NCBI GenBank assembly: GCA_027296055.1
Contig: JAPUJT010000016.1
Location: 1 to 64,000 of the forward strand
Reading direction: 5' to 3'
Length of the DNA: 64,000 nucleotides
Source of the DNA: Planctomycetota bacterium
GTDB lineage: Bacteria > Planctomycetota > JAPUJT01
Position 1 is the first letter of the stretch, and every line of letters begins with the position of its first letter. This document shows positions 1 through 64,000 of the stretch, piece by piece. The position numbers were made by a program, and so were the translations under genes. A model generated the notes under the pieces. It made no database searches and had not been told where the DNA came from. It was given only the letters and a program-made list of their open reading frames with translations.

Positions 1-1170
1 CTGGGCAAGAGCGAAGCGGGGTTGATCCGAGTCCGCGCGATCGCCGAGGGAGATCACGCGTCGATCGAGGTGTACGACGACGGTCGTGGGTTGGATCCGA
101 ACGCTCTGCGAACGGCAGCGGTCTCCAGAGCGATACTGACGGAGGAGGAGGCGAACGATCTGAGTGATGAGGCGGCATATAACCTCATCTTTCGATCGGG
201 TCTCAGCACCCTGGAGAGCGTCACCGGAACATCGGGACGAGGCGTGGGGATGGATGTCGTCAGAGCGAACGTGGAGACCTTGAAGGGAGACGTTTCCATC
301 CAATCCAAGCTCGGGGAGTTCACCCGGTTCACGTTGTCGTTGCCGGTGAATTACGCGATCCTGCAAGCCCTCCTCGTCGATGCCGGGAACCAGGTGAGCG
401 TGATCCCACTCGATTTCGTCGTGGAGACGCTCCACCTGGACCGCGAGCGGATCATCCGCCAGGGGGGCCGGAGCCGGATGCCCTACAGAGGGGGTTCGCT
501 CCTGCTCGTCGAGCTGGGCCCGTTCCTGCAGTTCCAGACGGAGACTCGCACCGATGGAAAAAGGTTACAGGTAGTGGTCCTCTCCTGCCGCGGGGAGCAG
601 CTGGCGGTCGTCGTGGACCGCATCCTCAGGCGGGAGGAGGTCGTGGTGAAATCGGTCGGGACCTTCCTTCAGGGGATGAGCCTCGTCTCTGGCGCCACCA
701 TACTTCGGATGGGCGACCCGGCGATTATCCTGAACGTCTTCGATCTCATTGACCTGTCGCGAGGTCGGGAGGAGGAGATCCGCGCTCCCGCCCAGCCGAG
801 GAGGGCCAAGAAGCTGCTCGTCGTCGACGATTCCGTCACTTCGCGCTCTGTGCAGCGAGGTATCCTCGAGAGGGCAGGTTACTCGGTCGACGTTGCCCGC
901 GACGGAGAGGAGGGCCTCGAGATGATCCGCAGCTCGGAGTACGACCTCGTCGTGACCGATGTGGATATGCCGAAGAGGGACGGGTTCCAGCTGACAGAGA
1001 CCCTGCAGGGGGACCCGGCGACCCGAAACTTACCGGTGATCATCGTGACGGCCAAGGCGGATGACTCCGAGAGGCGCCGAGGGCTCGAAGCAGGGGCTCG
1101 CGCCTACATCACGAAGGGAGCCTTCGATCAGGAGGTTCTCGTCGACACGGTCAGGAGGCTGATCGGATGA
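1..1170 (+). CDS. CheA-type histidine kinase with C-terminal receiver domain (3' part only)
   Basis: The reading frame is open from base 1, so the gene starts outside the window; the last 389 residues are visible. They begin inside the HATPase domain (DDGRGLD, then SGRGVGMDVV, the CheA G-box signature), continue into a CheW-like coupling domain, and end with a receiver domain (VVDDS near the start, phospho-acceptor Asp at fragment residue 320 in VTDVDMP, Lys in VTAKAD). By family, such a protein phosphorylates CheY or CheB type receivers in a chemosensory array; the fused receiver is typical of FrzE- or Wsp-like systems rather than E. coli CheA. The downstream CheW gene overlaps by 4 bases. 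The Hpt (P1) domain cannot be seen. The family call is firm; the biological output (motility, development or c-di-GMP) is unknown. Confidence 0.93.
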   Translation: MGKSEAGLIRVRAIAEGDHASIEVYDDGRGLDPNALRTAAVSRAILTEEEANDLSDEAAYNLIFRSGLSTLESVTGTSGRGVGMDVVRANVETLKGDVSIQSKLGEFTRFTLSLPVNYAILQALLVDAGNQVSVIPLDFVVETLHLDRERIIRQGGRSRMPYRGGSLLLVELGPFLQFQTETRTDGKRLQVVVLSCRGEQLAVVVDRILRREEVVVKSVGTFLQGMSLVSGATILRMGDPAIILNVFDLIDLSRGREEEIRAPAQPRRAKKLLVVDDSVTSRSVQRGILERAGYSVDVARDGEEGLEMIRSSEYDLVVTDVDMPKRDGFQLTETLQGDPATRNLPVIIVTAKADDSERRRGLEAGARAYITKGAFDQEVLVDTVRRLIG

Positions 1171-1676
1171 GAAATGCGGATCAGTCCGCCGCCTTTGTCC
1201 ACTTCCGGGTCGGCTCCTGCGGGCTGTCCCTGCGGGTCGGGGAGGTGAAAATGGTCGTGCGGCTTCGGCCTCGGTCGGAGCTGGACCGTCCGATCCCCGG
1301 GGTGGACGGGGCCCTGCCCCTCCACGGCCTGGTCGTCCCGCTCGTCCATCTCTCCCGGATTCTCGAGATCGAGGCGGAAGATCCCGAGATGGCTGTCGTG
1401 GCGACAGCGAAGGAGCGCCAGGTGGCGCTCGGGGTGAACGATGTGATCGGACTCTACGAGAGCCCCGAGATCGAGACGGACGTCCATCCGGTCCCGGGCC
1501 TGGGGGGGCGAGGAGTCCGCCAGATCCACCGCATCGAGGGCGAGATCATCTTCTGGCTCGATATGGAGCGGATCATCAGCGAGGAGGGCTGGGATGCGAT
1601 CCGATCCCTCGGTGAGATGGGCACGGACGGGCTGTTGGGAGATTCGACCCTGGGGATCCTGGGCTACGAGGAGTGA
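1167..1676 (+). CDS. CheW-like coupling protein
   Basis: A 169-residue single-domain protein overlapping the CheA stop by 4 bases (ATGA), so translation is coupled. The length and pattern of short beta-strands (FRVGSCGLSLRVGEV, LPLHGLVVPLVHL, VALGVNDVIGLYE) match a CheW domain that bridges receptors and kinase in a chemosensory array. The tail of about 30 residues after the domain (ending LGILGYEE) is longer than in E. coli CheW and has no recognised motif. cheB follows after 18 bases. No methyl-accepting protein or CheR is visible; both would be expected upstream of the window. Confidence 0.85.
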   Translation: MRNADQSAAFVHFRVGSCGLSLRVGEVKMVVRLRPRSELDRPIPGVDGALPLHGLVVPLVHLSRILEIEAEDPEMAVVATAKERQVALGVNDVIGLYESPEIETDVHPVPGLGGRGVRQIHRIEGEIIFWLDMERIISEEGWDAIRSLGEMGTDGLLGDSTLGILGYEE

Positions 1677-1694
1677 GGAAGGGGAGCGTTTTCG

Positions 1695-2747
1695 ATGCTG
1701 CGCGTCTTGATAGTCGATGACTCGAGAATGACCCGAAAGGTGATCCGGGACATGCTCTCGGGAGACCCGGAGATCCGCGTCGTCGGCGAGGCGGAAGACG
1801 GACAAGATGCGCTCGACAAGGTCCTCCGGCTCGAGCCGAGCATCGTCACGATGGACATCGTGATGCCCAGGATGAACGGTCTCGAGGCGATAACGCACAT
1901 CATGGCCCAGCGACCGACCCCGATCCTGGTGGTGACCTCCCTGGCGGATGAGAAGGAGATCAACATCTGCTTCAAGGCCATCAAGCTCGGGGCCCTCGAG
2001 GTGGTCAGGACCCCCGAGATCCGTAGCAAGAAGGAATTCGAGACGGTGCGGAAAGAGATGGTGAGCAAGATCAAGCTCCTCTCCCGGATCCGAGTGATCA
2101 CGCACCACCTGGGAAAGAGGAAGTCCCGGAGATTGACCATCCCCCCGGCGAATCCTGCCGACCTCCCGTCTCGCCGCGTCGTGGCGATCGGGGCGTCGAC
2201 CGGAGGCCCTAGCGCCATCACGACGCTCCTCTCGGAGTTGCCGGAGAACTTCCCCGCGTCCATCGTCCTCGTGCAGCACATCTCGGAGGGATTCTCGCCG
2301 GCCTTCGGCCAGTGGCTGGAGAAAGAGTCGTCGATGCCCGTCAAGCTGGCCGAGGATTGGGAGCCGCTCCAGCCAGGAATCGTCTACATCTCGGGAAGCG
2401 ATAAACACATCGGCATCAGGAAGGGGCACATCCGCTTCTCCGAGGGCGCCCCGGTCAATTCGTGCCGGCCGAGCATCGATCTCCTCTTCAAGTCGGTGGC
2501 CGACGAGTACGGTCCCGAGGCGTTGGGGGTGCTCCTTACGGGAATGGGCAAGGACGGAGCCGAAGGATGCAAGGCGATCCAGGATGCCGGGGGATTTACC
2601 CTCGTCCAGGACGAGAGCACGAGCCTCGTGTACGGAATGCCCCAGGCCGCCATCGCCCTGGGCGCGGCCACCGTCGTCCTCCCTCTCGCGGAGATCTCCG
2701 AGAGAATCCTCCGCCTCGTCCTCCCCGTCAGTGGGACGAACTCCTGA
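1695..2747 (+). CDS. cheB: CheB protein-glutamate methylesterase
   Basis: A 350-residue two-domain protein with the usual CheB layout. The N-terminal receiver carries the phospho-acceptor Asp54 (VTMDIVMP). The C-terminal methylesterase carries the catalytic triad Ser168 (GASTGG), His195 (VQHIS) and Asp287 (GMGKDGAEG). CheB removes methyl groups from receptor glutamates and so resets adaptation after being phosphorylated by CheA. It is the last gene of the chemosensory operon; the next gene is convergent and only 6 bases away. All key residues are present, so the enzyme is expected to be active. Confidence 0.96.
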   Translation: MLRVLIVDDSRMTRKVIRDMLSGDPEIRVVGEAEDGQDALDKVLRLEPSIVTMDIVMPRMNGLEAITHIMAQRPTPILVVTSLADEKEINICFKAIKLGALEVVRTPEIRSKKEFETVRKEMVSKIKLLSRIRVITHHLGKRKSRRLTIPPANPADLPSRRVVAIGASTGGPSAITTLLSELPENFPASIVLVQHISEGFSPAFGQWLEKESSMPVKLAEDWEPLQPGIVYISGSDKHIGIRKGHIRFSEGAPVNSCRPSIDLLFKSVADEYGPEALGVLLTGMGKDGAEGCKAIQDAGGFTLVQDESTSLVYGMPQAAIALGAATVVLPLAEISERILRLVLPVSGTNS

Positions 2748-2753
2748 CTTATT

Positions 2754-3125
2754 TTATTCAGTTGGGTCGGAGACGAAGGCGTGTACGGCCGCTTTCTCCG
2801 TGGGATAGAATTCGAGAAGCGATCGGATTCCGACGGTCTCCAGCGTACCAAGGATTTCTTGCCGGGGTCCTACGATCTTGAGTTGATGCTCCGATGAGAG
2901 CCGGATCAAGAGCGAGACGCCGGCGGAGCTGAGGTACTGGAGTTGATCGAAGTTCAAGACGAGCTTCTGAGGCTCCTGGCTCAGGTCATCCCGCAGAAAC
3001 TCGAGGAAGGTGTTCGAGAGGGCCAGGTCCAGCCGCCCCTTCAGCCGGACGACGGCAATGTCGTCGGCAAACCGGCAGGTGAGATCTCCGCCGGCCCGTA
3101 GCAGATCCCTGCTTTTTTGCTCCAT
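2754..3125 (-). CDS. STAS-domain protein (anti-sigma factor antagonist type)
   Basis: About 123 residues from the ATG at 3125, which has a strong GGGGAGGGG ribosome site just upstream; an ATG 24 bases earlier would overlap the kinase stop and has a poorer site. The protein is a single STAS domain: beta-strand IAVVRLKGRLDLA, the LNFDQLQYLSSAGVSLLI core with the Ser that SpoIIAA-type proteins phosphorylate, and a helical end. By family it would bind an anti-sigma or kinase partner in partner switching. It lies directly downstream of a membrane histidine kinase on the same strand and is probably co-transcribed. The actual partner is not visible here. Confidence 0.82.
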   Translation of the reverse strand: MEQKSRDLLRAGGDLTCRFADDIAVVRLKGRLDLALSNTFLEFLRDDLSQEPQKLVLNFDQLQYLSSAGVSLLIRLSSEHQLKIVGPRQEILGTLETVGIRSLLEFYPTEKAAVHAFVSDPTE

Positions 3126-3148
3126 CAGACACCCCTCCCCAGGCGGCA

Positions 3149-4999
3149 TTATACATTCCTCGCGGGAGTGCCGCTATCAGTTCGCGTGTCCTTTGGCGCC
3201 CCGGGGGGAGCGACGGGGAGGATCAAAGTGAACGTGCTTCCTTCCCCGACGCGAGAGGTCACCTCCGCACGGCCGCCGTGACCGTTCAAGATCGCCCTCA
3301 CGATCGCCAGGCCGAGGCCACAGCCCGACGGCCCCACATCCTTGGCTCGATAGAATTTCTCGAAGATATGCTTCTGCTCACTTTCCGGAATGCCCGGCCC
3401 GTGGTCCTGAACCGAAATCCGCGCCTCGGATCCTCTCCGGGAGGCCCGGACGATGATCCGCTTGTCTCGTCCCGAGTATTTCACCGCGTTCGCCAGCAGG
3501 TTGTATATCGCTCTGGAGAGCGCCTCCTGATCCATCGGGAGCGTGGGGAGGTCCTCGTCGATCTGTGTCTCGAGGGGATAACCCTCCTCGAGGAGCTGCT
3601 CCCGAAAGTCCTCCACCGCCCGATGGACCAGCTCCCCCAGAGGGACGGCTGCCTTTTCGAACCGCACTTTTCCCTCCTCGAGGCGGGAAAAATCGAGGAC
3701 GTTGTTGATCAGCCGGCCAAGACGCTCGCTCTCACGCGCTATGAGCCGGGCATATTCGATCTTCTTTTCTGGTGATGGGGCCCGGCCCGATCGGATCATG
3801 TCGGCGAAGATCCGGATCGAAGTCAGCGGCGTGCGAAGCTCGTGCGAGACGCTGGCGACGAACTCGGACTTCTGACGAGATGCCTCCATCTCTCGGGTCA
3901 CGCCGCGAATCGTCCACCCCGCGCCGGCAAATATCGCGATCGCCAGCACGGTGATCAGTCCAAGCAGGATACCTCGACGGGTCCGGTGACTTCGCTCGAA
4001 TGCCTCTCGATCGCCGCCGACTTCCACCGTCCAGCGGGGCAGTCCCATCCCGAGCGAGAGGGTGGCCGGGACGAAATCTCCGGCCGAGGTGCCCGTGAGC
4101 CTGTTTCCCTCCAGGTCTGTGACTCCCACGCGCAATCCCTCTTCCCCGGTGGAGGCCAGGATGCGCTGAAGGAGGACCTCCTTCCGCCAGTCCAGATCGA
4201 ACACGAAACCGAGCAGGTAGCGTGGCTCGTGTCCCGCCACCGGGAGAATGCCATACAGGATCGGCGATCCCATCGAAGCCGCCGTATCCCAGCGGGCGGG
4301 GGAGAATTCCGATTCCACCTGAGTCGAGCGGAGCTGATCGCAGATCTCATCGGTATATCGATTCCGGAAGTCGAGCTCCAGAAAGCGATCCGCCCACTCC
4401 TGCAGCCTCCCCGATTCGAGCAGACTTTCCAGGGACTGCCCGATCTCCCGCCGGAGGAGACTACCAAGGTGCCCCCCTTCCAGGGCAAGCGCCCTCCCGT
4501 AAAGGTCGAGGAGGGCCTCGGCGCGCCTGCCTCGGTCCTTCTCCATCAGCGCTCGGTCCAGGCCCCGGCGGAGGTCGGTCTCGCTCCATGCAATCGCAGA
4601 TGAATCCGCTCCCGCCGGGACGAGCAGCTCCCAGCTGGAAGGCGCCACGAGGAAGAAGTGGCTTACCTCCGGAACCTGCTCCTGGATTCCTTCCAGCTCC
4701 GCAGAGAAGGCGATGACTCCCTCGGGGTCTTCGAGCCGGAGACTCGACGTCAGGGACTCTACCTCCCCAACCCTCTCCTCCAGGGCCTCCACCAGACGGA
4801 CGGCGAACTCATCGGCGATTCTTCGATGCTTCTCCTCGTGAATCCTCTCCCGGGCCAGACGGTCCCCCTCCAGGCTGGAGAGGTTGAGGGCCCCGAGGAT
4901 CGCCCCGGGAAGGATGATGCCGAAGGCGACGAGCAAGACGAGACCCCGCGGCCGCCTCCTGTCGCTCTGACGGTTCGAATTCCCCATATCCTTTCCCAT
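3149..4999 (-). CDS. Membrane sensor histidine kinase
   Basis: 616 residues from the ATG at 4999; an in-frame ATG at 4987 has a better-placed GGGAAAGG site and may be the true start. Layout: basic N-terminus, transmembrane segment (LVLLVAFGIILPGAILGAL), a sensor region of about 270 residues outside the membrane, a second segment (ILLGLITVLAIAIFAGAGW), then HisKA with phospho-acceptor His386 (SVSHELRTPLTS) and a HATPase with N box (NLLANAVKYS), G1 (DHGPGIPE) and G2 (GCGLGLAIV). I see no HAMP domain between the membrane and HisKA. The stimulus cannot be told from sequence. The only downstream gene is the STAS protein, and no response regulator is adjacent, so this is an orphan kinase or it acts on a distant regulator. 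Confidence 0.92.
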   Translation of the reverse strand: MGKDMGNSNRQSDRRRPRGLVLLVAFGIILPGAILGALNLSSLEGDRLARERIHEEKHRRIADEFAVRLVEALEERVGEVESLTSSLRLEDPEGVIAFSAELEGIQEQVPEVSHFFLVAPSSWELLVPAGADSSAIAWSETDLRRGLDRALMEKDRGRRAEALLDLYGRALALEGGHLGSLLRREIGQSLESLLESGRLQEWADRFLELDFRNRYTDEICDQLRSTQVESEFSPARWDTAASMGSPILYGILPVAGHEPRYLLGFVFDLDWRKEVLLQRILASTGEEGLRVGVTDLEGNRLTGTSAGDFVPATLSLGMGLPRWTVEVGGDREAFERSHRTRRGILLGLITVLAIAIFAGAGWTIRGVTREMEASRQKSEFVASVSHELRTPLTSIRIFADMIRSGRAPSPEKKIEYARLIARESERLGRLINNVLDFSRLEEGKVRFEKAAVPLGELVHRAVEDFREQLLEEGYPLETQIDEDLPTLPMDQEALSRAIYNLLANAVKYSGRDKRIIVRASRRGSEARISVQDHGPGIPESEQKHIFEKFYRAKDVGPSGCGLGLAIVRAILNGHGGRAEVTSRVGEGSTFTLILPVAPPGAPKDTRTDSGTPARNV

Positions 5000-5106
5000 A
5001 TTGACTTTATAACGCCTTCTACCCCCTGAGGTCAAGGGCCGGCCACGAGGTACCTCCGGGACAGAAACGGCTCGCAGGGGGCCGTGGGGCCATCGATACA
5101 AACCCG

Positions 5107-5136
5107 TTGCCAGAATTGCAATCAGGGGGGTATACT
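5107..5136 (+). promoter_or_regulatory. Sigma-70-type promoter for the PilZ gene
   Basis: TTGCCA (5107-5112), an 18-base spacer and TATACT (5131-5136) lie about 95 bases upstream of the PilZ start. Five of six positions match consensus in each box. The G-run before the -10 and the TATACTT string recur upstream of both other PilZ genes in this window. Confidence 0.55.
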
Positions 5137-5230
5137 TACATGAGATCCCGCCTACCTATGAGGGTATAGCGGGCTCCCACTGCCTGCGTCAGGTTTGGCC
5201 GTTGCGAAGTGCATCCGGAGGGCTGAGGGT

Positions 5231-5575
5231 ATGCAGGAAAAACGGTTCTGCCCCAGGTACGAAGTAGAGGGGGAATGCGACGTCAAGATCCTTTACACGG
5301 GTTCCGACCCAAAGAATATGCAGGTACGTATCTTGAAGGCACAGATCAAGAACGCCAGCGTGGGGGGCCTCTACCTCGAGATGAAAGAGCCCTTGCGGGA
5401 AGGCGATCTGACCGATTGCAAGTTCCAGGTCGGCCCCGTGGAGAATTCCAGTTCCCTCGGCCTCGTCAAGTGGAACGACGCCGGGAAGGGGATGGGGATC
5501 GAGTTCTTCTACGGGTCCGAAGAAGAGAGGGACCGGCTTCAACGCAATGTCCGCGGTATGCTCGACCAACCGTAA
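5231..5575 (+). CDS. Single-domain PilZ protein (putative c-di-GMP receptor)
   Basis: 114 residues from the ATG at 5231 (MQEKRF), preceded by GGAGGGCTGAGGGT; an upstream in-frame start at 5195 would add 12 residues without a ribosome site. The chain matches PilZ: a basic N-terminal stretch with spaced arginines (KRFCPRYEVEG), the D/N-x-S-x-x-G element as NASVGGLYLE, and the strand GKGMGIEFF. PilZ domains usually bind cyclic di-GMP and relay it to motility or exopolysaccharide machinery. The short RxxxR region reads RFCPR, consistent with binding. It is monocistronic, with its own promoter and a strong downstream terminator. Confidence 0.8.
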   Translation: MQEKRFCPRYEVEGECDVKILYTGSDPKNMQVRILKAQIKNASVGGLYLEMKEPLREGDLTDCKFQVGPVENSSSLGLVKWNDAGKGMGIEFFYGSEEERDRLQRNVRGMLDQP

Positions 5576-5615
5576 CGCATTCAACGCATCGGTATCTGGA
5601 GACAGGTGAAGTTCC

Positions 5616-5646
5616 GGGCGGGTCCTGAGACCCGCCCGTAGTTTTT
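5616..5646 (+). terminator. Rho-independent terminator after the PilZ gene
   Basis: A perfect 9-bp stem GGGCGGGTC (5616-5624) / GACCCGCCC (5629-5637) with a 4-base loop is followed by GTAG and five T residues (5642-5646). It lies 40 bases past the stop. Confidence 0.88.
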
Positions 5647-5793
5647 GTGCCAGGGGGGCCTACGGGGGGACAGGGCCGACCCGGCGCCGGGGGCTGCCGG
5701 GGTAAATCGGTCAAGCTAAGCACGGATCGAGCCGATTGCAGGATGAGGGGGGCACTGCGCCGAGTCCGCGCACTCGGTTGCTAATCCGGGGTC

Positions 5794-8421
5794 ATGGCCA
5801 TGATAGAGACGGCATCCCCATCGCTGGAAGAACGCCAGGTCCTGAATCACATCACGATGATCGTGGCATCCGGGCTCTCCCCCCAGGACCTGGTCCGGTC
5901 GGTGGGGCTCGAGATCCGGAAGGTGATCGAGTTCGACAGGATGAGCCTAACGCTCTACGATCGAGAGTCCGACTCGATCCGGATCTTCGCGGTGATCCAG
6001 TCGTACGAGAGCGGGCGACTCACCGAAGGGTCGCAGATACTGAGTGGAGACGCCCTGTTACGCCCCGCCCTCGAGAAGGGTGAGCCGGTTCTCGTGGGGG
6101 ACATCCGCAGCCTGGATTCGCAAGTTGCGGAGACCTTGTCCGAGGATGGAATCATCTCACTGCTCGCCTACCCCCTCACCCACCGACGCAAGGTGATCGG
6201 AACGATCAATCTGGCGAGTACCCGGCCGAACAACTTCTCATCGAGGCAGTTCGATCTGTTGCAGCAACTGGCCGGACCGCTCGCCGTCGCCCTGGAAAAC
6301 GCTCGCCTGTGGGACGACATGCGCCAGACCGTTCTGGCGCTGGAGAAGACCAATCAGGAGCTCAGCCGGACGCAGGTCGAGATGGTGCGTCTCCTCCGCG
6401 AGGCGAAGGATGCCAAGAGGAAGGTGGAGGAGCACAGCCAGGTCCTCGAGGACAGGGTGAGGGAGCGGACCCACGAGCTGACGATACTGAAAGATCTCTC
6501 CGATCAGATCGTCGGCGCCCTGAACTACGATGAGCTCTTCCGGATCGTCCTCGTCTCACTCCACGAGGTCGTGAACTACGACCTGGCAGGCGCCATGCTC
6601 CTGGAGGGCGATCAGCACCGCTATATCGTGAAACGCACGCGACCCACAGATCGGAAGCTCATCCGCCAGGTGCGCGACCTGATCTTGCGAAACTGCAAGG
6701 AGCTCTCCGGAAACTCGATCCGCGTGAAGGACGTCTCGACGTCCCTGCGCCGGACGACTCACTTCCTGGAGGACGTCCCTCCCCTGGAGGGGGAGATACG
6801 CTCTTACATCAATGTTCCCCTGGTCTCCGGCAACGAACTACTCGGCGTGATCAACGTCTCCTCGCTGAAGGAGAACGCCTTCTCCCAGGATCATCTTCGC
6901 ATCCTCTACACCATCTCGAATCAGGCAACCGCTGCCCTCCTGAGACTCAAGACTCTGCGGGAAGAGGAGGAATCGCGGCTGCGATCGATGGTCGCCGGGA
7001 TGGCGGACGGCGTGATCTTGCTCACGGATCAAAGGAGGATCAGCCTCGTCAACCCGGCCGCCGAAAAAATGTTGGGCCGGCTGACGGACGAGCGGCTTGG
7101 AGATCCGCTTACCCGCCTCGGGGAGCTGTCGGTCAAGGAGTTCGTCGGCGGCGTCCTTTCCGGGGAGGAGCCTTACACCCAGACGGAGGTCTTGCTGGAG
7201 AAGAGCGGGGAGACTTTCGTCATCGTGGCGTTTCCTCTGAAGAGCTCCGCTGGGGAGCGAGTCGGCGCCGCTTTGATCCTCCGCGAGGTGACTCGCGAGA
7301 GGAGCCTGCAGGAGCAGCTGATCCAGGCAGAGAAGCTCTCCACGGTAGGGCAGCTCGTCTCCGGAGTGGCCCACGAGCTGAACAACCCGCTGGCGGGTGT
7401 AATCGGCTACTCGCAGCTCCTGCTGACCTCCGAGTGCGACGCCGAGATCAAGGGAGACCTTCAGAAGATCAGCCGCGAGGCGGAGCGGGCCCGGCGGATC
7501 GTCCAGAATCTCCTCACCTTCGCCCGCAGACACAAACCCGAAAAGACGCTGGTCGATATCAACAGCATCGTCGATGACACCATCGAGATCCGCGCCTATG
7601 AGATGAAGGTAAACAACATCGTCATCGTTCCTGATCTGGATGTCAGCCAGCCGAGAACCATGGCCGATTTCCACCAGCTCCAGCAGGTATTCCTCAACCT
7701 CATCAATAACGCAATGGACGCGATGTGCCTGGGGGGCAAGGGGGGGACCCTCACGGTGAGGACATCGGCCGATGACGAGCATATCTCGATCGTCGTCTCG
7801 GACACGGGACCAGGAATCTCCAAGGATCTGGTCCGCAAGGTCTTCGACCCGTTCTTCACGACCAAGGAGGTAGGAAAGGGAACAGGCCTGGGACTTTCGA
7901 TCGCCTACGGAATCGTCCAGGAGCATGGAGGCGAGCTCAGCGTGGACATTCGAGACGGGACGAGCTTCACGGTGAAGCTGCCGATCATCGAGGAGGAAGT
8001 GAAGAAGAAGAAGCCCTCGGTCGGCGAGCGTAAAAAACCAGGCCGGATCAAGAAGCGCAAGATCCTGGTCGCGGATGACGAGGAGACGATCGCCGATCTG
8101 ATTGCGAACCTGCTCGGCAAGGAGGGGCACGAGGTCGACCGTGCCCTCAGCGGAGGACAGGCGAGCAAGCTCCTCTCGGCAGGCAAGTACGACCTCATCG
8201 TCAGTGACGTCCGGATGCCCGGGCTGGGCGGCAAGGAACTGTACAATCTTCTTGCCGATCAGGGTGAGGGGATGGAGGATCGTGTCGTCTTCATCACGGG
8301 GGATACGTCCAATCCGGATACCCAGAAGTTCCTTACCGCGACCGGCGCGGTCCATATCTCGAAGCCGTTCACTCTCGACGAGCTGAACCGCGTCATCCGC
8401 GAGGTCCTGACCACCCTCTAG
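5794..8421 (+). CDS. Soluble hybrid histidine kinase with two GAF domains, PAS and receiver
   Basis: 875 residues; the ATG at 5800 sits a better distance from GGGG at 5786-5789 and may be the start. No membrane segment is seen. Order: GAF (about 20-175), coiled-coil linker (about 180-230), second GAF (about 235-390), PAS (about 395-490), HisKA with His527 (VAHELNNPLAG), HATPase (N box NLINNAMDAM, G1 DTGPGI, G2 GTGLGLS), a basic linker (VKKKKPSVGERKKPG) and a receiver with Asp805 (IVSDVRMPG). The kinase core is closely similar to that of the hybrid kinase at 15.9 kb (both have HELNNPL and FDPFFTTKEVGKGTGLGLS), suggesting paralogy. GAF and PAS sensing implies an intracellular signal. No promoter was identified in the 150 bases after the PilZ terminator. 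Confidence 0.93.
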   Translation: MAMIETASPSLEERQVLNHITMIVASGLSPQDLVRSVGLEIRKVIEFDRMSLTLYDRESDSIRIFAVIQSYESGRLTEGSQILSGDALLRPALEKGEPVLVGDIRSLDSQVAETLSEDGIISLLAYPLTHRRKVIGTINLASTRPNNFSSRQFDLLQQLAGPLAVALENARLWDDMRQTVLALEKTNQELSRTQVEMVRLLREAKDAKRKVEEHSQVLEDRVRERTHELTILKDLSDQIVGALNYDELFRIVLVSLHEVVNYDLAGAMLLEGDQHRYIVKRTRPTDRKLIRQVRDLILRNCKELSGNSIRVKDVSTSLRRTTHFLEDVPPLEGEIRSYINVPLVSGNELLGVINVSSLKENAFSQDHLRILYTISNQATAALLRLKTLREEEESRLRSMVAGMADGVILLTDQRRISLVNPAAEKMLGRLTDERLGDPLTRLGELSVKEFVGGVLSGEEPYTQTEVLLEKSGETFVIVAFPLKSSAGERVGAALILREVTRERSLQEQLIQAEKLSTVGQLVSGVAHELNNPLAGVIGYSQLLLTSECDAEIKGDLQKISREAERARRIVQNLLTFARRHKPEKTLVDINSIVDDTIEIRAYEMKVNNIVIVPDLDVSQPRTMADFHQLQQVFLNLINNAMDAMCLGGKGGTLTVRTSADDEHISIVVSDTGPGISKDLVRKVFDPFFTTKEVGKGTGLGLSIAYGIVQEHGGELSVDIRDGTSFTVKLPIIEEEVKKKKPSVGERKKPGRIKKRKILVADDEETIADLIANLLGKEGHEVDRALSGGQASKLLSAGKYDLIVSDVRMPGLGGKELYNLLADQGEGMEDRVVFITGDTSNPDTQKFLTATGAVHISKPFTLDELNRVIREVLTTL

Positions 8422-8436
8422 CCTGCGCGAACAAAA

Positions 8437-8503
8437 GGGGACGGTCACCTTTTTGCTGGATAGGGGTGACCCACTCGTGGCCACCGAAAAGGTGACAGTC
8501 CCC
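8437..8503. repeat. Imperfect inverted repeat, REP/RAYT-type palindrome candidate
   Basis: Arms GGGGACGGTCACCTTTT (8437-8453) and AAAAGGTGACAGTCCCC (8487-8503) pair over 17 bp with one mismatch, around a 33-base centre. They lie between two convergent genes. Strings of this GGGGAC-GTCACCTTTT type resemble dispersed palindromes associated with REP-associated tyrosine transposases; that link is by memory of such motifs, not a search. It may also act as a bidirectional terminator. Confidence 0.6.
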
Positions 8504-8517
8504 GTCCTTGTTCCCTC

Positions 8518-9651
8518 TTATCGCAAGATGACGCGCACTACCTGCGCTGACAAGAAGAAGAGGGTGGCGAGAAAGAGGCTGAAGGCCGCGCCACGAACGA
8601 ACCGGAGGGCCAGCCCAAGGTCGGCCGGAGGATCTCTCGCAATATCCCTCCGGACCGGAGTCGGAGGACGGGCCGTGGGCGCCTTGAGGGCCCGTCCGAG
8701 ATCGGTGGATAGGTCCTCCGGCGTGCCATGACGACGCCCGGGATCCTCTGCCATTGCCTTTGCGAGAACCTTCTGGAGGGAAGGGCTTCCGCCCTTCCCC
8801 TCGGACAGGAGGCTCGCGATCACGAAGACGTCAGAGGCCCGCGTGCGGGATACACCGGCCCGCTCCTCGGGGGAGACGTGCCGTTCGCGGCTCAAACCCT
8901 TCCCCAGTCCGATATGCGCCACTTTCACCTCGCCCTGCTCGCCCAGATAGACGTGCCGGGGATCCAGCCCCCGAAGGAAGACCCCATGATCGTTGGCTGC
9001 GGTGGCGAGGTTTGCCAGCTGGATGCCTACCTCGGCGAGGAAGTGGAGATCGCATCCGCCAGGCATCCGGAGCAGCTCCTCCAGCGGGACGCCGGACGGG
9101 GGCTCGGAGATGATGAGCGTGCGGTCCTCCACCTCGGCGATGTCGTAGATGCGGAGGGCGGCGGTGCTCCGGATCTTTCCTGCGAGTCGCGATTGATAGA
9201 GGATCTCTTCCCGCGGGGACCCCGACAGATCTTCGTCGAGCATCAAGAGCGTCACTTCTCTCCCCATGGAGGGTTGGCTGGCCCGGAACTCGGCCGCGCT
9301 CGGCAATCGATCTGTCCGTGAGAGGACCTCGAACTCACCGATGGTCTTGCCAACCCACTCCAGGCCACGGTCGTCGACGACGCCGAGAACGGTTCCTCCG
9401 ATCCGGATCGAGTCGCCATGCACGATCCGGGAGGATTGGACGCGTCGCCCGTTCAGGTAGGTACCGTTACGGCTCTTCAGGTCCTCGAGACGCGCCCCGG
9501 CGCCTGTCGAGACGATCCGGGTGTGGTATCGAGAGGAGCCCGTGTCGCGTATCACCACGCTCGCCTTGGGGTGCCGTCCGATCGTGGCCGGAAGCGTCAG
9601 GCAGATCTCCTCCCCGACCTTATCACCCGTCATACGGATCAGTCTCCACAT
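8518..9651 (-). CDS. FHA-domain protein fused to a degenerate kinase-like domain, membrane-anchored
   Basis: 377 residues from the ATG at 9651, preceded by GGTGGGG; a GTG 15 bases upstream is less likely. Residues about 1-90 form an FHA domain with the phosphothreonine-binding landmarks GRHP, SSRYH and NGTYLNG. Residues about 115-310 follow a Ser/Thr kinase fold by pattern (LLRMPGGCDLHFLAEVGIQLANLATAANDHGVF) but the catalytic parts are lost: VAIK reads VTLLML, the HRD loop reads LRGLDPRHVYL (Asp to Gly) and DFG reads HIG. A C-terminal hydrophobic helix (FSLFLATLFFLSAQVV) would anchor it to the inner membrane. By inference it is a phospho-peptide-binding pseudokinase scaffold. FHA is certain; the kinase homology is moderate. 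Confidence 0.78.
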   Translation of the reverse strand: MWRLIRMTGDKVGEEICLTLPATIGRHPKASVVIRDTGSSRYHTRIVSTGAGARLEDLKSRNGTYLNGRRVQSSRIVHGDSIRIGGTVLGVVDDRGLEWVGKTIGEFEVLSRTDRLPSAAEFRASQPSMGREVTLLMLDEDLSGSPREEILYQSRLAGKIRSTAALRIYDIAEVEDRTLIISEPPSGVPLEELLRMPGGCDLHFLAEVGIQLANLATAANDHGVFLRGLDPRHVYLGEQGEVKVAHIGLGKGLSRERHVSPEERAGVSRTRASDVFVIASLLSEGKGGSPSLQKVLAKAMAEDPGRRHGTPEDLSTDLGRALKAPTARPPTPVRRDIARDPPADLGLALRFVRGAAFSLFLATLFFLSAQVVRVILR

Positions 9652-9726
9652 GGCCAGCACCCCCACCGGAATTTAAGCGGGAGGGACCCGTATTGCAAAG
9701 GTGGAGCCGGGTCGATTGAATATTCC

Positions 9727-9817
9727 GTAACCGTTCACGGGGCTCTATTCTTCTTCAAATCGACGATTGGCCCCTCTTCACCGTTGAGGTGGTAGTGGAT
9801 TCCCCGTGAACGGTTAC
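9727..9817. repeat. Perfect 16-bp inverted repeat upstream of the ABC operon
   Basis: GTAACCGTTCACGGGG (9727-9742) and its exact reverse complement (9802-9817) flank 59 bases between the divergent FHA gene and ABC operon. The right arm ends 12 bases before the likely ATG at 9830, so it lies in the leader or promoter. It may be a regulator site, a REP-type palindrome, or both. Confidence 0.75.
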
Positions 9818-9829
9818 AATTTTCCTTCC

Positions 9830-10711
9830 ATGGGCGAGATACCTGACAAGAAGCGTACTGACACGGCTCCCGGGCCGGCGATCCGCCTGCAGTCCGTCTC
9901 CCGTGTCTACCGAGGGTTCTGGAGGGTTCGAAGGACCTGGGCCCTCCGTGAGCTCAGCCTCGTCGTGAAGAGAGGAGAGATCTTCGGTCTTCTCGGGCCC
10001 AACGGCTCGGGAAAGACGACGGCCCTGAAGATCATCGTCGGCCTGATCCGCGCCACCTCGGGGGATGTCAGGGTGCTGGATCGGGGGCCCGGCGATACGC
10101 GAACTCTCGCGCGAGTCGGCTATCTTCCAGAGGAGCCGGCCCATTACGGATTCCTCAATGCGCGGGAGAGTCTCGAGTTCTACGGGAAGCTCTTCCGACT
10201 GGATCGTCAGGAGAGGAGGCAACGGGCAAAGGAATTGATAGAGAAGCTCGGGTTCGAGGGCCAGGGGTCTCGACCCGTCCGGGAGTATTCCCGCGGGATG
10301 GCGCGGCGGCTGGGCATCGCCCAGGCGCTGATCAACCGTCCCGATCTTCTCGTCCTGGATGAGCCCACGTCGGGGCTCGACCCGGTCGCCCACCGGCTGG
10401 TCACGGATCTGTTCGTCCGCTTGAGGGAAGAGGGGAAGTCGATCTTGATCTCATCTCATCTCCTGGCCGACGTGGAGAAGGTCTGTGATCGAATCGGAAT
10501 CCTCGGCCAGGGGCGCCTTCTCCTCGAGGGAAGCGTCGGAGAGTTGCTCGATGACCCCGAAGCGATCGATCTCGTTCTGGAGGGCATCGGGGAGGAGGCC
10601 GCCCGCGAGGCCGTGGAGGCGGCCGGCGGGCAGGTCCGGTCCAGCCGACCCGCCCGCCAGACGTTGCACGACCTGTTCCTCCAGGCGTTGAAGAAGGGGC
10701 GGAGGCGATGA
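9830..10711 (+). CDS. ABC transporter ATP-binding protein (ABC-2 exporter type)
   Basis: 293 residues from the ATG at 9830; a GTG at 9806 lies inside the inverted repeat and is less likely. Walker A is GPNGSGKTT, the signature is YSRGMARRLGIAQ (an SRGM variant of LSGGQ), Walker B is LLVLDEPTSGLD and the switch His is in SSHLLADVE. A basic segment RGFWRVRRTWALREL precedes strand 1. It powers export through the membrane protein encoded next, whose start overlaps the stop by 4 bases. The substrate is unknown. The ribosome site is weak for the ATG, so the leader palindrome may affect expression. Confidence 0.9.
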   Translation: MGEIPDKKRTDTAPGPAIRLQSVSRVYRGFWRVRRTWALRELSLVVKRGEIFGLLGPNGSGKTTALKIIVGLIRATSGDVRVLDRGPGDTRTLARVGYLPEEPAHYGFLNARESLEFYGKLFRLDRQERRQRAKELIEKLGFEGQGSRPVREYSRGMARRLGIAQALINRPDLLVLDEPTSGLDPVAHRLVTDLFVRLREEGKSILISSHLLADVEKVCDRIGILGQGRLLLEGSVGELLDDPEAIDLVLEGIGEEAAREAVEAAGGQVRSSRPARQTLHDLFLQALKKGRRR

Positions 10712-12315
10712 GATCCGCCGCGGGGGTTGCCGGGATCACGGTCCGCGAGGCCTGGCGGGGCTCGATCCTGATCATCGTGCCGATCTACGCCGCCTTCCTT
10801 CTCGGGGTACTCCTTTTCTACCCCTCGATAGACGAGCAGGCGCGGTTCCGACAGGCCCTCTCCTTCGGCCACGGCGCCCTGCAGATAGGGGTCGGGCTCG
10901 TCTGTCTGATCCTCGGGGCGAGCGGCGTCGCCGCCGACAGGGACGCCGGGCGGACTGGACGCATCACGTCGACCCCTCTGGGGCGCGCCGGGTACATCCT
11001 GGGCAAGAGTATGGGCCTCTGCGCCGTCGCCCTTGGCCTCTCGCTCTCCCTGTGGGCCGTCGAATCGATTCTCTTGCGGGCGCGATTCGGGGATATACCC
11101 GGGGGACTTCGCGCCCAGCCGATTCTTCGGCATGCCTCGTTCGGGATCACCCCCGCACGTGGTCTCGAGAAAGGGAACATTACCTGGCTCCGGGCGGATC
11201 GGATCGACTGCCGGTTTCCCGCGGTCCCGGCTGTCGCTGTCCGTATCAACCTGGACGTCGACCCCTCCCTCCTATCCTCGTTTCAGCTGAGCGTGTGGGC
11301 AGAGGATCTGGAGATGAGGACTGTTCTCCCCATCAAGGCGGGAGGATCGTTCACCATGCCCCTGCCCGACTGGGCGACGAAACCGCCCGGCACGCCACTC
11401 TGGATCGAGCTTCTCCACACGGACGGGCAAGAGGTCGCGATCCGTGGAAATCTGGAGAACATCATGACACTCATCGATCGAGGCGGGGCGGAGATCCCCC
11501 CCGAGATCCCTCCGGTGGTATGGGGAGCCGACGAGCGGTCGGGCCATCTGACCTTTCGTGAGCGGCGAGCCGTGTGGGAGTTCGCGGCACATATCGCTCG
11601 CCGCGCGGTGCGGCTGACCCTCGATCCGGTTGTCGTCCCTCGTATGGGAGGCCAGATGGAAGCCGCCGTGACCCTGGAGCGGGGGGGCGCGCGGGTCTCG
11701 GAGCGACTGTTCCTTCACGACGGCCGGTCGAAGGGCCTTCTGCTCCCGAAGTCGATCCGGTCCGCGCGGGGAGATCTTCGTGTGGAGGTGGTATTGCTCG
11801 AACCGTTGGACGTCATGGGCTTCGTCCATGAGGAGAAAAAGGACGGCACCCCGATCAAGGGTCTGTTCCTCTCGGGGGGGGGCAAGAGCCTCGAATGGAA
11901 TCTCTTCCTCGGAGCACTGGGGGCGTCTCTGCAGGCGATGCTCCTCGCGGCTGCCGGAATGACCGCTTCGCTCCTCTTCTCCGCCCCGGTAGCGCTTTTT
12001 GCCGGCCTCGCCCTCTATGTCGTGGGGATGGGGGCAGGTCTCCTCGCCGATCTCCCCGAGCCGTCGGAATGGAACGACCCGATTGCCGAAGTCTTCCAGG
12101 TCCGGACGAGCCCGAGCCCGACACTGATCCGCCTGGCCGCCCGGGTGGCGCTGGTCATCCCCGATCTGCAACAATTCGATCTGAAAGCGCCGATCATCGC
12201 ATCCTACGCGATCGAACCCTCGCGGATCGTCGGCCTGTTCCTGTATAGCGCTTTCGTGAGCTTCCTCCTCCTGGGGGGAGGATGGTGCTTCTATCGGCGG
12301 AGCGAATTCCTGTGA
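10708..12315 (+). CDS. ABC-2 type membrane subunit with large extracytoplasmic domain
   Basis: 535 residues, with ATGA overlap to the ATPase gene. Hydrophobic segments near the N-terminus (SILIIVPIYAAFLLGVLLFY; ALQIGVGLVCLILGASGVA; LGKSMGLCAVALGLSLSLW) and near the C-terminus (ALGASLQAMLLAAAGMTASLLF; ALFAGLALYVVGMGAGLLA; FLYSAFVSFLLLGGGW) flank a hydrophilic region of about 270 residues (about 150-420) that should lie outside the membrane. The motif VAADRDAGRTGRITSTPLGR after the second segment is typical of ABC-2 permeases. The long inserted beta-rich domain is unusual and may recognise the exported substrate or an envelope partner. The function is otherwise unassigned. Confidence 0.8.
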   Translation: MRSAAGVAGITVREAWRGSILIIVPIYAAFLLGVLLFYPSIDEQARFRQALSFGHGALQIGVGLVCLILGASGVAADRDAGRTGRITSTPLGRAGYILGKSMGLCAVALGLSLSLWAVESILLRARFGDIPGGLRAQPILRHASFGITPARGLEKGNITWLRADRIDCRFPAVPAVAVRINLDVDPSLLSSFQLSVWAEDLEMRTVLPIKAGGSFTMPLPDWATKPPGTPLWIELLHTDGQEVAIRGNLENIMTLIDRGGAEIPPEIPPVVWGADERSGHLTFRERRAVWEFAAHIARRAVRLTLDPVVVPRMGGQMEAAVTLERGGARVSERLFLHDGRSKGLLLPKSIRSARGDLRVEVVLLEPLDVMGFVHEEKKDGTPIKGLFLSGGGKSLEWNLFLGALGASLQAMLLAAAGMTASLLFSAPVALFAGLALYVVGMGAGLLADLPEPSEWNDPIAEVFQVRTSPSPTLIRLAARVALVIPDLQQFDLKAPIIASYAIEPSRIVGLFLYSAFVSFLLLGGGWCFYRRSEFL

Positions 12316-13070
12316 GCCTATCCACTCCGTCCAGATTTCTCATCGCGTCCATCGTCCTCTGGGGAGCCACCCTTCCGATCCTGGGGCCGCTCGGCCGCAT
12401 GGCGGAGAAGCATCGTCCCACACGAAGCCCGGGGCTGGAGGAGGTGGCCGGGATCGCCCTGCTAGGCGGATTCCGGGCGATCGCCGTGGACTTCTTGATG
12501 TTGCGGGCCCAGAGAGAGATGGAAGAGGGCCGCTACTACGAGCTACTGACTGTCTACGAGGCAGTCACGCGCCTCGTTCCACGCCTCGAGTCCGGGTGGC
12601 TCTACGCGGCCGGAAATCTCGCCCTGAACATCCCTGCCGAAGTCGACCAGCCCGAGTTGCGGTGGATCAGCATCCGCCAGGGGATCCTTCTCTGCGAGAA
12701 GGGCAAGTCTCGCAATCCCGCCTCCTGGCGGCTACCTGCTCTCGCCGCATACATCATGCTGCAGAAATGTTCGATGGATCGGCACCTGCGAATCCGATTG
12801 ATGAAGGACAGAGAGCTGAACCCGGAAGAGTTCAGCAAACCCGAGCGTCTTGCCCTCGAGAAGGTCTGGGAGGCGATATCGATTGCTGGGCACAGCATGC
12901 AAGCGGATATAATCGCCGACCAGGCGCTGAAACGTCTGACCGCGGGGGGTGGGTATCTCGCTGACATCGAGCGGTTCGTGGCCCACCTCGAGAAAGATGG
13001 GGAAGATCGCGTCCGCCTGGCATCGGCGTGGCGGGCTCGGATACACAAGATTCGAGATGGCGGAAAGTAG
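12312..13070 (+). CDS. Membrane-anchored protein of the ABC operon, unknown function
   Basis: 252 residues from a GTG at 12312 that overlaps the permease stop (GTGA); an ATG at 12282 would overlap by 34 bases. One N-terminal hydrophobic segment (RFLIASIVLWGATLPILGPL) is followed by a mostly helical domain. The helices (VEQ-free, charged stretches such as LMLRAQREMEEGRYYELLTVYEAVTRLVPRLE, cited only in part here) suggest TPR-like helical pairs: GRYYELLTVYEAVTRLVP, ESGWLYAAGNLALNIPAE. It would sit in the periplasm, tethered to the inner membrane beside the ABC-2 subunit. I do not recognise a named family. Co-translation suggests it is an obligate accessory of the exporter. Confidence 0.7.
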   Translation: MSLSTPSRFLIASIVLWGATLPILGPLGRMAEKHRPTRSPGLEEVAGIALLGGFRAIAVDFLMLRAQREMEEGRYYELLTVYEAVTRLVPRLESGWLYAAGNLALNIPAEVDQPELRWISIRQGILLCEKGKSRNPASWRLPALAAYIMLQKCSMDRHLRIRLMKDRELNPEEFSKPERLALEKVWEAISIAGHSMQADIIADQALKRLTAGGGYLADIERFVAHLEKDGEDRVRLASAWRARIHKIRDGGK

Positions 13071-13118
13071 GGAGGGACTGCTCGCCTAACTCGAAGGTCT
13101 GAAAGGGGTTGATTTACC

Positions 13119-13148
13119 TTGACAGATCGGGCGGACCGAAAGTAGCAT
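13119..13148 (+). promoter_or_regulatory. Sigma-70-type promoter for accB
   Basis: A perfect TTGACA (13119-13124), an 18-base spacer and TAGCAT (13143-13148, four of six matches) lie about 100 bases upstream of the accB ATG at 13248. The leader is therefore roughly 90 bases. Confidence 0.55.
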
Positions 13149-13247
13149 CCGCCGTTTCTGCGAGGGGGAACATCCCGGCGCCCCCCGGGGCGCTGGAGAA
13201 TCGCCAGGATGCAATCATCGGGCAACAGCCGTGGAGTCAGTACCCAC

Positions 13248-13703
13248 ATGGACTTTGACATCGAAAAGATCAAGCAGCTCATCGACCTGATGAATGCCAA
13301 CGATCTCCAGGAGATGGAGGTCCAGGACGAGGGCAAGAAGATCCGGCTCCGGAAGACGGAGGAGAGGGAAGTCGTGGCCATCCCGACAGCCGCGATGCCC
13401 GTGGCTGCGGTGCCCGAGGCGGCCCTCGCGAAGATGGCTCTCACCGACGATGACCGGTTTCGCATCCCATCTCCCATGGTGGGAACCTTTTACCGGGCGC
13501 CAGACCCCGATGCAGAGCCGTTCGTGGGAGAAGGGGATCGAATTCAGAAAGACTCCGTTATCTGCATCATCGAAGCCATGAAGGTGATGAACGAGATTCG
13601 CGCGGAAGTGGACGGGACTGTCGAGGAGATCCTCGTGGCCAACGGAGAGGCGGTCGAGTACGGCCAGCCGCTCTTCGTCGTCAAGAGGGATCCGACCGAA
13701 TAG
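13248..13703 (+). CDS. accB: Biotin carboxyl carrier protein of acetyl-CoA carboxylase
   Basis: 151 residues from the ATG at 13248 ([10 protein letters not shown]), where AccB proteins usually begin; an ATG at 13209 would add 13 residues. The C-terminal biotinyl domain has the biotin-acceptor Lys112 in EAMKVMNEI; most family members read EAMKLMNEI, so Val replaces Leu. An Ala/Pro/Met-rich linker ([18 protein letters not shown]) joins it to the N-terminal helix. It carries carboxybiotin between biotin carboxylase and carboxyltransferase to make malonyl-CoA for fatty acid synthesis. accC follows, but a terminator-like hairpin lies between. AccA and AccD are not in the window. Confidence 0.95.
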
Positions 13704-13722
13704 CAAGGGAGATCGAATTCAA

Positions 13723-13760
13723 GGGAAGGAGGGGCGATTCACGCCTCCTTCCCCCTTTTT
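13723..13760 (+). terminator. Terminator-like hairpin between accB and accC
   Basis: A perfect 10-bp stem GGGAAGGAGG (13723-13732) / CCTCCTTCCC (13744-13753) with an 11-base loop is followed by CC and five T residues (13756-13760). The accC ATG begins only 6 bases after the T-run. Its form is that of an intrinsic terminator, placed where it would attenuate accC. Confidence 0.75.
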
Positions 13761-13765
13761 CTGCA

Positions 13766-15109
13766 ATGTTCTCCAGAATTCTGATCGCCAACCGAGGGGA
13801 GATCGCCCTCCGTGTCATTCGTGCCTGCAAGGAGATGGGCATCGAAACGGTGGCGGTCTATTCGGAGCGGGATGCCGACGCGATCTATCTCCGGTACGCG
13901 GATGAAACGGTCTGCATAGGACCGTCACCTAGCCATAGCTCCTATCTGGATATTCCTCGCATCATCAGCGCCGCAGAAATCACGGATGTGGAGGCGATCC
14001 ACCCCGGGTACGGGTTTCTGGCGGAGAATCCCCACTTCGCCGAAGTATGCCGATCTTGTGGGATCGAGTTCATCGGGCCCTCTGGCGAGGCGATCAAGCT
14101 GGTAGGGGACAAGTCCCGGGCCCGGGAGCTGGCCCGTTCGCTGGGTGTCCCGATCGTCCCGGGGAGCAAGAACACCCTCGACGGCGAGAACAAGGCGTTG
14201 AAGATCGCACAGGGGATCGGGTTTCCCGTGATCATCAAGGCGGCGATGGGCGGGGGAGGCCGAGGGATGCGAGTCGCCCACAATGACATCTCCCTGATCA
14301 ACGGGTATCTGGCCGCCCGGGCAGAGGCAGCGGCGGCGTTCAACGACTCGACCCTCTACCTCGAGAAGTACATCGAAAGGCCTCGCCACGTCGAGTTCCA
14401 GATCCTGGCCGACCGCGAAGGAAACGTGATTCATCTCGGGGAGCGTGACTGCAGCCTGCAGAGAAGACATCAGAAGCTGATCGAGGAGTCCCCATGCCCG
14501 ATCCTCGAGGAGGATCTGAGGCGCAAGATGGGAGATGACGCGGTGAAGATCGCCCGTGCGGCCGGCTACACGGGCGCCGGGACGGTAGAGTTTCTACTCG
14601 ACCCCGACCTGAAGTATTACTTCATAGAGATGAATGCCCGGATCCAGGTGGAGCACCCGGTGACGGAGATGGTGACAGGTCTGGATCTGGTGAAGGAGCA
14701 GATAAAGATCGCTGCCGGGCAGAAGCTTAAGCTCAAGCAAGAGGACGTCACGTTCGATGGGGTCTCGATCGAATGTCGGATCAACGCAGAGGATCCGGCC
14801 GAAAACTTCAAGCCTTCTCCGGGAAAGATCGGCGTCTGTTTCCCCCCCGGTGGCATCGGTGTCCGCGTGGACACCCACATCTATTCCGGGTTTACTATCT
14901 CTTCTCATTACGACTCGCTGATCGCGAAGGTGATCGTCCACAGGAAGACCCGGGGTTCGGCCATCCGGTGCATGCGACGGGCGCTCGACGAATTCGTCAT
15001 CGAAGGCATCAAGACGACCATCCCGATGCTCCAGGACGTCCTCAGTCACCTCCACTTCATACGCGGTGAGGTCAACACCGGCTTCATCGAGGAGTACTTC
15101 TCCACTTAG
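13766..15109 (+). CDS. accC: Biotin carboxylase subunit of acetyl-CoA carboxylase
   Basis: 447 residues, the normal AccC length. It begins [17 protein letters not shown], the family N-terminus, so the ATG at 13766 is sound. The ATP-grasp core shows the glycine-rich loop MGGGGRGMR, the segment [15 protein letters not shown] and the active-site string [15 protein letters not shown]. It carboxylates the biotin on AccB using bicarbonate and ATP. Only 5 bases separate its ATG from a T-run ending a strong hairpin, and no ordinary ribosome site fits in that gap. Translation would need a start site masked by the hairpin arm or a leaderless message. An imperfect GC hairpin (15116-15136) without a T-run follows the gene. 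Confidence 0.97.
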
Positions 15110-15258
15110 CATTCGGGGCCAGGACGAAACTGGCCCGCACCGTGCCGAAGGCCCGGTATCCTGCTACCCAACCCTTTAATCCCCAACCACTTCTGACCGA
15201 ATGGCCAAATTCGTGTAAATCGTGTATATTTGAAAGGGCGTAGCGTCCAGGATTCGAC

Positions 15259-15867
15259 ATGAAAAGGTCAACGGTGAACAACAGGGGCCGAGAAGCCCCC
15301 TTGAAGGTCGGGGAGGCCGCCCAGCACTGCCGCGTCTCCAGATTCACCGTGTTGAAGTGGGTGCGCGACGGCAAGCTGAAAGCCTATACGACTCCCGGCG
15401 GACATCATCGGATCGAGCGCGAAGATCTGCTCGCCTTCCTCGAGAAAGTAGGCTTTCCGATCCCCGCCGGGCTCACCGAGACCGCTCACCCGAAGGTTCT
15501 CCTGGTCGACGATGAAATTGGTGTGACCGACTTTCTCGCCCGAGCGCTGAAATCCGATACGGAAACGCAGTACGAGGTCTTCTCCACCCAGAGCGGCTAC
15601 GAGGCCTGCATCCTGGTGGGGGAGAGAACCCCGGATCTGGTTGTTCTCGACATCAAGATGCCCGGAATCGATGGTATCGAAGTGACCCGCCGCATACTTT
15701 CCAATCCTGCGCGTAGCTCCATTCAGATCATCGCCGTCACGGGATACCCGTCTGAGGAGAACGTCCAGGCCATTCTAGAAGCAGGCGCCAAGATCTGCCT
15801 CCCCAAGCCGCTGGATGTTCCCCGCTTCTTGGGGGTCGTCCACAAGCTGCTTGGGGTCGGCCGTTGA
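15259..15867 (+). CDS. Response regulator with N-terminal excisionase/MerR-like DNA-binding domain
   Basis: 202 residues. Residues about 14-70 form a winged-helix DNA-binding unit of the HTH_17/MerR type (LKVGEAAQHCRVSRFTVLKWVRDGKL, cited in part, with the wing TTPGGHHRI). Residues about 78-200 form a receiver with LLVDDE, phospho-acceptor Asp131 (LVVLDIKMPG), Thr in IIAVTGYP and Lys in CLPKPLD. The order, DNA-binding first and receiver last, is the reverse of OmpR or NarL regulators. The stop overlaps the TTG start of the hybrid kinase that follows, which is its likely cognate kinase. A TATATT box at 15225-15230 may be the promoter -10. Confidence 0.88.
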   Translation: MKRSTVNNRGREAPLKVGEAAQHCRVSRFTVLKWVRDGKLKAYTTPGGHHRIEREDLLAFLEKVGFPIPAGLTETAHPKVLLVDDEIGVTDFLARALKSDTETQYEVFSTQSGYEACILVGERTPDLVVLDIKMPGIDGIEVTRRILSNPARSSIQIIAVTGYPSEENVQAILEAGAKICLPKPLDVPRFLGVVHKLLGVGR

Positions 15868-18068
15868 CCTCTGAACAAGACAGCCGGCTGGACGGCGCGC
15901 GCCCATCGGAAGAGAGAGCGCCTTCTGACCAGGAGTTTTCGGTCAGCACGGGCATCATCTCTCGCGTCCTTGGCAGGCCCGAGGACGCGATGGAGACCAG
16001 CGATCTGCCTGCGCCCCGGCTGAGCCGCCGCGTCCTCATCACTCTGGGGAAGGACCTCGCCGAAGCGGAGCGGGTCCTGGTCCACCAGAAGGAGTTCCTC
16101 GAGAGCATCGTGGACAATATCTCTGACGGTCTCTTCGTCCTGACGGTGGACCTCAAGATCGTCAAGATCAATCCGGCCCTGATCCATCTGCTGGGCTGCG
16201 AGGAATCGGATCTACTCGGCGAGCCGCTTGACATCCTCTTCGAAGCGGGGGAGCGACCCCTCGAGCCCTTCGACTCGGATTCCCTCCCCGTCCCGGACCG
16301 GTGGAAGATCCCCCATATCAATGTAATCTCCAAGGACCGTCAGCGAATCCCCGTTTCGTTCCAGGCCTCGGTGATCCGGCGCAGGGACGGCCGGCTCCTC
16401 GGGATCTCGGGAACGGTGCGCGATATCCGGAATGACCTCCGCGGGGAGAGAATGATCCGTGCGGCGGAGCGCAAGGCGCGGGAGGCGGCCGCGCAGGAGC
16501 ACTCGCGGGCGGAAGAGCTGGAGAAGGCCAACCGGAGCCTGGAGGACACGACGCGGGATTTGAAGAGAACTCAGGAACAGCTCGTCCAGTCCGAAAAGCT
16601 CTCCGCGGTCGGCTCTCTCGTGGCGGGAGTGGCGCACGAGCTCAACAACCCCCTGACGAGCGTCCTCGGCTTCTCCCAGTTGCTCCTGATGGGGGACTGC
16701 GAGGAGAAGATTCGAAAGGATCTGAAGAAGATCCACCGCGAGGCCACTCGGTGTCAAAAGATCGTGCAGAATCTCCTCAGGTTCTCCCGCCAGACCAAGC
16801 CTCGCTGGGAGAGGGTCGACATTCACCAGGCGATCGAGCAGATCCTGGAGCTGAGAGCCTACGAGCTCCGGAACGGAAACATCAAGGTCGTGAAGGAGCT
16901 GGATCCGGATCTGAGACCTGTCAGGGGAGACACGCAGCAGATCCAGCAGGTCTTCCTCAACATCATCAACAACTCTCTCGACTCGATGGCGGAGCGGGAC
17001 GGGAAGGGCACGCTGACGATCAGAACCGAAACGATCGACGAAGCAGCGAGGATCACGATCACCGATACGGGGGTCGGGCTCTCCGAGGAGCTACGCCATC
17101 GGGTTTTCGATCCCTTCTTCACGACGAAGGAAGTCGGGAAGGGAACCGGGCTCGGTCTGTCCGTCTCCCACGGGATCGTGACGGGACACGGGGGCGATAT
17201 CGAGATACTACCCACCGAGGTCGGTGCGGCCTTTCAGGTGAGTCTTCCGATCCATGATGGGATGGAGGCTCCCTCCCGGACACCATCCCAGATCGATCCG
17301 TCGCCCGGTGGCAGCTGGAGAATCCTGGTCGTAGACGACGAGGAAACCGTGCTGGACGTGATCGGGCGCCTCCTACGTTCCGAGGGCCACCGGGTCTCGA
17401 CGGCTGCGACCGTGGCCGACGCCCTCGCTCTCCTCGAGCAGTCGGGCGGGGCCTTCGATGTGGTGCTCAGCGACTATCGTATGCCCAACATGGATGGAGC
17501 GGAGTTCCACCAGATACTGGAAGGGCGATACCCCGACCTCGTCCGGAGGCTCATCTTCGTCACGGGGGACGGAGCGAACAAGCTCACCCACGACTTCCTG
17601 CAGAAGAAGGACTGCCTCTACATCAACAAGCCCTTCAGACTCGAAGAGTTCCGCCGGGCTCTCCATCGAAGCGTCCGATCGAAGAGCCGGAGGCCCGTTC
17701 CGTCCAGGGAGGTCTGGCTGCTCGATGCTGACCCGAGTGTAGCGGAGATCCTCACCACGGCGATCTACGACGTCACCGGGTCCTCGGCCCCGCTTCGGAC
17801 TCTGAGGACCCCCGAGCTCCTCCTCGAGGATCTGAAGAAGTTCATTCCGCGAATGCTGCTACTGGACCTGGGGATCACAGAGCCGCCGGGCCTGGATCTC
17901 GTTCGGATGATAAAGAGGATGCATCCGGAGGTTCGGGTCGTGGCGCTCTCCCATCATGCGCGCCGAAGGGAGGCGGAGAAGGCTCTGGCTGCTGGCGTGG
18001 AGGAGTATCTCCTCAAGCCCGTGCGCGGCAGGGAGGCGGCCCTGATCCTCGAAAAGATCCTGTCCTAG
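15864..18068 (+). CDS. Hybrid histidine kinase with PAS and two receiver domains
   Basis: 734 residues from a TTG that overlaps the regulator stop (TTGA); an ATG at 15990 is the next in-frame choice. No membrane segment. Order: unstructured N-terminus, PAS (about 75-195), coiled coil, HisKA with His258 (VAHELNNPLTS), HATPase (NIINNSLDSM, DTGVGL, GTGLGLS), receiver 1 with Asp537 (VVLSDYRMPN) and receiver 2 with Asp668 (LLLDLGITEP, shorter and divergent). Two receivers in series suggest a phosphorelay that ends on the upstream DNA-binding receiver protein. Its stop codon shares the palindrome CTAG with the stop of the convergent gene. Confidence 0.93.
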   Translation: MTSEQDSRLDGARPSEERAPSDQEFSVSTGIISRVLGRPEDAMETSDLPAPRLSRRVLITLGKDLAEAERVLVHQKEFLESIVDNISDGLFVLTVDLKIVKINPALIHLLGCEESDLLGEPLDILFEAGERPLEPFDSDSLPVPDRWKIPHINVISKDRQRIPVSFQASVIRRRDGRLLGISGTVRDIRNDLRGERMIRAAERKAREAAAQEHSRAEELEKANRSLEDTTRDLKRTQEQLVQSEKLSAVGSLVAGVAHELNNPLTSVLGFSQLLLMGDCEEKIRKDLKKIHREATRCQKIVQNLLRFSRQTKPRWERVDIHQAIEQILELRAYELRNGNIKVVKELDPDLRPVRGDTQQIQQVFLNIINNSLDSMAERDGKGTLTIRTETIDEAARITITDTGVGLSEELRHRVFDPFFTTKEVGKGTGLGLSVSHGIVTGHGGDIEILPTEVGAAFQVSLPIHDGMEAPSRTPSQIDPSPGGSWRILVVDDEETVLDVIGRLLRSEGHRVSTAATVADALALLEQSGGAFDVVLSDYRMPNMDGAEFHQILEGRYPDLVRRLIFVTGDGANKLTHDFLQKKDCLYINKPFRLEEFRRALHRSVRSKSRRPVPSREVWLLDADPSVAEILTTAIYDVTGSSAPLRTLRTPELLLEDLKKFIPRMLLLDLGITEPPGLDLVRMIKRMHPEVRVVALSHHARRREAEKALAAGVEEYLLKPVRGREAALILEKILS

Positions 18069-18307
18069 CCTTCCCGTACCGTGATCACGAACCTCTTGTT
18101 GATAGCGAGGTATTCGATCTTGCCTCCGTCCTCGACCGTCACGTCGGTCAGAGGGAGGAACGCTCGCTCGTCGTTGAGGATCTCGGAGAGTCTTCTCTTC
18201 AGCTCCGGGATGTAGATATACCCGATGATGTCTCCTTGGGGGGTAGTGACCACGACCGGCTGGTGCCGGCCTACGACGTAATATTCCCCTTTCTTCGGCT
18301 CTGGCAT
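18065..18307 (-). CDS. Conserved small protein, DUF6812-like
   Basis: 80 residues from the ATG at 18307, which has a GGAGGA ribosome site 9 bases upstream; the longer upstream open frame has no such support. The sequence is beta-rich and charged (YYVVGRHQPVVVTTPQGDII, then IYIPELKRRLSEILNDE, then FLPLTDVTVE, then KRFVITVREG). The pattern of a modified strand, PELKRRLS helix and PLTDV strand resembles small planctomycete-type DUF6812 proteins, from memory only. No catalytic motif is seen. It is the last gene of a minus-strand operon behind a small membrane protein and the M18 peptidase. Confidence 0.7.
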   Translation of the reverse strand: MPEPKKGEYYVVGRHQPVVVTTPQGDIIGYIYIPELKRRLSEILNDERAFLPLTDVTVEDGGKIEYLAINKRFVITVREG

Positions 18308-18339
18308 CGAATCTTTCCTCCGCTTGATTTGGCCCAACG

Positions 18340-18591
18340 CTACCCTTTCCGATCGGCAATGTCCCGTAGGCCTTCCTTTAGATCCATGATGGCGAGAAGC
18401 GTCCACAACAGGACCAGGGCGAAGCAGGTCGGCCAGTAGTAAATAGTCGTGAACGGCTTCGGCCCACCCTCGACACGGCTGGCGCCCCGGATGGTCCAGA
18501 GGACGATCATTCCGACAACGCCAAGCGATGCGGCGAACTCGGCCGCCCGGATCACCCTCTGGCGGCGCGTCCGGCCGAGGAGGCCTGTCAT
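18340..18591 (-). CDS. Small two-helix membrane protein
   Basis: 83 residues; the ATG overlaps the stop of the upstream M18 gene by 4 bases. Two hydrophobic helices (AAEFAASLGVVGMIVLWTI; YYWPTCFALVLLWTLLAIM) are joined by a short polar loop (GASRVEGGPKPFTT). The ends are basic, so both termini should be cytoplasmic. No family recognised. Co-translation with an exported aminopeptidase suggests an envelope role, but nothing in the chain tells which. Confidence 0.68.
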   Translation of the reverse strand: MTGLLGRTRRQRVIRAAEFAASLGVVGMIVLWTIRGASRVEGGPKPFTTIYYWPTCFALVLLWTLLAIMDLKEGLRDIADRKG

Positions 18592-20000
18592 CGGCCGCCG
18601 ACGCCTTCACCCTCGTAAAACGCCGTGAGGAACCGGTACAAGAGGAATAGGTCCGCCTTGGACGACAGGGAGAAGGTGGAGTGCATGCTGAGGATCGCCA
18701 CCCCCATGTCGATCACGTCCATGTTTTCCTTCGAGAGAAACCTGGCGATCGTACCTCCACCACCCACATCCACCTTGTAGGTGTGGGTTTGCCAGGCGAT
18801 TCCTTCCTTATCGAGGATTCCGCGGATGACGGCGATGAACTCGGAGTGGGCGTCCTGACCTCGCCCGTACCGCTTGATGACGACCCCGTGCCCCACCTTG
18901 GCCGCGTTGGTGCTTTCCTGGACGCCCGCAAAGAGAGGATTGATCCCGGTCGTCACGTCGGCGCTGATCACCTGTGTCTGCTTTAGGGCATTACGGAGCA
19001 CATTCTCCCCGAATTCTCCCGCCTCGATCTCGATGAGCCGGGCGATCGCATCCTTCAGGAAACTCGAGGTGGCGCCGGTATTATTGATGCTTCCCGTCTC
19101 CTCGTTGTCGACGAGGAAGGCTATCGCCGAGCGCTCGGGAGGCCCAGCCGCCTCCAGGGCTCGATAGGCGCAGAAGCTCGACAGCCTGTCGTCCTGGCCG
19201 TAGGCGCCCACAAGGGCTCGGTCCAGGCCGACGTCACGGGGGGGGAGCGCCGGGACGAGACTCAACTCGCCGCTGACGAAGTCATCCCTTTCGATACCGT
19301 ATTTCTCCGCCAGGATGGCCAGGATCGCCTTTTCCACCCCGTCCGTTCCGGGGAGGCTGCCGACGATCGGGTCCAGCTCCTCCCCCTTGATGACTTCGCG
19401 CGCCGTCCGGCTCCTGTAGTCCCGGTCCACGTGAGGAGCTAGATCGGGGATCACGAAGACCGGATCCGTCGGATCCATCCCGACCTCCACGTAGACGGTC
19501 GTGCCATCCTTCCGATCCACTCGGCCCAGCAGCATCAGGGGAAGACTCGACCATTGATACTTCTTGATGCCGCCGTGATAAATCGTCTGGAAGAGGGCGT
19601 ACCCTCCGGATGAGTAGATCGGACGGGCCTTCAGATCGATGCGCGGAGAGTCGATATGGGCCCCCACGATGCGGAGGCCCTCCCGGCTCCCTTTCCTTCC
19701 TACCCGTATCAGGGCAATCGCCCGGTCCCGGTTGAGAGCGAACAGGCGATCCCCCGGGGAGGCCTTGTCGGTGGCAAAAAGATCCTTGTAGCCGTGGGCT
19801 CTGGCGAAGGCCAGAACCTCCCGCACCGTGGTCAGCTCCGTGCGGGAGACGTTGATGAACCTCTTGTACTCCTCGGCGAAGGAGAGGGCCTCCTTCTGCT
19901 CGTCCGGGGAGAGGGTGCCCCACGCGCCCATCGGATCGTCCCCGCCGGTGGCGAGGAGGGGAAGGGTCAGCAGGACCAGGACCCGGAGGACGGTGCGCAT
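18588..20000 (-). CDS. M18 family zinc aminopeptidase with signal peptide
   Basis: 470 residues from the ATG at 20000; a start 12 bases upstream is possible. An N-terminal hydrophobic leader (TVLRVLVLLTLPLLATGG) precedes the M18 domain. Metal-ligand and catalytic motifs are present: GAHIDSPRID (first His and Asp), FLVDNEETGS (Glu pair), SADVTTGINP (Asp) and the late IDMGVAILSMHSTFS (final His). M18 enzymes remove N-terminal acidic or neutral residues and are usually cytosolic dodecamers. An exported form is unusual and suggests periplasmic peptide turnover. A second exported metallopeptidase (M24) lies just upstream on the same strand. Confidence 0.9.
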   Translation of the reverse strand: MRTVLRVLVLLTLPLLATGGDDPMGAWGTLSPDEQKEALSFAEEYKRFINVSRTELTTVREVLAFARAHGYKDLFATDKASPGDRLFALNRDRAIALIRVGRKGSREGLRIVGAHIDSPRIDLKARPIYSSGGYALFQTIYHGGIKKYQWSSLPLMLLGRVDRKDGTTVYVEVGMDPTDPVFVIPDLAPHVDRDYRSRTAREVIKGEELDPIVGSLPGTDGVEKAILAILAEKYGIERDDFVSGELSLVPALPPRDVGLDRALVGAYGQDDRLSSFCAYRALEAAGPPERSAIAFLVDNEETGSINNTGATSSFLKDAIARLIEIEAGEFGENVLRNALKQTQVISADVTTGINPLFAGVQESTNAAKVGHGVVIKRYGRGQDAHSEFIAVIRGILDKEGIAWQTHTYKVDVGGGGTIARFLSKENMDVIDMGVAILSMHSTFSLSSKADLFLLYRFLTAFYEGEGVGGR

Positions 20001-20005
20001 ATGGA

Positions 20006-20107
20006 CTACCACCCGTAGACGATTGTTTCGTAGCTGGCGATGATCCCGAACATGATCTCGTCGTGGTGATCGAAGTGGTGAATCTTCGTGATCTTCCCGG
20101 CTTCCAT
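20006..20107 (-). CDS. Possible very small protein between the two peptidases
   Basis: A 33-codon frame (begins MEAGKITKIHHF, ends SYETIVYGW) lies just upstream of the M18 gene on the same strand. It is rich in His and aromatic residues. No clear ribosome site precedes it, and it starts just after a repeat array. It may be real, or an accidental frame in the leader. Conservation would decide. Confidence 0.25.
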   Translation of the reverse strand: MEAGKITKIHHFDHHDEIMFGIIASYETIVYGW

Positions 20108-20114
20108 GATCTAT

Positions 20115-20147
20115 CCGGAATTGTTCCGGATTTGTTCCGGAATTTAT
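20115..20147. repeat. Three-copy 11-bp tandem repeat at the 3' end of the M24 gene
   Basis: CCGGAATTGTT (20115-20125), CCGGATTTGTT (20126-20136) and CCGGAATTTAT (20137-20147). The last copy overlaps the M24 stop codon. The string TGTTCCGG inside it also recurs in the array upstream of the M24 gene. Confidence 0.7.
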
Positions 20148-21493
20148 CGGACCTGGCGGATCTGGGTCGTCCCCCCGCGAGCCGCCCTCTCCTCGAGGCC
20201 GGGCTCGGCCTGGATCCGTTCGATCTCGTCCAGCTCGCGGGCGAGAGGGGCCGAGAGGTGAAGATACCCCTCATCCGTGACGAGGAGGTCGTCCTCGATC
20301 CGAATTCCGATCTCCTCCTCCGGTATGTAGATCCCGGGCTCGACCGTCAGGACCATGCCTGGCTCCAGCTTCCGGCGGCGCTGCCCGACGTCGTGGACGT
20401 CGAGACCGAGCCAGTGGCTGGTGCCATGGATGAAGAATTTTCCGTAACCGGCGGCGTCGATCACGTCCCTGGCCTTCTGGTGGACCTCTCCCATGGTGGC
20501 GCCGGGGCGGACGATCTCGAACGCCTCCTTCTGTGCCCTCAAGACGATCTCGTAGATCTCCTTCTGGCGCGGCGACATCTTCCCCGAGACGGGGAAGGTC
20601 CGGGTGACGTCGGCGGTGTAGTAGCCGAACTCCGCGCCGACATCCACCACGACGAGATCGCCCTCCTTCATCTGCCTCGTATTGTCCCGGTAATGGAGGA
20701 CACAGGAATTGGGTCCGGATCCGACGATCGATGAGAACCCCGTGCGCTGGGCCCCCTCGCGCCTGTAGACATACTCCAGGATCGCCTGGATCTGGTACTC
20801 GTACATTCCCGGCTTGATCGATCGCATCGCCTCCCGGGTTCCATCGCAGGTGATCGTGATCGCCCGGGTCAGGAGATCGATTTCCGCCTGCGACTTGACC
20901 TGCCTCAGTCCTGTCAGGATCGACCCGGAATGCGCCAGTCGGATCGGATCCCTGCCAGGCCGGGAGCCTCGAAGCTGGAGGCGCAGGATCGTATCCAGAC
21001 CGGCCGGGAGGCTCTCCTTCACGGCCACGCGTCGATAGTCGTAGTAGATCACCTTCTTGCGAGCGGCGCGCCTCGCCAGGATACCCTCGTACTCGGAGAG
21101 GGGGCGGGTCTTCCCGAAACCCGTCGCCTTCTCCGCCTCTTCCCCCGGGTACAGGCGGAGTCCGTCCCACCTCTCGCCACGGGGGTTTCGATCCGGCAGG
21201 AAGAGAATCTCCCCGTCCGGGCCCCCCGGATCCAGCATCAGGATCACCCCGGGATCGGTGACCCCGCTCAGATAATAGAAGCTGCTGCTCTGGCGAAAAT
21301 CCGTGACCCCTTCCCGTTTCGCTGCGCCCTTGAGAACGAAGAGGGCGTCCGGGCCGATCTCCTTCCGGACCGTCTCGCGACGAGACTGGTACTCCTCCAT
21401 GGAGATGCCAGAGGGGCCGTCCGCCAGGGCGACCGAACTCGCCTGCCCGAGAAAGAGAGACAGCATCGCCAATCGAAATATTCCTTCTGACAC
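20144..21493 (-). CDS. Exported M24 metallopeptidase (Xaa-Pro aminopeptidase type)
   Basis: 449 residues with an N-terminal leader (FRLAMLSLFLGQASSVALA). The N-terminal creatinase-like domain (about 30-180) is followed by a pita-bread domain with the five metal ligands in order: Asp in LVVVDVGAEF, Asp in TADVTRTFP, His in HGTSHWLGLDVHD, Glu in TVEPGIYI and Glu in GIRIEDDLL. It should cleave X-Pro peptide bonds using two divalent metals. E. coli PepP is cytoplasmic, so the leader is notable and matches the leader on the neighbouring M18 enzyme. Repeats carrying TGTTCCGG lie on both sides of the gene. Confidence 0.92.
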   Translation of the reverse strand: MSEGIFRLAMLSLFLGQASSVALADGPSGISMEEYQSRRETVRKEIGPDALFVLKGAAKREGVTDFRQSSSFYYLSGVTDPGVILMLDPGGPDGEILFLPDRNPRGERWDGLRLYPGEEAEKATGFGKTRPLSEYEGILARRAARKKVIYYDYRRVAVKESLPAGLDTILRLQLRGSRPGRDPIRLAHSGSILTGLRQVKSQAEIDLLTRAITITCDGTREAMRSIKPGMYEYQIQAILEYVYRREGAQRTGFSSIVGSGPNSCVLHYRDNTRQMKEGDLVVVDVGAEFGYYTADVTRTFPVSGKMSPRQKEIYEIVLRAQKEAFEIVRPGATMGEVHQKARDVIDAAGYGKFFIHGTSHWLGLDVHDVGQRRRKLEPGMVLTVEPGIYIPEEEIGIRIEDDLLVTDEGYLHLSAPLARELDEIERIQAEPGLEERAARGGTTQIRQVR

Positions 21494-21698
21494 GAGCGTT
21501 CCTCACAAGAAATGACCGGGGTGGCTAGACTATATCGGCCCCTTCCTCGGGGCACAAGAGAGATCCCTGGGGGTCGCGCAGGCTACGTTTCGCCACTCCT
21601 TGACGGTGGATCCTGGGTCTGATAGCCTGCCGTTTTCCGGATCTGTGGACGGCTCGGGACTGGAAGCAGCGGCGACACCGAGGGTAATTCTCTGGCTT

Positions 21699-21749
21699 GA
21701 ATGTTCCGCCCGAATGTTCCGGCTTGAATGTTCCGGCATGAATGTAGCG
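21699..21749. repeat. 13-14 bp repeat array upstream of the KS cluster
   Basis: The core GAATGTTCCG occurs at 21699-21708, 21712-21721 and 21726-21735, with a degenerate fourth copy GAATGTAGCG at 21740-21749. The periods are 13, 14 and 14 bases. The array lies in the 292-base gap between the divergent M24 gene and the cluster, about 40-90 bases before the likely GTG start, and could be an operator. Confidence 0.7.
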
Positions 21750-21785
21750 CCCGAACAATCCATCGGAGGGGAGCTCTCGTCGCGG

Positions 21786-22703
21786 GTGAAGGGACCAATC
21801 TTCTGCTTTCCCGGTGTCGGTAATGACAGTGTCGGCAACGACGAGGGTCCCGCTACGCCGTCCGGGAAACATTCCCCCTTGAGTCTTCCGGTGTGGCGCG
21901 ATCGCCTTTCGTCCGCGCCCCCGTGGCTGCAGGATCAGATGCGCACCGTGGCCATCGGGATCGTCGCCTTCGAACGGCTCTCCCGGGGTGGGATAGAGCC
22001 GGCGGTCATCACCTCCCACAGTCTGGGCATCTATGCTGCCCTCTCCGCCTCCGGGGCGATCACCCCCGGGGCGGCGCTCGATGCGGCCTGGAGGGCCGGC
22101 GAGCTTCTTCGGGAGCATCAGGACGAGTCGCTGGGCGCCTTGCTCGCCGTCGTGGGCCTGTCCCTCGATCAGGTGGAGGAGATCGTCCGCAACGTGGGGG
22201 GTTCCCTGAGGATCGCCGCCAGAAACACAGGATCCCAGTTCGTGCTGGGCGGCGAGATCGATGACCTGGATCGGGCCGAGGAGGAGGCAAGTGAGGCGCT
22301 CCAGGTGGAGCGCATCGACGCCGGGGGAGCGCTGCATACGGACAGGATGGATGCAATCGTGCCGAAGTTCGCCGAGTTTGTCGAACAGATGGAGGTCAGG
22401 GACCCTGCGCGGCCGTATCTCTCGCATAGAGGGGCGGCCTATCTGACATCCTCTGCCGAGGTCCGGGAGGCCCTTGCCGGGCAGTTGCGCGATCCGGTCC
22501 TCTGGAGCGACTGTCTCCTCAAGCTGGGCCGAGAGGGCGCGTGGCTCTTCGTCGACATGGGCCCCGGCTCGATGCTGAAGAAGTCCATTCGCTGGGTTCT
22601 GAGGAGCGCCCGAGCCCTTTCGCTGGCGGAGGGGGATACCCCCGAGGATGTGGCGGCCGCCCTCCGGGAGGCGGAGGGTATGGAAGGAGCGTCCGAGTCG
22701 TGA
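21786..22703 (+). CDS. FabD-like acyltransferase (malonyl-CoA:ACP transacylase family)
   Basis: 305 residues from a GTG at 21786 (KGPIFCFPG follows, matching the FabD start), with GGAGGGGA 13 bases upstream; longer in-frame extensions run through the repeat array. The nucleophile elbow reads SHSLGIY instead of GHSLG, with the catalytic Ser kept. An Arg in AWRAGELL matches the carboxylate-binding Arg of malonyl transferases, and ALHTDRM carries the catalytic His. It should load malonyl, or a similar acid, onto the ACP encoded next. It is the first gene of a six-gene coupled cluster; the ACP start overlaps its stop (GTGA). Confidence 0.85.
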   Translation: MKGPIFCFPGVGNDSVGNDEGPATPSGKHSPLSLPVWRDRLSSAPPWLQDQMRTVAIGIVAFERLSRGGIEPAVITSHSLGIYAALSASGAITPGAALDAAWRAGELLREHQDESLGALLAVVGLSLDQVEEIVRNVGGSLRIAARNTGSQFVLGGEIDDLDRAEEEASEALQVERIDAGGALHTDRMDAIVPKFAEFVEQMEVRDPARPYLSHRGAAYLTSSAEVREALAGQLRDPVLWSDCLLKLGREGAWLFVDMGPGSMLKKSIRWVLRSARALSLAEGDTPEDVAAALREAEGMEGASES

Positions 22704-22972
22704 GCGAGATTGGAGATGAGCTGGAGACCCGCGTCCGCGATCTGATCGTTCGCCGACTCAAGCTGGAGATCCCGCCGGACGAGATCCAGCTTGAAGCGCC
22801 GCTGTTCGGAGAGGGGCTCGGACTCGACTCGATCGACGCCCTGGAGCTGGTCGTCGGCCTCGAGCAGGAGTTCTCCATCGAGATCCCCGACGCGGACGTG
22901 GGGAAGAAGGTGTTCGCCTCGGTTCGATCGATCGCCGAATATGTTCGCCAGTCGCAGGTGGAGAGGGGTTGA
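22700..22972 (+). CDS. Acyl carrier protein
   Basis: 90 residues from a GTG that overlaps the acyltransferase stop. The chain is acidic and helical, with the phosphopantetheine attachment Ser in GLGLDSIDALEL, the standard DSL-type motif with Ile. Helix 1 (ETRVRDLIVRRLKLE) and helix 3 (FASVRSIAEYVRQ) fit the ACP fold. It would carry growing chains for the ketosynthase pair in this cluster. A separate primary-metabolism ACP is not visible in the window, and this one is likely dedicated to the cluster. Confidence 0.9.
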   Translation: MSEIGDELETRVRDLIVRRLKLEIPPDEIQLEAPLFGEGLGLDSIDALELVVGLEQEFSIEIPDADVGKKVFASVRSIAEYVRQSQVERG

Positions 22973-23394
22973 TGCAACCGGATCCCTCCGACCCGACACG
23001 CTGGTTGCCCCACCGAAAGCCTTTCCTCTTCCTGGATCGGATTGCCAGTGTCGTCCCTGGCCGCGAGGCGACGGCCTGGAAGCGGATCGTCGACTCCGAG
23101 TGCCGCGGAGTCGCTACATGGCCGCGGGCCTATCTCGTGGAGATGATGGCTCAGACATCGGCCATTCTCCTCTTCAGCGAAGAGGAGGGCAGGAGGGGAA
23201 GGATGGGTGTCCTCGCCGCGGTGCCCGCCCTCTCATTCCGTCGCTCCGCCCGACCGGGTGAGACGGTGGTCGCCACGGCGAGGCTCGAGAAGCGCTGGGG
23301 CGATCTCGCGCGATTCAATGTGGCCGCCCATGTGGAGGGGGAGCTGGCGGCGGAGGGGGCCCTCGTGCTGGCGGCAAGAGAAGGCGTGACCTGA
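22972..23394 (+). CDS. FabZ-like 3-hydroxyacyl-ACP dehydratase
   Basis: 140 residues; the ATG overlaps the ACP stop (TGATG) after a GAGAGGGG site. It begins with WLPHRKPFLFLDRI, the FabZ hot-dog signature with the catalytic His. The second catalytic residue is the Glu of LVEMMAQTSAILL, in place of the usual VEAMAQ helix. Length is normal for FabZ. It would dehydrate beta-hydroxyacyl-ACP to the trans-2-enoyl form. A ketoreductase to make its substrate is missing from the cluster and must come from elsewhere. The ketosynthase gene starts at the base after its stop. Confidence 0.87.
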   Translation: MQPDPSDPTRWLPHRKPFLFLDRIASVVPGREATAWKRIVDSECRGVATWPRAYLVEMMAQTSAILLFSEEEGRRGRMGVLAAVPALSFRRSARPGETVVATARLEKRWGDLARFNVAAHVEGELAAEGALVLAAREGVT

Positions 23395-24624
23395 GTGGGC
23401 GAGAACCCCGCCGAATCGGTCGTCATCACGGGCATCGGCGCCATCACCGCGTTCGGTGCCGGCACAGGCCCTCTCATCGACGGGCTCCTCTCGGGCCGCA
23501 CCGGAATCCGGCCCATCGAGATCTTCGACACGAGCAGGTACAGGACCAAGGTGGCGGCGGAGATCTCGACGATTCCGGAGCTGGAGCTCAATCGGCGCGA
23601 ACAGAAGGGGATGTCTCGCTGCGATCGCCTCGCCGTGACAGCGGCCGAGGAGGCCTTGAGAGCGGCGGATTGGGAGTCGATTCCGTCCGAGCGAATCGGA
23701 ATCGTCTTCGGGGCCGGGGCGGGTGGAATGCTGGAAGCGGAGCGTTACTTTCGTCGGTTCCTCGAGGAAGGCGCGACGACGCGAGCCCGCTGGCGATGTC
23801 TCGGGTCCCAGCTGCCGAATGCAGCGACCGACTGGCTGGCGGTGCGCTTCGGGACGAAAGGCCCGAAGGCGACGATATCGACCGCCTGCTCCTCCAGTGC
23901 CACGGCGATCGGTTATGGCGCCGATCTGATCCGCGCGGGGGAGGCGGACGCAATCCTGGCGGGCGGAGCGGAGGCGCTCTGCGAGGTGACCTTCGCCGGG
24001 TTCAATTCCCTGCGAGCCGTCGATCCCGCGGGCTGCAGGCCATTCGATCGTGACCGGAACGGGCTCTCCCTTGGTGAGGGGGCGGCGGCGATTCTGCTCG
24101 AGAGGGAATCGCTGGCTCGATCTCGTGGCGTCAAGCCTCTGGCCCGCATGCGAGGGTACGGGATCACCGCGGATGCGCATCACATGACGACCCCCCCCGA
24201 GGATGGCAGGGGGGCGACGGCGGCCATCCGGCAGGCGCTCCGGACCACGGGGCTCGAACCGGAAGAGGTGGATTTCATCAGCGCACACGGGACCGCCACG
24301 CGGGCCAACGATGTCGTGGAAGCGCGAGCGATCGCCAGGACCTTTGGTGAGTCGGCCGCCCACACTCCCGTCCACTCGATCAAATCCTCCGTCGGCCATT
24401 GCCTGGGCGCATCCGGCGCTGTCGAGGCGGTGGCGTTGCTCCTCTCGCTCGAGTCGGGGGCAGTCCCGGCGACGTACGGCCTCGAGCATCAGGACGAATC
24501 GATGCCCACCCTCGATCTGGTGCGGGGCTCGCCTCGCAGGCGCCCTCTCCGGATCGGGATGTCGAACTCCTTCGCCTTCGGCGGTAACAACACGGTGCTG
24601 ATCTTCGAGGGGATCGATTCGTGA
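23395..24624 (+). CDS. Beta-ketoacyl-ACP synthase (KAS II/KS-alpha type), catalytically complete
   Basis: 409 residues from a GTG directly after the dehydratase stop. The thiolase-fold active site is intact: Cys165 (STACSSSA), His298 (SAHGTATRAND), Lys in HSIKSSV and His335 (VGHCLGASG). GNN-type motif FAFGGNNTVL is near the end. It condenses malonyl-ACP with an acyl chain. It is followed by a paralog of similar length that lacks all catalytic residues; the two probably form a heterodimer like the KS-alpha/KS-beta pairs of type II polyketide synthases. The next gene start overlaps its stop (GTGA). Confidence 0.93.
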   Translation: MGENPAESVVITGIGAITAFGAGTGPLIDGLLSGRTGIRPIEIFDTSRYRTKVAAEISTIPELELNRREQKGMSRCDRLAVTAAEEALRAADWESIPSERIGIVFGAGAGGMLEAERYFRRFLEEGATTRARWRCLGSQLPNAATDWLAVRFGTKGPKATISTACSSSATAIGYGADLIRAGEADAILAGGAEALCEVTFAGFNSLRAVDPAGCRPFDRDRNGLSLGEGAAAILLERESLARSRGVKPLARMRGYGITADAHHMTTPPEDGRGATAAIRQALRTTGLEPEEVDFISAHGTATRANDVVEARAIARTFGESAAHTPVHSIKSSVGHCLGASGAVEAVALLLSLESGAVPATYGLEHQDESMPTLDLVRGSPRRRPLRIGMSNSFAFGGNNTVLIFEGIDS

Positions 24625-25856
24625 CCACAGAGCGCGCCGTGGTCAGCGGGATCGGGGTCGTCTCGCCGCTGGGTATCGGCGTGGAGAGCCTGCGGGAGGC
24701 CCTCCGGGAGGGCCGCTCCGGCATCAAGCCGATCGATCGATTCGACACGACGCCTTATCCTTCACGGCTCGGCGGGTGTGTGGAGGGGTTCGAGCCGAGG
24801 GATTTCATTCCCGCGATGCGTGTCCGGCGGATGGACCGAGCGTGTCAGATGGCCGTGGCGGCCGGCGGGATGGCGCTCGAGGACGGAAAGCTCTCCCTCG
24901 ACGACATCGATCCGTCGGATCTGGGGATCGTTATCGGGACAGGGGGGGCGGGGACGGAGAGCACCTACCGATTCTTCCAGGGTCTCGTGGAGTCCGGTCC
25001 CCAGGCGACAAACCCGCTGCTCTTCCCCACGACGGTGACCAATGCTCCCGCGGGGATGCTGGGGATCGAGGTCGGGGCGACCGGCCCGAACACGACTTTT
25101 GCCCAGAGGGGAAACGCCGCGGAGGCGGCGATCATCTGCGCCAGCCGCTGGATTTGCCAGGGTCGCGCTCGATACGTTCTCGCGGGCGGAGTCGATGAGC
25201 TGAACGAGGCCTACTTTCACGGCCACTCCGTCTTCGGGATCCTCTCCCCGGGTGGGGCGGGGGGGGAGGAGGGAATGCGACCCTTCGACGCCTCGCGGAA
25301 TGGGATCGTCATGACCGAGGGGTCCACGATCCTCCTCCTCGAGGCGGCCTCCAGGGCGAAGGAGCGTTCCGCGCCGATCTACGGGGCGATGGCCGGGTGG
25401 GGAGAAGCGTCGGATGCTTCCGACCTCCTCGCCTATCCTCGATCGGACGCTGCGGTCGAGAGGGCCCTATCCGGCGCCCTTCGATCGGCGGGGATCGGGC
25501 CGGACAGGATCGGATGGCTGAACGCCTCCGCTAACTCCAGCCTGGGCCTCGATCCCCTCGAGGTGTCGGCGATCTCCCGCGTCTTCGCCGCGCGGCAAGG
25601 CGGGGTAGCCACAAGCAGCGTGAAGTCGTACTTTGGAGACTCGATGGCATCGGGGGCCCTGCGAGCGGCCGCCTCGCTGCTCGCGCTGAGGGACGGGGTG
25701 ATCCCCCCGACCTTGAATCTGCGAGAGCCGATCGAGGCGGTGGGAGTGGATCATGTTATCGGAGCCCCCCGGGAAGTGAACGGGATCGAAGCGGTGCTTC
25801 AAGATGGGGTGGCGGACGGCGGCGACTGTCTGGGAATAGTCTTCACGAAGGAATGA
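24621..25856 (+). CDS. Non-catalytic ketosynthase-like subunit (KS-beta/chain-length-factor type)
   Basis: 411 residues from a GTG overlapping the KS stop. The fold is clearly KAS II (MTTERAVVSGIGVVSPLGIG start; LAGGVDEL; TSSVKSYFG), but aligned against the preceding KS the nucleophile Cys is Gly164 (FAQRGNAAEA), the first His is Ser (NASANSSLGLD) and the second His is Asp (YFGDSMASGA). The Lys after TSSV is kept. It therefore cannot condense on its own. In type II polyketide systems such partners set chain length within a KS heterodimer. That role is inferred from pairing and residue loss. The thioesterase start overlaps its stop. Confidence 0.88.
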   Translation: MTTERAVVSGIGVVSPLGIGVESLREALREGRSGIKPIDRFDTTPYPSRLGGCVEGFEPRDFIPAMRVRRMDRACQMAVAAGGMALEDGKLSLDDIDPSDLGIVIGTGGAGTESTYRFFQGLVESGPQATNPLLFPTTVTNAPAGMLGIEVGATGPNTTFAQRGNAAEAAIICASRWICQGRARYVLAGGVDELNEAYFHGHSVFGILSPGGAGGEEGMRPFDASRNGIVMTEGSTILLLEAASRAKERSAPIYGAMAGWGEASDASDLLAYPRSDAAVERALSGALRSAGIGPDRIGWLNASANSSLGLDPLEVSAISRVFAARQGGVATSSVKSYFGDSMASGALRAAASLLALRDGVIPPTLNLREPIEAVGVDHVIGAPREVNGIEAVLQDGVADGGDCLGIVFTKE

Positions 25857-26320
25857 GCCCTCACTCTCCCTCGAGGTCAGCCATGGAACGGAGCGAGACT
25901 CATCTCAAGGTGCGACTCTCGGACGTCGATGCCTTTGGGGTCGTCTGGCATGGGCGGTACATCTCCTATTTCGAGGCGGGCCGAACCGATCTTCTCCAGC
26001 CCTTCGGGCTCTCGGCGGCCCGGTTGAAGGAGGAGGGATTCTTCCCGGCGATCGTCAGCTTCCAGTGCGATCTCCTGTCACCGGCGCGGGACGAGGAGTC
26101 CCTCGTCGTTCGATGCTGGCCCGAACCCTCGGAGGCGGCGCGGTTGACTCTATGCTACGAGATCGTTCGCGAGGACGACGGTGAGCTCGTTGTCCGCGGG
26201 ACGACGACCCAGGTCCTTATCGATTCGCGCGGCGTTCTCCTCTACCGATTCCCTCCCGCGGTAAAGGAGCGAGTCGAGGCTCTTCTTTCGGCGCTCGACG
26301 GTGGGGGAGATTCGGGCTAA
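25853..26320 (+). CDS. Hot-dog thioesterase (4-hydroxybenzoyl-CoA/YbgC type)
   Basis: 155 residues; the ATG overlaps the KS-beta stop (ATGA), though an in-frame ATG at 25883 would also give a full domain. The signature DVDAFGVVWHGRYISYFEAGR has the catalytic Asp and the aromatic-rich strand of the family (compare D-x-D-x-x-x-G-V-x-x-H in YbgC). It would release the acyl product from the cluster ACP or cleave an acyl-CoA. It is the last gene of the coupled six-gene run; a 48-base gap precedes the M50 gene. Confidence 0.9.
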   Translation: MSPHSPSRSAMERSETHLKVRLSDVDAFGVVWHGRYISYFEAGRTDLLQPFGLSAARLKEEGFFPAIVSFQCDLLSPARDEESLVVRCWPEPSEAARLTLCYEIVREDDGELVVRGTTTQVLIDSRGVLLYRFPPAVKERVEALLSALDGGGDSG

Positions 26321-26368
26321 GATTCCGGGAAGACTCTTGAGTCGTGCGGAGGCCCCGGCGAGGCGGAT

Positions 26369-27328
26369 ATGGGCGAATGGTCATTCAAGGTGGGGCGGAT
26401 CTTCGGGATACAGATCCGACTCCACCTCTTCTTCGTCATGGGGGTCGCCTTTATCCTCCTGCGGGGGCACAAGAACGGGGATTTCACCAATGCTCTGTTC
26501 TGGTGCTTCAGTCTCTACGTCACCGTCCTTCTCCACGAACTGGGGCACTGCTGGGCCGGGATCCGGAACGGGGCTCGAGCGGAGAGTATCCTCCTCTGGC
26601 CCCTGGGCGGCCTGGCCACGATCACAGGAGGCCGTGACACCCCCGGGGCGACGATCGAGATCGCCGCCATGGGCCCCGCCGTCAACCTCATACTTTGCAT
26701 CCTGATCGGAGGAGGCCTGATGCTGGCGGGAAGTGCCCCGTCGCTCAACCCCTTCGCCTGGCCTCACAGCTTCGCGGACGGGCTCTTCCGGATGAATCTC
26801 GTCCTGCTCCTCTTCAACCTTCTGCCGGCATACCCTCTCGACGGGGGGAGGATCCTTCAAGGCGTGCTCGCCATATTCTATGGGTTCGGTCGCAGCGTCC
26901 TCATCGCCACACGCGTCGGTCAGGTCGCCTCGATCGTCCTTGGCGTTCTGGCGATAGCTTATGAACAGATCCTCGTCGCCGTGATCGCCCTCTACATCTT
27001 TCTGACCTGCGGCCAGGAGAGGCAGAGGGTGAAGGAAGGTGCATTCTACAGCGAATCCGAACAGATCTTCGGGCACGACTTCTCCGCCGGCTATCGGAGT
27101 CTGGAAGCTGAGGAGAAGCCGGTGCGGAAGTCGTGGCGCCAGCGGCGTCGGGAGCTGAAACTCCGTCGGAAGGCGACCCAGGCCGCCCAGGAAGAGTCGG
27201 CGATGCGCCAGAGAGTGGACGACCTTCTCGAGAAGGTCGGACGCGACGGGATCGACAGCCTCACGGCGAAGGAGCGTGGCTTCCTGGAAGAGGCAAGCCG
27301 AAAGTTCCGGTCCGGGTCGCAGGAATAG
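26369..27328 (+). CDS. M50 family site-2-type membrane metalloprotease
   Basis: 319 residues with about five hydrophobic segments. The zinc site is HELGH (His56, Glu57, His60) and the third ligand is Asp158 in AYPLDGGRIL. These define an intramembrane zinc protease of the SpoIVFB/S2P class. There is no PDZ domain. After the membrane part comes a charged tail (about 230-319; KSWRQRRRELKLRRKATQ, then LTAKERGFLEEAS), which resembles the small C-terminal helical module often found on bacterial rhomboid-type membrane proteases. It may release a membrane-bound regulator; no substrate is linked here. It could be co-transcribed with the KS cluster. Confidence 0.9.
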   Translation: MGEWSFKVGRIFGIQIRLHLFFVMGVAFILLRGHKNGDFTNALFWCFSLYVTVLLHELGHCWAGIRNGARAESILLWPLGGLATITGGRDTPGATIEIAAMGPAVNLILCILIGGGLMLAGSAPSLNPFAWPHSFADGLFRMNLVLLLFNLLPAYPLDGGRILQGVLAIFYGFGRSVLIATRVGQVASIVLGVLAIAYEQILVAVIALYIFLTCGQERQRVKEGAFYSESEQIFGHDFSAGYRSLEAEEKPVRKSWRQRRRELKLRRKATQAAQEESAMRQRVDDLLEKVGRDGIDSLTAKERGFLEEASRKFRSGSQE

Positions 27329-27411
27329 GCCCGGGCCTTATCGGGGGGGGACCCTCCTCGAACCATCAGCCATACAGACGAAACGTTTGAATCGTTTGAA
27401 GTGTGAGGGGC

Positions 27412-27789
27412 TTACTTGGCTGACTTCGAGCCCTCGGCGGGCTTTTCGAAGGAGGCCTGGAGGGCTGCCTCGTCCTCGAAGATGTCGACGATGGACGTGA
27501 TACCCAGGAGGTCGAAAACGGTCCGGGCCCGGCCAGAGAGATGGAGGAATTTCAGGTCGCCGCCCTTCTCACGGAGGTTGTAGGCCGTGGCGACGAGTAG
27601 CCCCGCGCTGCGGCTGTTCATGTACTCGAGGTCCGTGCAGTCGACTCCCACGCGCGTGTGGCCCTCGCGCACGACCTTCTGGAGCACTGCCTCGAGCTTC
27701 TCGAAGGTCGCGAAGTCGAGTGGTCCCTCGATCTGAACAATCGAGATCTCGCCGGGGAGGGCACGGGTTTGGATATTGAATGCGGTCAT
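27412..27789 (-). CDS. STAS-domain anti-sigma factor antagonist
   Basis: 125 residues from the ATG at 27789 (MTAFNIQTRALPGEIS). A longer open frame runs upstream, but the predicted -10 box (27856-27861) lies downstream of that start, so the short form is preferred. The STAS core is clear: IVQIEGPLDFATFEKLEA, cited in part, then VGVDCTDLEYMNSRSAGLLV, with the Ser typical of SpoIIAA/RsbV phosphorylation. It probably binds an anti-sigma kinase elsewhere. The C-terminus ends in a Lys/Ser tail. It is monocistronic and opposite in direction to its neighbours. Confidence 0.85.
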   Translation of the reverse strand: MTAFNIQTRALPGEISIVQIEGPLDFATFEKLEAVLQKVVREGHTRVGVDCTDLEYMNSRSAGLLVATAYNLREKGGDLKFLHLSGRARTVFDLLGITSIVDIFEDEAALQASFEKPAEGSKSAK

Positions 27790-27855
27790 TGGCGACCCGG
27801 CTGCGAGCTTCTTCGCCTTCAGTGAGGGTTGGCGGCAAGTTCGCGCTGAGGCCCT

Positions 27856-27884
27856 ATTATAAAACGCGAGAGCGGATCTGGCCA
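27856..27884 (-). promoter_or_regulatory. Promoter for the minus-strand STAS gene
   Basis: A perfect TATAAT on the minus strand (27861 down to 27856) has TGGCCA 17 bases upstream (27884-27879) as a weak -35. The start would be near 27850, giving a leader of about 60 bases to the ATG at 27789. Confidence 0.5.
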
Positions 27885-27896
27885 AGAAAAACTCCT

Positions 27897-27926
27897 TTGG
27901 CACTTTTCCGGGGCCTTTGCTAGAAT
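27897..27926 (+). promoter_or_regulatory. Promoter for the 27980 gene
   Basis: TTGGCA (27897-27902), an 18-base spacer and TAGAAT (27921-27926), each one mismatch from consensus, lie about 54 bases before the ATG at 27980. It is back to back with the STAS promoter. Confidence 0.55.
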
Positions 27927-27979
27927 CCCGCCGGGCCGGGCCATCCTGGGCCTAATGGTTCAAAAAGAGGGGAATAGCC

Positions 27980-28414
27980 ATGGATCGGGAAGAGATGATG
28001 GCGGCAATGCGGGAGGTCCTGAGCGAGGAACTGGGGCCATCCGAGGTCGATATGGCCGAGAAATGGGAGGGGGGAGAGATCGTGATCCGGTCCGGCCGGG
28101 GAACCCCCCGCGAGAAGAGGCTCCCCATCGAGTCCTTCTTTCGGAAGATCGTCATGCTTCGGGATCGTCTCCGGATCGTCGAGCAGAAGATCAACTCCAA
28201 CCGGAGTCTCAGCGCCGGCGAGAAGATCACCCTTCAGCAATACATAACCAAGGCTTATGGCACACTCACAACATTCAACTTCCTCTTCCGGGATCGTGAT
28301 GACCACTTCACCGGGGAGCGAAAGCCGATGAATGAAATCCTGCGGGCGGGCTCTCCAGGTATGGTCGGCCCGACCACGTCGGCGTCTCCTGCCGCAGAGC
28401 CCCTAGCAGGCTAA
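27980..28414 (+). CDS. Hypothetical helical protein
   Basis: 144 residues, ATG preceded by GAGGGGAATAGCC. The N-terminal part (MMAAMREVLSEELGPSEVDM) and central region (FFRKIVMLRDRLRIVEQKINSN, cited in part) are helical and charged. The middle string SAGEKITLQQYITKAYGTLTTFN is followed by a low-complexity Pro/Ala/Ser tail. No signal peptide or membrane segment. I do not recognise a family. It heads a run that continues with a TPR membrane protein and a sigma/anti-sigma pair, so a structural or signalling role is possible. Confidence 0.6.
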   Translation: MDREEMMAAMREVLSEELGPSEVDMAEKWEGGEIVIRSGRGTPREKRLPIESFFRKIVMLRDRLRIVEQKINSNRSLSAGEKITLQQYITKAYGTLTTFNFLFRDRDDHFTGERKPMNEILRAGSPGMVGPTTSASPAAEPLAG

Positions 28415-28463
28415 TACGGTTGGGGCCGCCCAAGCCAAGATGCCAAGGAGGCCGCCACCACCC

Positions 28464-29717
28464 ATGAGATTCCTGTCACCCATCATCTCTCTCGCCGTGT
28501 GTCTGACGATCTCGAGTTGCAGCACCGACCAGATCAAGACCAACCAGAAGGCCATCGAGACGGTCCAGAAACAGGTCAAGGCCAATGCGGCCACCCTGGG
28601 CAAGATCGACCTCTCGGGAGAGGGGACGGCAAGAACGCTCGTCCAGATCACGGCAAAGCTCGGGGAGCTCGACGCATCGAACAACCGCTTGAAAGCGCAG
28701 GCGTTCGAGCAGGGAACTCTGATGGCGGATTTTCGCCTGGAGCAGGAAGAGGCGGTCGCGGAATTCAAGAAGGGTGTCGACACACAGCTCGACGCCAGCG
28801 ATAGGAAGGTGCGCGAAATCGATTCGAAAGTTGCAGAGCACGGGGCGGCGGCCTTGAGTGCCAAGATGGACAAGGCGAAGAGGGACGTGACCGCCCAGTT
28901 AGAAGGAGTGGATCAGCGGATCGGACTGATCGAAGCCAACCTCCCTCGAGATAAGGAAGCGGCGGCGATCGACCACTTGCACGACGACATCCAGACGAAG
29001 CTCACGTCCATCGAGCAGATAGCGAGAGAAGGACCTCCAGGGAAGACAGCCGGATCCGTGCTTCCGCTCGGCATGACCCAGGCGACCGTGGCGGGGCTCG
29101 CGCTGGGTTCCTTCGTGCTGGCGATCTTTCTTCTCTTCCTCCTCTTCTTTCGAACCGGCAAATTGTCGCGGGAGGTCGTTCGGATGGGCAAGGAGCTCCA
29201 GGACCTCGCCTCGGCCCAGAGGATCCAGAGTCGGATGGCCCAGCAGACCACGAAGCTATCGATCGGGTCGGAGGACGAGTCGGCGAAGGAATCCCTCGAG
29301 ACCTTCAAGCATTTGCTGGAGTCCGATGAAAACAAGGTTCAGCACCTCTTCAACATCGGCACCTCCTTCGAGGAGCTCGGTTCCTTCCGTATCGCCAAGG
29401 AATGGTTCGACTCGTGCGTCAAGATCAACAGCGGCTTCACGAACGGATGGATCGAGAAGGGCATCTGTCTGGCCATGTTGGGTAACTTGAAAGAGGCAGA
29501 AATCTGCATGGAACGCGCCCTCAAGCAGAATCCCAATAACGCACGCGCCTGGTATAACAAGGCGGCGATCGCCGCCCGCCTGGGGAATGAGGAAGAGATG
29601 CTCGAGGCCGTTTCCAAGTCGGTGGAGGCAGATTCTGGGGCCAAGAGACGCCTCCGCGAGGACAAGGACTTCGAGAAATACTGGGACAACGCAGAATTTA
29701 CCTCCCGAACCGCCTGA
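28464..29717 (+). CDS. Coiled-coil and TPR membrane protein with lipobox-like leader
   Basis: 417 residues from the ATG at 28464; an upstream ATG at 28440 would put MPRRPPPP before the leader. Leader FLSPIISLAVCLTISSCS ends in a lipobox-like SSC. A long coiled-coil region (about 20-195) follows, then a transmembrane helix (GLALGSFVLAIFLLFLLFF), a second short helical part and about three TPR repeats (HLFNIGTSFEELG; GWIEKGICLAMLG; AWYNKAAIAARLG). If the leader is cleaved, the coiled coil is periplasmic and the TPRs cytoplasmic, an unusual topology for a lipoprotein. Partners are unknown; it precedes an ECF sigma gene by 48 bases. Confidence 0.75.
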   Translation: MRFLSPIISLAVCLTISSCSTDQIKTNQKAIETVQKQVKANAATLGKIDLSGEGTARTLVQITAKLGELDASNNRLKAQAFEQGTLMADFRLEQEEAVAEFKKGVDTQLDASDRKVREIDSKVAEHGAAALSAKMDKAKRDVTAQLEGVDQRIGLIEANLPRDKEAAAIDHLHDDIQTKLTSIEQIAREGPPGKTAGSVLPLGMTQATVAGLALGSFVLAIFLLFLLFFRTGKLSREVVRMGKELQDLASAQRIQSRMAQQTTKLSIGSEDESAKESLETFKHLLESDENKVQHLFNIGTSFEELGSFRIAKEWFDSCVKINSGFTNGWIEKGICLAMLGNLKEAEICMERALKQNPNNARAWYNKAAIAARLGNEEEMLEAVSKSVEADSGAKRRLREDKDFEKYWDNAEFTSRTA

Positions 29718-29765
29718 TCCAGGCGTGAGGATCCAGGAATAGCCAAGGTAGAACTGAAGAGGGAG

Positions 29766-30326
29766 GTGGCGGTGCGTCGAGAGACGACGAAGAAGACGGA
29801 CGTGCTGGAGAAGCTATTCCTGAGGGTGATCGAGCAGGCCGACGAGGAGGCCTTCTCGGCGATATACTCCCACACCGAGAAGCTCTTTTTCCGAAGGGCC
29901 TTGTCGTTTCTGCGTTCCCGGAGCCTGGCGGAGAACGCCCTCCAGGAAGCCTACCTCAAGATGTTCCGATACCGCGCATCCTTCATGGTCGGGAGGCGAT
30001 TCCTCCCCTGGGCCTATACGGTTCTGGACAAGGTCGTCCTCGATATCCACGCGCGACACTCATCCGTCAAGGAGGTGCCCCTCGAGTCCATCCAGGATCC
30101 TGCTGACCCGCGCGATTGGGACTCTGGAGTGAACCAGGAGATCGAGGAGGCCCTGGCGGGGCTTCCCCACAGACAGAGGCAGGCGATGAAGCTTCGCGCC
30201 GAGCTCGGGTATTCTTACCGTGAGATCGGCGCCTGTATGGGCTGTACGGTGAGCGCCGTTGCGGAGCTGCTCTACCGGGCCCGGTCACGACTCCGCAAGG
30301 AGATGCTGGGAGCGAGAATCCGATGA
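29766..30326 (+). CDS. ECF-type RNA polymerase sigma factor
   Basis: 186 residues from a GTG at 29766 after an AAGAGGGAG site. Region 2 is visible as LFFRRALSFLRSRSLAENALQEAYLKMF (cited only in part: AENALQEAYLKMFRY) and region 4 as GLPHRQRQAMKLRAELGYSY and IGACMGCTVSAVAELLYRAR, with the helix-turn-helix. It should direct transcription of an envelope or stress regulon. The anti-sigma gene overlaps its stop by 4 bases, the usual arrangement for a sigma held inactive at the membrane. Confidence 0.92.
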   Translation: MAVRRETTKKTDVLEKLFLRVIEQADEEAFSAIYSHTEKLFFRRALSFLRSRSLAENALQEAYLKMFRYRASFMVGRRFLPWAYTVLDKVVLDIHARHSSVKEVPLESIQDPADPRDWDSGVNQEIEEALAGLPHRQRQAMKLRAELGYSYREIGACMGCTVSAVAELLYRARSRLRKEMLGARIR

Positions 30327-31126
30327 GACATGCCGGAGATCACGTGTCATCGCGGGGCCTCTCCACACTGCTCGATGGGGAGCTGGATTTGCTCGAGGCC
30401 AGGGAGGCGCGGATTCACATCGCGACGTGCGCCGAGTGCCGGGATCGCCTCGAGGAGATCGAGGAGATCGGCTGTCGCATCGTCCTGGCCGGGCGGGAAG
30501 GGAGACCACGTCCAGGTCTCGAGCCAGGTATCCTGGGGATGATTCGAGAGAGCAAGAGAGCCTCGAGACAACGAAGGAAAACCCGGCTGACGCGCTGGAG
30601 CTGGCCTGTCGCCGCGGCGGCGGCCCTGACGGTTCTGATCGCGGGCCTGGCCGGTCGCGATCCCATCGCGGTGATCCGGCAGTCGGCGCTCTCCGAATTG
30701 ACCCATCGGGTGGCGCCGCCTCGGGTGGCGGACCAGCCGCCCCCGGCTCCGAGGCCGGCTGCGATCCCGGCCCCATCCCTTCCGGAGACCCCGACACGAG
30801 CGCCGGTTCACCATCCGAGCATTGAATTCGTGGTTCGGACTAGGCAGACGCCCGAGCCGGAGATTCAGTTTGTGGTAAACCTCGGGACCGCCCCTGTCGT
30901 CGAAGAAGAGGAGAGGGGCCGTGCGGACCCGGTGGACGGCCCATCGCGGTCTACCAGGGAGGAATTGCTTTGGGGCGCGCTCGCCACAGCTCCTTTGACG
31001 TCGAAGATTGTCTTTCGGGAGCCGGAGCCATCCATGAGGAGGCGCGAGCCGGAGTGGCTACGTCCTTCGGAGGCGCGTCAGGACGTCCTCGTCTCGGTCA
31101 AATTTGTGGCCGCCCAATGGCAATGA
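30323..31126 (+). CDS. Membrane anti-sigma factor with zinc-finger motif
   Basis: 267 residues, start overlapping the sigma stop (ATGA). The N-terminal 70 residues hold the zf-HC2/ZAS motif HIATCAEC (His-x3-Cys-x2-Cys) in a helical domain. A single transmembrane helix (WSWPVAAAAALTVLIAGLAG) follows, then a Pro/Ala-rich region (APPRVADQPPPAPRPAAIP) and a charged C-terminal part facing the periplasm. It would hold the ECF sigma at the membrane until a periplasmic signal. The next gene, a lipoprotein, starts on its stop (ATGA), so the three form one unit. Confidence 0.88.
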   Translation: MRHAGDHVSSRGLSTLLDGELDLLEAREARIHIATCAECRDRLEEIEEIGCRIVLAGREGRPRPGLEPGILGMIRESKRASRQRRKTRLTRWSWPVAAAAALTVLIAGLAGRDPIAVIRQSALSELTHRVAPPRVADQPPPAPRPAAIPAPSLPETPTRAPVHHPSIEFVVRTRQTPEPEIQFVVNLGTAPVVEEEERGRADPVDGPSRSTREELLWGALATAPLTSKIVFREPEPSMRRREPEWLRPSEARQDVLVSVKFVAAQWQ

Positions 31127-31464
31127 GGTCTGCCGCGCTGGCCCTCGCCGTCCTGATCCCGATCCTTGGAAGCGGCTGCGCCGCCTTCAGTTCACGTCAC
31201 ATCTCCTTCACGGCCACCTGCTCCTACCTCCAGATCTCTAAAACGCCGGATGACAATCGGGTCTACGAGAACCATCCCATGGCCTATACGTTTGCCCCTA
31301 TCGGGGCTGTGGGTCTCCTGGCTCTCGACATCCTCCTCCTTCCGATCACCTTCATACACGACACGATCCAGTCGATGCGAGGCGTCTCGGACGAGCCATT
31401 CAAGTACGGCACGTACGCGAGCCGATACCGCAGGACCATCCACTCGGTCATCTCCGTTCGCTGA
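31123..31464 (+). CDS. Small lipoprotein, possibly YceK/DUF1375-like
   Basis: 113 residues from the ATG at 31123, which overlaps the anti-sigma stop. The leader MRSAALALAVLIPILGSGC ends in a lipobox Cys. A second hydrophobic part (FAPIGAVGLLALDILLLPITFI) lies in the middle, with the string DILLLPITFIHDTI resembling the DxLLLP element of YceK-type small lipoproteins; that likeness is weak. A basic Tyr/Ser C-terminus follows. Its coupling to the sigma/anti-sigma pair suggests it is part of the envelope signal or a target. Confidence 0.68.
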   Translation: MRSAALALAVLIPILGSGCAAFSSRHISFTATCSYLQISKTPDDNRVYENHPMAYTFAPIGAVGLLALDILLLPITFIHDTIQSMRGVSDEPFKYGTYASRYRRTIHSVISVR

Positions 31465-31468
31465 TTCC

Positions 31469-34400
31469 CTATTGTGTGGTGAAGTTGCTAGTGAAGCCCT
31501 GCAGCCCCGGGGTCAGAGCATCCTGGTCGGTGGGGTTGCCTGCGATGTCCGTGACCCCTGCGGTGACCGTGACGGAGTAGGTCGTGGCGGGGGACAGAGG
31601 CGCCAGGGGCTGGAACAGGATCTCTGATACGTCACCCACGACCGTGACCACAAACGATCCGGGGACGGGGTTCATCAATGGATCCAATGGATCGGCGACG
31701 GTGAACATGGATCCTGCAGCCACCGTCTCCGAGAGGACGATCCGCACGGTCGCGCTCACGGCGACACCGGCCGCGGCGTCGGGCGGGTCCACCCGGATCA
31801 CGGCGGGACCGTTCCGGTCTGGCCAACGGCGGGCCAGGAAGGGCTGTGTGTTGGATCGAAGACCGGCAACCTCCGCCCCGATGGCGCCGGTCGGCACTGT
31901 CCCTTCGCAGAATGCGATCACCCGCGATTCCGTGTAGGAGACCCCGGAAGCGGAAGCACTCCAGGTCGCCCCCCCATCGGCGCTCTTGAATACGAACGCC
32001 CCCTCGGTCGCGGCGTAGATCGTCGCTGAGTTCGTGGGGTCGATGACCACGGAGAAGACGTGAGCCGTCGAGAGACCGGTCCCAGCGACGAACCAGGAAA
32101 GCCCCGAATCCGTCGTCAGCCGCGCCCCGGAGCCTAGCGTGCCTGCGAAGATCCTCGACGGGGTCGCAGGATCCACGGCCAGGGATGCCACGGGCGCTCC
32201 GGTGAGCCCCACCGATACGTCCGACCACGTAACCCCCGCATCGGTGCTGGAAAACACCCGCCCCGAATACGTCCCCGCGTAGACTGTCGTGCCCGTACCG
32301 GGATCGATGGCCAGCGCGGTTATCGAGGCGTGCCCCGCCTCGACTCCGGTTCGGGCCCAGGTGATCCCCCCGTCGATGCTCAGATAGATCCCCCCCGTGG
32401 TCCCGGCGAACCAGTTCGAGGGCAGGATCGGATCTTGCGCCAGGGAGAGGATCGTACGGTCCGAGATTCCGGCGTCCGAGGCGGACCAGGAGCCTCCCGC
32501 GTCGACGCTCCGGAACAAGCCACCCGCGGTGCCCGCGAGTACCACGCCGGCGGTCGAGAGATCCGGCTCGACGACGAGAACGGTCGAGTCGAGGAGTCCC
32601 ACGGTGGAAGGGAGCCACGACTGCCCCGAGTCGCCGCTCACCATCACCCCGCCCCCGAGCGTCCCCAGGTAGACCCGGGTCGGATTCTGCGGATCGTAGG
32701 AAACCGACCGGGCGATGGACTCCGTGATGCCCACTCCCGATGAGATCCAGGAGCTAGCGCCGGTCGTCGATCGGAAGGTCCCGCCCCCTCCCGTGGCGAG
32801 CAGCAGCTCGCTCGTCGCGACCGGATGGATTGCCAAGTCGAATCCGACCTGCGACGTCGAGAGGAGCGGTGGAGTCCCGTGAATGAGAATCGACGAGGAC
32901 GGTCCGAGGGAGCGGCCTGTGATCACGATCGGATATCCGCCGCCCGGATCCCCGAAGGGCGGAGCCAGATCATCGACAGCGGGCAGGACCGAGAGGGTGG
33001 GGCTCCCGATGCCGGCCACGGAAACCGGGAGATTGCCCGCCGTGAGACCCGGTGGGATCCGGAAGCGAATCCGCTGACTCGCCTCCGACGTGACCTGCGC
33101 CTGGACTCCGCCGACCGTGACCAGGCTCCCCCCGGGAAAGTTCCGGCCCACGATGTCGATCAGATCGCCCTCCGACCCGTCGGTCGGCGACAGACCCAGG
33201 AGAGATATCGTCAGGGGTGGGGGGGAGGGCATGGGGCGCGTCCGGAACGACAACACCCGCTCCTTCTCCGGGATCTGATTGCTCGCCAGGTCTCGAGAGC
33301 TATCTTCCACGATGATGTAGTACTTGGCGAAGCTGGAGAGCGCTGCGGACGGTTCGAAGACGAGGACAAGGCCGTCCGACGAGAAAAGGACGGTTCCCGA
33401 GACGTCTCCCTGAGGTCCGGCCACACGCACCGTCGTACGGCCCGTATCCATCGGTTCGTTGAACGTGAGCCGGATCGAGATGTTCTCGTCCACACTTGTG
33501 GCCTCGTCGGCCGGGCTGGAGGTGAAGCCGGGGGCAACGACGTCCCGGACCAGGTCCAGCACGGCAATGTCGCCTACGTCCGTCGTCGACCCGGCAGCGG
33601 GAAAGGGACCGGCGCTCACCGCCTCCGGACGGTTCCCGGAGTGGGGCGTCGTATGGACCCGGATCATTCCTGCGCCGAGCGGGACGCCCGCAATCCGGAA
33701 CGACCCGTCCGGGGCCGAGACGACTCCGATCGAACCGGGCAGGCTTACGGGGTACCCTTCCGCCCCGACGCCTCCGATACCGGAGACCCTTCCCGTGATC
33801 TCTCCGACCGGATAGCTCTGTGTCGGCAGAGCAGCCACCATCGTGGCGACATCCAGGGTCCCGCCGGTGAGGCTTACCCCTGTCAGATCGACCTGCATCG
33901 GACCGACCCTCTCCCATAGTCCCGACTGCGGATCCACTCGCCAGAGATCCGCTGACGCTCCTGGAGGCAGCCCATCGACGTTGGGGAGATCGATGACCGC
34001 GGGCGGACTGAATGTCGTTCCGAACGGCTCGATGGCGTAGGCGGCGCGGGTAGTCGCCCCTGGCGGAAGTGGTTCGGGGAGTCGATCGGGGGCGAGAGAC
34101 ATCACGGACAGGCTGCCGGAGAGGCCGGTGGGATAGGCCACGGTCGAGCTCGCCGTGACGAGAATCATGAACCCGGGGAGATCGGCGTCGACGATCATCA
34201 CGTCGGTGGCGGGCATCGTGGCGAGCGGCGTCGCGGCGGCGGATTCGAGATCGGGAAGAAACGCGACGCGGCCCAGACGGAAGACGCCGAACCCCGAAGT
34301 TGTGGCCTGATAGAGGAAGGCCGGATGGCGAACCGAATCCCCGATCACGATCGGGGAGGTCCCTCCCGGAAGGCCGCGGATCAGCAATCGGCCCGTCGCC

Positions 34401-34609
34401 GTGGCGGCCGCGGTCTTCGAACTTGCGAGGAGCCGTCCCCTCGCCTGACCCGCGGGGTCGCCGCTATCCCGGACCGCGATCGTCTCGACCGCCCGGTCAC
34501 GCCTCTTGTCACTATCCGAGCAGGCCGCGAAGGAGCCGATCGCTAGAGCCAGCATCGCGCCCATGGCGCCGGCGGCGTGAATACGAGGGTTTCGAACCGA
34601 AACGCTCAT
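31469..34609 (-). CDS. Large surface lipoprotein with SbsA-type Ig, IPT/TIG and Asp-box (BNR) repeats
   Basis: 1046 residues. Leader (MGAMLALAIGSFAACSD) ends in a lipobox Cys. After an N-terminal part without a recognised domain comes a Big_5 (SbsA-like) Ig domain (about 360-465: FTSSPADEATSVDENISIRL), an IPT/TIG domain (about 475-540: GLSPTDGSEGDLIDIVGRNF), then about seven Asp-box repeats of the BNR type (SVDAGGSW, SIDGGITW, STDAGVTW, TTDSGLSW, SADGGATW) that should form a beta-propeller, and a last Big_5 domain (about 945-1046). All are extracellular binding or adhesion modules. No enzyme motif is seen. It ends 4 bases from the convergent lipoprotein gene. Confidence 0.85.
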   Translation of the reverse strand: MSVSVRNPRIHAAGAMGAMLALAIGSFAACSDSDKRRDRAVETIAVRDSGDPAGQARGRLLASSKTAAATATGRLLIRGLPGGTSPIVIGDSVRHPAFLYQATTSGFGVFRLGRVAFLPDLESAAATPLATMPATDVMIVDADLPGFMILVTASSTVAYPTGLSGSLSVMSLAPDRLPEPLPPGATTRAAYAIEPFGTTFSPPAVIDLPNVDGLPPGASADLWRVDPQSGLWERVGPMQVDLTGVSLTGGTLDVATMVAALPTQSYPVGEITGRVSGIGGVGAEGYPVSLPGSIGVVSAPDGSFRIAGVPLGAGMIRVHTTPHSGNRPEAVSAGPFPAAGSTTDVGDIAVLDLVRDVVAPGFTSSPADEATSVDENISIRLTFNEPMDTGRTTVRVAGPQGDVSGTVLFSSDGLVLVFEPSAALSSFAKYYIIVEDSSRDLASNQIPEKERVLSFRTRPMPSPPPLTISLLGLSPTDGSEGDLIDIVGRNFPGGSLVTVGGVQAQVTSEASQRIRFRIPPGLTAGNLPVSVAGIGSPTLSVLPAVDDLAPPFGDPGGGYPIVITGRSLGPSSSILIHGTPPLLSTSQVGFDLAIHPVATSELLLATGGGGTFRSTTGASSWISSGVGITESIARSVSYDPQNPTRVYLGTLGGGVMVSGDSGQSWLPSTVGLLDSTVLVVEPDLSTAGVVLAGTAGGLFRSVDAGGSWSASDAGISDRTILSLAQDPILPSNWFAGTTGGIYLSIDGGITWARTGVEAGHASITALAIDPGTGTTVYAGTYSGRVFSSTDAGVTWSDVSVGLTGAPVASLAVDPATPSRIFAGTLGSGARLTTDSGLSWFVAGTGLSTAHVFSVVIDPTNSATIYAATEGAFVFKSADGGATWSASASGVSYTESRVIAFCEGTVPTGAIGAEVAGLRSNTQPFLARRWPDRNGPAVIRVDPPDAAAGVAVSATVRIVLSETVAAGSMFTVADPLDPLMNPVPGSFVVTVVGDVSEILFQPLAPLSPATTYSVTVTAGVTDIAGNPTDQDALTPGLQGFTSNFTTQ

Positions 34610-34648
34610 CCTACGCCACCGTCGCCCCGGCTGGGCACAGATCCTGGT

Positions 34649-36598
34649 CTAGAGGTTGTCCCACCACAGGTCGTACGTGTTACCGGTGCCCGAGGGGAAT
34701 TCATATACATAAATGTAATAGGTGCCCTGGGCTGGCACGATGACGTCTATGCTCTCGTCGTCGGAACTCGTGAAAGACCCGTCGACAAAGAAGCCTGCCG
34801 CGTCATAGAGCTCGACCTCGATGTCGCCCGAGGCGTGACTGAAGAAGACGTCGACGAGGACGTTCAAGGCGCCCGGGCTCACGAAAATCTCGTAATAGTC
34901 GCCATCGCAAGTGGCGCCGAGGCCTGCGAGCGTACTGATGAAGGTCGCCGCGTTGAAGCTCAGGTCGTACGCCGTGCCGAAGGTGTTGTTGGGCTCGTAG
35001 GCGTCGTCCACGCAGCCGGGGGCGATGTCGTCCCACCAGAGGTCGTAAGTATTCCCCGAGGGGATGTTCTCGAACACCCGGATATAGAACGTGCCTCCGC
35101 CGCCGGCCACGACGACGTCGATGAACTCATCGTCGGTGATCGAGTAGGACCCAGTTATCAAGTTGAACCCGGCATCGTAGATCTCGACGTCAATGTCGCC
35201 CTGGGCGTCGGTGAAGAGCACATCGACCTGGACGTTCTCGAACCCCGAATTGACGAAGATCTCGAAGACGTCGTCATCGCAAGTGGCGCCCAGCCCGGCG
35301 ATCGTGCTAAGAAAGATCCCCTCGTCGAGGCTCAGGTCGTACGCCGTGCCGAAGGTGTTATTGGGCTCGTAGGCGTCGTCCACGCAACCGGGGGCGATGT
35401 CGTCCCACCAGAGATCGTAGGTATTCCCGGAGGGGCCGATCTCGTACACCCAGATATAGAACGTGCCTCCGCCGGAGGCCACGGTGACGTTGATGAATTC
35501 GTCGTCGGTGGTCGTGAGGGAATCGGCCACCAGGTTGAACCCAGAGTCGTAGAGCTGGATGTCGATGTCGCCGAAGGCGTGGGTGAACAGCACATCGACC
35601 TGGACGTTCTCGAACCCAGAATCGACGAAGATCTCGAAGACGTCGTCATCGCAGGTGGCGCCAAGGCCGGCGATCGCGCTGATGAAGGTCTGCTCGTCAA
35701 AGCTGAGGTCGTAGGCCGAGATGAAGTCATTGTTGGGCTCGTAGAAGTCGTCCGGGCAGCCGGTGGGAGCAAGGTCGTCCCACCAAAGGTCATACGTATT
35801 TCCTGAGGGGACGTTCTCGTACACCCAGATATAGAAGGTGCCCCCGCCGGGGGCCACGTTTACGTCAATGAATTCGTCGTTTGTGATCGAGGTGGACGTG
35901 GCCACAAGGTTGAATCCAGAGTCATAGAGCTGGATATCGATGTCGCCGAAGGCGTCGGTGAAGAGCACGTCCACCTGGACGTTCTCGAACCCCACATTGA
36001 CGAAGATCTCGAAGACGTCGTCATCGCAGGTGGCGCCCAGGCCGAGCAAGGTGCTGATGAAGGTCCGCTCGTCGAAAGTGAGATCATACGCCGTCGCAAA
36101 GGTATCGTTCGGTTCGTAGGCGTCGTCCGGGCAGCCGGTGGGAGGGAGGTCGTCCCACCAGAGGTCATACGTATTCCCCGAGGGGACGAACTCGTACACC
36201 CAGATATAGAAGGTGCCTCCGCCGGGGGCCACGTTGACGTCGATGAATTCGTCGTTTGTGATCGAGGTGGAAGCGGCCACCAGGTTGAACCCGGAGTCGT
36301 ACAGGTCGACGTCGATGTCGCCGAAGGCGTCGGTGAACAGCACATCGACCTGGACGTTCTCGAAGCCCGAATCGACGAAGATCTCGAAGACGTCGTCATC
36401 GCAGGTGGCGCCAAGGCCGGCGATCGTGCTTATGAATGTCTGCTCGTCGAAAGTGAGGTCATACGCCGTGCCAAAGCTATCGTTCGGCTCGTAGAGATCA
36501 TCCGAGCAGGAAGCACGTTTCTTGCTGCTGCTTCCGCCCCCGCAGCCTGCGCCCAAGGCGATCATGCCGACCAGGATCGCGACAACGATATTACGCAA
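34649..36598 (-). CDS. Five-repeat PPC-like lipoprotein
   Basis: 649 residues from a TTG at 36598 with AAGGGGGG 6 bases upstream; an ATG at 36646 has no such site. Leader RNIVVAILVGMIALGAGC ends in a lipobox, followed by GGGSSSKKR. Then come five near-identical repeats of about 120-125 residues. Each begins DD.YEPND, contains GLGATCDDDVFEIFV, and ends NTYDLWWDD. The beta-sandwich pattern (YEPND start, GTFYIWVYE, SGNTYDLWW) fits pre-peptidase C-terminal (PPC/DVUA0089-like) domains. Such arrays are usually secretion or surface modules of peptidases; here no enzyme is attached. The repeats are acidic, which suggests calcium or metal contact. A broken relative lies just upstream. Confidence 0.88.
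   Translation of the reverse strand: MRNIVVAILVGMIALGAGCGGGSSSKKRASCSDDLYEPNDSFGTAYDLTFDEQTFISTIAGLGATCDDDVFEIFVDSGFENVQVDVLFTDAFGDIDVDLYDSGFNLVAASTSITNDEFIDVNVAPGGGTFYIWVYEFVPSGNTYDLWWDDLPPTGCPDDAYEPNDTFATAYDLTFDERTFISTLLGLGATCDDDVFEIFVNVGFENVQVDVLFTDAFGDIDIQLYDSGFNLVATSTSITNDEFIDVNVAPGGGTFYIWVYENVPSGNTYDLWWDDLAPTGCPDDFYEPNNDFISAYDLSFDEQTFISAIAGLGATCDDDVFEIFVDSGFENVQVDVLFTHAFGDIDIQLYDSGFNLVADSLTTTDDEFINVTVASGGGTFYIWVYEIGPSGNTYDLWWDDIAPGCVDDAYEPNNTFGTAYDLSLDEGIFLSTIAGLGATCDDDVFEIFVNSGFENVQVDVLFTDAQGDIDVEIYDAGFNLITGSYSITDDEFIDVVVAGGGGTFYIRVFENIPSGNTYDLWWDDIAPGCVDDAYEPNNTFGTAYDLSFNAATFISTLAGLGATCDGDYYEIFVSPGALNVLVDVFFSHASGDIEVELYDAAGFFVDGSFTSSDDESIDVIVPAQGTYYIYVYEFPSGTGNTYDLWWDNL
34655..36510 (-). 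repeat. Five tandem coding repeats of about 372-375 bp
   Basis: The GTCGTCCCACCAGA string that marks each boundary recurs near 35028, 35400, 35772 and 36148, giving periods of 372, 372 and 376 bases. Repeats 2-4 are near identical in DNA, while repeat 5 (34655-35020) has diverged most. This implies recent duplication or gene conversion. Confidence 0.85.
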
Positions 36599-36821
36599 GG
36601 AGATCCCCCCTTCAGATTTCGAACGGATAGGCCATAGAAAAGGCATGCCTGGTTTTTGCCGAATCGAGCGCCCCCCCGGTCGCCCGCGAGTCCCCCCTCA
36701 GAGAAGGGCGACAGACTAACATTGCGCCGGACGGAGTGTCAACCGAGTATTGCAGAGGATCCCCCGCCCGCGGCGGGATCCGGCAGACGTGAGGCAGGTT
36801 GCAACGGCTTCCGACCCGGCG

Positions 36822-36980
36822 TCAGGGAATGACCCCGTCACAGGCGAGATCGTAGGTATTTCCGATGCAGGGAGGAGGCGCGTTCGGGAAAACACGTATG
36901 TAATAAGTTCCGGCCGGGACCGTCGCCTCGATCCGTTCGTTGTCCGACGTGGTGTAAGGCTCGGGAGGCGCTTCCTCTGC
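36822..36980 (-). pseudogene. Remnant of a PPC-like repeat gene
   Basis: On the minus strand the frame ending TGA at 36822-36824 reads SDNERIEATVPAGTYYIRVF and then GNTYDLACDGVIP. This matches the last part of repeat 5 of the neighbouring lipoprotein (SDDESIDVIVPAQGTYYIYV, GNTYDLWWDNL). Upstream the frame is closed by a stop. The fragment keeps only about 45 residues of one domain and has no start, so it is a decayed gene end. The gap 36647-37171 around it holds nothing else I recognise except the upstream arm of the tandem duplication. Confidence 0.7.
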
Positions 36981-37171
36981 TCAGTGGGCATCCTGCTTGA
37001 CATGAGAGAATTATTCGAGGACAGTGTCGTGCGGGCACTCCTTTCAAAGTGACTGGTTGGGACCACGGTGACCGGGCGGCAATTTAGCTGCCCCAAGGGG
37101 GGTCTCTCTCCATCGGCAGACTTTTTACCTAAGGCGGGCCTGTGCTTCTCGGGCCCGGGAAAGGAGAGATC

Positions 37172-38809
37172 ATGCGAGCGTTTCTACATAGGATCGTCGT
37201 CTTCCTGGCGCTTCTTGCCGTCGGTTGCGGCGGAGGAGGCGGCGGTGGCGGCGGTGGAGGTGGCCCGGGCGCGACGGTTGCTGTCTCAGGGACACTCACA
37301 TTCGATTCAGTGCCTCCGACCCTGTCGGGGCTGAACTATGCCAGCACGACCCAGAGTCCGAGCAGGGGAGTGATCGTCGAGGCGGTGCAGGCTTCCAATT
37401 CGTCGGTGCTCGATTCAACGACAACAGATGGTGCGGGAGGCTATTCCCTCGCGGTTCCCCGGAGCGTGGATATCTACGTCCGAGTCAAGGCCCAGATGCG
37501 GGCAGTGGGCACGCCTTCCTGGGATATCCAGATCGTAGACAACACGAGCGGCAAGGCGCTTTATGCCCCGATTACACTTACCTTTGACTCGGGGACTGCG
37601 GCCCAGACAATGAACCTCAACCTGCCCTCAGGATGGGGGGGCGCATCCTACACTTCGCCACGGTTCGCCGCCCCGTTCGCCATTCTCGACGCTGTGTACG
37701 AAGCCGATCAGATGGTGGTCGCCGCGGATCCCGGCGTTACCATGACGCCGCTCCTGATCAACTGGAGCGTGAACAATGTGACATTTGACGGCGACAAGAC
37801 CCTCGGCCAGATCGGAACCTCTCATTGGGACGGCACACAGCTCTTCATCCTGGGTCAGGAGGACAACGACACGGACGAGTACGACAGTCACGTCATAGTC
37901 CACGAATGGGGGCACTACTTCGAGAGCGCGCTATCGAGGAGCGACTCCACGGGGGGTAGTCATGGCTCCGGCGACGTGCTGGATCCGAGGCTCGCCTTCG
38001 GGGAAGGATTCGGGAACGCCCTGTCTGGGATGGCTCTGGACGATCCTCTCTATCTGGACACGTCTGGTCCTGGTCAGGGTATGGCCGGGCTCCCAATTAA
38101 CCTCGAGAACAACTTCGAGGAGGAGATGTGGGAAGGTTGGTTCAGTGAGGCATCGGTTCAGATCATCCTGTATGACATCTACGACGCCTCTAGTGATGGA
38201 GTGGATACGGTCTCCCTGGGATTCGCTCCCATCTACGACGTGCTCGTCAACGAGCAGCGAACGACTGATTCATTCACGACGATTTTCTCCTTCATCGCCC
38301 ACCTGAAGCAGAACAATCCTGGTGCCGTGGCGGGGATCAACAGCCTCCTCGCAGGCGAAAACATCACGACCACTGCCGTTGACGAATGGGACAGCACCGC
38401 CACGGAAACCAACGACTTCGGGGACCTGGACGCGCTGCCGGTCTATATACCGCTAACTGTAGGGGGTCCGTTGGACTTTGTCTGCGGGAACGCCAACAAC
38501 GGCGGGTATAACAAGCTCGCGAACCGCAGTTACTTCTACTTTCAGGTCGCCGCATCGGGGAGTTACTCGATCACTGCCGTGCCCTGGAGTGCGAACGGAG
38601 ACCCGGTGATCGTCCTCTATAGTCAAGGCGGCATGCCGCTCAAAGAGGAGAATAGTGGCACGGCCGGAGTCAGTGAGACCCTGACGATCACCTTGAATCC
38701 GGGGACCTACGTCGGCGAAGTCTACCATTGGTGCCATGTCGACGGTTGGGGCATGCCCGCATGCGCCGGCTTCACCGGGTTTGAGTGCTTCGATGTGTCC
38801 GTCAATTAA
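37172..38809 (+). CDS. Secreted zinc metalloprotease-like lipoprotein, copy 1
   Basis: 545 residues from the ATG at 37172 with AAGGAGAG upstream. The leader FLALLAVGC ends in a lipobox followed by a run of about 12 Gly encoded by GGN triplets. A beta-rich domain (about 35-180: VSGTLTFDSVPPTLSG, STTTDGAGGYSLAVPRSVDI) comes next. The catalytic region has VIVHEWGHYFE (His244, Glu245, His248) and a downstream FGEGFGNALSG that may give the third zinc ligand. It matches no MEROPS family I can name with confidence. The substrate is unknown. A paired lipoprotein gene follows after 58 bases, and the whole unit is duplicated downstream. Confidence 0.82.
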   Translation: MRAFLHRIVVFLALLAVGCGGGGGGGGGGGGPGATVAVSGTLTFDSVPPTLSGLNYASTTQSPSRGVIVEAVQASNSSVLDSTTTDGAGGYSLAVPRSVDIYVRVKAQMRAVGTPSWDIQIVDNTSGKALYAPITLTFDSGTAAQTMNLNLPSGWGGASYTSPRFAAPFAILDAVYEADQMVVAADPGVTMTPLLINWSVNNVTFDGDKTLGQIGTSHWDGTQLFILGQEDNDTDEYDSHVIVHEWGHYFESALSRSDSTGGSHGSGDVLDPRLAFGEGFGNALSGMALDDPLYLDTSGPGQGMAGLPINLENNFEEEMWEGWFSEASVQIILYDIYDASSDGVDTVSLGFAPIYDVLVNEQRTTDSFTTIFSFIAHLKQNNPGAVAGINSLLAGENITTTAVDEWDSTATETNDFGDLDALPVYIPLTVGGPLDFVCGNANNGGYNKLANRSYFYFQVAASGSYSITAVPWSANGDPVIVLYSQGGMPLKEENSGTAGVSETLTITLNPGTYVGEVYHWCHVDGWGMPACAGFTGFECFDVSVN

Positions 38810-38867
38810 GAAGATCGATCGTAGCGCTGCGGTCAATGCGAGGCGCTTAACCACGAGAGGGAAGACC

Positions 38868-39404
38868 ATGTACTCGACTTCAAGAGCGAGGATTCAGGTT
38901 CCGATCCTGGCATTATTTGGGTTTCTATCTGCGATAGTCGGCTGCACCAATGCCGTCGACAGCGGGCCATCGGATAGATCCATGAGCGGAAAGCCGACGG
39001 CACCATTCAACATCTCCTACACGATTCCTGATCAAGCTGATGTCGGGAAGGCCATCGACGCCGTGGTTTCTTTCAAGGTGCTCCAGAACGTAGAGAACCT
39101 CAAAATGAAGCTCACGGAGGGAAAGGGGCTCCAGATCGTCTCGCAGAAAACGACGTTTGATTATGGGGCTGAGGTGGCAGGGGCTTCGTTCTCCGAGACT
39201 GTCTCCGTCCGTCCAGGGGAGGAGGGGATTCTGTATCTGAACGTATTCGTTTCGGGCGACTTCCGAGGGAGGTCGATGACCCGGACCGGAGCGGTTCCTA
39301 TCAAGACGGGGGATGAAGTCAAGCTCGAGACGCCAGGCAGGATAGTCAAGGACTCGGAAGGTCGGCCGCTCATCGAGATGCCAATCCCCAAACAGGATCG
39401 CTAG
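38868..39404 (+). CDS. Small lipoprotein paired with the metalloprotease, copy 1
   Basis: 178 residues from the ATG at 38868. Leader VPILALFGFLSAIVGCTNAV has a lipobox Cys. The mature part is a beta-sandwich-like chain (FNISYTIPDQADVGKAIDAVV, cited in part; VRPGEEGILYLNVFVSG; TRTGAVPIKTGD) resembling Ig-like or protease-inhibitor folds in pattern only. No family recognised. It follows the metalloprotease and its paralog follows the second protease, so it is likely a partner, inhibitor or chaperone of the protease. Confidence 0.7.
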   Translation: MYSTSRARIQVPILALFGFLSAIVGCTNAVDSGPSDRSMSGKPTAPFNISYTIPDQADVGKAIDAVVSFKVLQNVENLKMKLTEGKGLQIVSQKTTFDYGAEVAGASFSETVSVRPGEEGILYLNVFVSGDFRGRSMTRTGAVPIKTGDEVKLETPGRIVKDSEGRPLIEMPIPKQDR

Positions 39405-39636
39405 GCAGCAGCAGGAGTGTTACTACGTCTGCGGCCCCGGCCGTATCCTCCAAGGACATGGGGGAACTGTTTGAGGAGAGTGTCTTGGGGGTACTCCTTT
39501 CAAAATTTCAAAATGACAGGTTGGGACGATTGTGACCGGGCGGCGATCTCACTACCCCCCGGGGGGGCTTTCTCCCTCGGCATACTTCTTTACCCAACGC
39601 GGGCCTGTGCTTCTCGGGCCCGGGAAAGGCGAGATC

Positions 39637-41280
39637 ATGTGGGCATGTCTACATGGGCTCATCGTCTTCCTGGCGCTCTTTGCCGTCGGTTGTGGCGGAG
39701 GCGGCGGTGGAGGTGGCGGTGGAGGCGGCCCGGGGCCGCAGGTGACTGTCTCAGGGACGCTCACATTCGATTCAGTGCCTCCGACCCTGTCTGGATTGGA
39801 CTATGCCAGCACGACTCAGAGTCCGAGCAGGGGAGTGATCGTCGAGGCGGTGCAGGCTTCCAATTCGTCGGTGCTCGATTCAACGACAACAGATGCTGCG
39901 GGAGGCTATTCCCTCACAGTTCCCCAGAGCGTGGATATCTACGTCCGAGTCAAGGCCCAGATGCGGGCAGTGGGCACGCCTTCCTGGGATTTCCAGATCG
40001 TAGACAACACGAGGAGCAAGGGTCTTTATGCCCCGTTTACACCGACCTTCGACTCGGGGACCGCCGCCCAGACAAGAAACCTCAACCTCCCCTCAGGATG
40101 GGGGTTTCCATCCTACACATCGCCACGGCTCGCGGCTCCGTTTGCCATCCTCGACGCTGTGTACAAAGCCTTTCAGAAGGTGGTCAGCGCGGACCCCGGC
40201 GTCAACATGCCGCCGCTCCTGATCAACTGGAGCGTACTCAACTTCCCTACCCCCGGGGACGTCACCCTCGGCCAGATCGGAGGCTCTCATTTCAATCTCG
40301 TGACCAGGGAGATCTTCATCCTGGGCGCGGAGAACAACGACACGGACGAGTACGACAGCCACGTCATAGTCCACGAATGGGGGCACTACTTCGAGAACGG
40401 CCTTTCGAGGACCGACTCCAAAGGGGGTCCTCATAGGATCGGGGACGTGCTGGATCCGAGGCTGGCATTCGGGGAGGGATTCGGCAGCGCCTTGTCTGGG
40501 ATGATGCTCGACAACCCCACCTTCATCAATACGGCCGGTTCCGGCCAGTCAATGGTCCAGTACTCCTTCAACCTGGAGAACAACTTCTTTCAGGAGGCGA
40601 CTGAGGGTTGGTTCAGCGAGACCTCGGTCTGGGTGATCCTCTACGACCTCTACGACAGCACCAACGACGGGGCGGATACGGTCTCCCTGGGATTCGCTCC
40701 CATCTACGACGTGCTCGTCAACGAACAGCGAACGACGGATTCATTCACGACGATTTTCTCCTTCATCGCCCACCTGAAACAGAACAACCCTTCTGCCGTT
40801 GCGGGGATCAACAGCCTTCTCGCAGGCGAGAGTATCACGACCACAGCGGTGGACGAATGGGATAGCACGGGTACGGAGATCAACGACTTCTTCGATCCGG
40901 ACGTGCTGCCCGTCTATTCACAGCTAACCGTAGGGGGTCCCTCGGACCTACTCTGTGTGAACGGCAGCCATGGCATGGAGTTTTACAACAAGCTCGCAAG
41001 CCGCAGTTACTTCTTCTTTCAGGTCGTCACCTCGGGAAGCTACTCGATCACCGCTGTCCCCGATGTGGATGGAGACCCGGTGATCATCCTCTATAGTCAA
41101 GGCGTCCGGCTCGCGAGGGAGGACAGTTTCCCCCCCGGATTCAGTGAGACCCTGACGCTGTCCCTGAATCCCGGGATCTACGTCGGCGAAGTCTACGAAT
41201 GGTGCCATGTCGATGGTTTCGGCAACCCGGGTTGCGGGGGCTTCAACGGGCAGGAGTGCTACAATGTGTCCGTCAATTAA
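39637..41280 (+). CDS. Secreted zinc metalloprotease-like lipoprotein, copy 2
   Basis: 547 residues from the ATG at 39637. The leader (HGLIVFLALFAVGC) and poly-Gly run match copy 1. The zinc motif VIVHEWGHYFE (His246, Glu247, His250) and FGEGFGSALSG are kept, as is DRT-free DEYDSHVIVHEW. Differences from copy 1 cluster in the middle (about 145-235: KAFQKVVSADPGVNMPPLLI against EADQMVVAADPGVTMTPLLI) and near the C-terminus. Both copies keep all putative zinc residues, so both should be active. Divergence in surface parts suggests different targets. The paired lipoprotein gene follows after 58 bases. Confidence 0.82.
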   Translation: MWACLHGLIVFLALFAVGCGGGGGGGGGGGGPGPQVTVSGTLTFDSVPPTLSGLDYASTTQSPSRGVIVEAVQASNSSVLDSTTTDAAGGYSLTVPQSVDIYVRVKAQMRAVGTPSWDFQIVDNTRSKGLYAPFTPTFDSGTAAQTRNLNLPSGWGFPSYTSPRLAAPFAILDAVYKAFQKVVSADPGVNMPPLLINWSVLNFPTPGDVTLGQIGGSHFNLVTREIFILGAENNDTDEYDSHVIVHEWGHYFENGLSRTDSKGGPHRIGDVLDPRLAFGEGFGSALSGMMLDNPTFINTAGSGQSMVQYSFNLENNFFQEATEGWFSETSVWVILYDLYDSTNDGADTVSLGFAPIYDVLVNEQRTTDSFTTIFSFIAHLKQNNPSAVAGINSLLAGESITTTAVDEWDSTGTEINDFFDPDVLPVYSQLTVGGPSDLLCVNGSHGMEFYNKLASRSYFFFQVVTSGSYSITAVPDVDGDPVIILYSQGVRLAREDSFPPGFSETLTLSLNPGIYVGEVYEWCHVDGFGNPGCGGFNGQECYNVSVN

Positions 41281-41338
41281 TATGGAGGATCGGGGATTCG
41301 TGGTCAATGCGCCGCTCCTAGCCACGGGAGGGAAGACA

Positions 41339-41875
41339 ATGCATCGGACTTCAAGACCGAGGACTAAGTTTTCGCTTCTGACATTGCTCGGGCTGCTATC
41401 TGCGATGGCCGGCTGTACCAATGCCGTTGACAGCAGGCCAGCGAACCGATCGATAAGCGGAAAGCCGACGGCGCCCGTCAATATCACCTATACCGTCCCC
41501 GATAAAGCGGATGTCGGGAAAGCCATCGACGCCGTGGTTTCTTTCAAGGTGCTCCAGGCGGTAGAGAACCTCAAGTTGACGCTCACGGAAGGCAAGGGGC
41601 TCCGGATCGTCTCGGAGAGGACGACGTTCGATTACGGCGCCCGAGCGGCAGGGGCCTCGTTCTCCGAAACCATCTCCGTCCGCCCGGAGGAGGAGGGGAT
41701 TCTGTATCTGAACGTGTTCGTTACGGGCGGCTACCGAGGGAAGGTGATGACCCGGACGGGAGCGGTGCCTATCAAGACGGGGAATAAGGGAACGCTCGAT
41801 GCGCCAGGTAGGCTAACCCGGGACTCGGAAGGGAGGCGGCTTATCGAAATGCCAATCCCCGATCAGGATCGCTAG
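41339..41875 (+). CDS. Small lipoprotein paired with the metalloprotease, copy 2
   Basis: 178 residues from the ATG at 41339. Leader FSLLTLLGLLSAMAGCTNAV has a lipobox Cys. It is a paralog of the 38868 protein (shared GKAIDAVVSFKVLQ, LTEGKGL, FDYG, EEGILYLNVFV, MTRTGAVPIKTG). Differences are spread over the whole chain. Like copy 1 it lacks any catalytic motif. It ends the duplicated unit; topA is convergent 106 bases downstream. Confidence 0.7.
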   Translation: MHRTSRPRTKFSLLTLLGLLSAMAGCTNAVDSRPANRSISGKPTAPVNITYTVPDKADVGKAIDAVVSFKVLQAVENLKLTLTEGKGLRIVSERTTFDYGARAAGASFSETISVRPEEEGILYLNVFVTGGYRGKVMTRTGAVPIKTGNKGTLDAPGRLTRDSEGRRLIEMPIPDQDR

Positions 41876-41981
41876 GCAGCGGCAGGAGTGTTACTACGTC
41901 TGCGACCCCGGCCGTACCCTCCCAGCCTGGTTCCGATCCGACCGGTCGGTTCATGGCGGCGAACTTGAGGAGGAGTGGAGG

Positions 41982-44528
41982 TTACTCGGACTTGGTATTG
42001 CGGCAGGTGGGGTACGCGGAGCAAGCGATGAACCGACCGCGGCGGCTGAATCGAAACACCATGGGGCTGCCGCACTCGTCGCAATCGATCCCGGCCGGGG
42101 TCGGCTCCTGCCGCTGCCCGCGGACCGGCTTGGAGTTCTTGCAAGCGGGATATCCGGTGCAGGCGATGAACTGCCCTCGCGGTCCCCGACGTATCGCCAT
42201 CGGCTTGCCGCACTTCTCGCACTTCTCCTCAACCTTCTCCACCTTCTCCTCCGTCCCGGGGAGAGGCTTGGTGTTGCGGCACTTCGGGTACGCGGAGCAG
42301 GCGAGGAACTTTCCGCGGCGACCTGACCTTTCCACCATGGCGGACCCACACTTCTCGCACTTCTCGCCTGTCTCCTTCACCTCGATCGGCTTGCCCTCGT
42401 CATCCACCGACTTCGTGTTCTTGCACTTTGGGTAGTCGCTGCAGGCGAGGAACCGGCCGTTACGCCCGGTGCGGAGGACCATCGGCGACTCACATTTCTC
42501 ACAGACGTACGGCGTCTCCTCGGGCTCCGGCAGGTCTCGCTTCTTGAGACTCTTGGTATTGCGGCACTCGGGGTAGCCGATACAACCGAGGAATCGCTCT
42601 CCCTTTGACCACTTGTAGGCCATCGCCCGGTCGCACTTCTCGCACTTCTCATCGGAGAGTTCCGGATTCTCCGAGAGATTACGCATTTCCTTCTTGGCCT
42701 TTTCAAGATCCGAGGCGAAGTGCTTGTAGAAGTCCTCCAGGACCTTGCGCCAGTCCGCCTTGTCTTCCTCCACCTCGTCGAGTTGATCCTCCATCTTGGA
42801 TGTGAAGCCGGTATCCATGATGTGAGGAAAGTGGCGGGTCAGCCGGTCGGTGACGAGTACGCCCAGGTCGGTGGGATGGAACATCCTCTCCTTCCGCTCC
42901 ACATAACCGCGCTTCTGGATCAGGGAGATGATCGGGGCGTAGGTGCTCGGCCTCCCGATCCCCTCCTTCTCCAGGGTCTTCACCAGCGTCGCCTCGGAAT
43001 AGGGAGGGGGAGGCTCGGTGAAATGTTGGGAGGGGAGAAGCTCGAGGACCTCGGGCTTCTCGTCGTCCGCGATGGCTGGGAGGACCTGCTCGTCCTTTCG
43101 GATCCGGCTGCCCGTGACCTTGGCATGTCCGTCGAAGAGGAGCCGGCGTCCCTGCGCCACGAAGGTATAGTCGCCGGCCTCGAGCTCGGCGCGCGTGACC
43201 GCGTAGACCGCGGGAGTCATCTGGCTCGCCACGAAACGCTCCCAGATGAGACGGTAGAGCCGGAACTGATCCTGGGTGAGGAAGGCGCCTAGCTCCTCGG
43301 GCTTCCGGAAGGCCGACGTGGCGCGCACCGCCTCGTGCGCCTCCTGGGCTCCCTTCTTGCTCTTGAAGCGGTTCGCCTTCGCCGGCACGTACGGCTGGCC
43401 ATAGTCGGACTCGATGTGGCTCCGCACCTCTTCGAGGGCCGACTCCGCTACGTTCAGAGAGTCGGTCCGCATGTATGTGATGAGGCCCACGGAGCCTTCC
43501 TTCCCGATATCTATCCCTTCGTAGAGCTGCTGTGCGATCAGCATCGTCTTCTGGGCGCTGAAGCGGAGCTTGATCGATGCCCGTTGCTGGAGCGTGCTGG
43601 TGGAGTACGGCGGCGGGGCGCTGTCCGGCTTGTCCTTCTGCTCGATCGAGGTGACCTTGAACTCCTCCTTCAACAGGTCATCGACGATCGCCTTCGACTC
43701 TGCCTCGTTCGATATCGTCGCTTCCTCGCCCTTCTTCTTCTTCAGGCGAGCGGTGAACTCCTCCCCTTCCTTCGTCTTCAGCTTCGCGTCAACGTACCAG
43801 TACTCCTCGGCGTCGAAGGCGTCGATCGCCTTCTGACGATCGACGATCAACTTGACGGCCACCGACTGCACGCGACCGGCCGAAAGGCCACGCATCACCT
43901 TTTCCCACAGGAGAGGGGAGAGCTGATAGCCGACGATCCGATCCAGGACGCGACGCGCCTGCTGGGCATTGACCACGGAGCTGGAGATCTCGTGGGGCTC
44001 TTCGAAGGCCTTGCGGATCGCGGGACCGGTGATCTCGTTGAAGACGACCCTTCGGATCCGATCCTTGGGGATCTTCAGGGCCTCGACGAGGTGCCAGGCG
44101 ATCGCCTCCCCTTCCCGATCCCGGTCCGTCGCGAGGTAGATCGCCTCGGCCCCCTTGGTCAACTTCCTCAAGGCGTCGAGGTTCTTCTTCCTCTCGGGGA
44201 TGATCTGATACTGCGCCTCGAAGCCGTTCTCGATGTCTACCCCGAGGGTTTTCCGGGGCAGGTCCCGGACGTGGCCCATCGATGCCTTCACCGAGTATCC
44301 CTTCCCGAGGTACTTGGCGATGGTCCTCGCCTTGGCAGGGGACTCGACGATCACGACGGACCCCGAGCGGGCCTTGGGCTTTGCCGGTCGCTTCGGGCTC
44401 TTGCCTCCCTTGGACGGCGAGGCCTTCTTTCCGGCCTTCTTCGAGCTCGATTTCGCCTTCGCCTTCGACTTCGCCTTCGGCTTCGGCTTCGGCTTCGATT
44501 TCGGCTTGGCTTCGGTGGCTTTGGGCAT
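41982..44528 (-). CDS. topA: DNA topoisomerase I
   Basis: 848 residues from the ATG at 44528. An unusual Lys/Pro/Ala-rich N-terminal extension (about 1-55: KPKSKPKPKPKAKSKAKAKS) precedes the TOPRIM domain (VVIVESPAKARTIAKYL, ATDRDREGEAIAWH). The catalytic Tyr is in GLITYMRTDS. Five C4 zinc-ribbon modules follow (CEKCDRAM, CEKCESPM, CEKCGSAM, CEKCGKPM, CDECGSPM, each closed by a CxxYPxC), more than the three of E. coli TopA. It relaxes negative supercoils. The basic head may aid DNA binding. It lies 11 bases after lolA on the same strand and may be read through from the ABC operon. Confidence 0.97.
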   Translation of the reverse strand: MPKATEAKPKSKPKPKPKAKSKAKAKSSSKKAGKKASPSKGGKSPKRPAKPKARSGSVVIVESPAKARTIAKYLGKGYSVKASMGHVRDLPRKTLGVDIENGFEAQYQIIPERKKNLDALRKLTKGAEAIYLATDRDREGEAIAWHLVEALKIPKDRIRRVVFNEITGPAIRKAFEEPHEISSSVVNAQQARRVLDRIVGYQLSPLLWEKVMRGLSAGRVQSVAVKLIVDRQKAIDAFDAEEYWYVDAKLKTKEGEEFTARLKKKKGEEATISNEAESKAIVDDLLKEEFKVTSIEQKDKPDSAPPPYSTSTLQQRASIKLRFSAQKTMLIAQQLYEGIDIGKEGSVGLITYMRTDSLNVAESALEEVRSHIESDYGQPYVPAKANRFKSKKGAQEAHEAVRATSAFRKPEELGAFLTQDQFRLYRLIWERFVASQMTPAVYAVTRAELEAGDYTFVAQGRRLLFDGHAKVTGSRIRKDEQVLPAIADDEKPEVLELLPSQHFTEPPPPYSEATLVKTLEKEGIGRPSTYAPIISLIQKRGYVERKERMFHPTDLGVLVTDRLTRHFPHIMDTGFTSKMEDQLDEVEEDKADWRKVLEDFYKHFASDLEKAKKEMRNLSENPELSDEKCEKCDRAMAYKWSKGERFLGCIGYPECRNTKSLKKRDLPEPEETPYVCEKCESPMVLRTGRNGRFLACSDYPKCKNTKSVDDEGKPIEVKETGEKCEKCGSAMVERSGRRGKFLACSAYPKCRNTKPLPGTEEKVEKVEEKCEKCGKPMAIRRGPRGQFIACTGYPACKNSKPVRGQRQEPTPAGIDCDECGSPMVFRFSRRGRFIACSAYPTCRNTKSE

Positions 44529-44539
44529 CTGTAGCTCTT

Positions 44540-45277
44540 CTAGAAAGGCAGGCCTCCGGGCGGGGTCGAGACCTTTGTCCCTTCGGGGAGATCCAGCATG
44601 AATCTCTCCTTCTTGATCCCCTGGTTCACCTTCGTCTTGGACAATACCAGCTCCGTGTAATCCTTGCCGTTCGGATCTACCAGGCGGAGGCGAACCGGTA
44701 CGCCTTTCTCCCGGTCCACCCACAGGCCAATCCTTCCGACCCATCGTCGCATCTTCTTCCTCCGGGGTCGGAAGCGGAGGTGCCAGGTCTTGGCATCCTT
44801 CGGTCCCGTCATCAGCTCGATCTCGTAAGTCTTCTTCATCTCGTCCGACGTCTGCCCGAATCCGGGGAACAGGGCTCCGAAGTTCTCATTCTCTCCCGCG
44901 GGGAATCTTTCAGCTCTCTTCTCCTCCGGAACGTGGAGGAGAATACCCTTCTCGTCGAGCACCAGGACGCTCCGGGACGGCTCCGTCCAGTCCATCCGGA
45001 GCTTACCCTCTTTCCAGTAAAGCAGACCCCTCGAGACGTCTGGCTCCTTCAAGAGGTGGATCACCTGGGTCTGGACGAATTCAGCCTCCAGATCCTTCAG
45101 GCCCTTCTGCTTCTCGTCGAGGGCCCTGAGGACCCCCTCCACCTTCTCCCGGGCCTGTTCCCGGGAGACAGCAGGCGGCGAGCCTGGCTTGTCCGCTGTG
45201 TCCTGCGGCCCGCCAGGACCAAGGAGGCCCGGGAGACCCAGGAGGAACGCCGCAACCAGCAAACCGGAGCCTATCAT
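44540..45277 (-). CDS. lolA: LolA-type outer-membrane lipoprotein carrier
   Basis: 245 residues from the ATG at 45277 (MIGSGLLVAAFLLG leader); a start at 45328 would add 17 residues. The mature part has the LolA pattern: helix EGVLRALDEKQKGLKDLEAEF, then strands GLLYWKEGKLRMDWTEP, ILLHVPEEK and WHLRFRPRRKK, with VDPNGKDYTELVLS near the end. LolA carries lipoproteins across the periplasm to LolB. It fits with the many lipoproteins here and with the lipid acyltransferase and exporter upstream. No LolB is visible. It ends 11 bases before topA. Confidence 0.85.
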   Translation of the reverse strand: MIGSGLLVAAFLLGLPGLLGPGGPQDTADKPGSPPAVSREQAREKVEGVLRALDEKQKGLKDLEAEFVQTQVIHLLKEPDVSRGLLYWKEGKLRMDWTEPSRSVLVLDEKGILLHVPEEKRAERFPAGENENFGALFPGFGQTSDEMKKTYEIELMTGPKDAKTWHLRFRPRRKKMRRWVGRIGLWVDREKGVPVRLRLVDPNGKDYTELVLSKTKVNQGIKKERFMLDLPEGTKVSTPPGGLPF

Positions 45278-45364
45278 ACTGACTGCTACCCCCTTCGCCC
45301 GTGAGACCCAGGCCCGGTCCCCGGCCAAGCGTGCAGGAAAATGAGTCGGGAAGAACGGGAGGGG

Positions 45365-46318
45365 CTATACGGAAGTCCTTGGCAAATCTGATTTTGTGGC
45401 ATAGGCGCTACGATCGACTCGCTCCTCCTGCCAGATATCGAAAAAATTATACCACTGGTCAGGATGGCGGGCAATCATGGCTTCGAAGCAGGCGGCGAGC
45501 CTCTGGGTGGCGTTGCGGAGGTCGGCGTCGCGCTCGTCGGTCCGGTCCACCCAGATCGGCTCCTCCGCAACGGCATCATAAATCCAATCATCACCGAGAG
45601 TTACGAATACGGGGACGATGGGTGCCCCGGAGGCCCTGGCCAGGATCGCCGGGCCGAGGGGAAAGCCCGTCGAGCGGCCAAAGAAAGGGACCCATGCCGT
45701 GGCTCCCGAGTGGGAACGGTCCGCCAGGAGGGCGACGATACGGTTGCGCCTCAGGGCGGCCAGCAGGGGAACGAGCGAGAATGCGCCCGCGCCGTCGGAG
45801 AGGGTAAGCGTCTCCACTCCGATTCGCCGGCGGATCGCTTCCCGAAGAGCGAGCACGCCGGGGTCCGGCTCCAGGGCCGTAGCCACGCTCACCGGGTAGC
45901 CATGCGACGCGAGGAGGGCTCCCCCCATCTCCCAGTTCCCGAGGTGGGCCGTCACGGCGACGACCCCCTTGCCGCGCTGGAGGGCCCTTCTCAACTCCTC
46001 CTCTCCCTCCATTCGCGGGATCACTGCCTGGAGCTCTTTCCTGCCCATATGAGGGAGGAGCATGTAATCCAGGAGATACTGGCCGTAGTGGCGGAAAGTC
46101 CTGTAGGTAAGACGCCTGATCTCCCCGCGCGAGAATTTTCCCCCTCCCACGATCTCGATGTTTCGCGCGATGGCCTTCCGGGACCTGGGAAAGAAAAGGA
46201 GTGAAAGAACCGCGAGCGGCGCCCCGAGCCATGCCTGTAGCCGCCGGGGGAGCAAGCGCGCCGCGGCCTCCAGGGGGACGAGTAACTCCCGGCGCGTGGG
46301 GTGGTCCCCGCGTCTCAT
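45365..46318 (-). CDS. LpxL/HtrB-type lipid acyltransferase
   Basis: 317 residues; the ATG overlaps the exporter stop by 4 bases. The HX4E catalytic motif is HLGNWE in VVAVTAHLGNWEMGGALLAS. A second conserved block is ADRSHSGATAWVPFFGRSTGFPLGP, cited in part. These match lipid A late acyltransferases (secondary acyl transfer to Kdo2-lipid A) and related membrane lysophospholipid acyltransferases. There is one hydrophobic N-terminal helix (WLGAPLAVLSLLFFP). The gene clusters with RND and ABC exporters, so a modified outer-membrane lipid may be made and exported here. The substrate is not certain. Confidence 0.88.
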   Translation of the reverse strand: MRRGDHPTRRELLVPLEAAARLLPRRLQAWLGAPLAVLSLLFFPRSRKAIARNIEIVGGGKFSRGEIRRLTYRTFRHYGQYLLDYMLLPHMGRKELQAVIPRMEGEEELRRALQRGKGVVAVTAHLGNWEMGGALLASHGYPVSVATALEPDPGVLALREAIRRRIGVETLTLSDGAGAFSLVPLLAALRRNRIVALLADRSHSGATAWVPFFGRSTGFPLGPAILARASGAPIVPVFVTLGDDWIYDAVAEEPIWVDRTDERDADLRNATQRLAACFEAMIARHPDQWYNFFDIWQEERVDRSAYATKSDLPRTSV

Positions 46319-48867
46319 GATCCTGCCTCGGTCGGGTCTCGCACGATACGGCTCTTCAGAGTCGCAAGAAGGGGAGGAAGCAGAAACATCGATGTGGCGA
46401 GGCAGGTCGAGATTCCGATCACACTCACCAGCCCGATCGAAGAGACGCCCCTGTGCTTCGCGAGGGTGAGGGAGCCGAACCCGATGATCGTCGTCAGTGA
46501 GGTGAGGAGGATCGCCCTCCCTGTCCCCCGGATCAGGAAGCTCGAACGGTGCGGGCCCTCTCGAAAGCGGTGAACGAGGTGAATCCCATCATCCACGCCG
46601 AGCCCGAGGATCATCGGGAAGATGATGATGTTCATATAGTTGAGATCTATCCCTCCCAGGATCATCCCCGCCACCATCCAGATCGCCCCGAGGAGGACGG
46701 GGAGGAGGGCGAGGCCCACGAGAAGGGGATCGCGAAAGTGGATGGCGGAGATGATCAGGATCGCGACGAGGGCCAGTCCCGCCGCCCGGTAGAAGTCTTC
46801 CTGAACGAGCGCCGCCAGCTCCTGCGACAGAAGGACGATCCCGGTGAGCTTCGCTCGATCCGACGGCAGGACCTCCTGCACTTGAGAGATCCACCTGGCG
46901 CGGGATGGGCCGTCCCACAGGTTGACCTTCGGGTAGAGATAGATCACGCCCACCGGACCCTGTTCCCCCTCACGCAGGTACCTCTCGAGGAGGGGGCCGA
47001 ACCCCGCCTCGTCCAGAGACCTGGCGGTGACGATTCGCTCCGCTCGTAGGGCTTCGTCCAGGCGCTGCAGAGCGTCGTCGAAGGCGTCGGGCCGGAATCC
47101 TTCCTCGTCGAGGATACGCCGTATCGACGAGATCCGGTCCGGCGGGAGGGTCGCTCGAAGCAGATCGCGCGCGGCCTGCTGGCGGGACTCCGACGGAAGC
47201 AAGCTCGTCACGGCGTGGAAGGAGGCGATAACCTCACGATCCACGAGCGATCGGAGATGGGGGAGGAGCGCCTCGGTCTCTTGCAGGACCTGCTCCTCCG
47301 ACTCGCCCGGAACGGCGATCAGGGCGAAGGTGAACGCCCCCCCGAAGGTCCTCTCGATCCGCTCCTGGACGGCGACCGTCACGTCCCCTTCCGGCCGAAG
47401 CTCGCGAGCGTCCGTCTCGAACTCGAGGCCGCCCAACCCGAGGGCCCCGTAGAGGAGCGCGAGCAGGGTCGCTCCGATCGAAAGGCGGAGAAACACCCCC
47501 GGCCGCCTCTCCACCGAATCGCCGAGCCTGCCGAGCCCGAATCCCGGCAGCGAACCGGCAGCGCGCTTCTTGCCCAGCAGTCGAAGGAGGGCGGGCATGA
47601 CCGTGGTCATGGAGAGGAGGCAGAAGAGGATTCCGGACCCCGCCAGAAATCCGATCTGCGTGAATCCCTTGAAGCGGGTGATCAGGAAGGCGGCAAAGGT
47701 GGCGGAGGTCGTGAGCGCAGCGGCGAGATTTGCCCCGCCGGTCCGCACGACCGCCAGGTGGATCGCCTGTTCGAGGGAGGCCCCCGTCTGCAATTCCTCC
47801 TCGAACCGGTTCAGGTAGTGGATCGCGAAGTCGATGCCCAGGCCAGCGAGGATCGCGGAGAAGACGGCCGTTCCCGCCACCATCTCCTCGCCCAGGCACA
47901 GGATGAAGAACCCGAAGGTCCATAGAATTCCGAGCGTGAGCGGAATCCCGACGAACAGGAGTGCTCGAATTCGTCGAAAGGCAAGAATGAAAAGGGCGTG
48001 GATCGCGAGGAGAGAGGTCACGATCGTCACGAGGAGGTCCCTCTTGATGGTTCGCTCCTCGTCGAGAGCGAAGAGGTAGCCTCCCGTGTAGGCCGTCTCG
48101 ATCCGATCCGCGGCGTCCGTCTGCCGGCGGGCCGCTACTTCTCCTTCCCGCACCGCGGCGAGGAGCGACCGCGCGTAGTCGAGATTGGCCGGCGGCTCGT
48201 GACCGACGATCGTGAAGAGCAGGTGACGATGATCCGGCGTGATCATCAGGTCGGACTCGAGGTCCAGGCGGAAGGTGCCCTCCGAGCCTTGCATCGCACC
48301 AAGGGCAAATTCAGCCAGTCCCAGAGGATCGTGCCGGATCCTTTGCGAGGAGGCAGGAGCGCTTCGAAGCGCGGTCCGGCTCACGCGGACCCGGCGGCGG
48401 ATCTCATCATCATCGGCGAGGGCTTCGATCGCCTTCGCCACGGTCTCCTCCGGCAAGTACTGGAAAAAAGCGCGGGAGAAGATGTCGAGATAGCCGCCCA
48501 GGCGACCGGGGTTCTTGAATTCGACCCTCTCGATCTCCGCGCGAGACGAAAGAGCCTCCTTCCATGACGCGGCAAAACTGCCAAGCCGAGAGAGGCGATC
48601 GGGGCCGTCGTACGAGATCAAGACGAAGAGGAGCCTCGACTCCTCGAAGGATCCTTGCGCCTCCCGGAACGTCCGGACCGCTTCCAGGTCATCCGGGAGG
48701 AGGCTCAGCACATCCGACGTGATCCGCGCTCGCGTGAGCATGGCGATGGACAGGATTCCCAGCACCGCCGCAACCCCGAGGATCCAGAACGGGTGTCGAC
48801 AGGAAGTCAGAGCCACCAGGCCCAGAGCCCTCTCCGAGATCGACGCGGAACGGTCGCTTTTCGCCAT
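46315..48867 (-). CDS. RND/MMPL-type exporter (HpnN-like predicted lipid exporter)
   Basis: 850 residues with about 12 hydrophobic segments in two halves, each having a large loop outside the membrane. The conserved mid-segment Asp motif appears twice, in GLGIDFAIHYLNRFEEEL and in GLGVDDGIHLVHRFREG. Length and absence of an outer-membrane partner fit the MMPL/HpnN class, which moves hydrophobic molecules such as hopanoids or lipids out of the inner membrane. It lies between an ABC exporter and the LpxL-type acyltransferase, with ATGA overlap to the latter. The cargo is inferred to be a lipid, not shown. Confidence 0.88.
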   Translation of the reverse strand: MAKSDRSASISERALGLVALTSCRHPFWILGVAAVLGILSIAMLTRARITSDVLSLLPDDLEAVRTFREAQGSFEESRLLFVLISYDGPDRLSRLGSFAASWKEALSSRAEIERVEFKNPGRLGGYLDIFSRAFFQYLPEETVAKAIEALADDDEIRRRVRVSRTALRSAPASSQRIRHDPLGLAEFALGAMQGSEGTFRLDLESDLMITPDHRHLLFTIVGHEPPANLDYARSLLAAVREGEVAARRQTDAADRIETAYTGGYLFALDEERTIKRDLLVTIVTSLLAIHALFILAFRRIRALLFVGIPLTLGILWTFGFFILCLGEEMVAGTAVFSAILAGLGIDFAIHYLNRFEEELQTGASLEQAIHLAVVRTGGANLAAALTTSATFAAFLITRFKGFTQIGFLAGSGILFCLLSMTTVMPALLRLLGKKRAAGSLPGFGLGRLGDSVERRPGVFLRLSIGATLLALLYGALGLGGLEFETDARELRPEGDVTVAVQERIERTFGGAFTFALIAVPGESEEQVLQETEALLPHLRSLVDREVIASFHAVTSLLPSESRQQAARDLLRATLPPDRISSIRRILDEEGFRPDAFDDALQRLDEALRAERIVTARSLDEAGFGPLLERYLREGEQGPVGVIYLYPKVNLWDGPSRARWISQVQEVLPSDRAKLTGIVLLSQELAALVQEDFYRAAGLALVAILIISAIHFRDPLLVGLALLPVLLGAIWMVAGMILGGIDLNYMNIIIFPMILGLGVDDGIHLVHRFREGPHRSSFLIRGTGRAILLTSLTTIIGFGSLTLAKHRGVSSIGLVSVIGISTCLATSMFLLPPLLATLKSRIVRDPTEAGS

Positions 48868-48870
48868 GCT

Positions 48871-49656
48871 TCACCCCTCGTGTGTGGCGAGCTCCTTCGA
48901 GCGCAGCATGTAGATGGAGGCGACGAGCAAGCCGGCGGCGACCGCCAAGGCCACCAGGAGGTGAAACCACCAGCCCTCCGGGCCGACGGGGGCGCGGATC
49001 AGCTCGGTCAGCTTGGCGTCGTCGAACAACTGCGCCGTCAGGCTTCTTATCCTGTACGAGAGGGTGATCCGGTTGATGAGTACCGGGATCAACGAGAAGA
49101 GAAACTCGAAGAGAAGGGCATAGATGACGGCTACGACCATTCCCCTCCTGACCGTGAGCACGCCGATGAATCCGAAGAGCGCCCCGTAAACAAGAGCGGA
49201 CAGGACGACTATGCCTCCCATCACCCCGAGGATCTCCAGCCCTCGCTCCGGTCGGAGCAGGGCCAGGATGAGACCGAGAGAGACGAGCCCCGTCGATGCC
49301 GTCCAGATGAAGGCTATCGCGAACTTACCCAGGAAAATGGAGGTCCGGCCATGCGGCCTCACCGAGACGAACAGCCAGGTGCGCGACTCCAGTTCCGCCT
49401 GGACGATCGTCGTGGCCCAGAGGAGCGCAGCCAGCATGCAGGTGACGTTGGGGATCAGCATGAACAAGATCATGACCAACGGGGCGAAGGTTGTCGTGAG
49501 AGTGCCCTTCGGGTCCTGCAGAGACTCGAGGTAGCTCATCAGGAGGACGAGGGCCACCGGAAACAGGGTAAGAGCGAACCACCAGGCGACCCGGAAGAAG
49601 GTCAGCGTGCGTCTCGCCTCGAAGAGGAACGTGGCCCAGCCGCCTCCTGGCCTCAT
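48871..49656 (-). CDS. ABC-2 type permease
   Basis: 261 residues with about six hydrophobic helices (WWFALTLFPVALVLLMSYL, LVMILFMLIPNVTCMLAALL, IVVLSALVYGALFGFIGVL, VVAVIYALLFEFLFSLIPVL). The ELESRTWLFVSVRPHGR motif between helices is typical of ABC-2 permeases. Its start overlaps the stop of the ATPase gene at 49653, so the two form one transporter. Three bases separate its stop from the RND gene start. Confidence 0.85.
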   Translation of the reverse strand: MRPGGGWATFLFEARRTLTFFRVAWWFALTLFPVALVLLMSYLESLQDPKGTLTTTFAPLVMILFMLIPNVTCMLAALLWATTIVQAELESRTWLFVSVRPHGRTSIFLGKFAIAFIWTASTGLVSLGLILALLRPERGLEILGVMGGIVVLSALVYGALFGFIGVLTVRRGMVVAVIYALLFEFLFSLIPVLINRITLSYRIRSLTAQLFDDAKLTELIRAPVGPEGWWFHLLVALAVAAGLLVASIYMLRSKELATHEG

Positions 49657-50588
49657 GTCCGGCCTCCCCGATGGATCAACAGGAGGGATTCGAAGAGACT
49701 CTGGAGGGACTCGTCCGGAGAGCGGACCTCGCGAACACGAACCTCGGTACCCTCGAGCAGCGATGGCAGTCGTTCATAGAGACTGGCCGGTGATCTCGTC
49801 GAGACAACAACGACGTCGCCGTGCCCCTCGAACCTCACCCCCTCGATCAGGCCCGAATCGAGGAGCAGACGGGCCAGGACGGGCGCAGGATCGCAGCGGA
49901 TCCGGATCTCGTGGGGGACATCCGCCAGAAGCCGCCGAACCTCCTCGGCCGTACCGGAGGCGAGGAGGCGGCCGCTGCATATCAGGATGAAGGACGAGGT
50001 CACTGCCTCCACCTCGTACAGGATGTGGCTCGCGAGCAGCAGGCTCCTCCCCTCCAGTATCCATTCACGAAAGAACTCGGTCATCTCGTGTCGCCCGACC
50101 GGGTCGAGGCCGTTGAAAGGCTCGTCGAGGATCAGGAGCCTGGGCCGGTGTGCGAACGCTTGAGCCAGCTTCGTCCGTTGCCGCATACCGAGAGAGTAGG
50201 TTCCGATCAGTCGGTCCATTGCATTGGCCATCCCGACACGGTCAAGAGTCTCTCGAGCCCGTTTTCGGGCCTCTTTCCGGTCGAATCCGTGGAGGTGCAG
50301 CAGGTACTCGACACATGCCGCGCCGGTCACGTTGGAGTAGGGGAGGTCCTGTTCCGGGCAGAGCCCGATCTGCCCGAGGACCTCGGCGTTGTCCCAGGGG
50401 TCCTGGCCGAAGGTGCGGACCGTCCCGACGTTGGGGCGGATCTGTCCCGTCACGAGGTTCATGAACGTCGTCTTCCCCGAGCCGTTCGGACCCAGGATCC
50501 CGTACGCCCCCGGCTCCAGCGACAGATCGATGTCATTCGCCCCGATGACCATCCCGTATAGCTTGGTGACGTGGCTTAGCTCGATCAT
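49653..50588 (-). CDS. ABC transporter ATP-binding protein (first of two in the operon)
   Basis: 311 residues. Walker A GPNGSGKTT, Q-loop GLCPEQDLPYSNVTG, signature YSLGMRQRTKLAQAFA (a SLGM variant), Walker B LLILDEPFNGLD and switch His in LASHILYEVE are all present. A C-terminal domain (about 225-311) with alternating strands follows the nucleotide-binding part. It pairs with the permease at 48871, whose start overlaps its stop. A permease gene lies 4 bases upstream. Confidence 0.92.
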   Translation of the reverse strand: MIELSHVTKLYGMVIGANDIDLSLEPGAYGILGPNGSGKTTFMNLVTGQIRPNVGTVRTFGQDPWDNAEVLGQIGLCPEQDLPYSNVTGAACVEYLLHLHGFDRKEARKRARETLDRVGMANAMDRLIGTYSLGMRQRTKLAQAFAHRPRLLILDEPFNGLDPVGRHEMTEFFREWILEGRSLLLASHILYEVEAVTSSFILICSGRLLASGTAEEVRRLLADVPHEIRIRCDPAPVLARLLLDSGLIEGVRFEGHGDVVVVSTRSPASLYERLPSLLEGTEVRVREVRSPDESLQSLFESLLLIHRGGRT

Positions 50589-50592
50589 CGGA

Positions 50593-51516
50593 TCACGTCC
50601 GCATAGGCGCGGAAATCCTTCTGTAGAGGACGCAGAAGGAGGCGCCGGTCAAGAGGGCGAGCAAGAGTGACGGAATCATCGGGTTGATGGGCAAATCTCC
50701 GAACCCGAAGATCCAGCTCTGGACCACCCCGACGGTGTGAAATAGAGAGAGGAGCGGCCATGTCCGATCGAGCTGAAGGAGGAGGAGGTAGGCCACCCAG
50801 CCTAGCACCCACACGGCGAACCAGGCGAACCCGGCATATCGACTCTCCGTAGTCAGTGAAGAAAAGGCAAGGGCAAGCATCGTCGTCGGGAGCATCAAGA
50901 CCACCGAACCGATCAGGATCCGGAACGGAAGGTGCCAGGTGTCGAGGAGCACGGAAAGAGAGGGTGATAAGGCGATGCCCACGCTGTAGATGACGAGCGC
51001 CGGAAGTGTCGTGATGAGGAAGACGTAGAAGCAGACCACCGTCGCCTTGCCCGCCAGGTATTCGATTTCTGTGATCGGTCTGGCGAAATACAGGAGAAAC
51101 GCCCGTGTCCGGAGGTCACCGCCGATCATGCCCGGTGCGATCAGGCCGACCATGAGGACCATGAGGATCGCCTGTGGCGCCCGAAAGAAGTTGAGCAGCA
51201 GATAGGCCCAGACCTGCGGGCGCGCCTCCACGGGGTCCTTCGCGACGGATTCGACTACCTCGTCCGGGATGAACCCGATGGAGCGCATCAGATTCGCGCC
51301 GCCCATTCCCGCGGAGTCCTGCACCACGGCGTACTCGTAGACGAAAAAGGTGGCCCCGAAATAGAGGAGGGGTGTCCAGGCGAGGATCAGTATCCTGCGG
51401 AGCCAGGGGCTCCTCCAGGCGAGGCGAATGCCCGTGTGCGCCAGCGTCCACCATCGGAGGAGAGGGGAGGTCAGCTCGCCGTTCCAGGCGCGATAACCGA
51501 GGTCATGGATGGGCAT
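50593..51516 (-). CDS. ABC-2 type permease (second)
   Basis: 307 residues with about six hydrophobic helices (ILILAWTPLLYFGATFFVY, AILMVLMVGLIAPGMIGGDL, VVCFYVFLITTLPALVIYSV, ILIGSVVLMLPTTMLALAFS, FAVWVLGWVAYLLLLQL, MIPSLLLALLTGASFCVL). GGDLRTRAFLLYFARPIT matches the ABC-2 permease loop. It overlaps the ATPase gene at 51503 by 14 bases. It likely forms a transporter with that ATPase, and the whole two-transporter block is co-transcribed. Confidence 0.85.
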   Translation of the reverse strand: MPIHDLGYRAWNGELTSPLLRWWTLAHTGIRLAWRSPWLRRILILAWTPLLYFGATFFVYEYAVVQDSAGMGGANLMRSIGFIPDEVVESVAKDPVEARPQVWAYLLLNFFRAPQAILMVLMVGLIAPGMIGGDLRTRAFLLYFARPITEIEYLAGKATVVCFYVFLITTLPALVIYSVGIALSPSLSVLLDTWHLPFRILIGSVVLMLPTTMLALAFSSLTTESRYAGFAWFAVWVLGWVAYLLLLQLDRTWPLLSLFHTVGVVQSWIFGFGDLPINPMIPSLLLALLTGASFCVLYRRISAPMRT

Positions 51517-52426
51517 CGTCCCCTCCTCCGATCGCCTCCATGAATATCTGCTCGAGCGAATTCCTGGACGGGTGGAGCGATCGAATCCCCACGCCGGCGT
51601 TCCGGGCGTGAGTCCACAAAGGTTCCACGTCGGCGGTGCGGACCGTCAGAGTTCCGTCGAGACCCACACGGGTCTCCAGTCCATGCTGCTCCAGGCTCTT
51701 GATGAACGGCGCCGGATCTCCGAGGACCCGGACATCGAACGTCTCCTCGGATGGCCGCCTCAGCACATCCAGCCTCTCGACGATCCGGACGGACCCGGCT
51801 GCCAGGATGACCACACGATCACAGGTTTCCTCGACATCGTGGAGTATGTGGGTGGAGTAGAGGATCGACTTGTTCGCCTTGTCGGCGAGCGTCCGGATCC
51901 GTCCCAGCATTTCGGCCCGGGCCTCGGGATCGAGACCCGCCGTAGGCTCATCGTAGATCAGCAGAGGTGGATCGTGAACCACCGACTGCGCGAACTTCAG
52001 CTTCTGCCGCATCCCCACCGAATAGGTCTCGACGCGACGGTATCTCTCCTGCTCGATCCCGGAGAAGTCGAGTATCTCGTGGGCCCTCCGAAGCGCCTCC
52101 GTCATGGGGATGCCCGTCAGCCGGGCGGCGAACTGTACCAGCGCCACCCCGGTCAGGCCGGCTACGTAACAGTCCTCCTCGGGCATGAAGCCGACGCGGC
52201 TGCGGATCTCCCTGGCCTGTTGGCCTATGCGGTATCCGAGCACCTCTCCGCTACCGCGGGTGACGCGGATGAAGCCCATGAGCGCCTTGATCAGGGTCGT
52301 CTTTCCCGCCCCGTTGGGTCCGAGGAGACCCGTGATCCCCGGCTCGATGTCGATGGAGACGTCGTCGAGGGCGCGGATACCCCGGTAGTGCTTCGTCAGA
52401 TTCCGGAGGCAGATCACGGGTTCCAT
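51503..52426 (-). CDS. ABC transporter ATP-binding protein (second)
   Basis: 307 residues from the ATG at 52426 (MEPVICLRNL), preceded by GAAGAAG; the longer upstream frame has no such site. Walker A GPNGAGKTT, signature YSVGMRQKLKFAQSVV, Walker B LLIYDEPTAGLD and switch His in YSTHILHDVE are present. It heads the minus-strand run that continues through permease, ATPase, permease, RND exporter, acyltransferase, LolA and TopA. The putative promoter lies 96-124 bases upstream of its start. Confidence 0.93.
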   Translation of the reverse strand: MEPVICLRNLTKHYRGIRALDDVSIDIEPGITGLLGPNGAGKTTLIKALMGFIRVTRGSGEVLGYRIGQQAREIRSRVGFMPEEDCYVAGLTGVALVQFAARLTGIPMTEALRRAHEILDFSGIEQERYRRVETYSVGMRQKLKFAQSVVHDPPLLIYDEPTAGLDPEARAEMLGRIRTLADKANKSILYSTHILHDVEETCDRVVILAAGSVRIVERLDVLRRPSEETFDVRVLGDPAPFIKSLEQHGLETRVGLDGTLTVRTADVEPLWTHARNAGVGIRSLHPSRNSLEQIFMEAIGGGDDAHP

Positions 52427-52521
52427 TCTTCTTCGATCGAGACGCGCCGAGGGGGCGCTGGATTTTCTCATCCCGGTCGGACTCACCGGCTTCTTCCATC
52501 CGATCGGCGTGAGGAGGACGG

Positions 52522-52550
52522 AGTATATCACTGTTGGGATGGCCACCCAA
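52522..52550 (-). promoter_or_regulatory. Promoter for the ABC/RND operon
   Basis: On the minus strand, TATACT (52527-52522) has TTGGGT (52550-52545) 17 bases upstream. The -10 is close to consensus and the -35 weak. It lies in the 305-base gap 52427-52731 between the divergent ABC operon and PilZ gene, which also holds the PilZ promoter at 52660-52688 and nothing else I recognise. Confidence 0.4.
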
Positions 52551-52659
52551 CGCTCCAGCCCCTCCCCGGACCCGGCCAGGAACCGGCTCCCGCCTCGGCT
52601 TCACGGATTGCCCTCGAGGCCGTTAATGCTCGGCTCTCTGGGAGTTAGGTCGATCTAAC

Positions 52660-52688
52660 CGGACAGTTTTCCTGCCATGGGATATACT
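52660..52688 (+). promoter_or_regulatory. Promoter for the first double-domain PilZ gene
   Basis: CGGACA (52660-52665), a 17-base spacer and TATACT (52683-52688) lie 44 bases before the ATG at 52732. The TATACTT string matches that before the other two PilZ genes (5131, 53569). Confidence 0.5.
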
Positions 52689-52731
52689 TGTTTGCTGATT
52701 CGGCAGGGAATGTGCCAGCGGTGAGGTAGAG

Positions 52732-53529
52732 ATGCGAGGCCCTGATCCAGGGGCCTCTGGCGGAGGATTCGGACCGGTGGAGAGGAGAAAGTACAAGCGC
52801 GTCCCCCAGGCCCTGCCCATCCGGATTTACGTCGGTGAGGTCGAGCAGATTTCTGAACATCGGACCGCCGACATCAGCGAGGGTGGGTTGTTCATCCGGA
52901 TGAAGGCTCCTCCCCAAGAAGGGGCCATCGTGGATCTCGAGTTCCGGCTGGGGGGGGCTCCGGCTCCGATCCGCGCGAGGGGCCGTATAGTTCGCTCCCT
53001 GCTTCATGAAGTGATCGACGGCAGCCCTCCCGGCATCGGCGTTCAGTTCACTGGACTGCCCAGAGAGAGTCGGAGCCGTATCCGTACGGTGATCGAGCGG
53101 TACAGCCATGAGCGCCGCTCCCAGGTGATCGAGCTGCCCCAGGGATTCCTGGAAGATGTTGACGCGCAGATCCGGAGCGCCCTCGAGGATCAAAAGCCGC
53201 CGGCCAGGATCGATCTGGAGATCCGTGTCCGCTTTCCCGAGGAGGAGAACTTCACGGGGGCTCTCGCCCATACCCTTGGCAGCGATGAGATCTTCGTCCA
53301 GTCCGGGACTTTCTGGCCGATGGGGACGACGGTGAAGCTCCAGGTCCTGGTCGACGGAGCCAAGGATTGGGTCTTCGGGGAGGGCGCGATCACACGAGCA
53401 GTCTACTCCTCGGGGACGGCGGGGACGCCGCCGGGGCCGGGCGTGGCCGTCACCCTGAGCCCCTCGAGCGAGGAATTGCTCGAGACCATCGCCTCGATAG
53501 CCGCCAGAGCCAAAAATCTCGCCATCTAG
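52732..53529 (+). CDS. PilZ-domain protein, TIGR02266-like, copy 1
   Basis: 265 residues. The N-terminal PilZ (about 15-125) starts ERRKYKRVPQALPIRIYVGE, with the RxxxR-like basic element, the DISEGGLFIRM form of D/N-x-S-x-x-G and PGIGVQFTG. A linker leads to a second beta-rich domain (about 155-255: IDLEIRVRFPEEENFTGALA, FGEGAITRAVYSS, PGVAVTLSPSS) with a PilZ-like end but no clear RxxxR. The pattern fits TIGR02266-type proteins of delta-like bacteria, which are usually c-di-GMP linked. A paralog follows after 143 bases with its own matching upstream motif. Confidence 0.82.
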   Translation: MRGPDPGASGGGFGPVERRKYKRVPQALPIRIYVGEVEQISEHRTADISEGGLFIRMKAPPQEGAIVDLEFRLGGAPAPIRARGRIVRSLLHEVIDGSPPGIGVQFTGLPRESRSRIRTVIERYSHERRSQVIELPQGFLEDVDAQIRSALEDQKPPARIDLEIRVRFPEEENFTGALAHTLGSDEIFVQSGTFWPMGTTVKLQVLVDGAKDWVFGEGAITRAVYSSGTAGTPPGPGVAVTLSPSSEELLETIASIAARAKNLAI

Positions 53530-53672
53530 CCCGATCTTCCGGTCCCGGCCGAATTTCAACGAATGGGTTATACTTTTGCAGCGATTCTGCAGCGAACGCG
53601 CCTGCGTTCGGGGAGGAGGTTCGAGGCCATGGCCGCGGGGTGCCTCCCCCCCCTGCCGGAGGAACTGGGCCG

Positions 53673-54446
53673 ATGGAGAAGAGGAAGCACAAGCGTGTTT
53701 CCCTGGTCTTCCCCCTGAGGATCTGTATCGCGGAAATAGAGCAAATCGCCTGCCGGGAGGCTGTGGACCTGAGCGAGGGCGGATTGTTCGTCCGCATGAC
53801 CACTCCTCCGAGGATTGGCGCGCGGGTTAATCTCGAATTCTCCCTACCGACATCGGACAAGCCGGTACAGGCCGAGGGCCGTGTCGTCCGCGCCATCTCC
53901 AAGCAATCCAAGGACGGGACCCCCCCCGGGGTCGGTATACAATTCTACATGCTGGGCAACGAAGCCCGGGAGACCATCCAGGGAGCCGTCGGTGAGCTCA
54001 GAAACGATCGACACTCCCAGATCATCGAGCTGCCCGGCGGGTTTCTGGAGGCGGTGGATCGTGAAATCCAGGAGAACCTCCCCGCTGGCGCGGCCGAGAC
54101 CGAGATCGGGATCGATCTGGAGGTTCGCGTCCGTTTCCCGGAAGATGACGGATTCAGCGGAGCGGCTGCCCACACCCTGCCGAACGAAGAGATATTCATC
54201 CGGTCGGACCTCTTGAGGCCGATGGGGACCCGTCTCAGCCTGGAGGCGCGGATCGAAGGGACGAACGAATGGGTCGTCGGTGAGGGAGTCATCGTCCGGG
54301 CCATCTATTCATCCGGGAGTGCCCAGACCCCGGCAGGTCCCGGTATCGCCGTCGGCCTGACCCCGTCGAGCGCCGAGCTGCGTAGCTACGTCCAGTCACT
54401 CCTCCCCCGAGTCAAAGACTCGAGCTCCACCAACCAGAATTCGTAG
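53673..54446 (+). CDS. PilZ-domain protein, TIGR02266-like, copy 2
   Basis: 257 residues from the ATG at 53673 (MEKRKHKRV), with CCGGAGGAA 10 bases before; alternatives upstream lack sites. It is a paralog of the preceding protein over the full length: KRKHKRVSLVFPLRI, DLSEGGLFVRMTTPP, PGVGIQFYM, FLEAVDREIQENL, VRFPEDDGFSGAAAHTLPNE, GIAVGLTPSSAEL. The leaders also match (GGGTTATACTTTTGCAG against GGGATATACTTGTTTGC), so the duplication included the promoter. A TATACT box is at 53569-53574. It should bind c-di-GMP or be a structural relative. Confidence 0.82.
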   Translation: MEKRKHKRVSLVFPLRICIAEIEQIACREAVDLSEGGLFVRMTTPPRIGARVNLEFSLPTSDKPVQAEGRVVRAISKQSKDGTPPGVGIQFYMLGNEARETIQGAVGELRNDRHSQIIELPGGFLEAVDREIQENLPAGAAETEIGIDLEVRVRFPEDDGFSGAAAHTLPNEEIFIRSDLLRPMGTRLSLEARIEGTNEWVVGEGVIVRAIYSSGSAQTPAGPGIAVGLTPSSAELRSYVQSLLPRVKDSSSTNQNS

Positions 54447-54515
54447 CAAAAATCGATAAAGGGATTGACAGTCGGATGCCCCGCGGGTATTTGATTACCG
54501 CTCAATTCGGGGGAG

Positions 54516-54779
54516 ATGCCTGTGAACGAACCGGGGAAGATTCCGAGTAGGCCAAGACCGCAGTATCTCGCATCCGTATGCGGGATCTGCGGGTCGGTAT
54601 TCAGTCCCCGAGTGGCGCATTTCCACCTCGTCGCCAAGAAGAGCATCTCCGAAAGAATCAGAAAGGTTCACCCGGGTTGGGAAGCCTCGGAGGAGGCCTG
54701 CCCGCCCTGTGTGGAATCCGCCCTCGCCCGCCGCACCCCCTTCCGGATCCCCTTTCTCCCCCGTCTCGTCGGGAGATAA
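54516..54779 (+). CDS. Small Cys-pair (zinc-ribbon-like) protein
   Basis: 87 residues, ATG after GGGGGAG. Two Cys pairs, VCGICGSVF and ACPPCVESA, spaced about 40 residues, would suit one zinc site. The N-terminus is Pro/Arg-rich and the C-terminus basic (ARRTPFRIPFLPRLVGR). No family recognised. It could bind RNA, DNA or a partner protein. Its stop lies in a 10-bp tandem repeat (GGGAGATAAG twice) next to a REP-like element. Confidence 0.55.
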   Translation: MPVNEPGKIPSRPRPQYLASVCGICGSVFSPRVAHFHLVAKKSISERIRKVHPGWEASEEACPPCVESALARRTPFRIPFLPRLVGR

Positions 54780-54863
54780 GGGGAGATAAGGGGACACTCA
54801 CTTAATTATTCGACGTAAACACCAGTAACGCAATCACTTGCGAATTAAGGGGACACACGTTTA
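54771..54863. repeat. REP-like GGGGACAC element with 10-bp tandem repeat
   Basis: GGGAGATAAG occurs twice (54771-54780, 54781-54790). Then GGGGACACTCACTTAATT (54790-54807) and, 40 bases on, GAATTAAGGGGACACACG (54842-54859), with TTAATTATTCG (54802-54812) facing GCGAATTAAG as a short inverted arm. Strings like AATTAAGGGGACAC recall dispersed palindromes of REP-associated transposases. The 216-base gap to the DUF1028 gene holds nothing else I see. Confidence 0.55.
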
Positions 54864-54995
54864 ACTATACGCCGCGGTCCGTCCAGCGTGAATGTAAGGC
54901 ACGTTGGCGGATCTCGGGCGCTCGGGCCGGGTTTCGCCGAGCCTGCTTTTGCATAGCGCTCCCGCATGGTCGGGGTCGCGGATCGGAGGAAGGAT

Positions 54996-56024
54996 ATGCA
55001 TCCAGCGAGCCTGTTCATGATGCTGATCTTCTTGACCCCTCCCTCGATGGAGACGGTGCCTCGGCCGGGCCTGAGGCGTCCGGTGGCGACCTATTCGATC
55101 GTGGCGCGAGATCCAGCGACGGGAGAGATGGGTGTGGCGGTGCAGTCCCACTGGTTCTCGGTCGGACCGATTGTCCCCTGGGCGGAACCGGGAGTGGGGG
55201 CGGTGGCCACTCAGTCCTTCGTCGATCCCAGATACGGTCCCCTGGGACTCGAGTTGATGCGCGCAGGACGTAGCGCAGAGGAGGCCCTGTCGGCGCTCGT
55301 CTCGACGGACAAGGGGGAGGCAGTGCGTCAGGTGGCGATGGTGGATGCCAAGGGTCGCGTGGCCGCCCACACGGGGAGCCGGGCGATCTTCGCCGCCGGC
55401 CATCAGCTTGGGAACCAATACTCGGTCCAGGCCAATCTCATGGAAAAGCCGACGGTCTGGCCCGCCATGGCCAAGGCCTACGAGGCGTCGGGAGGAGATC
55501 TGGCCGAGCGCTTGCTCGCCGCCCTGGAGGCGGCCGAGGCGGAAGGCGGGGACATTCGCGGCAGACAGTCGGCGGCGATCCTCGTCGTGTCCGCGACCTC
55601 GACCGGAAAGCCGTGGACGGATAGATTGTTCGATCTCCGGGTGGAGGATCACCCGAAGCCCGTCGCGGAGCTTCGGAGGCTGGTCCAGCTCCAGAGGGCC
55701 TACCGAAAGCTCAACGAGGGCGACGAGTGGGTAACCGAGAAGGAGATGGACAAGGCAATGGCCGCCTACAAGGAGGCGACCACCATTGTCCCCGATGAGG
55801 CGACCAACGGCGAGGCTGCCTTCTGGGTAGGCATCACGCTGGTGGGGGAGAAGAGACTGGATGAGGCGATCCCTTACATGATACGGGCGTACCGCCAGGA
55901 CAAGAACTGGGCGGTGTTGGTGCCCCGGCTACCCGCGTCCGGTCTGCTTCCCGACGACGAGGGTCTCATCGAGAAGCTCGTCGCCGCCATGAAGCAAGAC
56001 AAGAAAGAGAACGAAGACGAATAG
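54996..56024 (+). CDS. DUF1028-family protein with putative peptidoglycan-binding C-terminal domain
   Basis: 342 residues from the ATG at 54996 after GGAGGAAGG; an ATG at 54966 lacks a site. A hydrophobic leader (ASLFMMLIFLTPPS) is followed by the DUF1028 domain (about 30-235: VATYSIVARDPATGEMGVAV, cited in part; AVATQSFVDPRYGP; AAHTGSRAI). DUF1028 has an Ntn-hydrolase-like fold, with function not settled. A C-terminal helical region (about 250-342: YKEATTIVPDEATNGEAAFWVG) resembles the small domain often attached to DUF1028 proteins and thought to bind peptidoglycan. A paralog follows after 23 bases. Confidence 0.88.
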   Translation: MHPASLFMMLIFLTPPSMETVPRPGLRRPVATYSIVARDPATGEMGVAVQSHWFSVGPIVPWAEPGVGAVATQSFVDPRYGPLGLELMRAGRSAEEALSALVSTDKGEAVRQVAMVDAKGRVAAHTGSRAIFAAGHQLGNQYSVQANLMEKPTVWPAMAKAYEASGGDLAERLLAALEAAEAEGGDIRGRQSAAILVVSATSTGKPWTDRLFDLRVEDHPKPVAELRRLVQLQRAYRKLNEGDEWVTEKEMDKAMAAYKEATTIVPDEATNGEAAFWVGITLVGEKRLDEAIPYMIRAYRQDKNWAVLVPRLPASGLLPDDEGLIEKLVAAMKQDKKENEDE

Positions 56025-56047
56025 GTATGGAGAAGGGAGCCGAACCG

Positions 56048-56812
56048 ATGTCGATGCGATCCCGCGTTCTTGTCCCGGCCGCCTTCGTCACTTTCCTCCT
56101 CGTGACTTCGGGCTGTCGCTTGCCGAGCAGCGCGACGCCCGAGCCTGTCGCCACGTTCTCGATCGTCGGCTACGATCCGGAGACGAAGGAGGTCGGCGTC
56201 GCCGTTCAGTCCCGTGTCTTCTCCGTTGGAGGGGGCGTGATCTGGGGCGAGGCGGACGTGGGGGTGGTGGCGACACAGGCGTATGTGGACGTGAGCTACG
56301 GTCCCAAGGCCCTGGAGTTGCTGAAAGAGGGGCTCGAGCCGGAGGAAGTACTGCGGCGCGTGCTCGAATCGGATCCGGATCCCCAACCGAGGGGATGGCC
56401 GAAGACGGGGCGGCAGTTCTCCGTGATGAACGCCGAAGGCAAGGTGGCGACACACACGGGAACCCGGGCGAGCGCATGGGCGGGACACCGGATTGGCGAG
56501 GGTTGCTCCGCCCAGGGAAACCTGCTCGCGGGGGAAGACGTGGTGAAGGGGACGGTCAAGGCCTTCGAATCGACGGAAGGTCATCTCTCCCTGCGGTTAC
56601 TCGCCGCCATCGAGGCGGGGCAGAAGGCGGGTGGCGACAAGCGAGGCATGCAATCCGCGGCAATGCTGATCGTGAAGAAGAACGGAGGCCCCTGGCTCAA
56701 CAACGATCGGGTCCTGCGGCTCCAGGTGGACGATCACAAGGAACCGATCGCCGAGCTTCGGCGGCTCGTCGAGCTGTCGGCGAAATGGAGGAGGTTTGCG
56801 CGCCGGCGATAG
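56048..56812 (+). CDS. DUF1028-family lipoprotein
   Basis: 254 residues from the ATG at 56048, with AAGGGAG 8 bases upstream; an ATG at 56027 has no site. Leader VLVPAAFVTFLLVTSGC ends in a lipobox Cys. The DUF1028 domain follows (VATFSIVGYDPETKEVGVAV; GVVATQAYVDVSYGPKALEL; VATHTGTRASAW). It lacks the C-terminal domain of its upstream paralog, ending soon after LRRLVELSAKWRR. Both proteins end the DUF1028 unit with LRRLV. It is likely anchored at the periplasmic membrane face and paired with the first protein. Confidence 0.88.
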   Translation: MSMRSRVLVPAAFVTFLLVTSGCRLPSSATPEPVATFSIVGYDPETKEVGVAVQSRVFSVGGGVIWGEADVGVVATQAYVDVSYGPKALELLKEGLEPEEVLRRVLESDPDPQPRGWPKTGRQFSVMNAEGKVATHTGTRASAWAGHRIGEGCSAQGNLLAGEDVVKGTVKAFESTEGHLSLRLLAAIEAGQKAGGDKRGMQSAAMLIVKKNGGPWLNNDRVLRLQVDDHKEPIAELRRLVELSAKWRRFARRR

Positions 56813-56891
56813 CGAGACTTGCGGGAAGGTCATGGCCGGGTTTAGTCTGGCCGTATCGGGTTAGAGAGACATCTCACGAAAGGAGGAGGGC

Positions 56892-57107
56892 ATGTCAGGT
56901 AGCGTGTACAAGGTGGTCGAGCTGGTCGGGACCAGCACCGAGTCCTGGGAGATGGCCGCTTCGGCCGCCATCGAGCTGGCCTCGAAGAGCCTCAGGGATC
57001 TTCGAGTCGCCGAGATATCCCAGATGGACGTGCAGATCAAGGACGGGAAGATCGAGCTCTACCGGACGAAGTTGAAGGTCTCCTTCAAGTACGAAGGGGC
57101 CAGCTGA
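56892..57107 (+). CDS. Dodecin (flavin-binding)
   Basis: 71 residues, ATG after AGGAGG. The chain matches dodecin: VYKVVELVGTSTESWEMAAS (the Trp stacks on the flavin in known dodecins), the helix AAIELASKSLRDL, then strands AEISQMDVQIKDGKIELYR and LKVSFKYEG. Dodecins form 12-mers that hold FMN or riboflavin in pairs and buffer or store flavin. Here the gene stands alone between DUF1028 and WD40 genes. No flavin gene is nearby to suggest a link, other than the FMN-dependent PfaD at 59.2 kb. Confidence 0.9.
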   Translation: MSGSVYKVVELVGTSTESWEMAASAAIELASKSLRDLRVAEISQMDVQIKDGKIELYRTKLKVSFKYEGAS

Positions 57108-57118
57108 GCAGGATCACC

Positions 57119-58123
57119 GTGAAACATCGCATCCTCGCTGCTGCGGCAGTCATCGCGGGCGTCTCTGCCGGCCTCTGCGCTGCAGCGCGCGCCTCCTTTA
57201 TTCAGGAAGACGAACCGGCGGAGTGGAGGGTTCGCGTCTTCGAGGAGAAGAGGGAGTCGCGGGCGCGAGTGCATAGCCTCGCCTTCGGCCCGAAGGGTCG
57301 GATGCTCGTCTCCGGGCGCGACGATGGCGTCAAGGTCTGGGATGTTCGCAAGGGCCGCGGAATCCGATTCCTGACGGGTCAGCAGGGGGGGGGATGGACG
57401 ATGGCCCTCGATCCGACGGGGAAGCTGGTCGCGGCGAGCACCCCGGCCGCGGACGGGATGCACGACGTCCTCCACATATGGCAGATCGCCACCGGGACCG
57501 AGATCCGATCGATCGGGGCGCCGAAGGGCCGATTCACCTCCGTCGCGTTCGACCGGAAAGGGAGGCTCCTCGCGGCCGGAGCGCAGGACAGGTCGCTCCG
57601 GATGTGGCGGGTGGGCAGCGGGTCGGAGATCCACAATCTCGCTGGACACGAAGGGGACGTCGTGGCGATGGAGTTCAGCCCGAACGGGAAGATCCTGGCG
57701 ACGGCGGGGACGGCGGATCCGGTCCGTCTCTGGGATGTGAAGTTAGGAAGAGAGGTCCGAGTGCTCGGCCAGCTCTCACGGATGGCGAAGGCGGTCGCCT
57801 TCACTCCGGACGGCAAGTCCATCGTCACTGGAGGCCCAGTGAATTACCTTCGAGTGTGGGATCCGAAAACCGGCGATGAGATCCGATCCATCCAGGGCCA
57901 CTTCAGGGGCGTGCTCGCGATTGCCCTCAGCCCGGACGGAAAATACCTCGCCTCCGGCGGCGAAGACGAGGAGTTGCGCGTCTGGAATGTGGCTGACTGG
58001 ACCGAGGCCGCCACCCTCACGGGCCATCGAGGTGCGGTGAAGGCCCTCGCCTTCAGCCGCGACTCGAAGGTTCTCGCCTCCGCAGGGGACGACAAGAGGA
58101 TCCGCCTCTGGCAGGTCGAGTAG
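57119..58123 (+). CDS. Exported WD40 beta-propeller protein
   Basis: 334 residues from a GTG 12 bases after dodecin. A leader (ILAAAAVIAGVSAGLCAAARA) is followed by about seven WD40-like repeats (GVKVWDV, VLHIWQI, SLRMWRV, PVRLWDV, YLRVWDP, ELRVWNV, RIRLWQV), enough for one closed seven-blade propeller. GH-to-WD spacing is regular (LAGHEGDV, IQGHFRGV, LTGHRGAV). It is a binding scaffold in the periplasm; the partner is unknown. The 192-base gap after it (58124-58315) holds nothing I recognise. Confidence 0.88.
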   Translation: MKHRILAAAAVIAGVSAGLCAAARASFIQEDEPAEWRVRVFEEKRESRARVHSLAFGPKGRMLVSGRDDGVKVWDVRKGRGIRFLTGQQGGGWTMALDPTGKLVAASTPAADGMHDVLHIWQIATGTEIRSIGAPKGRFTSVAFDRKGRLLAAGAQDRSLRMWRVGSGSEIHNLAGHEGDVVAMEFSPNGKILATAGTADPVRLWDVKLGREVRVLGQLSRMAKAVAFTPDGKSIVTGGPVNYLRVWDPKTGDEIRSIQGHFRGVLAIALSPDGKYLASGGEDEELRVWNVADWTEAATLTGHRGAVKALAFSRDSKVLASAGDDKRIRLWQVE

Positions 58124-58315
58124 CAGTCGACCTGGACGCTTCGCGACCGGATCACACCCTCCCGAATTTCCACCGACGCATATTGTGGTACCAGGTGACG
58201 GTTCGCGTCACTCGGAGGGCGTCCCCTGTCCAGCCACACAGGCAAACGAGGCACGAGTGGTCGGTATCGAATTTGCTCCACGCGGAGAGTCTCGGGAGCT
58301 GTACGGAGAGGATCC

Positions 58316-58840
58316 ATGGCCGACCGGTCTACCCAGACTTCGCAATCCCAGCGGTACACGCTCCGCACGCTCATGATGTCAGTAGGTCTCCTGTTTCTGG
58401 GCATCCGCTTCGGGGTGCCCCTGATGGATCCCTCGTCCCACTGCCACAGGTCCGGCGAGTCGAACGCCGGTCGAATCCTCTACTCCATAGGCAGAGCCCA
58501 GACTCGGTTCTATAAGGAGGACCCGGATGGGGATGGCATCCAGAACTATGCCAGGTCGCTTTCCGAGCTAGGTGGCGTGGGTCTCATCGACCCCTACCTG
58601 GCGGGGGGGACCCGGGGTTCTTACGCATACGAGATGTCGAGTGACGGTAAAACTTGGAGCTGCCATGCGACCCCACAGGTCCCCGGATGGCGCTGCAGTA
58701 GGACCTGGCCATCGTCGAACTGTGGCAGATCGTACGACTACAGAAATCTCGTGATTTGCCCGGACGCCACGGTCCGTGCCTCTCGAGCCGGTCCCGCCCA
58801 CTGCCAGTCACCTGAATTCATGAGCGGGTTCGTTTTCTGA
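58316..58840 (+). CDS. Membrane-anchored pilin/pseudopilin-like protein
   Basis: 174 residues. A basic N-terminus (TSQSQRYTLRTL) and a hydrophobic helix (LMMSVGLLFLGIRF) come first, without the classical prepilin G|FTLIE site. The chain then shows the pilin-like C-terminal pattern: helix GRILYSIGRAQTRFYKED, DGDGIQNYARSLSELGGVGLI, GTRGSYAYEM, and several Cys (HCHRSG, WSCHATP, WRCSRTW, SNCGRS). It resembles minor pilin-like proteins of planctomycete type that check for long loops, but the family is uncertain. Seven or more Cys suggest disulfides. Confidence 0.5.
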   Translation: MADRSTQTSQSQRYTLRTLMMSVGLLFLGIRFGVPLMDPSSHCHRSGESNAGRILYSIGRAQTRFYKEDPDGDGIQNYARSLSELGGVGLIDPYLAGGTRGSYAYEMSSDGKTWSCHATPQVPGWRCSRTWPSSNCGRSYDYRNLVICPDATVRASRAGPAHCQSPEFMSGFVF

Positions 58841-59199
58841 TTTTCCTGTCCAAATCTGACCCCGGAATCCGATGAGCCGGTCCTGGCCAGACAGGAGGAC
58901 CTCTGGCGGCCGGCCCAGAATGCACTGTTCCTGGGCCCGCAGTCTGGGTAAAATCCCTTCTCACCCGGAGACCCCGCCCCGCTTAAGTCCTTCTGTTCCA
59001 ACGGGGAGCGGGTGATTCTCCAGGGGCACGAGCCCTCTCATGGGATTTCGTGCGGCCGAGGCCCCGCGGCCCCGGTCCTTGCGGAAAGGGCTAATCAACT
59101 TAAGATGGGGACCTGATCGGAAGGGGGAAAACCCGACCCGGGCACGGCGGCGACGCGCCGGATTCCCCTTCCCCGCCCCCGGTACACTGGTAACAATCG
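58841..59199. other. Non-coding gap upstream of the pfa-like locus
   Basis: 359 bases with no supported gene. TACACT (59183-59188) may be the -10 of the pfaD promoter, with no good -35 match. The string AAATCTGACCCCGG near 58853 resembles another dispersed-repeat half-site, but no second arm is seen. G and C runs are frequent; no terminator with a T-run is visible. Confidence 0.4.
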
Positions 59200-60855
59200 A
59201 TGCACGCATCCGGACAGCTGACACAGTCTGAATCCGCGCTGGGGTGGTGGAGCGCCGATGGCGAGGCGCCGCAGCCCGTAGAGTCCTTCATCGCAGAGGC
59301 GCTGGCGGACCTGCGACGGCCCTTCTACATCGTCACCTTGCGAGACGGGAGCCTCGCCGTGGGACGCGGGGGTGTCGCTCAGGTCGGCGAGCAAGGCCCT
59401 CCGGCGGGAGCCCGCAAGATCGTGGGTCACGTTCCCGCCTGCAAGGTGGAGAACCTGGGCGACCCATCGTTCCTCGAGGCCCATCGGATCCGCTACGCCT
59501 ACCTGACAGGGGCGATGGCCAACGGCATCGGCTCCACCGAAGTCGTCACCGCGATGGGCCGCGCCGGGATGCTCGGCTTCTTCGGCTCGGCCGGGCTTCT
59601 GCCGGCAGAGGTCGAAGCGGCGATCGATCGACTGGAGCGGGACCTGGGCGAGACCCCGTTCGGCTTCAACCTGATCCACAGTCCCAACGAGCCGAATCTC
59701 GAAGCCGCCGTGGTCGAACTGTATCTCCGCCGCGGCGTCCATCTCGTCGAGGCCTCCGCGTATCTCGATCTTACCCTGCCGATCATCCGGTACCGCTGCA
59801 ACGGGATCCATCGGCGTCCGTCGGGCGAGATCGTCACGCCGAACCAGATCATCGCGAAGGCATCGCGGGTGGAAGTGGCGACGAAGTTCTTCTCGCCGCC
59901 TCCCGAGGCGCGGCTCCGCGAGTTGGTAGCGATGGGCGAGATCACCGAGGCGCAAGCCGCGCTGGCGGCTTCCATCCCCATGGCGCAGGACCTGACGGTC
60001 GAAGCCGACTCCGCAGGACACACCGACAATCGACCCGCCCTCGCGGTGCTCCCGACGATGCTGTCCCTCCGGGACCGGATGCAGTCCCGCTACGAATACG
60101 AGCCGAGGCTACGGGTGGGCCTCGCCGGAGGCATCTCCACGCCGGCTTCGGCGGCCGCCGCGTTCGCGATGGGCGCGGGCTACGTCCTCACCGGATCGGT
60201 CAACCAGGCGAGTGTGGAGGCAGACACGTCGGACTTCGTCCGGGAGATGCTCGCCGGGGCGGGACAGGCGGACATCATGATGGCGCCCGCTGCAGATATG
60301 TTCGAGATGGGCGTGAAGCTGCAGGTGCTCAAGCGAGGCACGATGTTCGGCATGCGGGCCTCGAAGCTCTACGATCTGTACCGCTCCTGCTCCTCCATCG
60401 AGGACATTCCAGTGGCGGAGAGGTCGATGATCGAGAAGAACTTCTTTCGGGCATCTCTGGAGGAGATCTGGGAGAAGACCATCGCCTTCTTCGATGAGCG
60501 CGATCCGTCGCAGATCGAGCGCGCCAGGAAGGACCCGAAGCGAAAGATGGGGTTGATCTTCCGGTGGTACCTCGGCATGTCCTCGATCTGGGCAAACTCC
60601 GGAGAGCCGACCCGCAAGATGGATTACCAGATCTGGTGCGGGCCGGCGATGGGCGCCTTCAATGAGTGGGTGGCCGGCTCTCCGCTGGAGCTGCTCCGGA
60701 ACCGAACTGTGGTGACGATGGCCCTCAATATTCTCCACGGGGCGGCCGTCCTCTCGCGAGTCCACGCATTGCGCTGCCAGGGGGCGCGCATCCCATCCGG
60801 CGCCGGGAGCCCCAGACCCCTGGACCTGGAAACCTTGATGGAGCGAATTCGCTGA
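59200..60855 (+). CDS. pfaD: PfaD-family FMN-dependent enoyl reductase
   Basis: 551 residues. The chain matches PfaD of polyunsaturated fatty acid synthases: opening LGWWSADGEAPQP, then IVTLRDGSLAVGRGG, a TIM-barrel with AYLTGAMANGIGSTEVVTAM, GMLGFFGSAGLLP, FNLIHSPNEPNLE, VEADSAGHTDNRP (the flavin/His element) and GLAGGISTPASAAAAFAMGAGYVLTGS-type glycine motifs, and the C-terminal PKRKMGLIFRWYLGMSSIWA. It reduces enoyl intermediates on the megasynthase using FMN. It directly precedes a PfaA-like gene, starting on its stop (TGATG). PfaD before PfaA is the gene order of myxobacterial-type loci. Confidence 0.95.
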   Translation: MHASGQLTQSESALGWWSADGEAPQPVESFIAEALADLRRPFYIVTLRDGSLAVGRGGVAQVGEQGPPAGARKIVGHVPACKVENLGDPSFLEAHRIRYAYLTGAMANGIGSTEVVTAMGRAGMLGFFGSAGLLPAEVEAAIDRLERDLGETPFGFNLIHSPNEPNLEAAVVELYLRRGVHLVEASAYLDLTLPIIRYRCNGIHRRPSGEIVTPNQIIAKASRVEVATKFFSPPPEARLRELVAMGEITEAQAALAASIPMAQDLTVEADSAGHTDNRPALAVLPTMLSLRDRMQSRYEYEPRLRVGLAGGISTPASAAAAFAMGAGYVLTGSVNQASVEADTSDFVREMLAGAGQADIMMAPAADMFEMGVKLQVLKRGTMFGMRASKLYDLYRSCSSIEDIPVAERSMIEKNFFRASLEEIWEKTIAFFDERDPSQIERARKDPKRKMGLIFRWYLGMSSIWANSGEPTRKMDYQIWCGPAMGAFNEWVAGSPLELLRNRTVVTMALNILHGAAVLSRVHALRCQGARIPSGAGSPRPLDLETLMERIR

Positions 60856-63800
60856 TGGCACACCCCGGGACGCAACCGCTGGCGATCATCGGAATCGGGT
60901 GCCTGTTTCCGAAGGCCAATTCCCTGGATGCCTACTGGAGCAACATCAAGAACCGTGTGGATGCCATCACCGACGTCCCCGAGACCCACTGGCGTCCGGA
61001 GGATTATTACGACCGAGACCCAGCCGCTCCGGATCGAACCTACGTGAGACGGGGTGGGTTTCTGACGCCGGTGGATTTCGACCCGATGTCATTCGGGATT
61101 CCCCCCAAGGCCATCGAGGCGACGGACACCTCGCAGCTCCTGGGCGTCTACGTCGCCCGGCAGACGCTGGAAGACGCGGGATACGGTTCGGGCCGGGCCT
61201 TCGATCGAAGTCGAGTCAGCGTCGTCCTCGGCGTGACCGGTGCCCTGGAGCTGGTGATTCCGCTCGGAGCCCGCCTCGGTCATCCGATCTGGCGGCGAGC
61301 TCTCGCCGAGTCCGGAATCGAAGGTTCCGTCGCAGACGACATCGTGAAGCGGATCTCGGCGGGCTACGTCCCCTGGCAAGAAGATTCCTTCCCCGGTCTG
61401 CTGGGCAACGTGGTCGCCGGCCGAATCGCCAACCGGCTCGATCTGGGCGGCACCAACTGTGTTGTGGACGCCGCCTGCGCCAGCTCGCTGAGCGCTCTCC
61501 ATCTCGCATCGCTGGAGCTTGCCGCCGGACGCTGCGACATGGCGATCTGTGGCGGCGTCGATTCGTTCAACGACATCTTCATGTTCATGTGCTTCAGCAA
61601 GACTCATACCCTTTCCGCCACGGGTTCCGCGAAGCCGTTCGACCAGGACGCCGACGGGACGATCATCGGCGAAGGCGTGGGGATGGTGGCGATCCGGCGT
61701 CTCGACGATGCGATCGCTGACGGCGATCACATCTACGCTGTCGTGCGTGGGATCGGCGCCTCGAGCGATGGCAAGGGGAACGCCGTCTACGCCCCGAGTG
61801 CCGAGGGCCAGATGCGAGCCCTGCGCGACGGCTACCGAATCGCGGGCATCACTCCCGACACCATCGAACTGGTGGAGGCGCACGGTACCGGCACTTCGGT
61901 GGGTGACGGGGTGGAGCACGCGGCGCTCAGCCAGGTGTATCGCGCGACTCGCAGGAACGGCCGCTGGTGCGCTCTCGGTTCCGTCAAGTCCCAGATAGGG
62001 CATACGAAGGCCGCCTCAGGGGCGGCGGGACTGATCAAGGCCGTCCTCTCCCTCAAGCACAAGGTTCTTCCCCCGACGATCAACGTGAACCGACCGCTAC
62101 CGGCGATCGCCTCGGATTCGTCTCCCTTTTATCTCAACATCGAGAAGCGACCCTGGGTGGCGCGTCCCGACTACCCGCGGCGGGCCGCGGTCAGCTCGTT
62201 CGGATTCGGCGGTAGCAATTTCCACTGCGTCCTGGAGGAGCACGAAGCCTCGAAGGAGGCGATCGATTGGGACGGAGCCGTGCAGATCCTCGCCTTCTCC
62301 GCGAAGAGCTCCGGCGACCTGTCGGCGCGCCTCGACTTAACGATCGACGACTGGGATGATCTCCGCGAGAAAGCGGCGCTGTCTCGCGCTTCATTCGACC
62401 CTGCAGACCTTTGCCGTCTTCTCATCGTCGCGGAGCGGGGAGGCACAGACCTGCAAGAGTTGTTCACCGATGCTAGAAAGATGCTCTCCCGGCAACCCGA
62501 CGCGACATCGTGGAGCACTCCGAACGGCATCTACTTCGGATCCGGTGACCCCGACGGACTGCTCGGCTTCCTCTTTCCCGGTCAGGGATCGCAATACGTA
62601 GGAATGCTTCGGGATCTGGCCTGCCAGTTCCCCCGGATGCTCGAGATCCTCGGAGAGGCGGATAGGGCGTTCGAGGATCAACGGCGCGGGGGAGCGGAGC
62701 TGAGTGACCTGATTTATCCTCAGCCAGCGTTCGATGAGGAGGACCGTCGCCGGGACGAGGCCGCATTGCGCGCGACCGAGGCTGCCCAGCCGGCCATCGG
62801 AGCGGTGAGCCTCGGCGCTCTCAGGATTCTGGATCAGTTCGGTGTGCGGCCCGATGCCGCAGCGGGGCACAGCTACGGAGAGCTGACTGCCCTGTGCGCC
62901 GCCGGCCGGTTCGATGCGGCGGCCCTGCATGCGCTCTCGAATCTACGCGGCCAGCTGATGGCGAACGACAACGGCGACGCCGGCTCGATGCTGGCGGTGC
63001 AGGCGCCCCTGGGGAAGGTAGAAGAGATTCTGCGAGAGTCCGGCCTCGAGCTCGTGATAGCCAACAAGAACGCGCCGACTCAGGCGGTGCTATCTGGGTC
63101 CACCTCGCAGATCGAGAAGGCGGCGGAAGTCTTCGGCCGCCACCAGATCCCGAGCAAGCGGCTCCCGGTGGCCGCGGCGTTCCATAGCCCGAGCGTCGCC
63201 AAGGCTCGCAAGCCCTTCGAAGCAGCCTTGGAGGGGATCTCCTTCGCTCAGGCCCGGATCGCGGTCTACGCCAACACGTCGGCGCGTGTGTATCCTGAGA
63301 ATGCGGAGAGCGCCCGGACCTTGCTGGCCGGGCAACTGGCGAACCCCGTCGAGTTCGTGGAAGAGATCGAGGAGATGGTTCGAAACGGCGTTCGGACCTT
63401 CCTGGAGGTCGGACCGGGCGCGCGCCTCAGCCATCTCGTCCAGTCGATCCTCGAGGGCCAGGAGCATCATTCGATGGCCCTGGACGCCTCGGGGGGCAAG
63501 CGATCGGGAATCTTCGATCTTGCCGTGGTCCTGGCCCGGATCGCATCGATGGGCAGAAAAGTGGATCTCGGCTTGTGGGACGCCGAGTTCGCCGCGGCTG
63601 CGGCCAGCGGCCCTTCGTCGGAAAAGCCCGGGATGACGGTCCGGATCGGCGGGGCGAACACCTTCGTGCCGAAGCCTGTCGCCGCACGGCCCGCGTCGGA
63701 GAAAATGCCCAGGCTCCCGGCCCTCGAGAAGAACGCCGCGCTCCTTGCCGCGTCTCCCTCCTCATCGCCCTCCTCATCCTCAGGTAAAGAGGAGGCCTTG

Positions 63801-64000
63801 AAGCTGCTGCATGAGCACATGGCCGCCCTACAGAACATCCAGGATCAGACGGCTCAGCTCCACAAACAGTTCCTGGATGGGCAGGACGCTGCTCAACGAT
63901 CGATCCAGGCCCTCGTGGAGCAACAGCTGATCATGACTGGGGGGCCGCCTTCGCCGCAGCCTTCAGCTGCGGCTTCGGCGCCCAAGGAGCCGATTCCGAT
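60855..64000 (+). CDS. PfaA-like polyunsaturated fatty acid/polyketide synthase (5' part)
   Basis: The frame runs to the window end, so about 1048 N-terminal residues are visible. Ketosynthase (about 8-455): Cys208 in DAACASSLSA, His343 in VEAHGTGTS, His383 in SQIGHTKAAS. Then a linker and an acyltransferase (about 565-870): entry LFPGQGSQYVGM and nucleophile Ser673 in GHSYGELTA, with AAAFHSPSV as the His element. After it come an Ala/Pro/Ser-rich stretch and a coiled helix (LLHEHMAALQNIQDQTAQLH), and tandem ACPs would be expected next. This is the condensing and loading part of a Pfa-type synthase. The start overlaps the pfaD stop (TGATG). The product cannot be told. Confidence 0.93.
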   Translation, partial: MAHPGTQPLAIIGIGCLFPKANSLDAYWSNIKNRVDAITDVPETHWRPEDYYDRDPAAPDRTYVRRGGFLTPVDFDPMSFGIPPKAIEATDTSQLLGVYVARQTLEDAGYGSGRAFDRSRVSVVLGVTGALELVIPLGARLGHPIWRRALAESGIEGSVADDIVKRISAGYVPWQEDSFPGLLGNVVAGRIANRLDLGGTNCVVDAACASSLSALHLASLELAAGRCDMAICGGVDSFNDIFMFMCFSKTHTLSATGSAKPFDQDADGTIIGEGVGMVAIRRLDDAIADGDHIYAVVRGIGASSDGKGNAVYAPSAEGQMRALRDGYRIAGITPDTIELVEAHGTGTSVGDGVEHAALSQVYRATRRNGRWCALGSVKSQIGHTKAASGAAGLIKAVLSLKHKVLPPTINVNRPLPAIASDSSPFYLNIEKRPWVARPDYPRRAAVSSFGFGGSNFHCVLEEHEASKEAIDWDGAVQILAFSAKSSGDLSARLDLTIDDWDDLREKAALSRASFDPADLCRLLIVAERGGTDLQELFTDARKMLSRQPDATSWSTPNGIYFGSGDPDGLLGFLFPGQGSQYVGMLRDLACQFPRMLEILGEADRAFEDQRRGGAELSDLIYPQPAFDEEDRRRDEAALRATEAAQPAIGAVSLGALRILDQFGVRPDAAAGHSYGELTALCAAGRFDAAALHALSNLRGQLMANDNGDAGSMLAVQAPLGKVEEILRESGLELVIANKNAPTQAVLSGSTSQIEKAAEVFGRHQIPSKRLPVAAAFHSPSVAKARKPFEAALEGISFAQARIAVYANTSARVYPENAESARTLLAGQLANPVEFVEEIEEMVRNGVRTFLEVGPGARLSHLVQSILEGQEHHSMALDASGGKRSGIFDLAVVLARIASMGRKVDLGLWDAEFAAAAASGPSSEKPGMTVRIGGANTFVPKPVAARPASEKMPRLPALEKNAALLAASPSSSPSSSSGKEEALKLLHEHMAALQNIQDQTAQLHKQFLDGQDAAQRSIQALVEQQLIMTGGPPSPQPSAAASAPKEPIP

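Follow-up and report, generated by a model that had tools for sequence, protein, structure and literature searches.

A compact six-gene block pairing an active ketosynthase with a very probable chain-length-factor-like partner in an uncultured Planctomycetota-type bacterium

What kind of pathway is served by an active ketosynthase (KS) that is encoded together with a KS lacking the catalytic cysteine, beside a dehydratase and no ketoreductase? This question is raised by six genes at positions 21786-26320 of the window, the 64-kb stretch of DNA from an uncultured Planctomycetota-type bacterium that was analyzed here. Inactive KS paralogues next to active KSs were described for Planctomycetes in 2009, when the dead partners in the lipid clusters of anammox bacteria were proposed to recruit ready-made ladderane units (PMC2649909). 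These anammox partners have been puzzling ever since. Chain-length factors (CLFs) from outside the Actinobacteria were catalogued in 2023 (PMC10132072).

All six genes lie on the forward strand, and neighbors overlap or abut by 0-4 bases. They encode a FabD/MdcH-type acyltransferase (AT; 21786..22703), which keeps Ser79 and His184, contains the motif SHSLGIY and has Ala at the position of FabD Arg117; an acyl carrier protein (ACP; 22700..22972) with its phosphopantetheine Ser44 in GLGLDSIDALE; a FabZ-like hot-dog dehydratase (DH; 22969..23394) with His15 and Glu58 retained and a shorter GHFP loop; KS-alpha (23395..24624); KS-beta (24621..25856); and a YbgC/4HBT-type hot-dog thioesterase (TE; 25853..26320; SDVDAFGVVWHG). 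The junctions read, in gene order, GTGA, TTGA (or TGATG), TGA abutting GTG, GTGA and ATGA, with overlaps of 4, 4 (or 1), 0, 4 and 4 bases, which bears out the single translational unit of the preliminary description. The start of the AT gene was placed at GTG 21786, which matches the beginning of the family alignment and follows a Shine-Dalgarno-like GGAGGGGAG about 11 nt to its 5' side; the reading frame itself is open from TTG 21600. Pfam/NCBIfam assignments were Acyl_transf_1 for the AT (5e-14), PP-binding for the ACP (3e-13), FabZ for the DH (2e-19), fabF for both KS-alpha (1e-114) and KS-beta (2e-86), and 4HBT_2 for the TE (2e-13). The block is flanked on its 5' side by a divergent M24 peptidase gene (20144-21493, reverse strand) and on its 3' side, 48 bp past the TE gene, by an M50 peptidase gene (26369-27328).

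An effect of chance open reading frames was ruled out, as homology was far above chance and paired KSs recur elsewhere. The block is also distinct from the housekeeping fatty acid synthase (FAS), an alternative raised earlier, as a complete fabH-fabD-fabG-acpP-fabF operon sits on contig C182. No ketoreductase, cyclase or aromatase was found among the reading frames and Pfam/NCBIfam families of the six-gene block, and neither was a radical SAM enzyme or a CrtI-like desaturase. This agrees with the earlier statement that the KS pair has no ketoreductase or cyclase beside it, and the suspicion that a ketoreductase had been misread or split found no support among these frames and families. As FabG is present in the FAS operon on C182 and the block contains no reductase, a borrowed reductase, as had been suggested, is likely.

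In the alignment, KS-alpha has Cys165, His298, Lys330 and His335, all of the catalytic residues, where KS-beta has Gly164, Ser303, Lys335 and Asp340. The earlier claim that KS-beta had lost every catalytic residue was therefore slightly overstated: the Cys and both His are gone, while the conserved Lys is kept. An intact KS followed by a co-translated, Cys-less homologue is the arrangement by which KS/CLF pairs are recognized, and it is the one seen here. KS-beta has an intact frame of 411 aa, compared with 240 aa for ApeC, and its predicted structure has the full FabF fold (pLDDT 86, TM 0.94). A Foldseek search with this model was not discriminating, returning mainly FabFs and ranking the ishigamide KS/CLF 24th, and KS-beta scored lower against 1TQY and 6KXD than against FabF. 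Its residues T112, T115 and F119 occupy the positions of F109, T112 and F116 in the actinorhodin CLF, from which chain length cannot be read, and its Gly164 stands where that CLF has Gln.

In a tree of 67 KS sequences, KS-alpha grouped with deltaproteobacterial KS-alpha proteins (support 100/99) and KS-beta with deltaproteobacterial KS-beta proteins (100/97). Streptomyces plasmid KSs meant as aromatic references, which turned out to stand alone and to be FabF-like, were left out. The two deltaproteobacterial-type clades are sisters of the kuste3605/3606-type anammox pair, with superclade support of 83/89 and 100/98, which became 96/83 and 100/99 once long branches were removed. The tree of the alpha subunits closely matches that of the betas (mirror-tree r 0.98 for 19 pairs; 0.91 for 8 clade representatives, p 5e-4), showing the co-evolution of subunits that characterizes KS/CLF pairs. 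Because both subunits side with another phylum and not with the pairs of their own, they have travelled together. In addition, both anammox subunits have their matches in a single PDB entry, 9S5H (chains B and C), on which a literature search gave nothing usable, and two relatives, on Priestia and Streptomyces plasmids, are alpha-beta fusions. Given the mirrored trees, the anammox pair in 9S5H and the fused homologues, KS-beta is very probably a CLF-like partner of KS-alpha, in line with the dedicated pair proposed in the preliminary description, and the block's own two subunits would be expected to dimerize. Of the placements considered there for KS-beta, that with aryl-polyene-type KS partners was not found; that with anammox ladderane-candidate KS-betas holds at a distance, the nearest relatives being deltaproteobacterial.

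The long end branch of KS-beta (1.25) could also indicate a decayed or neutral paralogue beside ordinary FAS genes. This is extremely unlikely, however, in view of the intact frame and the predicted full fold, the retention of an inactive KS 3' of an active one across two phyla, and the complete FAS at another site. An aromatic pathway, either aryl-polyene or type II polycyclic, would account for the minimal-PKS-like set of KS, KS-beta and ACP, and ApeE and ApeK of E. coli are the nearest annotated references for the ACP and TE. The aryl-polyene cluster of E. coli CFT073 (apeA-R; PMC8253772) shares with the block a KS/CLF pair, an ACP, a DH and an ApeK-like TE. It also has an LpxL-type acyltransferase domain, LolA and an RND/MMPL exporter, for which the 64-kb window holds counterparts 18 kb from the block. 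Yet that cluster has the half-size CLF ApeC (PMC8358021) with an ApeO-type KS, the ketoreductase ApeQ, a second KS (ApeR), the aryl ligase ApeH and a methyltransferase, none of which the block contains, and the KSs of the two systems fall in different clades, ApeO lying far outside that of KS-alpha. The Streptomyces KS/CLFs of actinorhodin (1TQY) and ishigamide (6KXD) likewise combine an active KS with an inactive, full-length partner, but the block has no aryl starter ligase, ketoreductase, cyclase or aromatase, and KS-beta is without the actinorhodin Gln, making an aromatic product very improbable. There is similarly little chance of a ladderane or polyunsaturated-lipid pathway like that of kuste3603-3608 in Kuenenia (PMC2649909, PMC4790861), presumably from the same phylum. 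The gene order ACP-FabZ-KS-alpha-KS-beta, common to anammox loci L108 and L110 and the f74 loci L112 and L113, and the sister clades in the KS tree speak for it, and the anammox KS-beta has equally lost the Cys and both His and kept the Lys. The KS subunits of the block nevertheless sit on the deltaproteobacterial and not the anammox branch, with 35% (KS-alpha) and 28% (KS-beta) identity to the anammox proteins and G/S/D instead of V/N/E in KS-beta. The block adds a dedicated AT and TE, and has no radical SAM gene or adjoining CrtI-like desaturase gene, for which nothing beyond a 19.6-bit fragment match turned up in the whole genome; what the anammox genes themselves make is likewise unproven (PMC4790861). 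The block fits neither the aryl-polyene nor the ladderane nor the aromatic type II group; judged by its sequences, it is an unusually compact new variant that resembles the anammox ladderane-candidate and aryl-polyene lipid systems.

The closest counterparts come from Deltaproteobacteria. The KS pair recurs in about twenty of their genomes (21 KS-beta genomes counted; KS loci L029, L031, L082 and L083-L093), and the genomes that have it contain an (LpxL-)ACP-AT-TE cassette as well (L157, L158). That this cassette accompanies the KS pair is a new observation, and no name for the combined system was found in the literature searched. The AT is present in 18 of the 21 KS-beta genomes (1.3 expected, p 1e-22) and LpxL in 19 (2.6 expected, p 2e-17), p values that ignore shared descent. 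Identities to the block are 43-51% for KS-alpha, 38-43% for KS-beta, 57% for the ACP, 40% for the TE and 33% for the AT, which lacks Arg117 there too, and LolA and LpxL homologues are present. While the deltaproteobacterial genes are divided between two loci, the block forms one unit; it has no counterpart to their B12 radical SAMs, CrtI-like oxidoreductase, methyltransferases, acyl-CoA dehydrogenase, extra KS-beta-like protein and FabG. The shared set (KS-alpha, KS-beta, ACP, Arg117-less AT, TE, LpxL and LolA) is complete in the source genome. The search of other genomes for the same six genes recovered parts of the block at two loci in deltaproteobacterial genomes, and a scan of named genomes gave three useful loci. 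No closer relatives were found within the phylum: the nearest genomes compared have only the phylum in common, 294 genomes yielded no further KS-beta of this family (own protein 703 bits, next 350), and 199 genomes of the phylum yielded no other block-type AT.

The AT bears on the starter unit. In FabD, Arg117 binds the malonyl carboxylate; the block AT has Ala at this position, and 25 related ATs have Ile or Ala. By this residue the block AT departs from canonical malonyl transferases, although the adjoining Arg116 might yet bind malonate, and a non-malonyl acyl starter seems indicated. The AT is 31-33% identical to those of the deltaproteobacterial LpxL-ACP-AT-TE cassette, the ACP is 57% identical to that of L158, 39-40% to ApeE and 28% to the genome's own AcpP, and the TE is 39-40% identical to the cassette TE and 30-33% to ApeK. 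In most genomes with an Arg117-less AT, its gene adjoins those for the same type of ACP and TE; the family offers a directly testable starter-unit prediction.

The system probably extends beyond the six genes, as its parts match two loci in deltaproteobacterial genomes and, 18 kb from the block at 44.5-48.9 kb, the opposite strand carries a LolA-LpxL-MMPL operon. The probable partners encoded there are a LolA-like carrier (44540..45328, reverse strand), matching the LolA directly 5' of KS-alpha in L082, L029 and L031; an LpxL-family acyltransferase (45365..46318, reverse strand), the best of four in the genome against the LpxL of the deltaproteobacterial KS loci (194 versus 108, 84 and 77 bits); and an MMPL/RND-type exporter (46315..48867, reverse strand), which matches ApeM and scores 165 bits against the MMPL near the KS pair of L082. 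The operon may be tentatively linked to the block. We infer its role, the product and the use of a borrowed FabG as follows, in what is probably a dedicated KS/KS-beta acyl synthase feeding, again probably, an envelope lipid as in aryl-polyene systems. The Arg-less AT would charge the dedicated ACP with a non-malonyl acyl starter, housekeeping FabD would supply malonyl units, and Cys165 of KS-alpha would perform decarboxylative condensations, with the non-catalytic KS-beta contributing one half of the dimer and of the acyl tunnel and thereby setting a limit to chain length. In each cycle the beta-position would be reduced by FabG in trans and dehydrated by the DH; the lack of a dedicated enoyl reductase would probably leave the chain unsaturated. 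The TE would release it, the LpxL-type acyltransferase would attach it to a lipid, and MMPL and LolA would deliver this lipid to the envelope in the manner of aryl-polyene systems.

Alternatively, the block could be a stand-alone synthase of a specialized fatty or hydroxy acid, freed by the TE for use elsewhere and unrelated to LolA-LpxL-MMPL. The TE lies within the block and the LpxL far from it on the other strand, and two relatives without this KS-beta hold equally close LpxLs (G001, 211 bits; G032, 200 bits), so that the operon may serve another purpose and LpxL alone is weakened as proof of an envelope link. On the other hand, deltaproteobacterial LpxL genes adjoin the same ACP, AT and TE genes, or LolA and the KS pair, and the LpxL at 45365..46318 is far nearer to these than the three others in the genome, which makes the stand-alone synthase rather unlikely. 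Counting against the envelope-lipid synthase that we favor, FabG follows the cassette in both fully read deltaproteobacterial cassettes, and no FabG follows the block.

More speculatively, the block could be the short version of a so far unnamed envelope-lipid pathway shared between phyla, in which the active KS and its dead partner make an unsaturated chain, the Arg117-less AT supplies a non-malonyl starter, and LpxL, LolA and MMPL take care of placement; this is possible, though we hold it only tentatively. If so, the ladderane-candidate genes of anammox bacteria would derive from related machinery. This relative of the anammox clusters has just six genes, none of them for a radical SAM enzyme or a desaturase, and expression of the whole block is feasible, which would reveal the product of the bare KS-alpha/KS-beta core. 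A similar gene set occurs on a Priestia megaterium plasmid (NZ_CP048889), with TE, AT, ACP, FabZ and the two KSs as one 809-aa fusion. Compared with the block, it adds a ketoreductase, an SDR, a PPTase, a GcvT-like protein and an MFS transporter; its KS-alpha is just 38% identical, and its AT retains Arg117.

The six genes at 21786-26320 (+) encode an acyltransferase (AT), an acyl carrier protein (ACP), a FabZ-like dehydratase (DH), two FabF-like ketosynthases (KS-alpha and KS-beta), and a YbgC/4HBT thioesterase (TE), as assigned by Pfam and NCBIfam. They are as tightly packed as the preliminary description had stated, with all five junctions being overlaps of 1-4 bases or abutments. The block genes indeed include no reductase, which makes FabG, acting in trans, the obvious candidate for the borrowed reductase proposed earlier. 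The block is distinct from the cell's housekeeping fatty-acid synthase, whose operon (rpmF-plsX-fabH-fabD-fabG-acpP-fabF, the order read from translations) sits on another contig, C182. A gene for an M50-family peptidase with DUF6576 (26369-27328, +) follows the TE gene after 48 bp and is possibly co-transcribed with the block.

KS-alpha carries Cys165, His298, Lys330, and His335. KS-beta had been described as lacking all catalytic residues; it has lost the nucleophile and the two histidines (Gly164, Ser303, and Asp340) but retains the lysine (Lys335). Its AlphaFold2 model (mean pLDDT 86) has the full FabF fold, with a TM-score of 0.94 to FabF. The chain-length residues of the actinorhodin system are F109/T112/F116 (PMC4383371); at the positions aligned to these, using the sequence of 1TQY chain B, the window KS-beta has T112/T115/F119, and its closest relatives have T/T/F. 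The chain length of the product is not readable from these residues.

In a maximum likelihood tree of 67 KSs, the window KS-alpha fell inside a deltaproteobacterial KS-alpha clade (support 100/99) and KS-beta inside a deltaproteobacterial KS-beta clade (100/97). The closest outsiders to both clades were the pairs of anammox type and each half of the KS-KS fusion proteins encoded on Priestia and Streptomyces plasmids; with long branches removed, the alpha and beta superclades had support of 96/83 and 100/99, respectively. The nearest relatives of the window's genome among the compared genomes share only its phylum. That phylum is probably Planctomycetota, because one of its families, f42, has KS-betas with the residues printed for Kuste2805 and for Kuste3606 (Val163, Asn298, Tyr300, Gly302, and Glu333 in the latter; Rattray et al. 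2009, PMC2649909), which marks f42 as anammox bacteria.

Alpha and beta distances correlated with r 0.98 over 19 pairs, a value inflated by shared descent, and with r 0.91 over eight clade representatives (p 5e-4). A stronger argument for pairing than the former value is that both window subunits group away from their own phylum, in the same foreign clade. Direct evidence comes from homologues: the anammox-type KS-alpha and KS-beta of locus L108 match chains B (816 bits; next match 362) and C (753 bits; next match 242) of a single solved entry, PDB 9S5H, and the claim is limited to that. The alpha-beta fusions on Priestia and Streptomyces plasmids point the same way. In Priestia megaterium, a plasmid-encoded 809-aa protein joins KS-alpha to a dead KS-beta (L103, 9935-12364), and its gene is clustered with those for a TE, a PPTase, an AT, a KR, an ACP, a FabZ, and a GcvT-like protein. 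In five deltaproteobacterial loci (L086, L090-L093), the KS next to FabZ is a third homologue, dead in a different way: Phe replaces the Cys (LVQSFCTAE), and both His are lost. Six loci (L087, L088, L089, L094, L095, and L098) encode KS-beta homologues with Glu in place of the Cys and no adjoining KS-alpha, near acyl-CoA ligase-like genes; their genomes carry ACP-AT-TE.

The deltaproteobacterial KS-pair loci have LolA alongside, and in one subgroup LpxL as well. Starting from the window's own LpxL-family gene, we found that these genomes have a second locus with the order LpxL-ACP-AT-TE-radical SAMs; in both of the loci that were read completely, FabG comes next. More distant members keep ACP-AT-TE together, without LpxL in the stretch read, and in the four or five with the lowest AT scores (G295, G296, G315, G493, and G469) the AT adjoins a radical SAM gene instead. 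The window ACP is 57% identical to the ACP of this cassette and 28% to its own AcpP; identities are 39-40% for the TE and 31-33% for the AT. Among 390 sampled genomes, KS-beta occurred in 21, AT in 25 (both in 18; 1.3 expected), and LpxL in 48 (both in 19; 2.6 expected), in tests that assume an independence which the genomes do not have; these figures show an association of AT and LpxL with KS-beta, not its cause. Given this association and the likeness of ACP, TE, and AT, the block is a pooled version of parts that are split over two loci elsewhere. One genome without this KS-beta (G642) has a DH and an AT of the type lacking Arg117 beside a LolA-like gene (L185).

In FabD, Arg117 holds the malonyl carboxylate. 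At this position, counted from the active serine, the window AT has Ala and all 25 related ATs have Ile or Ala; Arg is kept in the genome's own FabD and in the Priestia AT. The motif following the serine is GIY, GVY, GIF, or once GFY, in place of GEY. Together, these substitutions suggest that the window AT loads a non-malonyl starter. The DH retains His15 and Glu58 and has lost the GHFP loop, as has the E. coli aryl-polyene DH (L099:40688-41149).

Genes for LolA, LpxL, and an MMPL exporter lie at 44540-48867 (-), the latter two overlapping by 4 bases. A link to the block is likely, because this LpxL is by far the nearest of the genome's four to that of the deltaproteobacterial KS locus (194 bits, against 108, 84, and 77), LolA and MMPL also match those loci, and in aryl-polyene systems such proteins have been proposed to attach the polyene and export it (PMC8253772). 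Against such a link, the genes are 18 kb from the block on the opposite strand, and two relatives without the KS pair (G001 and G032) have LpxLs of equal similarity. Directly upstream, after a gap of a few bases, are two ABC ATPases and two ABC-2 membrane proteins (48871-52546, -), possibly forming one long export operon with MMPL-LpxL-LolA.

The block is missing defining features of three known groups. It lacks the half-size CLF, KR, and aryl ligase of the aryl-polyene family, as well as the Gln in the CLF and the cyclases of aromatic type II PKSs; membership of the ladderane-candidate clusters was rejected on clade, CrtI-like enzyme, and radical SAM. The general kind, a KS with an inactive partner, is already known, as inactive KS paralogues were noted in 2009 (PMC2649909) and a 2023 catalogue of non-actinobacterial CLFs covers examples from planctomycetes and Deltaproteobacteria (PMC10132072). 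No description of the compact gene set, the AT cassette lacking Arg117, or the pairing of two loci was found in the literature searched.

In the most likely pathway, which we infer at every chemical step from gene content, residues, phylogeny, and association, the AT would put a starter on the ACP, and KS-alpha with KS-beta would elongate it with malonyl units from FabD. Reduction by FabG, dehydration by the DH, and release by the TE would follow, after which LpxL could esterify the product and MMPL and LolA transport the lipid outward.

Elsewhere in the window, 59200-64000 (+) encodes a PfaD-like protein (NMO with a FabD helical insert) and then a KS-AT multidomain protein that is cut off by the contig end, together a synthase of the PUFA/secondary-lipid type. 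The rest of it is perhaps on contig C185 (L116), which encodes a FabH-like protein, a PPTase, and a 2183-aa protein with two KS domains. Tandem ORF pairs at 37142-41875 (+), one of 555+222 aa and the other of 582+222 aa, nearly match in length and look like a duplicated gene pair, and two adjoining DUF1028 genes are followed by one for a WD40-repeat protein at 54966-56812 (+).
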